The notes beneath the pieces are model-generated. The model was not told the origin of the DNA, did no database searches, and saw only the letters and a list, made by a program, of their open reading frames with translations. A DNA stretch of 50,063 nt from NCBI GenBank assembly GCA_022969215.1, contig JALJPA010000006.1:1-50063 (forward strand), written 5' to 3'. Below are positions 1 through 50,063 of the stretch, in pieces (position 1 is the first letter of the stretch; every line of letters begins with the position of its first letter). The translations under genes and the position numbers were made by a program. The stretch is from Colwellia sp. (lineage in GTDB: Bacteria; Pseudomonadota; Gammaproteobacteria; Enterobacterales; Alteromonadaceae).

Positions 1-1353
1 ATTGTTAGCGAAGGTTTAAAATCCATTGCTGCCGGTATGAATCCAATGGATCTTAAACGTGGTATCGACAAAGCCGTTATTGCTGCTGTTGCCGCATTGA
101 AAGAGAACTCTACACCAGTAACTGACAACAAAGCGATTGAGCAAGTAGGTACTATTTCTGCTAACTCTGATGAAACTGTTGGTCAAATCATTGCTACTGC
201 AATGGATAAAGTTGGCACTGAAGGTGTTATTACGGTTGAAGAAGGTCAAGCCTTAACTGACGAATTAGACGTTGTTGAAGGTATGCAATTCGACCGTGGT
301 TACTTATCTCCTTATTTCATTAACAACCAAGAAAATGGCAGTGTTGAATTAGAAAACCCTTTCATTCTTTTAGTTGATAAGAAAGTATCTAACATTCGTG
401 AATTATTAACGACGCTTGAAGGCGTTGCTAAATCAGGTAAGCCATTATTAATTATTGCTGAAGATGTTGAAGGCGAAGCCTTAGCTACTTTAGTAGTTAA
501 CAACATGCGCGGTATTGTTAAAGTTGCTGCGGTTAAAGCGCCTGGTTTTGGCGACCGTCGTAAAGCTATGTTGCAAGATGTTGCCACCTTAACTGGCGGT
601 ACGGTAATTTCTGAAGAAATCGGTATGGAGCTTGAGAAAACAACGTTAGAAGATTTAGGTCAAGCTAAACGTGTAGTTATCTCTAAAGATACCACCATTA
701 TTATTGATGGTATTGGTGAAGAAGCCGACATTAAAGCACGTGTTAGCCAAATTCGTGGTCAAATTGAAGATTCATCTTCAGATTATGATAAAGAAAAACT
801 ACAAGAGCGCTTAGCTAAATTAGCTGGCGGTGTTGCGGTAATTAAAATCGGTGCGGCTACTGAAATGGAAATGAAAGAGAAGAAGTTCCGTGTTGAAGAT
901 GCATTGCATGCAACGCGTGCTGCAGTCGAAGAAGGTGTTGTTGCCGGTGGTGGTGTTGCCTTAGTTCGCGCTGCGATAGCGATTAAAGATTTAGAAGGTG
1001 CTAACGAAGACCAAACTCACGGTATTAACGTTGCTATCCGCGCTATGGAAGCGCCACTTCGTCAAATCGTAGCTAACTGTGGTGATGAGCCATCAGTAGT
1101 GCTTAACGAAGTACGTAATGGTACAGGTAACTTCGGTTACAATGCGGGTAACAGCACTTACGGTGATATGATCGAGATGGGTATTTTGGACCCAACTAAA
1201 GTAACACGTAGTGCTCTACAGTTTGCTGCATCAATTGCTGGTTTAATGTTAACTACTGAAGCTATGATCACTGATGCTCCTCAAGAGTCATCTTCTGCTA
1301 TGCCTGATATGGGCGGCATGGGTGGTATGGGCGGCATGGGCGGCATGATGTAA
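1..1353 (+). CDS. groEL: Chaperonin GroEL (60 kDa), 5' end missing
   Basis: This is the large subunit of the GroEL/GroES chaperonin, which folds proteins in the cytoplasm with ATP. The reading frame is open from base 1, so the ATG at 37 is internal. About 450 residues are visible, and roughly the first 100 of the usual 548 lie outside the window. The frame begins in the conserved stretch that continues into [17 protein letters not shown]. It then runs through the apical domain ([10 protein letters not shown], then [10 protein letters not shown]) and the lower equatorial domain ([12 protein letters not shown]). The C-terminus is the methionine/glycine tail [13 protein letters not shown] that is typical of bacterial GroEL. 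groES is presumably just upstream. A hairpin with a T-run at about 1503 would end the operon. Identification is secure; only the start is missing. Confidence 0.98.
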
Positions 1354-1833
1354 TTTATGCTTGTCTAAATTGTTAATTTCATCGTTGCTTTATAGTTTGT
1401 TTAAGAAAAACTAAACGTCACCATAAAGCGCATTGAACTCAACCGTTTATCCTGCGCATAAAACATTTTATTGTTTATAGCACATACTTGAATAAGTTAA
1501 TAAAAGCTCGCTTCGGCGGGCTTTTTTGTTATTAGAAACAGCTAAATGAATAGTTCGTTTAAGAAACACTTAACGTGTTTATCCTACCTACTTGATTAAG
1601 TCGAGATAAGTAAGCAGAATTATGATGAAAATTAAGTCTTTTAATCACTTATAATGGCTGATGATGTTGTTTTAAAAGCGAAAGTTATACTACTTACCTG
1701 AAGTGGAGTCTTGTTTACATAAGATAACGTTAAGGTAACATTGTTTCTCGGAATTTAATTGATTGTATTTATATACTTAACTTACGATTTAAGTCAGTAT
1801 TGAAGTGTTAATACATATTTCTAGGATTGAAAA
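1354..1833. other. Intergenic region after groEL
   Basis: No convincing gene was seen in this 480-base stretch. It holds the likely groEL terminator at 1503-1527 and, in its second half, AT-rich DNA that probably carries the promoter of the lipoprotein at 1834. Confidence 0.6.
1503..1530 (+). terminator. Rho-independent terminator of groEL
   Basis: A GC-rich stem (AAAAGCTCGC / GCGGGCTTTT) closes on a TTCG loop and is followed by a T-run. It lies 150 bases after the groEL stop. Confidence 0.85.
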
Positions 1834-2400
1834 ATGAAGAAAAATATTAGTTTAACCTTTGCCTTATTTAGCAGCTTATTGGTAAGCGCTTGTGTGACTG
1901 TCCCCCTTGATCCACAAGTGAATAAAAATCAATTGGCCATATCAAGTGTTCGAGATATTCCTATTTCTTATTCTGCGGGCAGCCAGTTTTCTTTAGCACC
2001 GAAATATGTAGAAGAAACTTCATTAAAGGCTGAGCAAACGCAAGCTGTATATAAGCTTTATGCCGATGCCATCATTGCCAATTTAACTAGTCATGGTTTT
2101 AAAAATACTATTGATAGTACTAACTCTGCTTTTCATGTCGGTTTTGGCGTTGCCTTAGCCAGTGACTTATCTGATCAAACCATCAATGATAAATTTGGTA
2201 TTACCCCTGGTTTACCGGGTAATGATGACTTGAAAAAAGGTAGCTTTTTGATTTACATCGAAGATGCTCGCACAGGCAAAAAAGTATGGCGTGGTGCCGT
2301 ACAGGGCTTTGCACATGAAGATGCTAATGAAGCCGAACGAAAGCACCGTACCGCAGCGATTGTTAGTCGTGTGATGAAACAATTTTACGCTACAAATTAA
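1834..2400 (+). CDS. Lipoprotein, DUF4136-like
   Basis: A 188-residue predicted lipoprotein. The signal peptide ends in a lipobox (LVSAC, Cys20), so the mature protein should be anchored in a membrane, probably the outer one. The body has the layout of the DUF4136 family: a short N-terminal strand region, a central part on insoluble or variable substrates (FHVGFGVAL), and a C-terminal block GSFLIYIEDARTGKKVWRGAVQG followed by a charged helix. The family has no established biochemical role. The gene stands alone behind the groEL terminator and 80 bases before another exported protein on the same strand. The start at 1834 is preceded by AGGATTGAAAA. The family call comes from the pattern of conserved residues and is moderate; the lipoprotein call is firm. 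Confidence 0.75.
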   Translation: MKKNISLTFALFSSLLVSACVTVPLDPQVNKNQLAISSVRDIPISYSAGSQFSLAPKYVEETSLKAEQTQAVYKLYADAIIANLTSHGFKNTIDSTNSAFHVGFGVALASDLSDQTINDKFGITPGLPGNDDLKKGSFLIYIEDARTGKKVWRGAVQGFAHEDANEAERKHRTAAIVSRVMKQFYATN

Positions 2401-2482
2401 CACATAGAAGTATCAAATTGACACAGCTTACCAAGCAAATTTTTGTTTTACTTAAGTTACAATATTAGTTGAGGGACAACAT

Positions 2483-2986
2483 ATGAAACAATCTATTTTA
2501 ATGGTTACACTATTAACTTCGGTTTTATTACTAGCACCGAGCGCCTTTGCGGCAAGTAGTGAAGTAACCTGGACTGATTATAAAAGCTATCGTGATATTG
2601 ATGCCGGTAATGAAAACCGTAAGTCATTTAGAGAACGTACCTTTAGGGATTTTGAAAAACACTTTGCAAAATTAGCCGCAACTTTACCAGAAGGGCAAGT
2701 ACTTAAAATTGATGTGACTGATGTCGATTTAGCTGGCGATACTAATGCTGCAGGCATACACAGAACGCGTATTGTTAAGCAGATATATATGCCGCGAATG
2801 AACTTTTCCTACCAATTGCTTGATGGCGATGGCAAGGTGATTCAAGCAGATGAGGTTGTGGTAAAAGATATGAACTTTATGTCAGGTAACAGCTTAAAGT
2901 ATCGTAATAAGTCACTAGGTTATGAGAAGAAAATGCTCGATGACTGGTTTGACAAGGCTTTTAAAGAATTAATAGTCAAAAAATAG
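2483..2986 (+). CDS. Periplasmic DUF3016 family protein
   Basis: A 167-residue exported protein. The first 23 residues form a Sec signal peptide ending APSAFAA|SS. The mature part starts with SEVTWTDYKSYRDI and has a long charged helix (RERTFRDFEKHFAKLAATLP), then LKIDVTDVDLAGD and a beta-rich end (RMNFSYQLLDGDGKVIQADEVVVKDMNF). This matches the pattern known for DUF3016 proteins, which are common in Alteromonadales and of unknown function. The start is supported by GAGGGAC seven bases upstream. A strong hairpin terminator follows at 3005. It may be co-transcribed with the lipoprotein before it, since no terminator is visible between them. Confidence 0.8.
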   Translation: MKQSILMVTLLTSVLLLAPSAFAASSEVTWTDYKSYRDIDAGNENRKSFRERTFRDFEKHFAKLAATLPEGQVLKIDVTDVDLAGDTNAAGIHRTRIVKQIYMPRMNFSYQLLDGDGKVIQADEVVVKDMNFMSGNSLKYRNKSLGYEKKMLDDWFDKAFKELIVKK

Positions 2987-3004
2987 TAGTCCATTTATAA
3001 ACTC

Positions 3005-3034
3005 AATAAAAGTCACTTCGGTGACTTTTTTATT
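3005..3034 (+). terminator. Rho-independent terminator
   Basis: The stem AAAAGTCAC / GTGACTTTT closes on a TTCG tetraloop and is followed by a T-run, directly after the DUF3016 gene. Confidence 0.9.
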
Positions 3035-3114
3035 GCCGCAAATTCTATGTTATGACAAGTAATTAAGTTATTATCTTTGCATGTTACTTTATGTTATCGC
3101 AAGGAAATGGCGCA

Positions 3115-4782
3115 ATGAAGCCCGCCCAATACACTACTATTTTATATCCATCTCCCTTAATTCTTATCACTCTATTATTTATACTCCTTATCAGTCCAAA
3201 TGCATTGAGCGCTCAGTCGCCAAGTAACAGTGGTGAAGAACTATCGATTAAAAGCATGCTCGACAGCAAGAAAAAGTCGCATCAAAGCTTAGAGAAATAT
3301 GATTACTCCGAGGAGTATGATGTTCCACAAGATGAATATGAACGCGGTCAACCTCGTAGTGCTATTTCTGGTTATTTACAAGCTATGCGTGCTGGAGACT
3401 TAGCTTTAGCGACAAATTATCTGGATTACCGTAACTTGTCAGAAAAAACCCTTAGCGTTGGTAAAGAAGAGTTAGCAAGACAATTAGGTGTAGTATTAAA
3501 TCGTACATTATGGATTGATTTAAATAGTATTAGTACCTTAAAAGAAGGACTGAAAAATGACAACCTACCCTCGTATAGGGAGTTGGTAGGGCAGGTTGAT
3601 TACCAAGATAATAACATCGATATTTTATTGCAGCGTATTCCTCGTGCGACAGATAAAGTTAGAATTTGGAAAATATCCAATGCCACGGTAGAGAAAATTC
3701 CACGTTTATTTAAGCGATATTCATATTCGCCTTTGGGAGAGTTCCTCGCTAAAAAATTACCCGCTATAGACCTCTTTGGTGTCATGCTCTGGCAATGGTT
3801 ATATTTCTCCTTGATGATGTTGATATATTACTTAGTCGCTAAAGTCTTTACTTGGCTGACAGCCTTTAGTATCAAGCGTGTTTACCATAAAGTGTCAAAT
3901 GACGTTTTAAGGTTTATTAAAGAGCCGGTAGCATTATTAATCGCAGTGATTTTTGCGCGCAGTTTTCGTGATGAAGCGAATGTCACTATTGCCGTTAGAG
4001 CTGTGACTGAAGGCAGTACCCTGCTAATTATTGCTTGGTGCTGGGTCTGTTTTCGTTTTATTGATTTAATGAAAATTATACTGGCTGAGAAATTTATTGC
4101 TCAAGATAAACCCCTAGCCGTGTACTTGCTAAGGCCTGCAGGCACAGTAATAAAGATCATTATATTTAGCATTGCCGCTTTGAATTGGCTGGAAAACCTT
4201 GGTTTTAATGCTTCTACCTTATTGGCTGGTTTAGGTATTGGTGGTTTAGCTATTGCGTTAGCCGCGCAAAAAACAGTAGAAAATATCATTGGTGCTATTA
4301 CTTTGTACACTTCTGCGCCAATTAAAATTGGCGATTTTTGCCGTTTTGGCAACAGTTTTGGTGTTGTTGAAGAGATAGGTTTACGTTCGACTAGAATTCG
4401 AACGTTAGATCGAAGTGTCATCTACGTTGCCAATGCCAAGTTTATTGATATGAACCTTGAAAACTACTCAGAACGTGAAAAAATAGCCTTTAGACCTAAG
4501 ATATTCTTAGCACCTAATACGCGTAAAGAAAACCTTGAGGCTGTACTAGAAGCAATCAGGGCTATGCTCAGCGATAATGAAATGATAGCAGCATCACCGC
4601 AACGTACCCATTTTAAAGCGTATACCATCTATGGTTTAGAATTAGATATTTTGGCTTATGTTAAAACCACCGACTTCGATGTCTTTCTTGATGAAATTAA
4701 TCAACTCAATTTGAATATACTTGCTTTATTGAATGAGCATGATTGTAAGGTACAAGTCATGGCAGAGAGAGTTACTGAGTAA
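3115..4782 (+). CDS. MscS-family mechanosensitive ion channel
   Basis: A 555-residue inner-membrane channel predicted to open under membrane tension and release solutes. The start at 3115 is chosen because AAGGA lies nine bases before it; an ATG at 3091 would add eight residues but has no better site. A signal peptide or first membrane segment (LILITLLFILLISP) is followed by about 190 residues of periplasmic domain, then several membrane helices. The pore signature sits at about residues 370-395 (LAGLGIGGLAIALAAQKTVENIIGA), followed by the beta domain (PIKIGDFCRFGNSFGVVEEIGLRSTRIRTLDRSVIYVANA). That is the MscS core. The extended N-terminus resembles the larger MscS-like proteins rather than the small E. 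coli MscS. A 17-bp-stem hairpin follows the stop. Confidence 0.93.
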   Translation: MKPAQYTTILYPSPLILITLLFILLISPNALSAQSPSNSGEELSIKSMLDSKKKSHQSLEKYDYSEEYDVPQDEYERGQPRSAISGYLQAMRAGDLALATNYLDYRNLSEKTLSVGKEELARQLGVVLNRTLWIDLNSISTLKEGLKNDNLPSYRELVGQVDYQDNNIDILLQRIPRATDKVRIWKISNATVEKIPRLFKRYSYSPLGEFLAKKLPAIDLFGVMLWQWLYFSLMMLIYYLVAKVFTWLTAFSIKRVYHKVSNDVLRFIKEPVALLIAVIFARSFRDEANVTIAVRAVTEGSTLLIIAWCWVCFRFIDLMKIILAEKFIAQDKPLAVYLLRPAGTVIKIIIFSIAALNWLENLGFNASTLLAGLGIGGLAIALAAQKTVENIIGAITLYTSAPIKIGDFCRFGNSFGVVEEIGLRSTRIRTLDRSVIYVANAKFIDMNLENYSEREKIAFRPKIFLAPNTRKENLEAVLEAIRAMLSDNEMIAASPQRTHFKAYTIYGLELDILAYVKTTDFDVFLDEINQLNLNILALLNEHDCKVQVMAERVTE

Positions 4783-4799
4783 TTGACGAGATTAAGTCG

Positions 4800-4840
4800 T
4801 TTTACTAACTTAAGCAGAGTTCTTGCTTAAGTTAGTAAAA
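4800..4840. terminator. Long hairpin between converging genes
   Basis: A perfect 17-bp stem (TTTTACTAACTTAAGCA and its complement) with a 7-base loop sits between the MscS gene and the convergent gene ending at 4879. Flanking A and T runs let it work in both directions. Confidence 0.8.
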
Positions 4841-4878
4841 ATGTAATCAATCAGGTTATTGGTTTTTTATAACTCAGG

Positions 4879-5184
4879 TTATTGATTATAACTTTGCTCA
4901 AAATTGGCTAATACCGTGTACAACTGCTCTATCTTTTTAACCAAGGCTATTAATTGCCCTTGGTCTTTACTTTCTTGCCACTTCAAAAGGTCATCAGCAA
5001 TTTCTTCAATGTAGGGTTGGAAGGTGTTAGCAGTACTTTTAAAGCTAGCATCGGCAGTAAAAATAGCTTTAAAACTGGCTTTCTTCTGCTCACGCAAATT
5101 GGCTAGGGTGGCATCAGCCGTTAAAGATCTTTTTAAGATAACTGAAATATTTTCAATAAGTTGTTGTTCAATTGCTTTTGTCAT
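4879..5184 (-). CDS. Small helical protein of unknown function
   Basis: About 101 residues from the ATG at 5184. A TTG at 5223 in the same frame is less likely because it would overlap the end of epmB's spacer and has no clear ribosome site. The protein is almost entirely predicted helix (IEQQLIENISVILKRSL, then FQPYIEEIADDLLKWQES, then GQLIALVKKIEQLYTVLANFEQSY). It has no signal peptide or membrane segment, so it is probably cytoplasmic and may dimerise. It lies 39 bases downstream of epmB on the same strand and is likely co-transcribed with it. I do not recognise a family and assign no function. Confidence 0.6.
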   Translation of the reverse strand: MTKAIEQQLIENISVILKRSLTADATLANLREQKKASFKAIFTADASFKSTANTFQPYIEEIADDLLKWQESKDQGQLIALVKKIEQLYTVLANFEQSYNQ

Positions 5185-5223
5185 AATACTTCTTACTTTG
5201 AGGGCTTTTCTTAATTGCGGCAA

Positions 5224-6279
5224 TTATGCCAGATTGATTGGGGTTTTGTTAGCTTGACCGGCAATTTCTCTTACCAATTTGGGCATCATAAAGCCGGGTA
5301 AACTAGCGAGCATCTCTTTAACTATTGCTACGGCATCGGCCTCGTCGACATCAAAATGAGCAGCGCCTTGCACAGCATCAAAAAGGTGCAAATAGTACGG
5401 CTGAATGCCAGCATCAAACAAAGTCTCACTTAAGTTACATAAGACTTTAGCATCATCATTTACCCCACGTAACAAGACACTTTGGTTAAAGAGTGGTATC
5501 CGTGCTGCCCGTAGCGGTTCAACTGCCGCTATTAACTCATCATTAATTTCATTAGGGTGATTGATATGCAAGACTATAGTGGCTTTTAAGCGTGAATCTT
5601 TTAACAGTGCAACTAGACTTGCGGTAATACGATTAGGTATCACCACAGGCAAGCGGCTATGAAGTCGTAAACGTGTCACATGGGGAATTTGTTCTATTTT
5701 CCCAACCAGCCAAGCCAAGTGATTGTCGTTAGCCATTAATGGGTCGCCACCACTAAAAATTACTTCACTGATTTCATTATGAGCAGCAATATAATCTAAA
5801 GCACTTTGCCAGCGTTTTTTATTGGGGCTGTTATCTTGATAAGGGAAATGGCGGCGAAAGCAATAACGACAATTAATGGCACAGGCTGATTTTACTATCA
5901 TCAATACCCGATTTTTGTACTTATGCAATAAACCTTCTGCGACAGTATCATGTTCATTTAAAGGATCAGCAGAGTAGCCATCGGTGAGTGAAAATTCCTC
6001 AGACAGCGGCATAACTTGTTTGAGTAGTGGATCGTTAAAATCACCTTTTTTCATGCGCTTAATAAATGACAGCGGCACACGCACGGGAAATAAACTCCGT
6101 GCTTTGAAATGTTGTAAATAGTCATCAGGGGCAATATTAACCAAGGCTAATAGTTGTTCTGGCTCGGTCACTACATCACGTAAGTCTTTTTGCCATGATT
6201 TTTCATCACAAAGATGCAAATCGTGATCAATTTGGGTTATTATCTGCGGCAATTCTAATTTCAATTGAACATCTCTCAC
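5224..6279 (-). CDS. epmB: EF-P beta-lysylation protein EpmB (lysine 2,3-aminomutase family)
   Basis: A radical-SAM, PLP-dependent enzyme that converts L-alpha-lysine to (R)-beta-lysine, which EpmA then attaches to elongation factor P. The 351-residue length fits EpmB; the catabolic lysine aminomutases are longer. The radical-SAM cluster motif CxxxCxxC is present at Cys133, Cys137 and Cys140 (CAINCRYCF). SGGDPLM, a typical SAM-contact motif of the family, follows, and VLLRGVNDD lies toward the C-terminus. The start is GTG at 6279. The gene is divergent from efp, its substrate's gene, with 83 bases between them. epmA is not in the window. Confidence 0.94.
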   Translation of the reverse strand: MRDVQLKLELPQIITQIDHDLHLCDEKSWQKDLRDVVTEPEQLLALVNIAPDDYLQHFKARSLFPVRVPLSFIKRMKKGDFNDPLLKQVMPLSEEFSLTDGYSADPLNEHDTVAEGLLHKYKNRVLMIVKSACAINCRYCFRRHFPYQDNSPNKKRWQSALDYIAAHNEISEVIFSGGDPLMANDNHLAWLVGKIEQIPHVTRLRLHSRLPVVIPNRITASLVALLKDSRLKATIVLHINHPNEINDELIAAVEPLRAARIPLFNQSVLLRGVNDDAKVLCNLSETLFDAGIQPYYLHLFDAVQGAAHFDVDEADAVAIVKEMLASLPGFMMPKLVREIAGQANKTPINLA

Positions 6280-6362
6280 TAGCTACTGTTGCCATTATAA
6301 CGGTTATAGACTAGTGGAGATCAAATAAATAACTAAGTAATCAATAAAAGAGCACTCTTATT

Positions 6363-6935
6363 ATGGCTAATTACAGTACCAACCAGTTCAAAGCTGGACT
6401 TAAAATCATGCTTGATGGCGAACCTTGTAACATTCTTGAAAATGAATTGGTTAAGCCAGGTAAAGGCCAAGCCTTTAGTCGCGTTAAAATTCGTAAACTA
6501 GTTTCAGGTAAGGTGTTAGAGAAAACCTTTAAGTCAGGAGAGACTGTTGAAGGTGCCGACGTAATGGAAGTTGAACTTGCCTATTTATATGCTGATGGTG
6601 AATTCTGGCACTTTATGAACAACGAAACTTTTGAGCAAATTGGCGCAGATGAAAAAGCGGTAGCTGATACTATTAAGTGGTTAGTTGAAGGTGACATTTG
6701 TACTATTACCTTATGGAATGGCACGCCAATTACTGTCACGCCAGCAAACTTTGTTGAAATAGATATTACAGAAACAGATCCAGGCCTTAAAGGTGATACT
6801 GCAGGAACTGGTGGCAAGCCGGCAACCTTAGCAACTGGCGCGGTTGTCCGTGTACCTTTGTTTGTGCAGATTGGTGAAAAAGTGCGCATTGATACACGTT
6901 CGGGCGAATATGTATCGCGAGCAAGCAAAGCTTAA
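6363..6935 (+). CDS. efp: Translation elongation factor P
   Basis: EF-P binds stalled ribosomes near the E site and promotes peptide bonds at polyproline stretches. The 190-residue length is standard. The N-terminal KOW-like domain carries the modification loop VKPGKGQAF with Lys34, the residue that EpmA/EpmB beta-lysylate. The two OB-type domains follow, ending in the conserved [24 protein letters not shown]. The neighbouring divergent epmB agrees with this Lys34 type of EF-P. The start at 6363 gives the usual [21 protein letters not shown]. An outer-membrane barrel gene starts 34 bases downstream. Confidence 0.98.
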
Positions 6936-6972
6936 TAAACTTACTAAGTTAAGCTAAATTAAAGGAATAATG

Positions 6973-7659
6973 ATGTTTTTTAACAAGGTGCTAATGTCAA
7001 AGGTAATGCTGTTGACTTGTCTACTTGGCTTTTTAGCGAGTACCTTAAGTACAGATGCCAACGCTAAATATACTAAGCGTAGTGATAAGTGGGAAGCGAG
7101 TTTTAAATTACTCAATAACCAAGCTACTGATATCGATGGTCAAAATGGCTCTAAAACCGCTATGGAAAGTGACTATGGTTGGGGTTTTACCCTTGGCTAT
7201 AATTTGAATCCACATATTTTGTTTAATTTTGACTTGTCTTCATCGACGCCAAGTTATCAGGCTACTTTAATAGATGCTGACGATGGTAGTAGTCATCAAA
7301 TAAATCATAAAATGGACTTGATAGAAAGTCAGTTTAATGTCATTTATAGTGTTTTTTCTTCACAATTTACTCCGTATATCCAAGCCGGAGCTGGTTGGAG
7401 TTTTGTCGATAGCAACATTGCCAAAGGTCCGCCAGGCTCTGTTTGTTGGTGGGATCCGTGGTGGGGTTATGTTTGTGATACTTATCAGAACACTTTTAAT
7501 GACACTAGATTCTCGTACAATGTTGCTGTCGGTTTTCGTTACGAGTTAGATAACAGTTTATTTTTCCGTGCCAGTTATAAACAAGCGTGGATTGACTTTA
7601 GTCATTCAGATGATGCCAGCATTGGTTCTTATCATTTAGAAATAGGGTCAATCTTCTAA
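6973..7659 (+). CDS. Outer-membrane beta-barrel protein (OmpW/OmpA-barrel type)
   Basis: About 228 residues with a signal peptide ending TDANA|KY. Two adjacent ATGs at 6970 and 6973 are possible; the second has better spacing from AAAGGA. The mature protein is a chain of alternating amphipathic strands (WGFTLGYNLNPHILFNFDLS, SQFNVIYSVF, FTPYIQAGAGWSF, RFSYNVAVGFRYEL) and ends in Phe, as outer-membrane barrels do. The size suggests eight strands. An extracellular loop has an odd Trp/Cys-rich insert (VCWWDPWWGYVCDTYQ), whose two cysteines could form a disulphide. Its ligand or role is unknown. A terminator follows at 7731. Confidence 0.8.
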   Translation: MFFNKVLMSKVMLLTCLLGFLASTLSTDANAKYTKRSDKWEASFKLLNNQATDIDGQNGSKTAMESDYGWGFTLGYNLNPHILFNFDLSSSTPSYQATLIDADDGSSHQINHKMDLIESQFNVIYSVFSSQFTPYIQAGAGWSFVDSNIAKGPPGSVCWWDPWWGYVCDTYQNTFNDTRFSYNVAVGFRYELDNSLFFRASYKQAWIDFSHSDDASIGSYHLEIGSIF

Positions 7660-7730
7660 ATAAGACTAGCACAGAGATACTTACCGATATTATTGATATT
7701 CGACCGTTATTTGGTAATTATTCGATAGTA

Positions 7731-7771
7731 AAAAAACCCAGCAAGCAGTATTACTGTTTACTGGGTTTTTT
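7731..7771 (+). terminator. Rho-independent terminator after the barrel gene
   Basis: A long interrupted stem whose outer part is AAAAACCCAG / CTGGGTTTTT, ending in a T-run. The A-run at its left side allows some action on the other strand too. Confidence 0.8.
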
Positions 7772-7803
7772 ATTGCTTAGTAAATAATTAGTGGTGTGAA
7801 TAA

Positions 7804-7818
7804 TTGACAAACTTGTCA
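7804..7818 (+). promoter_or_regulatory. Putative -35 box inside an inverted repeat upstream of the LacI-type gene
   Basis: TGACAA-AC-TTGTCA is a perfect 6+6 inverted repeat that overlaps a consensus TTGACA at 7804-7809. It could be the -35 element of the regulator gene with an overlapping operator. The -10 box is weak. Confidence 0.35.
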
Positions 7819-7878
7819 GTGAGTTAATGCACTTTCATCTGCTGCTGCCTATACATAAGTCAGTCGCTCAGGTATGGT

Positions 7879-7894
7879 ATTACAATGTTGTAAT
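7879..7894 (+). promoter_or_regulatory. Inverted repeat just before the LacI-type regulator start
   Basis: ATTACAA-TG-TTGTAAT is a 7+7 inverted repeat about 30 bases before the chosen GTG start. It may be an operator for autoregulation. It is unlike the ATACGTAT boxes elsewhere, so its binder is unknown. Confidence 0.3.
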
Positions 7895-7924
7895 CTTGTT
7901 ATTTTATTTGCTTGGGTAGGTCGT

Positions 7925-8947
7925 GTGAAAGAAAAAGCAACGTCATTTGATATCGCTTATAAGGCAGGGGTTTCTCAATCTACTGTCTCAAGAGCTTTGA
8001 GAAATAGCCCATTAGTTAATGAGGCAACACGAGCGAAGATTCAAGCCATTGCCAAAGAGTTAAATTACAAGGTTGATAAAAATGCCAGTAATTTACGTTC
8101 CCAACAAAGCGATACCATTGCCTTGTTGTTATTTGCCGATCCCACCAATGATGATTCAGACATAAATCCTTTTTTCTTATCTATGTTAGGCAGTATCACC
8201 CGTGCTTGTGCGCAAAAAGGCTATGATTTATTAGTGTCTTTTCAGCAAGCAAGTGATGATTGGCATGCTGACTTTGAAGATAGTAATAAAGCTGATGGTT
8301 TAATTTTATTGGGTTATGGTGATTATGTTGACTATGAAGAGAAGTTAATTAAATTACTTGAGCAAGGCACTCACTTTGTTCGTTGGGGAGCTGAAGTTAA
8401 AAATTTACCGCTTATTTCGATTGGTTGTGACAACTACCAAGGCGGTATAGAAATGACAGAGCACCTCATCAAAAAAAGGCGTAGAAATATTGCATTTTTA
8501 GGAAGTGCCTCAACTCATGCCCCTGAGTTTTTTGACCGCTATAAAGGTCACTGTCAGTCGTTAAAAGATAATGGTCTAGTGGTTAATCAAGCTTTGCAGT
8601 TTAACGCGCTATACACCGAAGAAGCAGGCTATCAGGCAGCATGTCAATTAATCGCAAGTGGAGAGTCTTTCGATGCTATTTGTGCGGCATGTGATCTTAT
8701 TGCCGTTGGCGCAATGCGGGCACTACAAGAGCATGAACTTAAGATCCCTGAACAAGTAGCACTGGTTGGTTTTGATGATATTGCCATTGCCAGTTTTACT
8801 TTCCCGCCATTAACTACGGTGAAACAAGATACCCAGTTGGCAGGTGAGTTATTAGTGGGAACTTTACTGGCTTTGATTAGTGGTGAAGAGGCGAAAACCA
8901 CCTTGATCCCACCTGAGTTAGTTGTTCGAAAATCTTGTGGTAGTTAG
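7925..8947 (+). CDS. LacI-family transcriptional regulator, probable maltodextrin regulator
   Basis: About 340 residues, the usual LacI-family length. The start is placed at GTG 7925 because the helix-turn-helix then begins a few residues in (ATSFDIAYKAGVSQSTVSRALRNSPLV). An ATG at 7874 would add 17 hydrophobic residues unlike any LacI N-terminus. The hinge (YKVDKNASNLRSQQS) is followed by a periplasmic-binding-protein-like ligand domain (IALLLFADP, KADGLILLGYGDY, FLGSASTHAPEFFDRYKGH, AICAACDLIAVGAMRALQE, VALVGFDDIAIASF). It lies next to, and converges on, the MFS sugar transporter. By context it is the likely reader of the six ATACGTAT boxes in the window. No such box precedes its own gene. 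The effector sugar cannot be told from the sequence. Confidence 0.88.
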   Translation: MKEKATSFDIAYKAGVSQSTVSRALRNSPLVNEATRAKIQAIAKELNYKVDKNASNLRSQQSDTIALLLFADPTNDDSDINPFFLSMLGSITRACAQKGYDLLVSFQQASDDWHADFEDSNKADGLILLGYGDYVDYEEKLIKLLEQGTHFVRWGAEVKNLPLISIGCDNYQGGIEMTEHLIKKRRRNIAFLGSASTHAPEFFDRYKGHCQSLKDNGLVVNQALQFNALYTEEAGYQAACQLIASGESFDAICAACDLIAVGAMRALQEHELKIPEQVALVGFDDIAIASFTFPPLTTVKQDTQLAGELLVGTLLALISGEEAKTTLIPPELVVRKSCGS

Positions 8948-9001
8948 CTAGTTAAGTTTTGCTTTAATACAGACTTCATTAATTTAAATAACTTAGAAAC
9001 T

Positions 9002-9027
9002 AAAACGGCGCTTACAGCGCCGTTTTT
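9002..9027. terminator. Bidirectional terminator between the LacI-type and MFS genes
   Basis: AAAACGGCGC-TTACA-GCGCCGTTTT is a perfect 10-bp stem flanked by A and T runs. It separates two converging genes. Confidence 0.9.
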
Positions 9028-9061
9028 AGTATGTGCAGTTAAGTTATTAGTGGTACTGGTA

Positions 9062-10567
9062 TTAAGCAGTTGCTTCATCTTGATGATTAACCGTTTGCTC
9101 TTCCACACCATCTTTAACAAAATACACCGACAATGCCGCTAATATCATTGAGCCACCGGCAAGCATAATGATATAGATGGCTTGATTATCAAATACTGCC
9201 GTTAAAATCCAACCAGCAAAAATTCCTGAAACAATTTGCGGAGCGGCAATGGTGAAGTTAAATATGCCCATGTAAACACCGGTTTGTTTCACAGGTAATG
9301 ATCCTGCCAAAATAGCATAAGGCATTGCTAATATTGCTGCCCAAGCCATACCAATGCCAATCATAGGTAAGAATAATGATACTGCACCTTGTGGTACTGT
9401 GATTTCAGTAATGAGTAAGTTTACTAACGTTGGCTCAGAATTTTGGATAAACATAATACTGATATAACCAATGCCACCGGCCAATAGTGATAATGAATAG
9501 GTTAATTTACGGCCTATGGTATTGGCAACTTTTGCCATAAAGATAGAAGAAATGGCAGCAAATAATGAATAAGCAGCAAAGATAATACCAACCCAGTCAC
9601 CGGCCGTGCCTTTTGCTTTGGCTATATGCTCAGGTATGGTGCCAACTGATTCTAAATAAGTCGGGTCAAACCATTTAGCATCAATGCCCCATATATGCTG
9701 GGCGATAGCTGGCATGGTATATACCCACATAATAAACAGCGCAAACCACGAGAAAAATTGAACTAAAGCAAGTTGTCTCATAGTTGTTGGCATAGTTTTC
9801 ATTAGGCCAAAAAACTCGGCTAATTTTTCGCTCAGTGGACGTTCACTATCATTTTTGTCTAATGTCGATAAACCATTAGTACCAGGAGCATATTCTTTGG
9901 TTCTAAAAACGGTCCATAATACTGAGCCTAACATCACTGTTGCGCCAATATAAAAAGCCCAAATAACAGAAGGTGCCACTTGGCCAGCGCTAGCGGTATT
10001 TTCTAAACCAATAACATTGGTTAATACAAAAGGTAATATGGAACCAAAAACGGCGCCAATATTAATTAAAAACGATTGAATAGAGTAACCTACAGTACGT
10101 TGTTGTGCAGGTACCATGTCAGACACTAAGGCACGAAAAGGTTGAAACGCTAAATTAAAAGAGGCGTCCATTAAGGCTAACATCATGGCGCCGAAAAATA
10201 GCGGCGTGATAAAGCTCGCTAAGGTGGCTGAATTTGGCATTAATAACATGCCGATTGCTGCGGCAATACCGCCCGCTAGAATATAAGGGTTACGACGACC
10301 TAATTTGTTCCAGGTCTTATCTGAAGCTGAGCCGACGATAGGCTGAATGAGCAAGCCCATGATTGGCGCAACTAACCAAAAGAGTGACAATGAGTGTAAG
10401 TCAGCGCCTAAATCCGAGAGTATTCTACTGGCATTGGCATTTTGTAAGGCAAAGCCAAATTGCACACCGAGAAAACCAAAACTTACATTCCAAATTTGCC
10501 AAAAACTCAAACGTGGTTTTTGCTGGGTATTTTTGTTTTGATTACTCATGTCGCTGGTATCGCTCAT
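9062..10567 (-). CDS. MFS sugar transporter (maltose/maltodextrin type)
   Basis: A 501-residue inner-membrane carrier with about 12 membrane helices. It starts with LSFWQIWNVSFGFLGVQFGFALQNAN and WLVAPIMGLLIQPIVGSASDKTWNKLGRRNPYILAGG. The D-K-x(5)-GRR loop between helices 2 and 3 is the MFS signature as found in the GPH/SLC45-like sugar carriers. The glutamine/asparagine-containing first helix fits bacterial maltose, sucrose or disaccharide carriers in alpha-glucan loci. It has its own upstream ATACGTAT box at 10771, which sets it apart as a separately controlled unit in the regulon. It is likely to import maltose or short maltodextrins from the periplasm; the substrate is inferred from neighbours. 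Confidence 0.88.
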   Translation of the reverse strand: MSDTSDMSNQNKNTQQKPRLSFWQIWNVSFGFLGVQFGFALQNANASRILSDLGADLHSLSLFWLVAPIMGLLIQPIVGSASDKTWNKLGRRNPYILAGGIAAAIGMLLMPNSATLASFITPLFFGAMMLALMDASFNLAFQPFRALVSDMVPAQQRTVGYSIQSFLINIGAVFGSILPFVLTNVIGLENTASAGQVAPSVIWAFYIGATVMLGSVLWTVFRTKEYAPGTNGLSTLDKNDSERPLSEKLAEFFGLMKTMPTTMRQLALVQFFSWFALFIMWVYTMPAIAQHIWGIDAKWFDPTYLESVGTIPEHIAKAKGTAGDWVGIIFAAYSLFAAISSIFMAKVANTIGRKLTYSLSLLAGGIGYISIMFIQNSEPTLVNLLITEITVPQGAVSLFLPMIGIGMAWAAILAMPYAILAGSLPVKQTGVYMGIFNFTIAAPQIVSGIFAGWILTAVFDNQAIYIIMLAGGSMILAALSVYFVKDGVEEQTVNHQDEATA

Positions 10568-10754
10568 TTATAGGCACTCTTATTGTTATGTGTTGCGTTA
10601 CTTGTTTGAAAAAAAAAGCACATCATTATTTTAAAAAAGCTCAATAATAATGTGCAATACCAATCAGGCAAAAACAAGGTGTGTATTGAAATACCTTTTA
10701 TGTGCACATGGCCAACAAAGCTAAAACAAGAATTTTAATATACGCAGTTTCTAG

Positions 10755-10800
10755 GGTAACCACTAGATGTTACATACGTATTCAGTAACGTCTAGTTACC
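10755..10800. repeat. Imperfect inverted repeat around the MFS-gene operator
   Basis: The left arm GGTAACCACTAGATGTTAC and the right arm GTAACGTCTAGTTACC are near-complements, with the ATACGTAT box at the centre. It lies 16 bases after the glucokinase stop. It could fold as a hairpin for transcript end or 3' protection, or be an extended operator. Confidence 0.55.
10771..10784. promoter_or_regulatory. LacI-type operator, site 1 (MFS promoter)
   Basis: TACATACGTATTCA shares the 8-base core ATACGTAT with five other sites in the window. It is about 200 bases before the MFS start and after the glucokinase gene, so it most likely controls the transporter. Confidence 0.75.
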
Positions 10801-10815
10801 ATTTACTGCCTTTGG

Positions 10816-11868
10816 TTACTTTTGTAAGACAAAAGCAGCGGCTCCGAGCAACCCGGGTTGCTCTTCTGTTATCACGTAAGTGGGTGCTTGCTCGGTGATA
10901 TAAGCGAGACGCCCTTTGCTTTCAAAACGCGCTCTAAAATCACTGGATTTTAAATAATCAATGAAACGCGGTACTATGCCACCAGCGATATAAACACCAC
11001 CTTGGCTATTCATTATTAATGCTAAATTACCAGCGAAGCTGCCCAGCACATTACAAAAAAGGGTAAGTGTTTGCTGACAAACATTACAACTGCCGTTAAT
11101 AGCATTAGTGGTAATGTCTCTGGCTGAAAGCTTATCCTTTACTGTGGTGATTTCTTTACCTTGATTAATAAATAATAACGCCTGATGTATTTGCTCTAAA
11201 CCATAACCTGACAATAGTTGCTCGTATGAAACGCGTTTTTTTAAGCCCTGAATAAAGTTCATTACTTGTTGCTCGGTTTCATTAACCGCAGCAAAATCAA
11301 TATGACCACCTTCGCCACTGATACAATGCCATTGGCTCTTTCCTGAAATATTAACAGAGACTAAATTAGCTACGCCTAAACCTGTTCCTGGACCACATAC
11401 CGAAATAGGTTTACCAGCAACACTTTCACCGCCACCAATTTTTATTTTCTGTTGCTCGGTCAGCAACGGGATGGCCATAGCTATGGCGGTGTAGTCATTA
11501 ATAAAGCTTAAACTATTAAGTTTTAAAGCCTGTTGAAGTTCTTTTTGGGAAAACTGCCAAGGTAGGTTAGTCATGCTTATTAAGTCTTTATCTACCGGAC
11601 AAGCAATGGCAAAACAAGCGTTAATCTTACAGCCTGCCAATGCTTTGACCTCAATATAATGAGCAAGTACTTCAGCTAAGCTAGTAAACTTTTTGCATTG
11701 ATAAGTTTCAATGTCACTTATATTAATGCTCATAGTATCAATGTCCGTGCTATCACCATGATCAGCTTTAGGGTTTGCTGTTGCTTGTGCAATGCGAATA
11801 TTAGTACCACCAATATCGGCAATAAGGTTAATGGCGTGTTTATTTTTGTTAGATAAATTTGTCTTCAT
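10816..11868 (-). CDS. glk: Glucokinase (Glk type)
   Basis: Phosphorylates glucose released by the intracellular glucosidase to glucose 6-phosphate, using ATP. It has 350 residues. The order of motifs is that of the bacterial Glk family and not the ROK family: phosphate-1 loop LIADIGGTNIRIA near the N-terminus, FINDYTAIAMAIPLL with the catalytic Asp, CGPGTGLGVANLV, the GEGGHIDF glucose-contact motif, then SGYGLEQIHQAL and IAGGIVPRFIDYLKSSDFRARFESKGR. Its ATG lies three bases after the stop of the GH31 gene, so the two are one transcript controlled from the box cluster at 14.53-14.61 kb. The 40 extra N-terminal bases of codons rich in Asn/Lys are normal for this AT-rich genome. Confidence 0.94.
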   Translation of the reverse strand: MKTNLSNKNKHAINLIADIGGTNIRIAQATANPKADHGDSTDIDTMSINISDIETYQCKKFTSLAEVLAHYIEVKALAGCKINACFAIACPVDKDLISMTNLPWQFSQKELQQALKLNSLSFINDYTAIAMAIPLLTEQQKIKIGGGESVAGKPISVCGPGTGLGVANLVSVNISGKSQWHCISGEGGHIDFAAVNETEQQVMNFIQGLKKRVSYEQLLSGYGLEQIHQALLFINQGKEITTVKDKLSARDITTNAINGSCNVCQQTLTLFCNVLGSFAGNLALIMNSQGGVYIAGGIVPRFIDYLKSSDFRARFESKGRLAYITEQAPTYVITEEQPGLLGAAAFVLQK

Positions 11869-11871
11869 TAT

Positions 11872-14451
11872 TTACTGTATCGTTAAAGTTAAAGGTTGAT
11901 GCTGCCAAGTAAAAGCGATAGTTAATGTGTTGTCTGTATCTTGCCAAACAGCATTGTTTATCACTTTATTGTTCAAGCTGATTTTATTGGGCACTTGCGC
12001 GATATTATGAATAACCAAGGTCATGGTGCGCGCTTGTGGCATACCGTTATAACCCTTGCCGCTATGATTAAGGTTTATGGTCAACTGCTTTTGTTGCTGC
12101 TTAGCTGAAAACTGTAATAATTCAAACAATCCTTTTTCAATGGCTTGATAGGTTTTGCCATCATCTTCATACATTTCATAGTTCGCACTAGTGACTGACC
12201 TATCAGCATAATAATGTAAGGTTAGCTTGCTGGCGTCATAATCTTGGGTAGATTGAATATCATCAATCATAGGAATAAAGGCACCGGCGCGCACTAGTAC
12301 TGGTAGTGTCTCTAAACTCGTGGGTAAGTTTATTGTTTGTCCGCCTTGATACTTTTTAGTTGGCTCATTGTCACGGGTGAAGTAATCAAACCAAACCCCG
12401 GCAGGTAAGTTAACCGCGACAGAGCTGACATTAGCTGCCACTACCGGGGTTACTAAAAAGGCATCGCCCCACAGGTAACTGCTGGCATTATCAAAGGACG
12501 CTAAATAGTTGTCACTTTTAGGGCTACTTTTAAGTGTTTCTTCTAAGTCCTGAGCAAGCTCTTGTTCAAAGAAAAGCGGGCGCATTAACGGCATGCCAGT
12601 AGTGCTATTCTGATAAGCAAGGCTGTAATTGTAAGGTAGTAGCTTATATCTTAACTTAATGAATGTTCTTAAAATATCTTGAGTTTGTTTGTCGTGAAAG
12701 ACAACTTCGGGGGCAATATTATCTTGGGCATGAGGACGATAAATAGGCTGAAAAACGCCATACTGTAACCAACGAATATACATTTCTTGATTAAAGGTCT
12801 CGCCACCGGCAAAGCCGCCTAAATCAGAATGGGTATAAGCCATGCCAAGCAAGCTCATCTGTAAGCTCAATTCCACTTGCGGCTTTAAGCCATCCCACGA
12901 ACGACTAACATCACCGGTCCAAGGGATCATGCCATAACGCTGTGAACCAGCAAAGCCTGAGCGCATTAAAATGAACGGTCTCTGCTCTGGGTCCATCTTA
13001 AGTTGATTGTCAAAAACCATTTTGGCCCATTGATGGCCGTAAACATTATGAATAGCGTCAGCATTAACTACGCTGCCATCGCTGAGGGTATGTAATGTAT
13101 CGCTTGGGTGAACTTCGGGCTCACCTAAGTCTCCCCACCAACCAGTGACGCCTTGTTGGTAAAGCTGGCGGTAAATATCGTTAAACCATTGTTGACCCTT
13201 GTCACTAAAGACATCAACTAAACCGGTATTGCCAAAGTAAAAATCAAATTGTTTAGCCTTGCCGTGTGCATCTGTCGCCAATGCTTGTTGCTCAACAGCG
13301 TCCTGCCACTTACTGGATGTACTCAGCACAAAGGGTTCGGTGATCAAAATAGTCTTTACGCCTTGCTCTTTAATATCACTTATCATTTTTTCAGGCTCGG
13401 GGAAGGCGTTTTTATCCCAAGCTAAATTACCCATATGACCTTTAATATCTTTACCAAACCAATATAAATCTAAGATCAGTGCATCAAGAGGGAAGTCTAA
13501 ATCGATAAATTTATTTACCGTTGCTCTAACTTCGGCTTCTGAGCGATAACCAAAACGTGAAGCATAATTACCTAAAGACCAGCGCGGTGGTAGGGGTTGC
13601 TTGCCGGTAACATCAACATAGTTATTAAGTAGTTTTGGATAACTATCCGCGGAAAAAACGATATAAGCCATACGACCGGCAACAGCAGAAAACTCTAATA
13701 TGTTTTCTTCCTTTTTAGCTAAATCCATATAACCCTTGGCGGAGTTATCAAATAACACTATGTATTTATTACTCGACATTACTGCGGGGATAGAGAAATT
13801 CATTTGCTCTGAATGTGTGGTGTAGCCGTAATGGGCGCGATTATATAAAGGGAAACTATGACCGCGTCTATCCATGCCTAAGACTCGTTCACCACCACCT
13901 AGTAATTTTTCGGTGTCATCTAGATAAAAGCGAAATCCTTGCACCGGCAGTTTTTTAGTTATTGTGGTTGCCGTGCTACTGCCGTCAATAGCGGCTATTT
14001 CGGTAACTTCATTTACCGTACCGGTAAAAAAACCTTGCTGTTCAGCGATAAGTAACTTGTTCTTTTTATCATTACCTTTTTGGTAATAGCTAATAGAAAA
14101 AGGCGACTTGTTGATAACCGCGCTGAGTTTATTCAAGGTAAGTGTTAGCTGCTTGTTATCTTCTTTAATAACAAAGCTACTGTTCACCGCTTGTTCCTTA
14201 ATGGCAAAAGAGGGCAGTTGGCTAGCAGGAAGTTTTTCTTTATGACTTTGATAGTGTATTGCTATGGCGCCCTCGCCATAAGCATTCAAGGTTACTGTCG
14301 CTAAAGTAGTGCTGATAACAACGGTATTACCTGCTAATTTATGGCTTAGGTATTTGTTAGTACTTGCCAACGATTGGCTTGAGATGAACAAGCAAGTTAA
14401 TACACTTGTTAATAAGTAAGCGGTGCAGTATTTCAAGGTGAATAAACGCAA
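11872..14451 (-). CDS. GH31 alpha-glucosidase, exported
   Basis: An exo-acting alpha-glucosidase that removes glucose from maltodextrins, probably in the periplasm. The start is placed at TTG 14451 because AAGGG lies seven bases upstream and it gives a clean signal peptide (RLFTLKYCTAYLLTSVLTCLFISSQSLAS). A TTG at 14541 in the same frame would add 30 non-signal residues and would run into the operator. The protein is about 859 residues. An N-terminal beta domain precedes the barrel. The GH31 nucleophile region is GWWGDLGEPEVH (Asp at about residue 441), and the acid/base region is SGFAGSQRYGMIPWTGDVSRSWDGL (Asp at about 512). The beta-sandwich C-terminus has the DDGKTYQ motif. It is the first gene of a unit with glk and is divergent from the GH13 gene. 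Confidence 0.92.
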   Translation of the reverse strand: MRLFTLKYCTAYLLTSVLTCLFISSQSLASTNKYLSHKLAGNTVVISTTLATVTLNAYGEGAIAIHYQSHKEKLPASQLPSFAIKEQAVNSSFVIKEDNKQLTLTLNKLSAVINKSPFSISYYQKGNDKKNKLLIAEQQGFFTGTVNEVTEIAAIDGSSTATTITKKLPVQGFRFYLDDTEKLLGGGERVLGMDRRGHSFPLYNRAHYGYTTHSEQMNFSIPAVMSSNKYIVLFDNSAKGYMDLAKKEENILEFSAVAGRMAYIVFSADSYPKLLNNYVDVTGKQPLPPRWSLGNYASRFGYRSEAEVRATVNKFIDLDFPLDALILDLYWFGKDIKGHMGNLAWDKNAFPEPEKMISDIKEQGVKTILITEPFVLSTSSKWQDAVEQQALATDAHGKAKQFDFYFGNTGLVDVFSDKGQQWFNDIYRQLYQQGVTGWWGDLGEPEVHPSDTLHTLSDGSVVNADAIHNVYGHQWAKMVFDNQLKMDPEQRPFILMRSGFAGSQRYGMIPWTGDVSRSWDGLKPQVELSLQMSLLGMAYTHSDLGGFAGGETFNQEMYIRWLQYGVFQPIYRPHAQDNIAPEVVFHDKQTQDILRTFIKLRYKLLPYNYSLAYQNSTTGMPLMRPLFFEQELAQDLEETLKSSPKSDNYLASFDNASSYLWGDAFLVTPVVAANVSSVAVNLPAGVWFDYFTRDNEPTKKYQGGQTINLPTSLETLPVLVRAGAFIPMIDDIQSTQDYDASKLTLHYYADRSVTSANYEMYEDDGKTYQAIEKGLFELLQFSAKQQQKQLTINLNHSGKGYNGMPQARTMTLVIHNIAQVPNKISLNNKVINNAVWQDTDNTLTIAFTWQHQPLTLTIQ

Positions 14452-14526
14452 AACAAAACCCTTAAAGTTGAATGTGGATAGCAGAGTGTTAATGATAATA
14501 ACCTTAGTCTGTGGTGCGCAACATCT

Positions 14527-14540
14527 TGAATACGTATGCA
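14527..14540. promoter_or_regulatory. LacI-type operator, site 2
   Basis: TGAATACGTATGCA, 76 bases before the chosen GH31 start. It is one of three boxes in the GH31/GH13 divergent region. Its position inside the longest possible GH31 frame supports the downstream TTG start. Confidence 0.78.
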
Positions 14541-14566
14541 AACCGGACTAAGCCCACAATTGTTAT

Positions 14567-14580
14567 TACATACGTATGCA
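14567..14580. promoter_or_regulatory. LacI-type operator, site 3
   Basis: TACATACGTATGCA. Its centre is 40 bases from site 2 and 31 bases from site 4, which would suit cooperative binding by a tetramer or adjacent dimers. Confidence 0.8.
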
Positions 14581-14597
14581 TTTTTTGACAAAGCCTA

Positions 14598-14611
14598 TAC
14601 ATACGTATGCA
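14598..14611. promoter_or_regulatory. LacI-type operator, site 4
   Basis: TACATACGTATGCA, identical in sequence to site 3. It is 122 bases before the GH13 start, on the GH13 side of the divergent promoter region. Confidence 0.8.
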
Positions 14612-14732
14612 AAGCCTATCAGCTGCGTTTTTAATTGCGTATTCTTATTTGAAAGAATTATTAAGTGCTTGAACAATGGCTGTTGCTAATAACTGTCACT
14701 AAACGAGCAAGTATCAGTGTTGGGGTTTTCAA

Positions 14733-16367
14733 ATGAATGAACAAATGTGGTGGCGTGGCGCAGTAATTTATCAAATTTATCCACGTAGCTTCTATGATGC
14801 TAATCAAGACGGTATTGGCGATTTGCCGGGAATCATTAGTAAGTTAGATTATATTGCTAGCTTAGGTGTTGATGCTATTTGGATCTCACCTTTTTTCAAA
14901 TCCCCAATGAAAGATTTTGGTTATGATATTAGCGACTATCGTGATATTGACCCTATCTTTGGTACCCTAGCTGACTTTGATGAGCTGGTGCTGAAAGCGC
15001 ATGCCCTTGGTATTAAAATAATGATTGATCAGGTGCTTAGTCATACTTCTGATCAACATCAATGGTTTATCGATTCACGTGAAGATCAAAGTAATGATAA
15101 AGCTGACTGGTATGTTTGGAGTGATGCCAAAGAAGATGGCACGGCACCAAATAACTGGTTGTCTATTTTTGGTGGTACTGGCTGGACTTGGGATCCTCGT
15201 CGTCAGCAATATTACCTACATAATTTTCTCACCAGCCAACCAGACTTAAATTTCCATAATCCTGATGTGCGCCAAGCAGTGTTAGATAATATTGAATTTT
15301 GGCTTAAACGTGGTGTTGATGGCTTTCGTCTTGATGCTATTAACTTTTGTTATCATGACGCTCAATTGCGTGATAACCCAGCTAAACCTAAAGAATTACG
15401 TACAAGCATAGGTTTTGATGAGAAAAACCCTTACGCTTATCAATATCATTATTACAATAATACTCAAGATGAAAACTTGGGCTTTATGGAAGATATTCGC
15501 AGTTTATTGAATAAATATCCTGGAGCAGTGGCCTTAGGTGAAATCTCTTCTGAAGACTCGCTAAAAACTATGGCTGAATATACCCAAGGTGATAGCCGAC
15601 TACATATGGGTTACAGCTTCGATTTATTAACTGACAATTTTTCAGCCGCTTACATTAAACAAGTGGTAGAAAGTTTAGAGTCGCGTGTATCGGATGGTTG
15701 GCCTTGTTGGTCTATTTCAAACCACGATGTACAACGTGTTGTCACCCGCTGGGGCGGATTTAATAGTAAAGATTTTGCTAAAATGCTTTTTGCCATGATC
15801 TCATCATTACGTGGCAGTGTTTGTAGTTACCAAGGTGAAGAATTAGGTTTAACCGAAGCTGATATTGCCTTTGAAGATATTCAAGACCCTTACGGCATAA
15901 CATTTTGGCCACAATTTAGAGGTCGAGATGGTTGTAGAACACCACATCCTTGGCAGCATAACTTAGTTAATGCTGGCTTTAGTGAAGGTAAACCTTGGTT
16001 ACCAGTTGCAAGTGAGCACTTTGCTAAATCGGTAGATGTACAAGATGAAACGACTGATTCCGTGTTAAATAGTTACCGTCACTTTAATTGCTGGCGCAAG
16101 GAGCAACCTGCGTTACGTTACGGTGATATCAAGTTTATTGATACCCCTGAGCCAATATTAGCTTTTGTGCGTCAATACCAAGGTGAACAGCTATTAGTTT
16201 GTTTTAATTTTAGTGAGCAAAGTCAAACAGTAGCTTTATCTTCACTAACCCAACAAAGTGATAGCCTAGTTGCGGTATCAGGGCATAAGCTAACAAGTGC
16301 AACGATTGCTGATGGCGTATTACAGTTACCGCCTTTTGGTTGCTTTTACTGCAAACTAGAGCAGTAA
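14733..16367 (+). CDS. GH13 alpha-glucosidase (oligo-1,6-glucosidase / maltase type), cytoplasmic
   Basis: Hydrolyses terminal alpha-glucosidic bonds of imported maltose and short oligosaccharides. It has 544 residues and no signal peptide. It begins WWRGAVIYQIYPRSFYDANQDGIGDLPGI, the classic start of this GH13 group. The catalytic triad is intact: Asp201 nucleophile in GVDGFRLDA, Glu270 acid/base in ALGEI, and Asp332 in SNHD. Region I is MIDQVLSHTS. The linker and family length fit the GH13_23 type found in marine gammaproteobacteria (inference). GGGG a few bases upstream serves as the ribosome site. It is divergent from the GH31 gene, with three operator boxes between them, and 69 bases before the exported GH13 gene. 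Confidence 0.95.
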   Translation: MNEQMWWRGAVIYQIYPRSFYDANQDGIGDLPGIISKLDYIASLGVDAIWISPFFKSPMKDFGYDISDYRDIDPIFGTLADFDELVLKAHALGIKIMIDQVLSHTSDQHQWFIDSREDQSNDKADWYVWSDAKEDGTAPNNWLSIFGGTGWTWDPRRQQYYLHNFLTSQPDLNFHNPDVRQAVLDNIEFWLKRGVDGFRLDAINFCYHDAQLRDNPAKPKELRTSIGFDEKNPYAYQYHYYNNTQDENLGFMEDIRSLLNKYPGAVALGEISSEDSLKTMAEYTQGDSRLHMGYSFDLLTDNFSAAYIKQVVESLESRVSDGWPCWSISNHDVQRVVTRWGGFNSKDFAKMLFAMISSLRGSVCSYQGEELGLTEADIAFEDIQDPYGITFWPQFRGRDGCRTPHPWQHNLVNAGFSEGKPWLPVASEHFAKSVDVQDETTDSVLNSYRHFNCWRKEQPALRYGDIKFIDTPEPILAFVRQYQGEQLLVCFNFSEQSQTVALSSLTQQSDSLVAVSGHKLTSATIADGVLQLPPFGCFYCKLEQ

Positions 16368-16436
16368 GCTAACTCAGTAAGTTAAATAGAATAAAGTCAG
16401 TCACGTAAATACGGTAAACGCATTAAGAGAACTTCT

Positions 16437-18278
16437 ATGAATTTTATTAGTAAATGTTCGCTACTAGCTGCAATAAGCTTGGCTTGTTTAACATCTCAGA
16501 CAAGCCAAGCAAGCAATGTTAAGGTTACACCAAAAGTAACTGAAAAATTAACAGCAAAAGCAGTAGAGCTAGCACCTTATCAACAACGTGCCTTTCAAGA
16601 TGAGGTGTTTTACTTTGTTTTACCGGACCGTTTTTATAATGGTGATAGCAGCAATGATTTAGGCGCTGCCGCCAATGATAAAAAGCGTAGCGTTTCTCGT
16701 GGTGGTTTAGATAAAACTCATAAAGGTATGTATCACGGCGGTGATTTAGCCGGCCTTACTGAAAAATTACCTTACCTTGATAATATGGGCGTAAGTGCTA
16801 TCTGGTTAACGCCGATATTACGTAATCGCGCTATGCAAGCAGGAACTTCAGGTTATCATGGTTATTGGATTCTAGATTTTACTGAAATTGACCCTCACTT
16901 GGGTAGTAACGCAGAGCTGAAAAACTTTATCGACCAAGCACACAAGCGCAATATAAAAGTATTTTTTGATATTATCACCAACCATACCGCCGATGTAATT
17001 AAGTACCAAGAGTGTCATGGTGCAGACGGTTTAGGTTGGATTGTTGATGACGGTAAAGGTAATGATTGCCCATTTATTTCCTTGGCAGAGCTTGCTCAAG
17101 GTAAACATTACACGTCAGTAATTCCAGCGGGCGATGAAACATTAAAATACCCCAAATGGCTTAATGACATGGATGTCTATCACAACCAAGGTGATTCATT
17201 TTGGCGTGGCGAAAGCTCAGTGCGTGGTGACTTTGCTGGCCTTGACGACTTATATACTCAAAAAGCCAGTGTTGTTAATGGCATGGTCGATATTTACAAA
17301 GATATCATTGATGAATTTAAACCTGACGGCTTTCGTATTGATACGGTTAAACATGTCAACATAGAGTTTTGGCAACAATTCTCACCAGCGTTAATGCAGC
17401 ATGCTAAAACACAAGGCATAGATAATTTTTTCATGTTTGGTGAGGTTTATAGCTTTGAGCCTGAGTTATTAAGCCGCTTTACCACTGAAGCGAAAATCCC
17501 TTCAGTATTAGACTTTGCTTTTCAAGGCGCGATGACAAAAACCTTGGTTGAACAGCAGGGTACAGACGTACTGGCGCAGTTATTTGCTAAAGATCATTTT
17601 TATCAGACTGAGCATAAAGACCTTGATCTTAAAAGTATGCGTAACACCAACGCGAATCAATTAGTTAATTTTACTGGTAATCACGACATGGGACGCTTTG
17701 CTTATACACTTAAACAAAGTCCTCATAACTATAGCGAGCAAGCGCAAATTCAGCGTAACTTATTGGCTCACGCCATGATGTTCTTTAGTCGTGGTGTACC
17801 GGTTATATATTATGGCGATGAGCAAGGTTTTGTTGGTGATGGTGGTGATCAAGCTTCACGCCAAGATATGATGCCTTCTTTGGTTGCCAGTTATAACGAT
17901 GATGATTTATTAGCAACAGATAATACTACGGCTGATGATAACTTTGATGTTAACCATTTGTTCTATCAAAGCTTTGCTAAATATTCGCAACTCTACCAGC
18001 AATACCCAGCGTTACGTTTTGGCGAACAAACGGTTGTTTATTCTCAAAGCAAACCAGGGGTTTTTGCCATTACCCGTCAAATGAAAGCGACAAGAAAAAG
18101 CAAGGCGCAAGATTTATTGATAGTGTTTAATACTGCTGATAATACAGAGCGTTTAGATGTTATTACTGAGCAAGCGGATGCTAATAAAACAAAGGCTAAA
18201 CTAGTTTACCGTTCTGTCAAAGCGAAAAAGGATGGCGAAATAGCACCATTGAGTTTTGCTATTTATCAACTGAAATAG
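16437..18278 (+). CDS. Exported GH13 alpha-amylase / cyclomaltodextrinase-like enzyme
   Basis: A 613-residue alpha-glucan hydrolase of family GH13. The N-terminal 25 residues form a signal peptide; SLAC at residues 14-17 is a poor lipobox, so a soluble periplasmic or secreted form is more likely than a lipoprotein. The catalytic residues are all present: Asp302 in PDGFRIDTVKH, Glu336 in FMFGEVY and Asp417 in TGNHD. The opening DEVFYFVLPDRFYNGDSSND is typical of amylases that act on maltodextrins. There is an extra pair of cysteines around residues 185-205 (YQECHG and GNDCPF), a likely disulphide in an exported protein. The second gene of the GH13 unit, it ends at a strong terminator. The exact product pattern cannot be told. 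Confidence 0.9.
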   Translation: MNFISKCSLLAAISLACLTSQTSQASNVKVTPKVTEKLTAKAVELAPYQQRAFQDEVFYFVLPDRFYNGDSSNDLGAAANDKKRSVSRGGLDKTHKGMYHGGDLAGLTEKLPYLDNMGVSAIWLTPILRNRAMQAGTSGYHGYWILDFTEIDPHLGSNAELKNFIDQAHKRNIKVFFDIITNHTADVIKYQECHGADGLGWIVDDGKGNDCPFISLAELAQGKHYTSVIPAGDETLKYPKWLNDMDVYHNQGDSFWRGESSVRGDFAGLDDLYTQKASVVNGMVDIYKDIIDEFKPDGFRIDTVKHVNIEFWQQFSPALMQHAKTQGIDNFFMFGEVYSFEPELLSRFTTEAKIPSVLDFAFQGAMTKTLVEQQGTDVLAQLFAKDHFYQTEHKDLDLKSMRNTNANQLVNFTGNHDMGRFAYTLKQSPHNYSEQAQIQRNLLAHAMMFFSRGVPVIYYGDEQGFVGDGGDQASRQDMMPSLVASYNDDDLLATDNTTADDNFDVNHLFYQSFAKYSQLYQQYPALRFGEQTVVYSQSKPGVFAITRQMKATRKSKAQDLLIVFNTADNTERLDVITEQADANKTKAKLVYRSVKAKKDGEIAPLSFAIYQLK

Positions 18279-18326
18279 TTAGTAAAAAGGTAATTAGGCA
18301 GGAGAACTAAGCCTGCTAAAAAGATA

Positions 18327-18364
18327 TAAAAAAGCGACCTCAAGTAATGTTGAGGTCGCTTTTT
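18327..18364. terminator. Bidirectional terminator between GH13 and SpoU genes
   Basis: A 15-bp stem (AAAAAGCGACCTCAA and its complement) with a 6-base loop between converging genes. Confidence 0.9.
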
Positions 18365-18366
18365 CT

Positions 18367-18927
18367 TTATCCTGTTAACGAAGCACGAATTTGGCTCGCA
18401 CACTCAGCTAAAACAATCGCGCCAGCGGTAGAAACATTTAAAGAATTACCCATACCGAACATTGGGATGTGTATTTGTTGGTGGCTTAATTGTAAGGCAG
18501 CCTCACTAACACCTTTACGCTCATTGCCCAATACTAATACACAGGGAGATGGGTAAGTAACCGTCTTATAATCAACAGACTCATGACACAATTCGACACT
18601 ATAAATCCCGTAACCTTGCTCTCTTAGTGTTTGTAAGCTCGCAGTGGTGCTATCGCTGTACTCAATGCAAACCCATTTAGCTTCATTACGGGAGGCTTTC
18701 TTTAGCTTCTTATCTGAGATAGTCAACTGACCACAGACAATGATTTTTTCAATAGCAAAAGCATCAGCTAAACGAATAAATGAGCCAATATTGTAGCTAT
18801 TGGTAACATTATCTAATACCACTATTAGAGGCAGCTTAGGCTGACTTAAGTAGTCATCTCGTGTTGGTTTGTTTTCTCTAAGCTCATCTTTACTTAGTTG
18901 TATCGATGGCTGTATTGCTGACTGCAT
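18367..18927 (-). CDS. SpoU/TrmH-family RNA 2'-O-methyltransferase
   Basis: Transfers a methyl group from SAM to a ribose in tRNA or rRNA; it is a SPOUT (trefoil knot) enzyme. It has 186 residues, so it is a bare catalytic domain with only a short N-terminal extension. Motif 1 is LDNVTNSYNIGSFIRLADAF with the catalytic-type Asn and Arg. Motif 2 is LVLGNERKGVSEAAL, and motif 3 is IPMFGMGNSLNVSTAGAIVLAE, which forms the knot. The RNA target cannot be told; similar small proteins are usually annotated as TrmH-like. It shares a terminator with the amylase gene but is unrelated in role. The start at 18927 gives a normal length. Confidence 0.9.
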   Translation of the reverse strand: MQSAIQPSIQLSKDELRENKPTRDDYLSQPKLPLIVVLDNVTNSYNIGSFIRLADAFAIEKIIVCGQLTISDKKLKKASRNEAKWVCIEYSDSTTASLQTLREQGYGIYSVELCHESVDYKTVTYPSPCVLVLGNERKGVSEAALQLSHQQIHIPMFGMGNSLNVSTAGAIVLAECASQIRASLTG

Positions 18928-19284
18928 GTTATATATCCTGTTACGTGTCTAAATACGACAAATCTTATGGCGCTATTGTACTTGTTGGCAGCGTAATGTT
19001 TATGGCATTTTATGACTTTTTTTTTAACCGCTCGATTTATGCGCTAAGCGAGCTATTAGCTATAAAGAATAAGGTTTTAATCCTTGTAGAAAGGTATTAG
19101 TCTAAAAATTGGCGTTATATTTTCTATTGAAGTTAATAGGGACATCAATATGAGTAAGTATTCTGCTTAGGTAGCTATAGTTGCTGTTTATTTTCGGTAA
19201 AACATTATAATGGCAGCTTGAAACTTAGTTCACTATATATTGTTAACCATAATTGCTTTTTACTCTAAATAACAGGGCCACAAG
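18928..19284. other. Intergenic region
   Basis: No gene supported. It should hold the promoters of the SpoU gene (left) and of the gene at 19285 (right). The open frame at 18906-19100 overlaps the SpoU start and has no coding features. Confidence 0.5.
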
Positions 19285-19704
19285 ATGAATACCAAAATAT
19301 ACAAAAGAGTGCTTTTCCTCACTGATAACTTATTAGCGGCTGCTCAACAAAAAAATCAAAAAAGATTTGATGGTTTTTATTTAGAATTAAAGCAACTTTG
19401 TGAAGATAATGAAAAGTCGGATAAAGACCATCCAGTACAGTGGGAAACCCTAGCTGACTTTACCGATGACTTAGACTTAGCTGTTACTATTTATCAGCAA
19501 GCTTTAGTGAAAGCTGAAGCGATAAACTCTAAAGATTTCCGCTCATCCATTGGTTTTGCAATCGCGGCGCTAAAAGTGGAGTTAGGTGATGAAGCAGGGG
19601 CTATTGAGCATTTAGAACAAGCTAAAATCAGTTGTAATAAAATTGCAGATAAAGAATTAAAAGCTGAGATTCATGACTTATTGGAAAAATTAAAAACTTC
19701 ATAA
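19285..19704 (+). CDS. Helical TPR-like protein of unknown function
   Basis: A 139-residue, probably cytoplasmic protein, with no signal peptide or membrane segment. The second half reads as paired helices of tetratricopeptide-like type (DLDLAVTIYQQALVKAEAINSKDFRSSIGFAIAALKVELGDEAGAIEHLEQAKISCNKIA). This suggests a protein-binding scaffold. The first half is a charged helix followed by a linker (NEKSDKDHPVQW). AGGGCCACAAG before the start gives a weak ribosome site. It stands alone. I recognise no named family; the TPR call is inferred from the helix pattern only. Confidence 0.6.
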   Translation: MNTKIYKRVLFLTDNLLAAAQQKNQKRFDGFYLELKQLCEDNEKSDKDHPVQWETLADFTDDLDLAVTIYQQALVKAEAINSKDFRSSIGFAIAALKVELGDEAGAIEHLEQAKISCNKIADKELKAEIHDLLEKLKTS

Positions 19705-19826
19705 AAATACATTTAAATAACCTGAACTCGGTTTGAAATGTGTTTAGCTAATTGAAATTATTAGCAAGGTTATTTTGCGCACCTCTAACTTGATAGTTTT
19801 TCTTAATTCAAGGCTAATTTACGCGT

Positions 19827-19843
19827 CAATAGCTGGCCTATTG
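19827..19843. repeat. Dispersed hairpin repeat, copy A
   Basis: CAATAGCTGGCCTATTG, an inverted repeat nearly identical to the one at 36953-36968. Both are preceded by CAAGGC and followed by GC, so they belong to a longer repeat unit. Confidence 0.5.
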
Positions 19844-20235
19844 CAAGTGAATTTAACGCAGAAGTAAGTAAAAACAGCTGCTAGAGAAACATTTGTTAAG
19901 CTGAATTCAGGTTAAACAGTAACAGCGTTATGGCGAAGGCAGGTTTGTCTTCTGCCTACGCTTTGCCGATCTTTACCTAAAGCATTCACAGTGTTTTTTA
20001 TTAATCATTATTGCCTGCCACTATTGCCTATCACAATTCCTATTAACAAAACGTAAGTCATCTCCGTGCCATTAATACTATCTCTACTCTCGTTCATAAC
20101 TCTCATTTAACCTGCAATTCCAGCTGAAACACACACCTTTATGTACTTGGGTATATAGGCTTTTAGCTTACATTTTCTGACACTTCCACCACATTAACTA
20201 AACAGTAAAGTGCATGTACTCATTACAATTAAACG

Positions 20236-20241
20236 TATAAT
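20236..20241 (+). promoter_or_regulatory. Candidate -10 box of the lipoprotein operon
   Basis: A perfect TATAAT lies 45 bases before the first lipoprotein start. The -35 position is not clear. Confidence 0.4.
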
Positions 20242-20285
20242 AGTCACAAGTTTTATCAATAGACATTAACAACAGGTAGGCACAT

Positions 20286-20711
20286 ATGCCGATAAAATTG
20301 CAAAGTATACTCGGGCTTAGTTTTTTACTTCTTGGTGGCTGTAGTCAACTTCATCATGTTCATATTGGTGATATAGATCAGTCGCAGGGGAGGTTAACGC
20401 CATTTACTATTGAGGTAAATGAACTTGGCTTTGATGCAGCTAAAGCCGTAGAAATAGGCGCTGGAGTGGCAAAGTCTGCCTCGACCAGTGAAGATTTGGA
20501 GTTTGTCGCTTTAATTTTGGCTATCAGTAATTTTGGTCCTAAAACGGGTAATCCAGTTTACAACGATGCTTATGCTGACCAAGTACTCTCTGAGGTTATT
20601 AAAGTATGTCCAAGTAAGAAAATAACGGGATTAACTTCCGTACGCGAAGCAACCAATGTTGGCCCAGTAAGTGGTGAGGTTGTACGTATCAAGGGTTACT
20701 GTATTAACTAA
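20286..20711 (+). CDS. Lipoprotein, first of three related tandem genes
   Basis: A 141-residue lipoprotein: the signal peptide ends in LLGGC (Cys19). It is followed by about 120 residues with no recognised domain. The C-terminal part has a Cys-Pro motif (VIKVCPSKKITGLTSVREA), and the protein ends in GYCIN. Those two cysteines recur in the next two genes and probably form a disulphide. The insert VAKSASTSEDLEFVALILAISNFGPKTG is missing from the neighbours. It leads a three-gene operon with a 15-base gap to the second gene. Function unknown. Confidence 0.7.
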   Translation: MPIKLQSILGLSFLLLGGCSQLHHVHIGDIDQSQGRLTPFTIEVNELGFDAAKAVEIGAGVAKSASTSEDLEFVALILAISNFGPKTGNPVYNDAYADQVLSEVIKVCPSKKITGLTSVREATNVGPVSGEVVRIKGYCIN

Positions 20712-20726
20712 ATTTTAGGAATTATC

Positions 20727-21032
20727 ATGTTAAAGAACACCATATTATTTTCATTATTAGCACTTTCACTTAGTGGTTGTGTTGGTTTAAATACCGTATC
20801 AATGACCCAGATACCAGCAGAAAGAGAGAACAAAATAACTACTGCTTCATCTAGCTGGAATTTTATTGGCATTAACTTTAGTAATGCCTTTGTTGATGAA
20901 GCCATTGATAACCTTAAAGCACAATGCCCAACAGGAAAAATTGAAGGGGTATATACCAAGCACCAAACTACCGGCTATTTACTTGTCTTTAAAAGAGAAG
21001 TCATCGTCTCCGCTTACTGTAATGAGGTGTAG
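20727..21032 (+). CDS. Small lipoprotein, second of three related tandem genes
   Basis: A 101-residue lipoprotein with lipobox LSGC (Cys18). The body fits the shared pattern of this trio: a WNFIGINFSNAFVDEAIDNLKAQCPTGKIEGV segment, then a beta part and a final YC pair (IVSAYCNEV). The pattern of a short helix, Cys-Pro, strand, strand and terminal Cys looks like a small alpha/beta fold stabilised by one disulphide. Its stop overlaps the region just before the third gene's ATG by two bases, so translation is coupled. The start has TTTAGGAATT upstream. No family name is recognised. Confidence 0.7.
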   Translation: MLKNTILFSLLALSLSGCVGLNTVSMTQIPAERENKITTASSSWNFIGINFSNAFVDEAIDNLKAQCPTGKIEGVYTKHQTTGYLLVFKREVIVSAYCNEV

Positions 21033-21034
21033 TG

Positions 21035-21349
21035 ATGAAAAAGCTATTTTCGTTACTTATGGTAGTGATGCTTAGTGCCTGTACTAGCAGTATTCATATG
21101 TCACAAGTGGATGTTGGCACTAATAGTCAGCAGGAATTGGCTAGTGGCAAGGTCATAAATATTGAACAGTCACAAAAAATATTTTTAGGTTTTGTTTATG
21201 ATAGTAATTATGTTGATCAAGCCTATAAACAACTTTTACTGCAATGCCCGAATGGCACCTCAATGATTAACGTAGAGTACTTAACTAATCATGGTTTTCT
21301 CAGTTGGACCGATAAAATCCGTATTAAAGCGCTATGCAAACCAGGGTAA
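21035..21349 (+). CDS. Small lipoprotein, third of three related tandem genes
   Basis: A 104-residue lipoprotein with lipobox LSAC. The start is taken as ATG 21035, right behind the stop of the second gene; a GTG at 21032 is possible. The core again shows FLGFVYDSNYVDQAYKQLLLQCPNGTSMINVEYLTNHGFLSWTDKIRIKALC, with the same spacing of Cys-Pro and final Cys as its two neighbours. It therefore arose by tandem duplication. Similar small lipoprotein groups are common in Alteromonadales and have no known role. A weak hairpin lies downstream. Confidence 0.7.
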   Translation: MKKLFSLLMVVMLSACTSSIHMSQVDVGTNSQQELASGKVINIEQSQKIFLGFVYDSNYVDQAYKQLLLQCPNGTSMINVEYLTNHGFLSWTDKIRIKALCKPG

Positions 21350-21480
21350 GTTATCAAATAAGCTAGCGATATAATTAAGAGCACAGCCTAGTTGAGCCGT
21401 ATAGAACATACTCGATCTCCTTATCATCGCTAGGCTACTTTTTTGTATAGTGAGTAGTAGCAATTTTATAGCGCTAAATA

Positions 21481-21526
21481 GGGATTTAATAAGTCATCAA
21501 TTTGTATAGTCTGCAAGATTGCCATG
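21481..21526 (-). pseudogene. Fragment of a methyltransferase gene (3' end)
   Basis: These 46 bases align with 34073-34120, the C-terminal codons of the intact methyltransferase gene in this window, with one missing base and a few substitutions. On the minus strand they read ILQTIQIDD against WQPCKTIQIDD. This is a decayed or transferred copy. Confidence 0.55.
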
Positions 21527-21684
21527 ATGAAGGTCATGGCAATACAACCGTCATTCAATATATGGACCCAGAAAAAATGATTTACTTGGTGGTTGGTGAA
21601 GGACAAACTCAATTGCAATGAGTTAACCAGTTAAGCTTAGCTGGGGGGCTTTTGTTAGATAAACATGGAAATATGATGAAGTAA
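21523..21684 (+). pseudogene. Remnant of an M16-type zinc protease C-terminus
   Basis: On the plus strand the frame reads HDEGHGNTTVIQYMDPEK then MIYLVVGEGQTQLQ, a stop (TGA at 21619-21621), and VNQLSLAGGLLLDKHGNMMK before a final stop. The string resembles the end of insulinase-like M16 proteases, which finish with a MVYLVVGD-type strand and a short linker. There is no start, no catalytic domain and one internal stop, so it cannot be functional. The family call is from memory of the motif and is moderate. Confidence 0.45.
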
Positions 21685-21876
21685 ATTTCAGCTTTAAATC
21701 TGGCTTGCAGCGATTTAACTTTTGCAAAAAGTAATTCATTAACGGCATTGTTAACTTATCATGCTCATCTTTAAGTTGGCTACCGCTGCTAGCTAAAGGT
21801 CACTTGGTGCGTAGTGGAGGTGTTAACATTAATAATTACCTTATGGTTTCTAATCACTAACAAGGGACGTTAGCTC

Positions 21877-23790
21877 TTATTTAGTATTACTATTCATAAA
21901 AAAATTAACCTCATCTAATGCAATAAGATACTCACGTTTAACGTGTTTATTTTCGGCTAACTTATCTAAATCACCAATTAACGTCATGAGTTTCTTATGA
22001 GAATGGTGGTTTGTTCTTTTAAAATCCTCTGGTTTTCCTTCGTTAGCGATACGCTCTTTTTTATTCATAGTATGGCTACTCTCTTTGTTTTCAAGCCAAA
22101 TATCATTAATTAGACGAATGTTGCTCTCATTTTCAATCTTTTCATTAAATGCCATTTGCAGTTCATATTGATTCGTTTTAGGGTCAAATTGATAAGTTTC
22201 TTTACTAACGTCCACTTGGTGTTGTTGATCAAGTCCAACCAATGCTTGATTTTTGACTGCTGTACCAATGTTGTAGCTTTCTTTTTTGTCATAGTAATCA
22301 GGCCGAGTAAGCTGATAATCGAAATGAGTCGCTACCGTTTTATTTTGGCTTACCCCGGTTAATTTTCCTGATTTGTGGTGCTGGGTGACTTGCTCTAACT
22401 CAACCCTAATTTTAGGGGCCAGTTCTCGCCGGTTTCGTGGCTCTCTTGAAAATGAAAATTCTGCATCAAAATCTGCTAGTTTAGAAATGCCAGTACCTAG
22501 GGTATTATTTGTTTCGCTGCCAAGTCCTTGATAGCGAGGATCATTGGTGATCATGTTATCGACTAACTCTGCAACCATTGCTCGGCCATCAGTGAATTGT
22601 TGAGCAGCGACAGACTCTATATTGCTATAACGTTGCGCTGCCGATGACATACTAGCAAAAGCGCCTTTAAAAATAGCAAAGCCTTGTTGCATTTTTACAT
22701 CGTCTTTTTTACCAAATGCAGATGTTTTATTTTTACCTTTACTATTGTAACGGCTATCTTCGAGGTTTTTATCTAAGGTGGCTATGTATTGCTGCATTTG
22801 TTTTACGTCTTTACCGCCAAAAGTAGACATATCTAATGAGAAATCTATTTCATTAATTCCCGCTTGAGAGTTAAATATAAGCGCTTGTTGGTTTGACTTT
22901 TGATCAATGTGGTAACTTAGATCGAGATTGTTTTCTGGGGAGCCAAATTGTTGATTTTCAGTCGTCGAAAAAGACACATCAAAACCCGATAACTGTTGAT
23001 GATTAAAAGTAGCCAAAAAATCTAGATTAAAATCGGATTGACCTGCGGGAACATATTTACTGAATGAGTTTTGGCTTACCTTAAAAAATTCATCAGCCAT
23101 TTGCCCAATCCCCGACAATACCTCGGTTAGTGCCTGGTGTTCAGCTTCTGACAAGTCACCCTCAACTTGATAGCTGAGGCCAAAACCATCTACTGTTTTA
23201 CCCGTGTTTTCGTCATAGCCTTGTGATGAATTAAAGGTGATATTGATAATATCACCTTCCTTAGTTTTTACTGATAGTTCAAAACTGTAGCTATCGTTAT
23301 CTTCATTATCTGTTCGATTGATACTTTCCATATAAGAACCCAGCGCTCGTTCAACACGCTGTTCACTAGAGGCTAAAAATGATTCTTGCTCATGACCCAA
23401 TTGCCCTAAACTCGCTAATATATCACTCGTATTGGCGTAAGCTCCGTGAATGTCTTTTACCGATTTATTCAAACGTTTCATTAGCTCATCGCTATTTTCA
23501 TTATTGAGTAAACCTTCTTGTTGACTGCTTATCACTGTGCGTAAAGCTAATTCTTTGTCTGAATATTTATAATCGAAGACGGTAGGCCCGCTTGATATAG
23601 TGATTAGTGCGGAAAATTGTTGGTGAAGTAATTGTTCTACTCTTTCTTCATCAAACTTGCTCAATAGTTCTTGAACCATTTCTGGCGCAATATTTTTAAG
23701 TTTATCGGTGAGTGTATGGGGTTGCTGATTGACGGGTTGGGCAAAGGGGATTTTTAAGTCAAATGGGCTGTTTAATACATTGTTAATCAT
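21877..23790 (-). CDS. Large cytoplasmic-looking protein of unknown function
   Basis: A 637-residue protein from ATG 23790, chosen because AAGGA lies six bases upstream; a GTG at 23814 would add eight residues. It has no signal peptide and no membrane helix. The composition is rich in Gln, Asn, Ser and acidic residues. The middle has repeating beta-type segments built on the same theme: SYSFELSVKTKEGDIINITFNSS, FNLDFLATFNHQQLSGFDVSF, and NEIDFSLDMSTFGGKD. They are separated by helices such as GDLSEAEHQALTEVLSGIGQMADEF. The C-terminal third is charged and helical. I do not recognise a family. It sits between the lipoprotein operon and the cassette array and seems to be a single-gene unit. Confidence 0.7.
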   Translation of the reverse strand: MINNVLNSPFDLKIPFAQPVNQQPHTLTDKLKNIAPEMVQELLSKFDEERVEQLLHQQFSALITISSGPTVFDYKYSDKELALRTVISSQQEGLLNNENSDELMKRLNKSVKDIHGAYANTSDILASLGQLGHEQESFLASSEQRVERALGSYMESINRTDNEDNDSYSFELSVKTKEGDIINITFNSSQGYDENTGKTVDGFGLSYQVEGDLSEAEHQALTEVLSGIGQMADEFFKVSQNSFSKYVPAGQSDFNLDFLATFNHQQLSGFDVSFSTTENQQFGSPENNLDLSYHIDQKSNQQALIFNSQAGINEIDFSLDMSTFGGKDVKQMQQYIATLDKNLEDSRYNSKGKNKTSAFGKKDDVKMQQGFAIFKGAFASMSSAAQRYSNIESVAAQQFTDGRAMVAELVDNMITNDPRYQGLGSETNNTLGTGISKLADFDAEFSFSREPRNRRELAPKIRVELEQVTQHHKSGKLTGVSQNKTVATHFDYQLTRPDYYDKKESYNIGTAVKNQALVGLDQQHQVDVSKETYQFDPKTNQYELQMAFNEKIENESNIRLINDIWLENKESSHTMNKKERIANEGKPEDFKRTNHHSHKKLMTLIGDLDKLAENKHVKREYLIALDEVNFFMNSNTK

Positions 23791-24118
23791 GATTGTCCTT
23801 AATCGTAAACCCACGTTAAGTCTATATCGGTAATAAAGCTAAATGCTTTAATTTTAAACAAGAAGGTTTTTTCTTAATGTCCCCTTGAACAATTGCAGTT
23901 AGAGGAACAAAGAATAAGAGAGTTTTCCATGTCACAGTGACTATTTTAGAGGTTGGTTTTCATTGGCAATCTATTACAGCTAATATCTCCAATAGCCACA
24001 ACACGACTAAAAACAGCCGGATAATCGACCGTTGCTAACGTCTGGAATGTGCCTTGAGTTGAAATGGTCAGCCTTTAATTTAATGCCTTATATTTTCTAA
24101 TGAATATTTTATGTCATG

Positions 24119-24138
24119 TTACTGAGCCGGCTCAGTAA
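24119..24138. repeat. 20-bp perfect palindrome, copy 1
   Basis: TTACTGAGCCGGCTCAGTAA reads the same on both strands. It recurs with changes at 24213 and, as a half, at 24330. Confidence 0.85.
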
Positions 24139-24202
24139 CACTCCTAAAAAACACCAATAAACGTCTATTTAATTGATCTTAATGTAATTTATAGCGTTTT
24201 CT

Positions 24203-24238
24203 AGGATGAGTATTACTGAGCGGGCTTAGTAACATCCT
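24203..24238. repeat. Palindrome copy 2 with outer stem
   Basis: TTACTGAGCGGGCTTAGTAA (24213-24232) differs from copy 1 at two bases. It is extended by AGGATG / CATCCT arms, giving a larger hairpin. Confidence 0.75.
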
Positions 24239-24315
24239 ATCTTTTATTAAGTAATTGGTTGCAGTAGTTTCTAATTCTTTGAATTTGTGTGACATTAATG
24301 TAAATTAAATTTTAA

Positions 24316-24349
24316 TTATGGAACGGACATTACTGAGCCGGCTCCATAA
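24316..24349. repeat. Palindrome copy 3, half-site within a new stem
   Basis: TTACTGAGCCGGCTC is kept, but the right end is replaced; TTATGGA and TCCATAA now form the outer stem. Confidence 0.65.
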
Positions 24350-24413
24350 TAAGCTGTTAGGTATACAAGTTATGCCTTGTTTGAATTTTAGTATGTAAAA
24401 GGAAATATAAGTT

Positions 24414-24770
24414 ATGGATGCTTTAGGCGAAAATGAATTAAAGAGAAAGTATGTAAGCTACTTTCAAATGTCTAAATATTTGTTTATTTATGGTTTAATT
24501 GTATTTGCGTATACTTTGATAATTAGAGATACATCTCCTACTTTCTTAATCTTTGAAATAACTATTTCTAGCTTAAACGTGCTTAGTTTGTTCGTGTTTT
24601 TATCTGTTATTTGTGGTGTATTACATTACTTATTAACTGCTAATTCACCGTACAAACATCAAGTTAATAAATTTCTAAGTGCTCTTCCGCAAAAAGAAGT
24701 TATTTTTAATTATCAATTTCAGCTATTAATCACACCTCATTTGGTTATTATATTGTTTTTTTTGGTGTAA
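24414..24770 (+). CDS. Cassette 1: small membrane protein
   Basis: 118 residues with three predicted membrane helices (YLFIYGLIVFAYTLII, VLSLFVFLSVICGVLHYLL, LLITPHLVIILFFLV) and a short charged N-terminus. No known motif. It is encoded in the first cassette of the array; its stop is only seven bases before the first attC core, as is normal for cassettes. AAAGGA lies nine bases before the start. Such small orphan membrane proteins are frequent in cassettes and mostly uncharacterised. Function unknown. Confidence 0.7.
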   Translation: MDALGENELKRKYVSYFQMSKYLFIYGLIVFAYTLIIRDTSPTFLIFEITISSLNVLSLFVFLSVICGVLHYLLTANSPYKHQVNKFLSALPQKEVIFNYQFQLLITPHLVIILFFLV

Positions 24771-24776
24771 ATGTAT

Positions 24777-24876
24777 ACCTAACAAGGCGCTCAAGAGGGA
24801 AAAGTTACAGTTGGCTGTTTTCACTCCGTTCAACATTTTAGCCAACTACAAATTTCCCCTTAGCGGGGCGTTAGGT
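24777..24876 (+). repeat. attC site 1
   Basis: R'' ACCTAAC at 24777 and R' GTTAGGT at 24870 are exact complements. The inner arms AGTTGGCT and AGCCAACT flank a variable terminal structure. Length is 100 bases. Confidence 0.92.
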
Positions 24877-24919
24877 ATCAATTCAATTTCATGTATTGGT
24901 TATATTAAAAGGTAAATTA

Positions 24920-25273
24920 ATGAACACTAAAAATTTTCCCGTTAATCATCACGATTATTACCATGCTCACGTTTATTTTGAACAAGAAACTCTAATCTTT
25001 GCTTCAGATCTATGCAAAGAGGCCGGCGATTTATTCGACTTGCCAGTTGGGAGAATTCACCAAAAAGCTATTGGACCACACCCTAAATGGAGTTGCCAAA
25101 TAGCTTTTTCATCGAATGAATTTGATCCACTAATTACATTCTTTGAAAAAAAACGTAATGGTTTAACTGTGTTCATTCATGCAGTAACAGGTAATGATTT
25201 GCAAGATCATACTGAGTATGCATATTGGTTAGGAAATGCAGTAGAGCTGAATTTATCAATATTTAATACCTAA
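24920..25273 (+). CDS. Cassette 2: DOPA 4,5-dioxygenase family protein
   Basis: A 117-residue small protein of the DOPA-dioxygenase-like family, whose members open aromatic catechol rings or are of unknown activity in bacteria. The family motifs are visible: HAHVYF near the N-terminus, VGRIHQKAIGPHPKWSCQIAF in the middle and LTVFIHAVTGNDLQDHTEYAYWLG near the end, with histidines that bind metal in the family. The start is ATG 24920 with AAAGG seven bases upstream; an earlier frame start at 24896 adds eight residues. It is the single gene of cassette 2, ending close to attC site 2. The substrate is unknown. Confidence 0.85.
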   Translation: MNTKNFPVNHHDYYHAHVYFEQETLIFASDLCKEAGDLFDLPVGRIHQKAIGPHPKWSCQIAFSSNEFDPLITFFEKKRNGLTVFIHAVTGNDLQDHTEYAYWLGNAVELNLSIFNT

Positions 25274-25370
25274 CAAGCGCATTAAGAACGGACACGCAAC
25301 AGTTGGCTACGTTTCGCTCCGCTACACATTATAGCCAACTATTACTTAGCCGCTTATGCGGGCGTTAGGT
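25268..25370 (+). repeat. attC site 2
   Basis: R'' ACCTAAC at 25268 and R' GTTAGGT at 25364, with inner arms AGTTGGCT / AGCCAACT. Length is 103 bases. It overlaps the stop codon of the dioxygenase-like gene. Confidence 0.92.
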
Positions 25371-25392
25371 ATTTTTCATATGGAGTGCCAAG

Positions 25393-25779
25393 TTGAATAA
25401 TCCATTTCATTTGTCTTTTGTTGTTCCTAAGTTACATTTAGCGGAAGAGTTTTATGTCAATTTTCTTGGCTGTAAAAAAGGTAGGGATACTGGTAAATGG
25501 ATAGACATTATCTTTTTTGGGCATCAACTAACTATTCATCAAGAAACAGAAAACATGAGTGCACAATCCATAGATCATTTTGGTGTTATTTTAGAAAAAG
25601 CAGAATGGTTGTCCATCGCTCAAAAAGTAGAAGTTGAGGGTATTCCGTTTGTTCTTTCGCCTAATGAAAAAACAAATGATGATAATAGTGAATCAGGTAA
25701 ATTTATTATCAAGGATCCCGCAAGTAATTTGATAGAGTTTAAATTTTATAAAAAGTCACCCGTAAATATGGTGCCGTAA
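25393..25779 (+). CDS. Cassette 3: VOC (glyoxalase/bleomycin-resistance-like) protein
   Basis: 128 residues with the vicinal-oxygen-chelate fold pattern: an N-terminal strand HLSFVVPKLHLAEEFYVNFLGCKKG, an IDIIFFGHQLTIHQ strand, and DHFGVIL opening the second half. The C-terminus FIIKDPASNLIEFKFY is the family's usual close (DPxGNxxEF). Members act as dioxygenases, lyases, or drug-binding proteins. Metal residues His and Glu seem kept (His in DHFGV, Glu in IEFKF). The start is TTG 25393 with GGAG eight bases upstream. It is the single gene of cassette 3, three bases before attC site 3. The substrate is unknown. Confidence 0.85.
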   Translation: MNNPFHLSFVVPKLHLAEEFYVNFLGCKKGRDTGKWIDIIFFGHQLTIHQETENMSAQSIDHFGVILEKAEWLSIAQKVEVEGIPFVLSPNEKTNDDNSESGKFIIKDPASNLIEFKFYKKSPVNMVP

Positions 25780-25781
25780 AC

Positions 25782-25880
25782 ACCTAACAAGATGTTAAAT
25801 AATGATAAATTTAGTTGGTTGGCTCCGCTCCGCTTCACATTTTAGCCAACTACAATTTGCCCTTTAACAGGGCGTTATGT
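25782..25880 (+). repeat. attC site 3
   Basis: R'' ACCTAAC at 25782 and a less regular R' (GTTATGT) at 25874, with inner arms AGTTGG / CCAACT. The GGCGTTATG end is the form common in Vibrio-type cassette repeats. Confidence 0.85.
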
Positions 25881-25922
25881 GTACGGCAGCTCGAATGTTG
25901 CAGCTACCGCATAGCTTATTCG

Positions 25923-26387
25923 TTAATGTTGTCCTATCTGATAAGTTCCGGCTTCAAAACCAAAAGATTTAGCTAGACGAATCCAAGAGTTAATTTGCAT
26001 AATCGCTAATGTTAAATTAGCAATTTCATCTTGGCTAAAATATTGACTGAGGTTGTCAAATGCTTGCTGTCTATATTTATTTGATTCATCATTGAGTAGC
26101 GTGACAGATTCAGTCCATGCAAGTAATGCTTTCTCCGTTTCACTATAAAAATCAACATCTCTCCATGTAATTGAAGAATAAATACGAAGCGCGGTTTCAC
26201 CAGTATTAAGTGCTTCTTTAAAGTGCATATCAATACAATAAGCACATTTATTTAACATCGAGGCATGATATCTGAGTATTTCCATGAATGATTCATCAAT
26301 TATATTTAAGCTTTTTAAGTAGTTTTCTGTTTTTATCATGCAATTCATTAATGGCTTCGGGATATTTTCAAAAGGTATTCTTAGCAT
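25923..26387 (-). CDS. Cassette 4: carboxymuconolactone decarboxylase-family (AhpD-like) protein
   Basis: A 154-residue all-helical protein of the CMD/AhpD superfamily. The redox motif CxxC-x3-H is present as Cys48, Cys51 and His55 (NKCAYCIDMHFKEAL), which is the alkylhydroperoxidase-like active site. Downstream helices read EKALLAWTESVTLL and IANLTLAIMQINSWIRLAKSFG, typical of this family. The start is ATG 26387 with GAGAG upstream; an in-frame start at 26420 is less likely. Unlike the other cassette genes it is transcribed against the array direction, and it is divergent from the LysR gene, which is its likely regulator. It may remove organic peroxides or other electrophiles. Confidence 0.85.
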   Translation of the reverse strand: MLRIPFENIPKPLMNCMIKTENYLKSLNIIDESFMEILRYHASMLNKCAYCIDMHFKEALNTGETALRIYSSITWRDVDFYSETEKALLAWTESVTLLNDESNKYRQQAFDNLSQYFSQDEIANLTLAIMQINSWIRLAKSFGFEAGTYQIGQH

Positions 26388-26492
26388 GTTATTCTCTCTA
26401 TTATGTTTTAAAAAACACATTCTACTTATTGCGTAAAGATATAGAACCCGTAATATATAGCGAACAGTTTTGCATATAACGCAAAGGTTAAA

Positions 26493-27404
26493 ATGTTAAA
26501 GTTAACGCGTGTTTTTATAAAAGTGGTTGAGTTGGGTAGTTTCTCTAAGGCTGCTAAAGTATTAAATATGGCTCCATCATCTATAACTCGGTGCATTGAT
26601 AAGCTTGAGTCTGAGTTAGGTGTTACATTACTAAAGCGAAGTACACGACAGCTTTTGTTAACCGATAAAGGGCATGTATTCTTAAAAGGTTCTAATAAGT
26701 TGGTGGCTGACAGTGATTATTTGCTCATGTCTCTGTCTAATCAAAATACGGAGCCTGAAGGTAGCTTAAGAATATCTACATTTGAAAGTTTTGGTCGATT
26801 AAATATCTGTCCTTTGATTCCTGAGTTTTTAGATAGATACCCTAAGATAAATATTGAAATAGAATTAGACAATAAGATGGTTGATCTTTGGGTAGAAAAT
26901 ATTGATTTAGCTATTCGTATAGGTATTCCAGAAGATTCTAGTTTAAAATCTCGAAAGTTACTTTCCAACTATACGTGTATTTGTGCATCACCCGGTTACT
27001 TATCAAAACACGATAATATAGAGCAACCTCAAGATCTATCGATGCATAATTGTTTACTATTAAATCAACAACGACAAAGAATTTATTGGTATTTAAAAAA
27101 TTCTCATCAGAATGTAAAAGTAGCCGTTAGTGGAAATTTAAAGTCAAAGGGAGGAACCCCATTATTGGAGGCTGCTTTGCAAGGACTTGGTGTTGTTCAA
27201 CTTGCTAACTGGATGGTTACTGATTTTGTAAAGCATGGAGATCTTGTTGTCTGCCTTAAAGATTGGGAGCCACTTCTTAATGAAAGCTCTAATGGTAATA
27301 TATATGCAATATATAAAGACAACCCCTATCCAAACCCAAATATTAGGTTGTTTATTGATTATTTAATTGATAAAACGCATAACAAGAAAATCAACGAGGA
27401 CTAA
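26493..27404 (+). CDS. Cassette 4: LysR-family regulator
   Basis: 303 residues, full length for the family. The N-terminal winged helix is clear (FIKVVELGSFSKAAKVLNMAPSSITRCIDKLESELGVTLLKRSTRQLLLTDKG). The effector domain contains LRISTFESFGRLNICPLIPEFLDRYPKINIEIELDNKMVDL and IDLAIRIGIPEDS, the usual pattern of the DsdC/CrgA-like subgroup. It faces the CMD gene across 105 bases and is inferred to control it and itself. The shared promoter region makes this cassette independent of array transcription. The stop lies inside the fourth attC site, so the gene's last codons form part of the recombination site. Confidence 0.9.
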   Translation: MLKLTRVFIKVVELGSFSKAAKVLNMAPSSITRCIDKLESELGVTLLKRSTRQLLLTDKGHVFLKGSNKLVADSDYLLMSLSNQNTEPEGSLRISTFESFGRLNICPLIPEFLDRYPKINIEIELDNKMVDLWVENIDLAIRIGIPEDSSLKSRKLLSNYTCICASPGYLSKHDNIEQPQDLSMHNCLLLNQQRQRIYWYLKNSHQNVKVAVSGNLKSKGGTPLLEAALQGLGVVQLANWMVTDFVKHGDLVVCLKDWEPLLNESSNGNIYAIYKDNPYPNPNIRLFIDYLIDKTHNKKINED

Positions 27405-27471
27405 AACAGTGGGCTGTTCGATCCGCTCTATTTTAGCCCACAATCTTTAGCCTGTTATTTAGGCGTTATCG
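27377..27471 (+). repeat. attC site 4
   Basis: R'' GCATAAC at 27377 and R' GTTATCG at 27465, inner arms GTGGGCT / AGCCCAC around a GATCCGCTC terminal part. It overlaps the last codons of the LysR gene. The cores depart from consensus but the arms pair well. Confidence 0.8.
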
Positions 27472-27563
27472 ACACAAAATCTAATCCAACCTGTCCAATT
27501 AGCTGTAATAGCTTATGTTTTCTTTGTGGTAGGAAGCGTCCATACTTCCTAAGTCCTTTGTGA

Positions 27564-28108
27564 TTAGATATCTATCGTTTCAGATAGCTCAAGTGCGTCA
27601 TCGACTTCTATACCAAGATAACGAACGGTGCTCTCAAGTTTTGTATGACCAAGCAAAATTTGCACAGCTCTCAGGTTTTTCGTTTTTTTATAAATCAAAG
27701 TAGCCTTAGTGCGCCTCATTGAATGAGTGCCATAGGATGTTACATCCAAGCCAATACTAGTAATCCACTTTTTGACTATTCGGGCATACTGCCGAGTCGA
27801 TAGATGGAAATTATCTTTTACTCTACTTCCAAATAAATAATCACTAGAACGAGGTGATTGAAATGAGATCCATTTTTGTAAAGCAGTTCGAGTTTTTTTT
27901 TGTATCAAATTGAGCAGGAGTTCCTGTTTTTATTGAATTAACATGCTCTTAATTTACAGTCTAGAGTCAAATTAAATATCGTTAATTTACGTAGATTATT
28001 TGGTAGAACAAGCTTTGTTCTAATAGACCAAACTTCCTCAAGTTTTAGGGGACGTTTTTGACCAACCAGTTTTCCTTTATTCCAGCTAGATTTTTTTGGG
28101 TATGGCTG
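27564..28108 (-). pseudogene. Broken tyrosine recombinase (short phage-integrase family)
   Basis: The intact C-terminal part (27564-27908) reads DYLFGSRVKDNFHLSTRQYARIVKKWI, then YGTHSMRRTKATLIYKKTKNLRAVQILLGHTKLESTVRYLGIEVDDALE. This carries the tyrosine-recombinase residues HxxR (His-Ser-Met-Arg-Arg), the LLGH histidine and the Tyr nucleophile in VRYLG. The N-terminal part survives in another frame (about 27938-28108: SSWNKGKLVGQKRPLKLEE, then VWSIRTKLVLPNNLRKL and LTLDCKLRAC, followed by a stop). Between them is a short piece (IKTGTPAQFD) and a nine-A run where the frame changes. The known family is about 200 residues, so some 30 codons are lost. It is not an IntI integrase. Confidence 0.8.
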
Positions 28109-28305
28109 TGGCTAATGTTCAGAATTGTGCGCTAAGAAGAAGGAAATTAGAATTTCTAGCTTATGTTCGCTTTCTTCTTCGATAGCAGATGATATTTCAG
28201 TTATAAATATCATCTGCTTGGTTGTAATAAAGGCAAAGTAGCATCGGACATATCTTCTACCAATACTTTGTTTAGAGTAGCGATTAAAAATATGCAATAA
28301 GATTA

Positions 28306-28521
28306 CTACTTTATAAGCTCTAACTCGAAAATTCGTTCTACGGGTACCTCAAAGTACTGTGCCATTTTTAAAGCGATTACTACCGAAGGGGTAAAACGCC
28401 CAGTTTCAACGGTACTGATAGTCTTTCTAGATACACCTATTGCATCGGCAAGCTCTTGTTGAGATATTTTCTGTTTACTACGTAATTTGGCAATATGATT
28501 ATCTAAGGCTTCATTCATCAT
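28306..28521 (-). CDS. Xre-family small DNA-binding regulator
   Basis: About 71 residues, essentially a lone Cro/C1-type helix-turn-helix: LRSKQKISQQELADAIGVSRKTISTVETGRFTPSVVIALKMAQYFEVPVERIFEL. Such proteins (YgzD-like) are usually paired with small membrane proteins. The ATG at 28521 (or 28518) overlaps the stop of the membrane-protein gene before it, so the two are translationally coupled. It probably represses its own operon through the repeats at 29051-29102. Confidence 0.9.
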   Translation of the reverse strand: MMNEALDNHIAKLRSKQKISQQELADAIGVSRKTISTVETGRFTPSVVIALKMAQYFEVPVERIFELELIK

Positions 28522-29005
28522 CAGCACCTTTTAGCAAATACAAAACAGGTATTGAATAACTGATAAAGATTAAGCCCATTGTCACCACACAAAAATTGCT
28601 AATGTCGATTACAGCCGTAAAATCACTCGTCGAGTTTCTATATAATTCAGTTACTATATAAATAGTAATTAAGTAAAAACAAGCAAAGTTAAAGGAGTAT
28701 TTATAACCCTTCATATTGACATAGTTCAAATATTCATCCTGAAAATTACCACAATAAAAAGTTTCTTTTTTAATATTATTGGCTGATTTCATGACCTTAA
28801 AACAGACAAAGATCATAACAATAAATAGCACAAAACCGGCAAATAATAAGGTGCGTTCTAATGTGGGTTCAGCCGATATAGTTTGCTCAAAAAAATTGTA
28901 TAAAAAACTAAAACTGAAAATAATGCCTAAAACTAAATATAATAAAGCATTTCTTTTTAGGTGATTTTGTTCATCGATTGGCTTAACATTCACTTGTGTT
29001 GTCAT
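28511..29005 (-). CDS. Four-helix membrane protein, partner of the Xre regulator
   Basis: 164 residues with four predicted membrane helices (ALLYLVLGIIFSFSFLYNF, TLLFAGFVLFIVMIFVCFKVM, NFACFYLITIYIVTELY, CVVTMGLIFISYSIPVLYLL). No known catalytic motif. The start ATG 29005 has AAGGA seven bases upstream. It is first in a two-gene operon with the Xre regulator, and an operator-like cluster lies just upstream. Proteins of this arrangement are widespread in bacteria and their role is unknown; a sensory or immunity role is possible but not shown by the sequence. Confidence 0.8.
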   Translation of the reverse strand: MTTQVNVKPIDEQNHLKRNALLYLVLGIIFSFSFLYNFFEQTISAEPTLERTLLFAGFVLFIVMIFVCFKVMKSANNIKKETFYCGNFQDEYLNYVNMKGYKYSFNFACFYLITIYIVTELYRNSTSDFTAVIDISNFCVVTMGLIFISYSIPVLYLLKGADDE

Positions 29006-29050
29006 GGCTATATCCTTTTTATATTGTTTTCAATTGATCTTTTGAGTTTT

Positions 29051-29102
29051 ACCTTAAGGTGTTATATGTCACCTTAGCTACACAAAAGATACCTCAGGGT
29101 AT
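29051..29102. promoter_or_regulatory. Operator-like palindromes upstream of the Xre operon
   Basis: ACCTTAAGGT (29051-29060, perfect), a half site CACCTTAG (about 29070) and ATACCTCAGGGTAT (29089-29102, near-perfect) lie 46-97 bases before the membrane-protein start. They share ACCT-N2-GGT and fit a small Xre repressor. Confidence 0.55.
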
Positions 29103-29553
29103 CAGAATATGCAAGTGTAACTTATTAAAATATAAATATAATGGATTTACTTCGCTAGTCTTAAGTAAAAAACCTTCCATAAATTTAGTAATTTGTTTTA
29201 TATACTTTTAATACGCTTTTAATCATAAACATCCTTAAAAACTCAGTGATAAAAGTGAACTGAATGTACTTGAACTTTTAAGTAGTCAACGTGTGATTGA
29301 TGTTGGAATTGCCTACTTGCTTTGGATGGAGTGCAATAGGCTGCAAAGAAAAATGTCTGCTTTAGCATTACAAAATGGACATGATTTCCAGCTGAGATAT
29401 CTATGGTTTTATGTCTCTTATGTGGTATGAATTCAATGGATGACTGCAACACAAGGACTAAAAGTTTTCGTCGGAGTTTCAACCCCCGTGTTTTTCTCGG
29501 ACGTTCATTTAAGTGACAAGCGATTACACTAAACAACTTAATTGAAACAAGTT
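29103..29553. other. Intergenic region, mostly featureless
   Basis: Nothing convincing. A minus-strand open frame of 97 codons at 29243-29536 has no ribosome site, motif or coding bias that I can see, and I leave it out. Confidence 0.4.
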
Positions 29554-30243
29554 TTAAGGGAGGTCTGGCGGTTGGATAAAAGACTGGATCATACTAATGT
29601 TTGCTCGCAACGCTTTTGCTAAATCATCGGCAATGCTCACTTTGTCTTTGTGGATATGATGATAGAGTGAATACGAGCCCAAGCGTACAGACTGATTTTC
29701 TTTCTTAAACTTGGTAAAAGTATCGTCAAGAAGTACAGTTGTAAGTAAGTAATTAGAGCGACCTTTCTTGAACATATCAAATAGTTGCTGTTCGTTATCA
29801 ACAATATAGACATTGCTGTTAATGGACATGTTAAGTTCAGACTCAATAACTCTCATTGTGCCTTTGCTGGTTAATATAGTAATTCTGTTATCATATAATA
29901 CAGAAATGTCGCATGTCATATCAGTCAAGCAAATCAGCTCTATCGAGCCCCTTGCAATAGCAGGGCCTACTTTGACAAGGTTGGGGAACCTTTCTTTGTT
30001 CGAAGAGATTGTTACTATAATGCCATCAACACGCCCATCGTTTGCCTCTAGTAGCCTTCTTGTAACTGGCATGACAACAAATCTGACAGTGATACCTATG
30101 TCAGCGTAACTTTTACCAATGTACTTTTTGTATATTTCACTAACGGGGTGTTGAATGTACCCAATTGTTACTCGCATTACACCTGTAGGGTTAGTGTAGG
30201 CTGGAAGGCTTAACAAAACTAATAAAATCCAAAAGGTCTTCAA
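29554..30243 (-). CDS. Periplasmic solute-binding-like protein (SBP family 3 fold), orphan
   Basis: 229 residues with a signal peptide (FWILLVLLSLPAYTNP). The rest fits the two-lobe fold of amino-acid-type binding proteins: VTIGYIQHPVSEIYKKYIGKSYADIGITVRFVVMPVTRRL at the start, DGIIVTISSNKERFPNLVKVGPAI in lobe 1, and ITILTSKGTMRVIESEL opening lobe 2. There is no ABC permease or ATPase gene nearby, so it may be an independent sensor or a scavenging protein of the kind numerous in Alteromonadales. The start is a TTG at 30243 with GAG about eight bases upstream; this is uncertain. A second orphan binding protein lies at 33134. Confidence 0.72.
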   Translation of the reverse strand: MKTFWILLVLLSLPAYTNPTGVMRVTIGYIQHPVSEIYKKYIGKSYADIGITVRFVVMPVTRRLLEANDGRVDGIIVTISSNKERFPNLVKVGPAIARGSIELICLTDMTCDISVLYDNRITILTSKGTMRVIESELNMSINSNVYIVDNEQQLFDMFKKGRSNYLLTTVLLDDTFTKFKKENQSVRLGSYSLYHHIHKDKVSIADDLAKALRANISMIQSFIQPPDLP

Positions 30244-30915
30244 TCACTATTCTCGACGTAACTAGCTCTTTGGTATCTAGTATAGTGTCTTTTTAAGGCA
30301 AAAAATTACCTATATACTTTACAAATAATTAGCATCTAATTTTGTTATCAATGGTTCAAAATTAAATGCTAATAGGTACAGTACTGAATTAACTAGAAAT
30401 TCTGATACATATAAATACCTTGGATTAATCAATAAGCCTATGTATTAATCTCAGTGGGCTAACACCTGTTAGGTTTCACAGTAGGTAACTTGTTTCCTTA
30501 AGTTACTCTAAATATAGCGTTGCATTCACCATTTGAACTCAAGTGGCAAAGCGGACTATTATGGTAATAGATTCAAGCAAAAATTAAGACCGCTTTGTGG
30601 TAGCTAGTGACCTTAGATAAATGAACACTGGTAACTTGCCCTCACCAAAAGCTAACCTCAAAAAAGTGCGCATTGCTGACATGTGAAGGCGGTTGGAGCT
30701 AAGGTCTGCTTCAGCTCATAGGAGCCGTTCACAATAAAATAGTGATTGTCTGAACCAAGCATTCTACAGCCACTCTGTTGCCCAATACACCTGATAAATA
30801 CGAGGAGGTTAAGAATCAGCGAAAAATCAGCGAAAAATCAGTGAAACGTCATGTTTTCCACTTTAATGTCTTTATAATTCCCCTAAACTTTTACTTACAA
30901 TAAGGACTGTGCTCT
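30244..30915. other. Long intergenic region with short repeats
   Basis: No gene seen in 672 bases. It holds an inverted repeat CAAAGCGG (30547) / CCGCTTTG (30590) that belongs to a scattered degenerate repeat, and three tandem copies of an 11-base unit at 30814-30846. The promoter of the propeller lipoprotein should be at the right end. Confidence 0.5.
30814..30846. repeat. Tandem repeat, 3 x 11 bp
   Basis: AATCAGCGAAA is repeated three times head to tail, the last with one change (T for C). It lies 70 bases before the propeller gene and might mark a slippage site or binding array. Confidence 0.7.
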
Positions 30916-31881
30916 ATGCCACCTAAAAAAAAATCGGGAATAAAATGTCTCCTGCTTTCTATCTGTTTTATTGGTTTGACGACTGGGTGTCAAACCAATA
31001 AAAAAGCTACTTCCCAGCATTTTTCCATTATTTATGGGTTCAAAGAAGGTGATAATAAATCAATTTATTTGAGCGATGAACAAGGGAATAGACGCATAAA
31101 AGTTATTGATGTTCCTAATAACGCTGGCGGTTACCCTGCGGTTTCTCCTACAGGTAAGCAAATTGCTTTTTATGGTAAATACGACAAACGAAAAACTTGG
31201 TCTATTCACATCGCAGATATCGATGGCACCAACATGCGCCGTTTGACCAATTTAAAAAATGTTTGGGATTACGGCCCTGCTTTTTCTCCTGATGGGAGGA
31301 CCATTGTATTTGGCAGAGAGTACACTGATAAGAACGGCGACATACAAGAAGAAATTTGGCAGATGAACGCAGATGGCACTGAGCAACGCCAAATAAAAGG
31401 ACTAGAGGGGGGCGCTCCAGAATTTATGTCAGATGGATGACTACTCTTTCACTCTAAAGGCCGCTTTTCTAAAACTGTTGCAACTCAAATAAGCATTGCC
31501 AATATCGATGGTAGTAATGTGATTCAACTTACCAATGATGATACAAATAACTTCAATCCAAAGATTTCGCCTGATGGTACGCAAATCGCTTACCTTTCAA
31601 ATAGAGATGGTAATCAAGAGGTCTATGTGATGAACGTCGATGGCTCCAAACAAACACGACTTACTAGAAACCGAATTAGAGATGGGGATCCTGCCTGGTC
31701 TCCTGACGGATCTAAAGTCTTTTTTACATCGCAGAACGTATTTGGAATTTATGATATTTACAAGGTCAACAAAGATGGCTCATCCACTGAGAGAGTTCTA
31801 ATTAATGCTTCTCAAACAGCAACTGTCTATCACATTGATAAAAACTATTTGGGAAGGTTAGAGAACGCCAGACAACAATAA
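30916..31881 (+). pseudogene. TolB-like beta-propeller lipoprotein, interrupted by a stop codon
   Basis: The frame gives a lipoprotein signal (LTTGC, Cys25) and then repeated PD40/WD40-like propeller blades: AGGYPAVSPTGKQIAFYGKYDKRKTWSIHIADIDGTNMRRLT, WDYGPAFSPDGRTIVFGREY, FNPKISPDGTQIAYLSNRDGNQEVYVMNVDGSKQTRLT and DPAWSPDGSKVFFTSQN. At 31438-31440 an in-frame TGA follows ...EFMSDG and is followed in the same frame by LLFHSK. In this blade position a Trp is expected (DGxWLxF type), so TGG became TGA. No frame change occurs. The intact gene would be 321 residues. It is a recent pseudogene or a read-through gene. It would have bound or sensed something at the outer membrane; function unknown. 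Confidence 0.78.
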
Positions 31882-32609
31882 AAACAATATGGCGTAATTG
31901 GCTTTTCTGAGCAATCGTTATTGGTTTACAGATATTATTTAATAATATAGCCTTTAATGACCGCTTGGGTGGCTGAGTTCTCACTCAGACTTAACGGGGT
32001 ATTGGCAAAAATCATCACCTAGATGCAGATATTCTTATCTGTATCTAACGTCTGCTATCAGGAAACGGCTAACGTATTATAGTTGTTAAGCCATGTCCGC
32101 TGTAGATCAAAATATACTAAAAGTTTTAGTGAAATGTATCAAATGTGAACTTCCGCTTTGTGGTAAAAGTAAGCCTTAGATTTTACCAATGGATAGTTAG
32201 AAATAGTTCACCGCTAATGACTTCTTGGTGCGCTTTATAGTCCTTCAGTCTGAATAAACTTATAATCAGGGAGTTCAGATCAAGTAGCTATTTCATACAA
32301 ATATTGTGCGCTCATTATCTTGATGATTTCCGCATTGCTTTCGATGAACATAGGTACGCCTTAGCTCAATACCTAATACTCAAGGCTTGCCCAAAAACGC
32401 TATCTATATTGTTGTCGAAGAGTTTTGGCAGCTCTAAACTGAAACTATTAAATCAAAGCCAAAACGACTATTTCAAATACTTTGATCCCATTGGTTAACT
32501 AGGGCAGCTTAATTTTCTTTGTATAGAATCGATAGTTCAGTTAATTCATCTTTGTTTTTTTTTGAGAGTTCAGTAAAATAGTTAGTATTTAACAGTTATG
32601 TAAAGGTTA
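31882..32609. other. Long intergenic region
   Basis: No supported gene in 728 bases. A 64-codon frame at 32304-32498 lacks a ribosome site and similarity that I can recognise. A copy of the degenerate GCTTTGTGGTA repeat is at about 32154. Confidence 0.45.
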
Positions 32610-32612
32610 GTG

Positions 32613-32843
32613 ATGAAACGCGTTGTTTTATATATTTCAGATAAATGCCCCCATTGCCGTGAAGCTCAAAAATACTTAGATGATAATGGCATTAAATACA
32701 GATTAACAAATGCGAAAATGCAGCGCGGTAGAAAAGAGCTTGACGCTATAGGGGCTCGCTCTGTACCAGCCCTTAAAATTGGTAATGAAGTAATGATTGG
32801 CTGGAATATAGAAAATTTTAAGAAACTCTATGCTGCAGATTAA
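32613..32843 (+). CDS. Glutaredoxin-like thiol protein
   Basis: 76 residues with a thioredoxin fold: strand RVVLYIS, active site CPHC (Cys12 and Cys15), helix EAQKYLDDNGI, strand, and the cis-proline motif SVPALKIG followed by a C-terminal helix (NIENFKKLY). This is the glutaredoxin / NrdH-like arrangement, which reduces disulphides or glutathione adducts in the cytoplasm. CPHC differs from the CPYC of classic glutaredoxins. The start is ATG 32613 behind AAAGGTTAG. It is a single gene in a sparse region, with no ribonucleotide reductase or partner nearby, so the target protein is unknown. Confidence 0.88.
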   Translation: MKRVVLYISDKCPHCREAQKYLDDNGIKYRLTNAKMQRGRKELDAIGARSVPALKIGNEVMIGWNIENFKKLYAAD

Positions 32844-33133
32844 GAAGCAGAATTATCTAATTAGATAATTGAGCAACCAATGGGCACAGAGTTATTGATT
32901 ACTATATTTCGAGTGGATAACAAAATATAGAGGAGCGGAGCATTATATAATCCGCCTCTTAGCATTATAACTCCAAAATTTTTTATCAATCAACACAAGT
33001 ATTGTTGCTCAGCTTTCACTAGGTAGTTCATCTGTTAGCAGCGTCAATTTGTCGTGTGAGAGTAAGTTTGTTATTTTATTAAATACAATTAATAATTATC
33101 AAATACAACTTTAAAGGTGATTTTAAAAAGACT

Positions 33134-33850
33134 ATGAAATATATCTTTCTTTCATTACTGATATTAGTTTCCTTTGCTGCTAAGACAAATCAAGCTCATA
33201 CATTGACAGTGGTTACTGAGCACAGTCCCCCGTATAACTATCAACTGGAGAACAATAAAATTGTTGGTATTGCCACAGACAAAATTATCAAAGTGCTAAA
33301 TGAGGCAAATATTGAATTCACACTCAATATATATCCATGGGCACGATCATATAAATTGGCTCTAACTCAACCAAACATCCTTATCTACTCCATTTATAGA
33401 AATCAAGAAAGAGAACATTTATTTCAATGGGTGTGCTCTTTGCTTCCAAAAGACGAGTTATATTTTTTTGTATTAAAGAAAAATAGTTCAATTAAAACAA
33501 GTACTATAGAAAATTTGAAACAATTTAAAATTGGTATTGTAAGACAAGGAGTTGTCTCTATGTACTTGAAGGCTCAAGGATTGAAAGAAGGAAAAGAGTT
33601 GTACGTTTCCAGTAATGACGAAATTAATCTGAATTTACTTCTACATGAAAAGGTTGACCTCATTATAGTTACCATTCCCTCAATAAAAATGAGGATGAAA
33701 AATATAAACAAGGATTTATCCATTGTAAGAAAAATAAGCTTTCCTGAAATAAATAAGAACTCTGAACGCTGTATGGCTTTTAGTCTTGATACCCCTATTC
33801 ATATAGTTGACAAAGTACGTAGTGTTTTACACAAGATAAATAAAAACTGA
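33134..33850 (+). CDS. Periplasmic solute-binding-like protein, second orphan
   Basis: 238 residues with a signal peptide (KYIFLSLLILVSFAAKTNQAHT). The fold is SBP family 3: LTVVTEHSPPYNYQLENNKIVGIATDKIIKVLNEANIEFTLNIYPWARSYKLALTQPNILIYSIYRNQERE in lobe 1 and FKIGIVRQGVVSMYLKAQGL opening lobe 2. The PWARSYK block is typical of a large Alteromonadales group of binding-protein-like proteins without transporters. It has 240 residues, like the gene at 29554, but shares little sequence with it. It stands alone, with no ABC transporter genes nearby. Its ligand is unknown. Confidence 0.82.
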   Translation: MKYIFLSLLILVSFAAKTNQAHTLTVVTEHSPPYNYQLENNKIVGIATDKIIKVLNEANIEFTLNIYPWARSYKLALTQPNILIYSIYRNQEREHLFQWVCSLLPKDELYFFVLKKNSSIKTSTIENLKQFKIGIVRQGVVSMYLKAQGLKEGKELYVSSNDEINLNLLLHEKVDLIIVTIPSIKMRMKNINKDLSIVRKISFPEINKNSERCMAFSLDTPIHIVDKVRSVLHKINKN

Positions 33851-34034
33851 TGCTATTTATGAAATAATATTACTCACCCAATGCCGTTATAGATTATTAG
33901 TTGGACTAACATCTGTTTACGTATCGATAGTGCACCTTATTTTGATGAGTTTCAGTTAATAGATTTAGGCTGCTTTGTGGTACTTGCTGTCATTGGTCAA
34001 TACCTGAAATTTTAAAGCTTAACATTGTTTTTTT

Positions 34035-34610
34035 TCACCTTTCTCTATTCGTAATGTCATATAAATAAACCGGCGATTTATAAAAATCATCGATTTGTAT
34101 AGTCTTGCAAGGTTGCCATGCTCGTAGGGCAAAATTATTGCTGATAAGAAAGTTAACGCCTACTTGCTCTAAGTGCAGCTTATCGCTGATTTTTTCCATC
34201 GCTTGTGGGAATAAATAACATACTAATATTGATGCTGATGATAAGTCCGCCTGATAAAAATTTTGTCGATGGAGGGTTAAATTTTTTAGCCCTAAGATCT
34301 TTTTAACTAACATCGATGTTAGCCATGGCAAAAAGGAAAGTTCATAACCCACTATTTCCCTTTGCGGATACCGCTTGGCAATACGTATTACAAAATTGCC
34401 CCAGCCACTACCCAGATCAATTATCGACCCTGCTTTTGTTTCTAATTCCACTTCGTCAATTAATTGCATCATCGCCAGATAAGCTTTATTTGAGCTTGGC
34501 ATTGGCGAGATGCCTAATTTTACTGTGTTATAAATAATAGATACGGTAATAAGCAGCACTATTAATGCAAAAAACAGCAACAAAATAACATCAAATATTA
34601 TCAAGGGCAC
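34035..34610 (-). CDS. Membrane-anchored class I SAM methyltransferase
   Basis: About 191 residues. A single N-terminal membrane helix (VILLLFFALIVLLITVSIIY) is followed by a small Rossmann methyltransferase domain: motif I is SIIDLGSGWGNFVIRIA, motif II region is REIVGYELS, then LTLHRQNFYQADLSSASILVCYLFPQAMEKI. The Asp after the strand in DLSSASI fits the motif III area. The domain lacks a long C-terminal substrate part, so the target may be a membrane-bound molecule or protein. Either GTG 34610 or TTG 34604 could start it; AGGAG fits the TTG better. A decayed copy of its last codons is at 21481-21526. Confidence 0.8.
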   Translation of the reverse strand: MPLIIFDVILLLFFALIVLLITVSIIYNTVKLGISPMPSSNKAYLAMMQLIDEVELETKAGSIIDLGSGWGNFVIRIAKRYPQREIVGYELSFLPWLTSMLVKKILGLKNLTLHRQNFYQADLSSASILVCYLFPQAMEKISDKLHLEQVGVNFLISNNFALRAWQPCKTIQIDDFYKSPVYLYDITNRER

Positions 34611-34658
34611 ACTCTCCTGTTTTCTGTGTTAGTTATCAAAGTCGACAATTTTTTCAAT

Positions 34659-35564
34659 TTAACTTTCTACTACGTTTTCCACTAAATTATCTACTAGAAA
34701 GTCTAAGAAAACCCGTGTTTTAACTGACACCATTTCTCGCTTTAAATAAATAGCGTAGGTGGAGCTTAGTTCTTCATAGGGACTAAAGGTATGCTCTGGC
34801 ATTACTTGGATGAGGGTTCCATCGGCTAACTCTTTTCTAACAGCCCAAAGCGGCATTAACGTTAAGCCACTACCATTTAGTACCAGCTGCTTTTGGCCGT
34901 TAACTGAGTTAACAGAAATAGTATCGCTAATGGTTAATTTTGTTCTTTGTTCAGCCATTAAATACCAATCTTGCCAACGAGAGTAACTGTAGCGGATACA
35001 TCGATGATCAATTAGCTCTTCAGGGCTTTGCGGCGTACCTTCACGGGCTAAATATTGTGGGCTGGCGCAAAGTAAAAAGTTATTGAAAGCCAAGTGTTTG
35101 GCAATCATGCTTGAGTCAGCTAAGCGACCACTGCGAATAGCAACATCAATATTTTCTTCTACCAGATCTACAACGCGCTCGGTTAACTCAAGTTTGATAT
35201 TGATATCAGGATATAAGGCGATAAACTTGGGAATCAATGGCAGTACAATACTTTCGCCAAAGCCCACAGTCATGCTTATTTTTAGTTTGCCTTTTGGATT
35301 TTCTTGTAAGTCATTAACGGCCTTTTTTGCTTCATCAAATTCAGTAACAATACGTTGAGAATACTCATAATATTTTTGACCCGCTTCAGTTAATCCAGTA
35401 TTTCGAGTGGTTTTATTTAACAAACGCACACCTAGCTCTTGTTCAAGTGCTGCAAGTTGCCTTGAAATAGAGGAAGGCTGGACATCAAATATTCGGCTCG
35501 CAGCTGAAATGCTACCGGTTTCTACCACACAATTGAAATACAGTAATCGATTTAATGAACTCAT
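34659..35564 (-). CDS. LysR-family regulator, likely control of the divergent oxidoreductase
   Basis: 301 residues. The winged helix opens with LNRLLYFNCVVETGSISAASRIFDVQPSSISRQLAALEQELGVRLLNKTTRNTGLTEAG. The effector domain contains KISMTVGFGESIVLPLIPKFIALYPDINIKLELTERVVDLVEENIDVAIRSGRL, the pattern of the DsdC/CrgA subgroup. A 273-base divergent region separates it from the oxidoreductase at 35838, a standard LysR arrangement. It is the second LysR gene of this subgroup in the window; the other is cassette-borne. They are clearly homologous but distinct. Confidence 0.9.
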   Translation of the reverse strand: MSSLNRLLYFNCVVETGSISAASRIFDVQPSSISRQLAALEQELGVRLLNKTTRNTGLTEAGQKYYEYSQRIVTEFDEAKKAVNDLQENPKGKLKISMTVGFGESIVLPLIPKFIALYPDINIKLELTERVVDLVEENIDVAIRSGRLADSSMIAKHLAFNNFLLCASPQYLAREGTPQSPEELIDHRCIRYSYSRWQDWYLMAEQRTKLTISDTISVNSVNGQKQLVLNGSGLTLMPLWAVRKELADGTLIQVMPEHTFSPYEELSSTYAIYLKREMVSVKTRVFLDFLVDNLVENVVES

Positions 35565-35837
35565 CTTTATTCCTCTAGGCGCTGGCTCTTAAACAAGGTC
35601 TGTTAAATAAGGGCTATCAGGCACTAACTCTTATTAATAACTACTTTAACTTTGTGTTGCTTTAAAAGCAAAGGTGATTTGTCAGTTGGGTAATGGTTTG
35701 CTTTGTTGGCAAGGCATAAAATGGCCGCACTTAAACGAACAAGCAAAGCCTTTACTTATGTAATCAACTAAGTAAATAGCTAAGCAAGTAGCATAAGAAA
35801 ATATGCAAACTAATTTAAATATATAGAGAGTAAAATT

Positions 35838-36815
35838 ATGAAAGCAATGATCATTAAAGAAATCGGTAGCACAGACGTCTTTCAACTTGTTGAAAAAGCA
35901 AAACCAGTCGCTAAAGCGGGCCATATGGTAGTAGAAGTAAAAGCAAGCAGTGTAAACCCAATTGATACTATGCTGCGTTCAATTGAATTGCCATGGTCAG
36001 CTAACTTACCTGAAGTATTACACGGTGATGTTGCGGGTATTGTGGTTGAAGTGGCTGAAGACGTAAGCAACTTCAAAATTGGTGATGAAGTTTACGGCAT
36101 GGCTGGTGGCCTTAACGGTGTTGATGGTGCTTTAGCTGAATTTATGTTGGTTGATGCCCGTTTAATGGCCATGAAGCCTAAAAGCCTAAGCATGAAACAA
36201 GCTGCTGCTTTACCTTTGGTAGCAATCACTGCTTATGAAGCACTAGTACAAAAAATGAATGTTAAAGCCGGAGACCATGTGCTTATTCATGGCGCGACCG
36301 GCGGCGTTGGTCATATTGCCATTCAATTAGCAAAAGTGCTTGGCGCTAAGGTCACTGCTACTTATTCTAAGGCTAATGAAGCGCTAGCAAAAACACTGGG
36401 TGCAGATAATTTAGTTGATTATAAAACTGAGTCAGTTGCAGACTATGTGCAGGCTCACACCGATGGTGCTGGTTTTGATAAAATATTTGATACGGTTGCC
36501 GGTGATAACATTGAAAAGTCATTTGAGGCTGCTAAGTATAATGGTCATGTCGCAACAATTTTACCCATTGCCGATCCATTACAAATTGCCCTTAAAAGTT
36601 TGTCATTCCACAGTATTTTGATGCTTATTCCATTAAGCCACGGCATTAACCATGCATCTCATGGCCGCATCCTTACTGAGATAGCTGAACTTGTAGATGC
36701 AGGTAAAATCACCCCTATTATTGATGAGAGCAACTTTTCAATTTGGGAAGTCGCAAAAGCGCATGATCACATGGCATCAGGTAAAGCGGTAGGAAAAATT
36801 ACCTTAACGGTATAG
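35838..36815 (+). CDS. NADP-dependent MDR-family oxidoreductase (quinone-oxidoreductase type)
   Basis: 325 residues of the medium-chain dehydrogenase/reductase superfamily. The GroES-like N-terminal domain (VKASSVNPIDTMLRS, LPEVLHGDVAGIVVEVAEDVSNFKIGDEVYGMAGG) lacks the zinc-binding cysteines, so this is a zinc-free quinone-oxidoreductase type. The nucleotide fold has the NADP motif VLIHGATGGVGHIAIQLAKVLGAKVTATYS. The last part (AKAHDHMASGKAVGKITLTV) is typical. It probably reduces quinones or reactive enones. It is divergent from the LysR gene and likely induced by its signal. A terminator follows at 36844. Confidence 0.92.
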   Translation: MKAMIIKEIGSTDVFQLVEKAKPVAKAGHMVVEVKASSVNPIDTMLRSIELPWSANLPEVLHGDVAGIVVEVAEDVSNFKIGDEVYGMAGGLNGVDGALAEFMLVDARLMAMKPKSLSMKQAAALPLVAITAYEALVQKMNVKAGDHVLIHGATGGVGHIAIQLAKVLGAKVTATYSKANEALAKTLGADNLVDYKTESVADYVQAHTDGAGFDKIFDTVAGDNIEKSFEAAKYNGHVATILPIADPLQIALKSLSFHSILMLIPLSHGINHASHGRILTEIAELVDAGKITPIIDESNFSIWEVAKAHDHMASGKAVGKITLTV

Positions 36816-36843
36816 ATTTATAGTTACCTGATCTTCATTTAAC

Positions 36844-36877
36844 AAAAAGCTGCTAATAAGTTATTAGCATCTTTTTT
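36844..36877 (+). terminator. Rho-independent terminator after the oxidoreductase
   Basis: A GCTAATAA-G-TTATTAGC stem within AAAAAGCTG...CATCTTTTTT, ending in a T-run. Confidence 0.8.
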
Positions 36878-36952
36878 ATTTATATCGATTGAATAACTTA
36901 ATGATAAAATTTTAATGAGAATAAATTTTCAAGAACAAGGCGCTTGATTGAC

Positions 36953-36968
36953 CAATAGCTGGCTATTG
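36953..36968. repeat. Dispersed hairpin repeat, copy B
   Basis: CAATAGCTGGCTATTG is a 6+6 inverted repeat with a CTGG loop. It lies between the oxidoreductase and glycosidase genes and matches the copy at 19827. Confidence 0.55.
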
Positions 36969-37025
36969 CGACTGAGAACAGCTAAAGCAACGATGTTATT
37001 GGATATTTAAGCCATTAAATAAACT

Positions 37026-39527
<2,502 letters not shown>

Positions 39528-39680
39528 TTAAACTTGTTGTTATAGCAAACGGATCAATAAATTAGCCCAATTGGTATTAGTCACGAGCAAATGGTATTAG
39601 ATAAGCTTACTATGAGGTAAGTTTAGTATATTGTATATCCTTTTGTTTTTGAGTAACGATAGTACTCTTAAATATGGATA

Positions 39681-39711
39681 AACCTGTAAAGCAGGGGAAG
39701 CTTTACAGGTT
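39681..39711. terminator. Hairpin between the M56 gene and the GH63 gene
   Basis: AACCTGTAAAGC-AGGGGAA-GCTTTACAGGTT, a perfect 12-bp stem after the M56 gene. The T-run is poor, so it may be a weak terminator or 3' stabiliser. Confidence 0.5.
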
Positions 39712-39789
39712 GAACGATTTAATAACTTAAATCCTAACTATCAGCTTTTAATTACATAAATTACAAGCTTCATGTCAAATCGGCTAGGT

Positions 39790-41130
39790 TTATTGACTTA
39801 CCTCGATACGCTCAATCAGTGATTCTGGTTTCTTTGATGATGGACCCATAAGATAGTCTAATTGTACTAATAAGTTTTTAGATACCTTGCCTGTTTCTTG
39901 ATAACTCCACTGTTTTAATGCAGTAACAGCACTTTTATCAAAGACATAAGCCGGTTTAGCATTAACAACTTCAACGTGGCTAACCGAGCCGTCAGCTTCT
40001 ACATCAAATTTTAATACCACAGAACCTTCGGTGCCCGCTTTGACCGCTGCGACTGGATACTTAGGTTCTATTCTGTGCATTGGGTACGCATGAACTTGTT
40101 CTTTTTTATGTGCTTCTACCTTTTTATCTTGCATCACTTGACTGCCAGCATAACTAACGCCAGCGAGTAATGAACTAGATACCAAGGTAACTAAGCTTAT
40201 TTTAGCGACTTTGGTGATCGTGCTCTTTGTTGAGAAGGCTTTTGACATCTGTTTTATTTGTTCTATTCGATTAAACATAAAGTGTTGTTCTCCATTTTGC
40301 TTAAAACTATTCATAAAACTAAGTAAGGTAAAAGCGTTAGGTGGTGCTGTTTCTGCCGCTAGTACCAGTGCTTTACAGTATTGGATCCTGGATTGAGTAT
40401 GCTTTCGCGTCAAAACAACTTGGTCACAGGAATGCTCTTGATCTTGACGAAATGCCGCATAAGCACGCCAAGCTAGCGGATTGAACCAAAATAGCGCTAA
40501 GAGCATAAGCGCTAGCTGATTCGTCCACATATGGTGCTGAGAAAAATGACACATTTCATGACTGATGATCAGCTGTTGCTGCTCAGTGGTATAAAGTGTC
40601 TCAAAGTCCTCAGGAATAACTAAAACTTGTTTGAATAAACCGATAAGGATTGGGCTATGAATATGGCTACTTTGCGCCAGCAATAATTTATTTGCATTGC
40701 TTTCGCTTATTTGCTGTTGATGTTTACCGCCAGTTAAGAGTGTTAATTTTAACGCTTTTCGATAGTTATATTGGGTAACACTCCAATAACTAATAAGCAG
40801 GGTGAAACCTAAAGCCCAAGTACTGCTGAGCCATAAACCTAGCAGGTTATCTATTGATAATTGCTGGCTAATGCTCTGGCTTGGCGTCACTAAGTAACGT
40901 TGCATTAAGCTATTTTGTGATTCAATAGCGGTTAGCTCACTTATACTTAGCCAGCTTAAATTCTGCCAAGGTAAAGGCAAAAAATAAAGCACTAAACTCA
41001 ATGGAATAATCAGCCATAAGTTATAAACAGTATTGGCATCCATACTTTTTCTTAACGGCTGTCGGATGAGCAGCATTAGCGACAATAAAACGGTTAATGG
41101 CAGTAATGAATTAACTAACGCGCTAATCAT
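39790..41130 (-). CDS. BlaR1-type M56 metallopeptidase with C-terminal TonB domain
   Basis: 446 residues. An N-terminal membrane part (LLPLTVLLSLMLLIRQPL and further helices) carries a cytoplasmic zinc protease loop: HEMCH is at residues 191-195 (ISHEMCHFSQHHMWTNQLALMLLALFWFNPLAW), the HExxH of peptidase family M56. After the fourth helix (ISLVTLVSSSLLAGVSYAG) comes a periplasmic TonB C-terminal domain (HRIEPKYPVAAVKAGTEGSVVLKFDVEADGSVSHVEVVNAKPAYVFDKSAVTALKQWSY). Normal BlaR1 has a penicillin-binding sensor there instead. It overlaps the BlaI gene by eight bases and is coupled to it, so it likely senses an envelope signal and inactivates the repressor. Confidence 0.92.
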   Translation of the reverse strand: MISALVNSLLPLTVLLSLMLLIRQPLRKSMDANTVYNLWLIIPLSLVLYFLPLPWQNLSWLSISELTAIESQNSLMQRYLVTPSQSISQQLSIDNLLGLWLSSTWALGFTLLISYWSVTQYNYRKALKLTLLTGGKHQQQISESNANKLLLAQSSHIHSPILIGLFKQVLVIPEDFETLYTTEQQQLIISHEMCHFSQHHMWTNQLALMLLALFWFNPLAWRAYAAFRQDQEHSCDQVVLTRKHTQSRIQYCKALVLAAETAPPNAFTLLSFMNSFKQNGEQHFMFNRIEQIKQMSKAFSTKSTITKVAKISLVTLVSSSLLAGVSYAGSQVMQDKKVEAHKKEQVHAYPMHRIEPKYPVAAVKAGTEGSVVLKFDVEADGSVSHVEVVNAKPAYVFDKSAVTALKQWSYQETGKVSKNLLVQLDYLMGPSSKKPESLIERIEVSQ

Positions 41131-41545
41131 TATTTTTCTCCCAGTCAGAAATTAATGATTTTAGTGCACTTATATCGTCTTTATTAAGCTCATTTTGTTT
41201 AGCAAAGCCAGCCACCAGAGGCGCTAGTTTGCCGCTGAACATACGTTCGATTAAACTGGTGCTTTCTTTTAAGGTATAGGCTTCACGTTCTAATAACGGA
41301 GAATATAAATAATGACGTTGCTGTTTTTCAAAACTAATAGCCTGTTTTTTTACTAGACGGTTAAGCAAGGTTTTTACTGTTTTATCATGCCACTGCTTCT
41401 CTTGATTTTTATCATCGGGACTATTGCCATTAGCATTGGTACTAGTACTTTCATTAAGTTTGGCAATTATATCGTTAGCGCTAGCAGGGTATTTTTGCCA
41501 CAGTGCTTCTAATACTTCAAATTCGGCATTACTAATTTCAGTCAT
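41123..41545 (-). CDS. BlaI/MecI/CopY-family repressor
   Basis: 140 residues. The winged-helix start is typical of the family: ISNAEFEVLEALWQKYPASANDIIAKLNES, then KQWHDKTVKTLLNRLVKKQAISFEKQQRHYLYSPLLEREAY. A short dimer domain follows. A charged insert (STNANGNSPDDKNQE) stretches the wing. It is the first gene of a unit with the M56-TonB protease, which by analogy with BlaR1 would cleave or displace it. A long inverted repeat at 41581 just upstream is its likely operator. Confidence 0.93.
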   Translation of the reverse strand: MTEISNAEFEVLEALWQKYPASANDIIAKLNESTSTNANGNSPDDKNQEKQWHDKTVKTLLNRLVKKQAISFEKQQRHYLYSPLLEREAYTLKESTSLIERMFSGKLAPLVAGFAKQNELNKDDISALKSLISDWEKNND

Positions 41546-41580
41546 TATTATTTCCAGTTTTTTTCTAGGTATAATTAACT

Positions 41581-41620
41581 ATTACAAATGTAATCTATGA
41601 GTTAAGATTACATTTGTAAT
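41581..41620. promoter_or_regulatory. BlaI-type operator, 40-bp inverted repeat
   Basis: ATTACAAATGTAATC (41581-41595) and its exact complement GATTACATTTGTAAT (41606-41620) lie 36 bases before the blaI-like start. Each arm contains TACA-N-TGTA-like half sites, which is the motif that BlaI/MecI repressors bind. Confidence 0.85.
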
Positions 41621-41680
41621 CTTAACTGTCAATTGTTATTTTTATCTACGCTAGTGATTTAAAATAAGGGGGTTATTAAA

Positions 41681-42379
41681 ATGAAGATGATAAGTATTGT
41701 GCTGATGTGTTTTTTTCTTATGGCGTGTTCTTCAACAAAGGTTCACCTTTATACACGTTATTTATCAGCAGAAGAAACTGAAGCAGTGACTAAAAATTTA
41801 GAGGGATTAGGCTTTGATGTCATAGCTAATACTCTTGTTTTTCCTGATGAGATTCAGCAATCCACCTTACTTTATTCGCCATTTGTTGAAGGAGAAAATA
41901 CTTTAAATATCTTAATCGATACACTGGCTAATATTGATTGGCTTGTCCCTAATGTACAGCCAATCTTTGCTGGCAATCACTATTACACCAAAAATAGTGT
42001 TGGTCTGCTGTTATTGCCTGATGGGGTGAGGCAAAGTGATAAAGTGGCCAGGAAAGATCTGGTCAATGAATATGCAAGCGAAAATTGTCAGGCTTCAATG
42101 ACACTCAGTCTAAATAGTGATGCTAGTTATCAATTTTTATATTTAACTAAAACTGACCTTCAATCCCAAAAAAGTGGGCAGCTACAAGGAAGTTGGCAGA
42201 TCACAAGTTACCCATATATAGAATTGATTTCGTCAAATAAAATGTGGCGTTTCTATTATGAAATACAAAAAAATATAGAAATGGATGTGGTGGGTAAGAT
42301 AGAAATTATTGAATTAAACCCAGTAGATGACCATTATACCCTGCCAAAATGTAGCTTTCTCTATGGGCTCAGAGTGTGA
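41681..42379 (+). CDS. Lipoprotein of unknown function
   Basis: 232 residues with lipobox LMAC (Cys16). The first half reads SSTKVHLYTRYLSAEETEAVTKNLEGLGFDVIANTLVFPDEIQQSTLLYSPFVEGENTLNILIDTLANIDW, which resembles a SPOR- or OmpA-like alpha/beta unit. The second half is beta-rich (SYQFLYLTKTDLQSQKSGQLQGSWQITSYPYIELI). It starts 61 bases from the BlaI-type operator on the other side, so it may be controlled by the same repressor. I do not recognise a named family. Confidence 0.75.
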   Translation: MKMISIVLMCFFLMACSSTKVHLYTRYLSAEETEAVTKNLEGLGFDVIANTLVFPDEIQQSTLLYSPFVEGENTLNILIDTLANIDWLVPNVQPIFAGNHYYTKNSVGLLLLPDGVRQSDKVARKDLVNEYASENCQASMTLSLNSDASYQFLYLTKTDLQSQKSGQLQGSWQITSYPYIELISSNKMWRFYYEIQKNIEMDVVGKIEIIELNPVDDHYTLPKCSFLYGLRV

Positions 42380-42395
42380 GTTTTTAGCAAGATAA

Positions 42396-42420
42396 AGCGT
42401 ATTAGCAAAACTAATACGCT
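42396..42420. terminator. Hairpin between converging genes
   Basis: AGCGTATTAG-CAAAA-CTAATACGCT, a perfect 10-bp stem between the lipoprotein and the aldo/keto reductase. T-runs are weak. Confidence 0.6.
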
Positions 42421-42447
42421 GACAGTATTTTATTAAAAATTCGCGAC

Positions 42448-43356
42448 TTAAGGTTGCGCATATCCGTTTCTGGCTTCAAGCAAGCGATACCAGTCAGCAT
42501 GATTATATTCAATCGCTAAGGCTTGTTTAGCTGCGACAATTCGCTCTGGTGTGGTTGAACCAATAATGGGACAGATATTGGCCGGGTGTTTAAGTAACCA
42601 AGCTAAAATAAGTTGCCAAGGCAGGCAGTTATATTGCTCTGCTTGCCTTGCTAATTCAATTTCAATACGTTGTTCATCGGCTGTTGAAAAAGTATTTCCC
42701 CAAGCAGGGTAGGCAACACCGCCTAGTGGACACCAAGCAATAGGTGTTATGCCTAACTGCTGACATTGATCTAAACTGCCGTCGGTGAGGCTATCAATAT
42801 TATGAATATTTATTTCTATTTGATTAACAAGTAATGGCTCATCTAAAGCTGATTGTAATAAGCTCACTTGTGACGGGCTAAAGTTACTGACGCCAAAGTG
42901 TTTCACTTTTCCGCTAGCTTTTAGCTGTTGGAAAGTTTGCGCAACTTCTTCGGCATTAAATAAATAATCAGGGCGGTGCAGCAAAAACATATCTAGGTAA
43001 TCAACATTTAACCGCTTTAGAGAATTCTCAACACTGGTAGTTAAATAGTCTGTTGAAAAATCATAACGCTGGGGCTCAAAGCGAATGCCAGCTTTGGAGG
43101 TGATAATAAGTTGTTCACGTATTGTCGGTGTCTCTTGTTTAAGCTCGGTTAATAACTCGCCAAATAAACTTTCACAGTGACCTCCGCCATAAATATCGGC
43201 ATGATCAAAATGGTTATAACCCGCTTCAAGTGCCGCTCTAAGTGCCAACTTACCCTTGGCTTTATCTGCAGGGGTATTATCACCGGCTATACGCATACAG
43301 CCATAAATAAGGCGTGAGCTGGTTATTGAGGATGAATTAAAATTAATTTTTTGCAT
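42448..43356 (-). CDS. Aldo/keto reductase (YdhF-like)
   Basis: 302 residues; NADPH-dependent reduction of aldehydes and ketones in the cytoplasm. The catalytic tetrad fits the family: Asp51 and Tyr56 in HFDHADIYGGG, Lys88 in IITSKAG and His127 in MFLLHRPD. Later marks are VSNFSPSQV, NQIEINIHNID and ICPIIGSTTPERI, the NADPH phosphate site. The subgroup looks like E. coli YdhF. The substrate is unknown. Its start lies 33 bases from the remnant of a halogenase tail upstream, and no functional link is evident. Confidence 0.92.
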   Translation of the reverse strand: MQKINFNSSSITSSRLIYGCMRIAGDNTPADKAKGKLALRAALEAGYNHFDHADIYGGGHCESLFGELLTELKQETPTIREQLIITSKAGIRFEPQRYDFSTDYLTTSVENSLKRLNVDYLDMFLLHRPDYLFNAEEVAQTFQQLKASGKVKHFGVSNFSPSQVSLLQSALDEPLLVNQIEINIHNIDSLTDGSLDQCQQLGITPIAWCPLGGVAYPAWGNTFSTADEQRIEIELARQAEQYNCLPWQLILAWLLKHPANICPIIGSTTPERIVAAKQALAIEYNHADWYRLLEARNGYAQP

Positions 43357-43388
43357 TTTATGCCTTTGTTTTAGAATTGCGGACGCAG

Positions 43389-43468
43389 TTAAAGTGACTG
43401 TAAAAACTCATCATGGCTAGGTAGTTTCTCTACCGTACGTTTGATCAGTGTTGTTAAACTTACCATTA
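43389..43468 (-). pseudogene. Remnant of a second flavin-dependent halogenase (C-terminus)
   Basis: On the minus strand this 80-base piece reads LTTLIKRTVEKLPSHDEF then LQSL and a stop. The neighbouring intact halogenase ends IDKLPSHDDFLKIFCHR in the same position. No other part of the gene remains. A tandem halogenase pair must have existed and the downstream copy has been deleted except for its tail. Confidence 0.6.
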
Positions 43469-43562
43469 AATATGAAGTGTTGTTGCTTCAATAATTCACT
43501 TCATTTTTGACTAACATTAAATAAGTCATCATTTCTGCTGATTATGTTACTTTCATTTCTAT

Positions 43563-45053
43563 TTATCGATGACAAAATATTTTCAAAAAATCATCATGAC
43601 TGGGTAGTTTATCAATTGGCGCTTGTTTTATTTCTTTCACTTTTCTCAGCATCTCAGCGAGTTTTTCATCTGACATTGTATTGGCTATTGGATGATAATC
43701 TTTCGGTACGATACCTTGTCCTAACATAACCTGCAGCCATGAACTGTCGGTGAATAAATCATTTTGTTCTCTAAACAATCGACCACTGTGCTTAAATATT
43801 TCAATTTTATGGGCGAGGCTATCCGGAATTTTCATATGACGCATATCTTGCCAAAAATCACTGTCTGTACGCTCTGTGGCATGATAATGCAGTACTAAAA
43901 AATCCCTGATTTGTTCAAACTCAGTAGCAGACTGTTTGTTGAATTCATCGACTAAGCTGCTATTAATACCTTGATGAGGAAAAAGGTGTGCTAGTCGGAC
44001 AACAGCTGATTGCACAAGATGAATGCTGGTTGATTCAAGCGGCTCTAAAAAACCACTTGATAGACCAATCGCGATAACATTTTTATTCCATTGTTGGTAA
44101 CGTCGACCGGTTTGAAACTTAATAACTTTAGGGTCAGCAATGGCTTTACTGTCTAAATTACCCATTAAAGTATCCATTGCTTGCTGCTCACTACAATGAC
44201 TACTGCTGTAAACTATGCCATTACCATTACGGTGTTGCAGCGGAATGCGCCACTGCCAGCCTGCAGCATGAGCAATTGAGCGCGTATAAGGTAACGTTTG
44301 TTCTAATCGCTCTGAAGGTACAGCAATGGCTCGGTCACATTGCAATAAATGACTCCAATCTTCATAACCCGTACGAAGTTTTTCTTGAATGAGCAAACCT
44401 TTAAAGCCTGAACAATCGATAAATAAATCACCGGTAACTGTTTGGCCATTTTTCATCTTAAGAGAAGTTATATACCCAGAAACAGAACACTGCTCAACGT
44501 GTTCAACTAAACCTTCAGTTCTAACAACACCTATTTTTTCACTAAACTTACGTAAAAATTTTGCATATAACCCTGCGTCAAAATGATAGGCGTAAGGTAA
44601 TTCAATAATAGGGTCTTTACTTTTTATCTGGGCAAATTTACCTGCTTTAGCACATAAGTAATTCAAGTCGTATTGCCATAAATGGCTGTCATCTTCTAGT
44701 TGGTTAGCACGCTTTAATAGATGATGAAAATGACAAAAGGCTAAGCTTTTTCCTGCGGCACCAAAACTATGGAAATAGCTATGTCCTTGCCTTTTCCAAT
44801 TTTCAAAATTAATACCTAGTTTTATTGTTGCGTTGGTTTCACGTAAAAATTCTGCTTCGTTAATTCCCAAAACATTGTTTAAATGCTTGATCGGTGGAAT
44901 GGTCGCTTCGCCAACACCAATAGTACCAATATCATCTGACTCAACTAACTCAAGCTGAATGGCTGAGCCAAGTATTTTTTTCAATAAAGCAGCAGAAATC
45001 CACCCAGAAGTTCCGCCACCTAATACCACTATTTTTTTAATTGGACTATTCAT
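43563..45053 (-). CDS. Flavin-dependent tryptophan-halogenase-family protein
   Basis: 496 residues. The N-terminal FAD fold is marked by GGGTSGW (residues 12-18) and VGEATIPP (47-54). Lys78 in ATIKLGINFENWKRQG is in the position of the catalytic lysine that forms lysine chloramine in PrnA-type enzymes. WQWRIP (266-271) is the WxWxIP motif that separates halogenases from monooxygenases, and LSSGFLEPLESTSIHL closes the domain. Many family members next to TonB-dependent receptors in Alteromonadales have no shown substrate. It lies after a strong terminator from the receptor gene. It may halogenate free tryptophan, another indole, or a polymer component. Confidence 0.88.
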   Translation of the reverse strand: MNSPIKKIVVLGGGTSGWISAALLKKILGSAIQLELVESDDIGTIGVGEATIPPIKHLNNVLGINEAEFLRETNATIKLGINFENWKRQGHSYFHSFGAAGKSLAFCHFHHLLKRANQLEDDSHLWQYDLNYLCAKAGKFAQIKSKDPIIELPYAYHFDAGLYAKFLRKFSEKIGVVRTEGLVEHVEQCSVSGYITSLKMKNGQTVTGDLFIDCSGFKGLLIQEKLRTGYEDWSHLLQCDRAIAVPSERLEQTLPYTRSIAHAAGWQWRIPLQHRNGNGIVYSSSHCSEQQAMDTLMGNLDSKAIADPKVIKFQTGRRYQQWNKNVIAIGLSSGFLEPLESTSIHLVQSAVVRLAHLFPHQGINSSLVDEFNKQSATEFEQIRDFLVLHYHATERTDSDFWQDMRHMKIPDSLAHKIEIFKHSGRLFREQNDLFTDSSWLQVMLGQGIVPKDYHPIANTMSDEKLAEMLRKVKEIKQAPIDKLPSHDDFLKIFCHR

Positions 45054-45198
45054 GTTTGAGTTTCTCTTATAAATAATGTGCGATTAAATCAAATGAATTT
45101 TGCACTATATTGTCTTGTCTCGGTGCCTTAAAAATAGCAGCAGAAACTAAAATGTAAGATCTAATGACCCTAACCTTTTTATGTTGCAAAAGTCACTT

Positions 45199-45235
45199 AA
45201 AAAAAAACCTGTCAGTGTACTGACAGGTTTTTTTT
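45199..45235 (-). terminator. Terminator of the TonB-dependent receptor gene
   Basis: AAACCTGTCAG-TGTA-CTGACAGGTTT, a strong stem flanked by A and T runs, between the receptor stop and the halogenase start. It should largely uncouple the halogenase from receptor transcription. Confidence 0.9.
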
Positions 45236-45248
45236 AATCAAAAGTTCA

Positions 45249-48008
45249 CTAGAACTTGTAGTTAAGACCTAACGAGTAGTTAGCACCAAATGATTGGTAA
45301 GATGTAATTTGTCTTCCATCACTTGCTTCAGCTTGAATAGTATCTTCATCTGTAATATTTTGGGCTTGGAAGGAAATACTTAATCCTTGCAGTGATTCAA
45401 TGCCAGATTCATCGAAGTCATAGCTAATTTGTGCATCCCAAATTTCAGCACCTGAATCTTCCGTCGCTTCTAAAGCAAGGCTTCCTCCGCGTGTTTCAGT
45501 TAAGAATTCATCACGTTTTGTACCGGCAATACGGAATTCAAAGCCATTTCTTTCATAGTAAGCCGTTAATGAGTAACTTTCTTCAGAAAGTCCTGGTACT
45601 TTACCACCATCACTAAGTTTACCATCTAAGAATGTTCCATTTATGACTAAGCCAAAACCTTCTAAAGAGTCATGCATTACACGAAATGGAATGCTGGCTT
45701 GTAATTCGTAACCACGAACAAAACCTTCAAAACCATCTGTAGTGGTAGCAACATAACCCATAAATGTTGCAGGAGCATTACCATCCGAGTCTTGATGTAT
45801 CTCAGGAATATAGACATCAGAAAAATCAGTTAATGCATCTGACGTTCTGTGCCAGTTAGTTAAATCTTTGTAGAAGAACGTTGCTGCAAAATATCCGTCT
45901 TCAGCAAAGTAATTTTCATAAGAAAGATCAAACTGGTTAGCTGATAAAGGTTCTAACATCGGGTTGCCAGCACTACCACTCCAAGGACCATTTTGTGGAT
46001 CTGAACTTTGAATTTGATTATCGTTATAGGCAAATGTTGCTCGAGCATTTGGGCGCATATCATCTATACGAGGACGACTTTGTACTTTTGATATACCGGT
46101 ACGAATAAATTGACCTTCCGCAATTTCAAAGTTCAAGTTCAAAGTAGGTAAAATATCTGAATATGAAGCCCCGCCGCTTGTCGGTGTAGCCACTACATAG
46201 GCATTTTCATTTTCAACAGTTGAAAAACCTGTTGAAGATTGGTCAACGTCAATGTATTGAATGCCAAAGTTACCTGTCATGTAGATACCGGCAAACTCAG
46301 CTTCCAAACCGATTTTTGCGTACAAGGTTAACACCTCTTCAGCAACGGTATAGGTATCACCTAAACGGTCAGTTTGCACTAAAGAGGCTTCTGTCGCAGT
46401 GTAATAGCCACTTTCGTATAGACCTAAACTGTCATAGGCAAGAACACCTTCAATACCAATAAAACTTAAATCAGCAACACCTAATACATTAGGGATGGCA
46501 GCATCACCAGGATACTCTGGAGATGTTAAGTAATCACCTTCATTAATTTTAGATTTAGAGCGTTCAGAGTAGTTAACACCCATGCTAATACTACTAATAA
46601 TGCTGTATTCAACCGTACCATTAACTTCAAAACGTATACTGTCTAATTCTTCTTCAAATTCTGGACGGTTAACAAAGCCATCTTGTGCATCACTACCAAT
46701 AACTGGCGCACCCCATGATTGAGGGCCGGCAAGACGCATAAGGCTTTCGTCAGTATAATCAACACCAGGAAGTGTCGGGTGAGCACTGTACATAACGCCT
46801 GAAGATGTCATTTCCCATGAACGAGCTGCTGACGGACGCCCATCAATACCGGCACGACCTGTACCTGAGTAACTCTCTAAATCGATAATAGATTTATCAA
46901 CGTCACCCATAGATAAATCTAATACAGTTGACCAGTTGTCATCTAAAGCATATTCAACATTTAAACCAAAAGTAGTTAACTCTGACTCTTGTGTTCTGGC
47001 GTCATTACGAACCACTGAATGGAAACCATCCCAATTACCTGAAGTAACTAAACCATTTTCAATTGACGTTGCCTCATAGTTTACTCCACCCCATACAGGG
47101 CCACCTTCTTCAAGGCCACGGCGCACATCACTTTCTTCAAAATCTATATATAATGCATCAAACTTAATGGTAAGCTGATCATTTGGTTGATATTCAACAA
47201 TTGCAGCAAAAGAATCACGTTCCATCATGGCTGAACGTGCAAACGAATCATGACCACCTAAAATTTTGTCACCTTCAGGTGTATCAGCATAACCCCAAGC
47301 ACGGAAGTTTTCTTCTTGGCGAGGTGTTTCTTGTGAAGAAACGACTAAAGCAAGACCTAAGGTATCGTCCATAAACTGATCAACAAAATTGAAAGATAAA
47401 CGATGACCATTGTTATCATAATCTGGATTAGCAGAGTCTTTTTCATTTTGTTCGTACACAGCATTAACTGTCATCGAAGCATCTGAATTTAATGGGCTAA
47501 TGGTTTGTAAATCAATGGTGCCACCAATGCCTTGCGCGATAAGACCAGCTTCAGGTGTTTTGTATACAACAATGTTAGATACTATCTCAGTTGGGTATAA
47601 ATCGAATTCTACGCCACGGTTATCACCCATGCCAAGTAATTCACGACCGTTTAATGAGGTACCAATATAGTTTTCATTGAACCCACGTACTGATAGACCA
47701 CTTGTACGACCGTTACGACGCTCGCCAGTTACACCAGGAAGGCGTGCTAAAGATTCAGCAACACTGGTATCGGGTAATTTACCGATATCTTCAGCAGAAA
47801 GAACTTCAACAATTGAATTTGAGCTCATTTTAATTGCTTGTGCTCTTTGTAAAGCACCACGGATACCGGTTACTTGAATTACTTCAACTTCTGTTTCAGC
47901 TTTTTTATCTGCTTTAACTTCTTCTGCTGCAAAACTTGCAGTGCTTAATGCCATTAAGCCACTTGAAAGTAGAGCTAATGTCAATTTGCTTGGTTTAAAA
48001 TGTAGCAT
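45249..48008 (-). CDS. TonB-dependent receptor, probable maltodextrin importer
   Basis: 919 residues, an outer-membrane channel powered by TonB. The signal peptide ends STASFAAEE. Just after it, VEVIQVTGIRGALQRAQAIK forms the TonB box region, and the plug has SIVEVLSAEDIGKLPDTSVAESLARLPGVTGERRNGRTSGLSVRGF. About 700 residues of barrel strands follow, ending NYSLGLNYKF with the terminal Phe. This layout (IGKLPDxxVAESLxRLPGV) is that of the MalA-like carbohydrate receptors of Caulobacter and Alteromonadales. Two ATACGTAT boxes lie upstream and are shared with the divergent pullulanase, so it is in the maltodextrin regulon. Confidence 0.93.
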   Translation of the reverse strand: MLHFKPSKLTLALLSSGLMALSTASFAAEEVKADKKAETEVEVIQVTGIRGALQRAQAIKMSSNSIVEVLSAEDIGKLPDTSVAESLARLPGVTGERRNGRTSGLSVRGFNENYIGTSLNGRELLGMGDNRGVEFDLYPTEIVSNIVVYKTPEAGLIAQGIGGTIDLQTISPLNSDASMTVNAVYEQNEKDSANPDYDNNGHRLSFNFVDQFMDDTLGLALVVSSQETPRQEENFRAWGYADTPEGDKILGGHDSFARSAMMERDSFAAIVEYQPNDQLTIKFDALYIDFEESDVRRGLEEGGPVWGGVNYEATSIENGLVTSGNWDGFHSVVRNDARTQESELTTFGLNVEYALDDNWSTVLDLSMGDVDKSIIDLESYSGTGRAGIDGRPSAARSWEMTSSGVMYSAHPTLPGVDYTDESLMRLAGPQSWGAPVIGSDAQDGFVNRPEFEEELDSIRFEVNGTVEYSIISSISMGVNYSERSKSKINEGDYLTSPEYPGDAAIPNVLGVADLSFIGIEGVLAYDSLGLYESGYYTATEASLVQTDRLGDTYTVAEEVLTLYAKIGLEAEFAGIYMTGNFGIQYIDVDQSSTGFSTVENENAYVVATPTSGGASYSDILPTLNLNFEIAEGQFIRTGISKVQSRPRIDDMRPNARATFAYNDNQIQSSDPQNGPWSGSAGNPMLEPLSANQFDLSYENYFAEDGYFAATFFYKDLTNWHRTSDALTDFSDVYIPEIHQDSDGNAPATFMGYVATTTDGFEGFVRGYELQASIPFRVMHDSLEGFGLVINGTFLDGKLSDGGKVPGLSEESYSLTAYYERNGFEFRIAGTKRDEFLTETRGGSLALEATEDSGAEIWDAQISYDFDESGIESLQGLSISFQAQNITDEDTIQAEASDGRQITSYQSFGANYSLGLNYKF

Positions 48009-48177
48009 TGAATGTTCTCCCCTAGCCGTCCATGATTAATTTTATTAGCTAACTTCCATTTAGCCTAATAATTATATTTTGGTGTTTTATGTTTTCGTTA
48101 TGTTGTCACGTGTATTAATTCGTTGTTATTTGTGAGCCAGTTTAATATAAGACTGGTGGTGTCTGTTGAATAGCGCA

Positions 48178-48191
48178 TGCATACGTATTCA
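48178..48191. promoter_or_regulatory. LacI-type operator, site 5
   Basis: TGCATACGTATTCA, 170 bases before the receptor start. It is part of a pair with site 6, centres 31 bases apart, the same spacing as sites 3 and 4. Confidence 0.8.
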
Positions 48192-48208
48192 TACCTACCA
48201 AGCACTAT

Positions 48209-48222
48209 TGAATACGTATGCA
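48209..48222. promoter_or_regulatory. LacI-type operator, site 6
   Basis: TGAATACGTATGCA, the exact reverse complement of site 5, 78 bases before the pullulanase start. Confidence 0.8.
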
Positions 48223-48299
48223 TAACAATCATGCGAGTATTTAGTTTTTTTAATTCACCGTAAATTAGAGGCCTTACTTTAGTTAACTGAAGAGATACG

Positions 48300-50063
48300 A
48301 TGAAAAAATTCATTCTGCACATCAAAGCCATTTTTTTGGTTTTGCTGTTATCAGCTTGCCAAGAAAGTACACAAGGCGAAATTAGTCAACAAAACTCAGT
48401 TCAGCAAGAGCTGGCTGCTATCAAATTGTTAGCACAGGGCTTTTCTGCACATTGGTTATCTCCTCAATTAGTATTATTACCAAAAAATGAACAGGCTTTA
48501 CATTATCAATTAGTCTTGCTTACTAATGGTGGCGTTGATGGTAAAGACAACGGCAGGACTAAGGGAAACGAGCTAAAGCAAACGCCAATGACGGCGGTTT
48601 CTTTAGCGCATGAGTGGACAATACGCTTCCCTCACTTAGCTAATTTTCAAGCTTATCAAGTTGATATGAAAAATGAGCAAGCTAAGTGGTGGTTAAAGGG
48701 ACAGTTGCTTGTCACCGGGCTGGATAAGCAAAAAACCTTACAGTGGGCAACCAATGTGCAAACCGGACCGGTAATTGATGCACTTTACACTCAGGGCGAT
48801 AATGATGCTGATGAAGTTATAGATTTAGGCGCAACCATTATCAATAATCCTGCAGGTGAGGGCGTTAGCTCTGTTGTTAATGAAGCTGTTAGCTTTAAGT
48901 TGTGGGCACCAACAGCTCAGGCAGTTTCTGTGCAGCTTTTTGATGACAACTTACAAGCGATTTCAGGTGGCAAGCTTGCAATGATAGAAGATACCAATAC
49001 AGGTGTTTGGCAGGTGGTATCAGATAACCAAGCGAGTTATGCATATTATAAATATCAGCTCAGCGTTTATCACCCGGTATCCCAAAAGATAGAAAGCTTA
49101 TCGGTTACTGATCCATATTCTTTAAGCTTATCTATTAATAGTGAGTACTCACAGGTAGTGAATTTGAATGATGCTGTTACTCAACCCGAAAACTGGCTCA
49201 ATCAACACATACCGACAGTTAAAAATGTCGAAGACAATGTCTTTTATGAAACGCATATTCGCGACTTTAGTGCCAATGAACAACGTTTAAGTGATCCTGA
49301 TTTTAAAGGAAAATATAAAGCTTTTAGCGAGCAAAACTCTGACGGCATTCAACATTTAAAAGCATTGCAAGCGGCAGGGCTAAATAATATTCATTTATTA
49401 CCTACCTTTGACATTGCTACGGTTAACGAAGATGAGTCTAAGCACCTTGATATAGATGATAACCTCGCTAAGGTTTGTACCATTACACCCAATGCCAGTA
49501 TCTGTCAGCAATCTTACGATGAAAAACAGTCAATTAAGTCGTTATTACAGAGTTTTTCGGTTGCTGGAGAAAAAGCGCAGCAATTAGTTAGTCAATTACG
49601 TGAATATGACAACTATAACTGGGGTTATGACCCTTTTCATTACACGGTGCCTGAAGGCAGTTATGCCGTTGAAGCGAAAGGGGTATCGCGTTTAGTCGAA
49701 TTTAGAGAAATGGTGCAAAGCCTTCATGGTATGGGCTTTCGGGTGATTATGGACGTGGTTTATAACCATACCCATCAAGCTGGCTTAGAAACCAATGCCG
49801 TATTAGATAAAATAGTGCCTAATTATTACCATAGATTACACCCAATAACCAGTGCAATCGAGCAATCGACATGTTGTGATAATACCGCGACAGAGCGTGT
49901 AATGATGGCAAAACTAATGACAGACTCATTAATAGTTTGGGCTCGCGATTATATAATTGATGGTTTTCGTTTTGTTTTAATGGGGCATCAACCGAAAGAT
50001 GCCATGTTAGCGGCAAGAGCAGCGGTGCGCCAAGTCGATAGTGATACTTACTTTTACGGTGAG
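48300..50063 (+). CDS. Pullulanase-type GH13 lipoprotein, 3' end missing; catalytic Asp replaced
   Basis: 588 residues are visible and the frame is still open at the window end. The signal peptide has lipobox LSAC, so it should sit on the outer membrane or cell surface. An N-terminal carbohydrate-binding-like part is followed by a CBM48-type domain (VSFKLWAPTAQAVSVQLFDD) and the GH13 barrel (NVFYETHIRDFSANEQR, YNWGYDPFHYTVPEGSYA, VIMDVVYNHTHQAG). Region II reads DGFRFVLMGH: Val559 replaces the Asp nucleophile that is invariant in pullulanases (GFRFDLMGH). Region III YFYGE ends with Glu588, the expected acid/base, exactly 29 residues later as in the Klebsiella enzyme. It should debranch alpha-1,6 bonds, but this copy is probably inactive unless the change is a sequence error. 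Confidence 0.9.
   Translation, partial: MKKFILHIKAIFLVLLLSACQESTQGEISQQNSVQQELAAIKLLAQGFSAHWLSPQLVLLPKNEQALHYQLVLLTNGGVDGKDNGRTKGNELKQTPMTAVSLAHEWTIRFPHLANFQAYQVDMKNEQAKWWLKGQLLVTGLDKQKTLQWATNVQTGPVIDALYTQGDNDADEVIDLGATIINNPAGEGVSSVVNEAVSFKLWAPTAQAVSVQLFDDNLQAISGGKLAMIEDTNTGVWQVVSDNQASYAYYKYQLSVYHPVSQKIESLSVTDPYSLSLSINSEYSQVVNLNDAVTQPENWLNQHIPTVKNVEDNVFYETHIRDFSANEQRLSDPDFKGKYKAFSEQNSDGIQHLKALQAAGLNNIHLLPTFDIATVNEDESKHLDIDDNLAKVCTITPNASICQQSYDEKQSIKSLLQSFSVAGEKAQQLVSQLREYDNYNWGYDPFHYTVPEGSYAVEAKGVSRLVEFREMVQSLHGMGFRVIMDVVYNHTHQAGLETNAVLDKIVPNYYHRLHPITSAIEQSTCCDNTATERVMMAKLMTDSLIVWARDYIIDGFRFVLMGHQPKDAMLAARAAVRQVDSDTYFYGE

Follow-up and report, generated by a model that had tools for sequence, protein, structure and literature searches.

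A Colwellia pullulanase gene with valine at the nucleophile position, 88 bases before a contig end

Pullulanases of the PulA type are defined by the order of their N2, CBM48 and Ins domains. In the lipoprotein PulA of the Klebsiella type (PDB 2yoc, 2fgz, 6j33), a GH13 enzyme with these three domains, the Asp of the motif IDGFRFDLMG is the catalytic nucleophile; a literature search for this nucleophile under its usual residue numbers gave nothing. Among glucan-binding proteins of the bacterial surface, SusE and SusF consist of beta modules that bind starch, lack a hydrolase barrel and are encoded in a Sus locus. A precedent for a debranching protein without its nucleophile comes from the wider family: according to the portion of PMC12510319 consulted, at least four of the five catalytic residues, the nucleophile included, vary in every plant ISA2 protein examined, ISA2 pairs with ISA1, and the ancestor shared by the green lineage is inferred to have already had a noncatalytic isoamylase paralogue. 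Among the titles and abstract openings listed in the literature searches, none named a bacterial pullulanase lacking the nucleophile.

The pullulanase gene and its motifs

The DNA analysed here (the window) is one complete contig, C391, of 50,063 bases, from a Colwellia draft assembly of 434 contigs with a completeness of 87.18%. Its last gene encodes a pullulanase that the initial annotation had singled out for a Val codon in place of the nucleophile. The features of this region are:

45249–48008, minus strand: divergent TonB-dependent receptor (TIGR01782)
48178–48191: palindromic box TGCATACGTATTCA, upstream of the pullulanase
48209–48222: palindromic box TGAATACGTATGCA, upstream of the pullulanase
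48300–50063, plus strand: PulA-type lipoprotein pullulanase (GH13 with CBM48), truncated after 588 codons at the contig end (TIGR02103 match)
48300–48359, plus strand: signal peptide with presumed lipobox (LLSAC), Cys20 (from the sequence)
48444–48779, plus strand: Pullulanase_N2 (PF17967), residues 49–160, divergent allele (domain search and local matches)
48882–49121, plus strand: CBM48 (PF02922), residues 195–274 (domain search)
Residues 372–439 of the pullulanase, plus strand: Pullulanase_Ins (PF18494) (domain search)
49752–49769, plus strand: conserved region I, DVVYNH, residues 485–490 (sequence and PulA alignment)
49953–49955, plus strand: codon 552, ATA (Ile), Lys in 29/29 orthologues, the second private change
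49974–49976, plus strand: codon 559, GTT (Val), within DGFRFVLMGH, Asp (nucleophile) in 29/29 orthologues
50061–50063, plus strand: codon 588, GAG (Glu), region III acid/base, last codon of the contig

The gene is that of an ordinary lipoprotein pullulanase cutting alpha-1,6 branches of glucans, and it probably serves a maltodextrin pathway fed by TonB-dependent transport. The N2, CBM48 and Ins domains follow one another as in the PulA proteins of TIGR02103, and the match to this profile reaches 590 bits over positions 6–528 of 900, the remainder lying beyond the contig; the curated cut-off of 697.6 bits applies to the whole protein. Klebsiella-type PulA is colinear with residues 49–588 of the window protein, and Val559 lies opposite the Asp of IDGFRFDLMG in both alignments printed. 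Compared with PulA, the window protein carries Val instead of the nucleophile Asp and, seven residues earlier, Ile instead of Lys, and its C-terminal half lies beyond the contig.

The letters bear out the GTT codon described by the initial annotation, as well as DVVYNH, CBM48 and Glu588, 29 residues on from the site. Of the residues expected in a GH13 retaining hydrolase, the region II Asp nucleophile is thus Val559 in the given letters, and the region III acid/base is present as Glu588, a Glu in 29/29 orthologues. The further statement that the rest of the barrel is intact goes beyond the window, whose open reading frame encodes only the first half of the GH13 barrel. Because the contig ends at Glu588, the second half is absent, and with it the third catalytic Asp.

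Residues 552 and 559 among relatives

To compare these positions we used two sets of loci. Matches to the gene were present in 108 of 147 related genomes, and the 30 loci returned comprised the window's own and 29 orthologues (L004–L032). A second set was fetched with residues 430–544 alone, that is, without the motif, and consisted of the best 80 of 100 relatives. The two sets overlap, so that 48 pooled orthologues reduce to 30 distinct ones. L047 was left out of the final count, since a frame change divides its gene and the extracted sequence covers only a part. In L047 (Colwellia maritima) and in G009:C3 the orthologue appears to lie in two pieces in different frames, through either a frameshift or a sequencing error.

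Asp559, Lys552 and Glu588 were each found in all 29 orthologues of the first set, and in the second set all 97 matches in the 80 loci carried Asp at the site (61 GAT and 36 GAC). The expectation that relatives have Asp here therefore held throughout, which places Val559 outside ordinary variation. The initial annotation had also reasoned that related strains with GAT at this codon would leave only an error or a private mutation without functional meaning; at the level of species, the relatives examined agree with this, with GAT or GAC in all 97 matches. The pattern DGFRF-x-LMG with a GAY codon at x occurred in 96 of 395 family genomes, and with a codon whose second base is not A in one of the 395, the window's own; this pattern is blind to replacements that keep A at the second base and to altered flanks.

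The closest named relatives are Colwellia records, L035 and L036 among them, whose orthologues have 75–76% protein identity to the window in local alignment over residues 11–588. These Colwellia orthologues share the site and the neighbouring motifs with the window protein, unlike which L004–L032 all have Asp559 and Lys552, and against them the N-terminal 160 residues of the window represent a divergent allele. As proposed initially, a single A-to-T change fits D559V, but it is an incomplete account, since Lys552 is replaced by Ile only 21 bases away; relative to the orthologues, both replacements look like A-to-T changes at the second codon position.

The two replacements also stand apart from the remainder of the gene. 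The 29 orthologues agree completely at 194 of the 588 columns, and the window departs from these only at K552I and D559V. Both lie among the 28 invariant columns of the last 37 codons, with no departure at the preceding 166; the probability of this placement by simple counting is 0.02, a post hoc value that ignores relatedness. When each orthologue was left out in turn, 14 of the 29 showed no departure at invariant columns, 10 showed one, and five showed 2, 3, 3, 4 and 7. Most of these private departures are less drastic exchanges than K552I and D559V, although L026 (seven departures) has several radical ones, mostly N-terminal. At a relaxed threshold of 26/29, the window also departs at residues 47, 58, 97, 103, 123, 134, 518 and 545, six of which fall in the divergent N-terminal part and two at most 215 bases from the tip.

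Relaxed selection was considered and rejected. Over residues 190–545, dN/dS between the window and four relatives is 0.090–0.126, compared with 0.078–0.123 among the relatives (eight comparisons). This part is therefore under normal purifying selection and shows no sign that constraint has been relaxed for long. For residues 546–588 the values against the four relatives (0.05–0.18) are not clearly raised; what is odd is solely which sites were hit.

The contig end and the mosaic gene

The Val base lies 88 bases before the contig end and the Ile552 base, at 49954, 109 bases before it. The final ~120 residues of the pullulanase were found at the very start of another contig of the draft, C42, where the reading frame of this C-terminal piece is open. 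Measured on the closest orthologue, L004, the gap between C391 and C42 is about 778 bases and would include the third catalytic Asp, that of region IV. A simple interruption by an insertion sequence was ruled out as the cause of the contig break, given that these ~778 bases of the gene are absent between the two contigs. No overlapping contig covering the pullulanase tip a second time was found in the draft at E ≤ 0.001.

We then looked at the tips of 20 other contigs in this draft. Of their 38 ends considered, 19 had an open frame of at least 150 residues. Leaving out both ends of one 2.4-kb contig, 17 coding tips were sampled, and 15 of them had a homologue in two close genomes (G001 and G035); for one of the 15 the match covered just 101 bases and lay in repeated sequence. 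Amino acid changes from the best match affected 21 of 593 codons at less than 120 nt from the tip and 32 of 1260 codons deeper in the contig (p = 0.23, Fisher test), and the exchanges listed, from seven tips, resemble ordinary divergence. At the other end of the window's own contig, the gene at its start matches G001 at 100%. General tip errors in this draft were thus rejected, as the 15 comparable tips have no significant excess, which counts against the reading that we favour below; tip errors would therefore not be general, and the pullulanase tip would be a poor one.

The pullulanase gene is itself a patchwork. For its first 160 residues (48300–48779), the top 25 among 79 local matches show 34–45% identity, and identity to the orthologues over alignment columns 49–175 is at most 53%. 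Compared with the closest relatives, residues 49–160 have reached saturation at silent sites, with a dN of 0.51, whereas residues 190–545 are close to them (dN 0.03–0.04). Somewhere between residues 150 and 200 the protein switches to about 90% identity with L004, and after residue 190 it lies near L004 and L005. No donor of the divergent N-terminal 160 residues was found among the loci compared. Derivation of this part from the long PulA paralogue was unsupported, the 25 best of the 79 local matches lying in N2 domains of the orthologue itself. Residues 341–420 (49320–49559, 240 nt) are identical to L004 at the DNA level, flanked by three differences in the adjoining 60 nt on each side and by 7–9 in the 60 nt beyond; this stretch may be a recombination tract or an assembly chimera.

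The mosaic pattern continues upstream of the gene, where window positions 33973–43471 match the closest genome (G001/G035) at 89% and 43559–48191, comprising a Trp-halogenase-like gene, the TonB-dependent receptor and part of the intergenic stretch, match G026, another genome of the genus, at 85–87%. Recombination between species of the genus would give such a mosaic, and a chimeric assembly of a mixed sample would look similar. In place of the 43559–48191 segment, G001 and G035 have a long PulA paralogue a few kb upstream of the orthologue. Also in the window, 39790–41130 encodes a protein that unites a TonB C-terminal domain and a peptidase domain of the M56 (BlaR1) type in a single chain, and the short stretches 36878–37023 and 32152–32430, which match many places in related genomes, represent dispersed repeat families.

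Readings of the valine codon and the upstream region

Sequencing or assembly error and a fresh inactivating mutation, two of the options offered by the initial annotation, both fit these data. We rank a consensus error as the most likely reading, followed by a recent private mutation and, last, by a glucan-binding pseudoenzyme. Val559 is probably an error of the consensus at the contig tip: the draft is fragmented, the contig stops within the gene, and two private letters fall on invariant codons near its end. The consensus letters at Lys552 and Asp559 would then be wrong, and in the living organism the site would be Asp and the enzyme would use the usual retaining two-step mechanism. Against an error count, besides the other tips, the dN/dS of residues 546–588, the 100% match of the gene at the contig's start, and the benchmark for single-cell assemblies of about 9 mismatches per 100 kb, quoted in the consulted part of PMC6436528. 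Since no visible proneness to error marks the other tips sampled, a real private allele of recent origin with loss or near-loss of function, in a gene not yet further decayed, is well alive, and we regard it as a serious contender that falls short of even chances. Its product would be made and would bind glucan without cutting it. In keeping with such an allele, the reading frame is otherwise open, also in the C-terminal piece on C42, the gene is already unusual in its divergent N-terminal part and mosaic pattern, and loss of maltodextrin genes in single strains is known, for example in Shewanella oneidensis MR-1 (in the part of PMC2996990 consulted). However, two radical changes 21 bases apart, with none at the 166 earlier invariant columns, are better explained by a local fault than by decay along the whole gene, dN/dS is normal, and no second copy that would make the loss harmless was found in the incomplete draft. 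Joining of reads from two co-occurring Colwellia populations within the pullulanase, a possibility that overlaps with a consensus error and under which the frame near the tip would belong to no real cell, is in our view unlikely. It would account for the patchwork of saturated residues 49–160, close residues 190–545 and the stretch identical to L004, but real homologous recombination gives an equal picture, and no Val donor was found among the 97 matches or the 395 genomes, so that a chimera of functional genes alone would not yield Val. Overall, the letters are real in the record and the biology probably is not. The case is mainly a caution: where a catalytic residue seems lost less than 100 bases from the end of a draft contig, the reads are needed before the loss is accepted as biology.

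The initial annotation had also suggested a catalytically dead pullulanase that binds glucan at the cell surface and works with the adjacent TonB-dependent receptor, much as SusE and SusF do. We found nothing to sustain this idea, for which, as a selected function, plant ISA2 would be another model, and we consider it highly improbable. CBM48, N2 and the lipobox are present, the receptor adjoins the gene, and plant ISA2 is a precedent within the wider family, its nucleophile and most other catalytic residues being variable (PMC12510319, portion consulted). Both ISA2 and the window protein combine a CBM48-bearing GH13 debranching fold with the lack of a working nucleophile. Nevertheless, ISA2 varies at four or more of five catalytic residues, whereas the present case concerns one visible catalytic residue in one genome: catalytic loss is not fixed across species, the window's genome being the only one of 395 in the family with the non-Asp pattern, and a function under selection would be expected in close relatives too. 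Glu588 and region I are preserved, the private change of Lys552 would be left unexplained, and the window protein, a barrel-bearing PulA homologue, is of another kind than SusE and SusF. A second intact pullulanase, which the initial annotation had proposed to look for and which could serve as active partner, was not found in the draft: the protein search (87% completeness) returned no other member of the same family, only the pullulanase gene itself and a 792-residue GlgX (TIGR02100) with an intact Asp, and the long PulA paralogue of many relatives (open reading frames of about 1300–1500 residues) was likewise not found in this incomplete assembly. That one Colwellia lineage has turned the Val/Ile pullulanase into a glucan-binding lipoprotein feeding the TonB-dependent receptor, as a bacterial counterpart of ISA2, thus seems to us a very distant prospect; were it real and under selection, a debranching pseudoenzyme of bacteria would have become a glucan receptor.

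The receptor by itself is no argument for a binding role, because 11 of 28 examined loci whose pullulanase has Asp likewise show receptor matches upstream on the other strand. The two regulon boxes reported upstream of the gene were confirmed as palindromes at 48178 and 48209, both centred on ATACGTAT; in L004 and L036 the orthologue is preceded by one box of this kind. Three more boxes with the same centre (14530, 14570 and 14601, within 14525–14615) are located at the 5' end of the open reading frame 11872–14541 on the minus strand.
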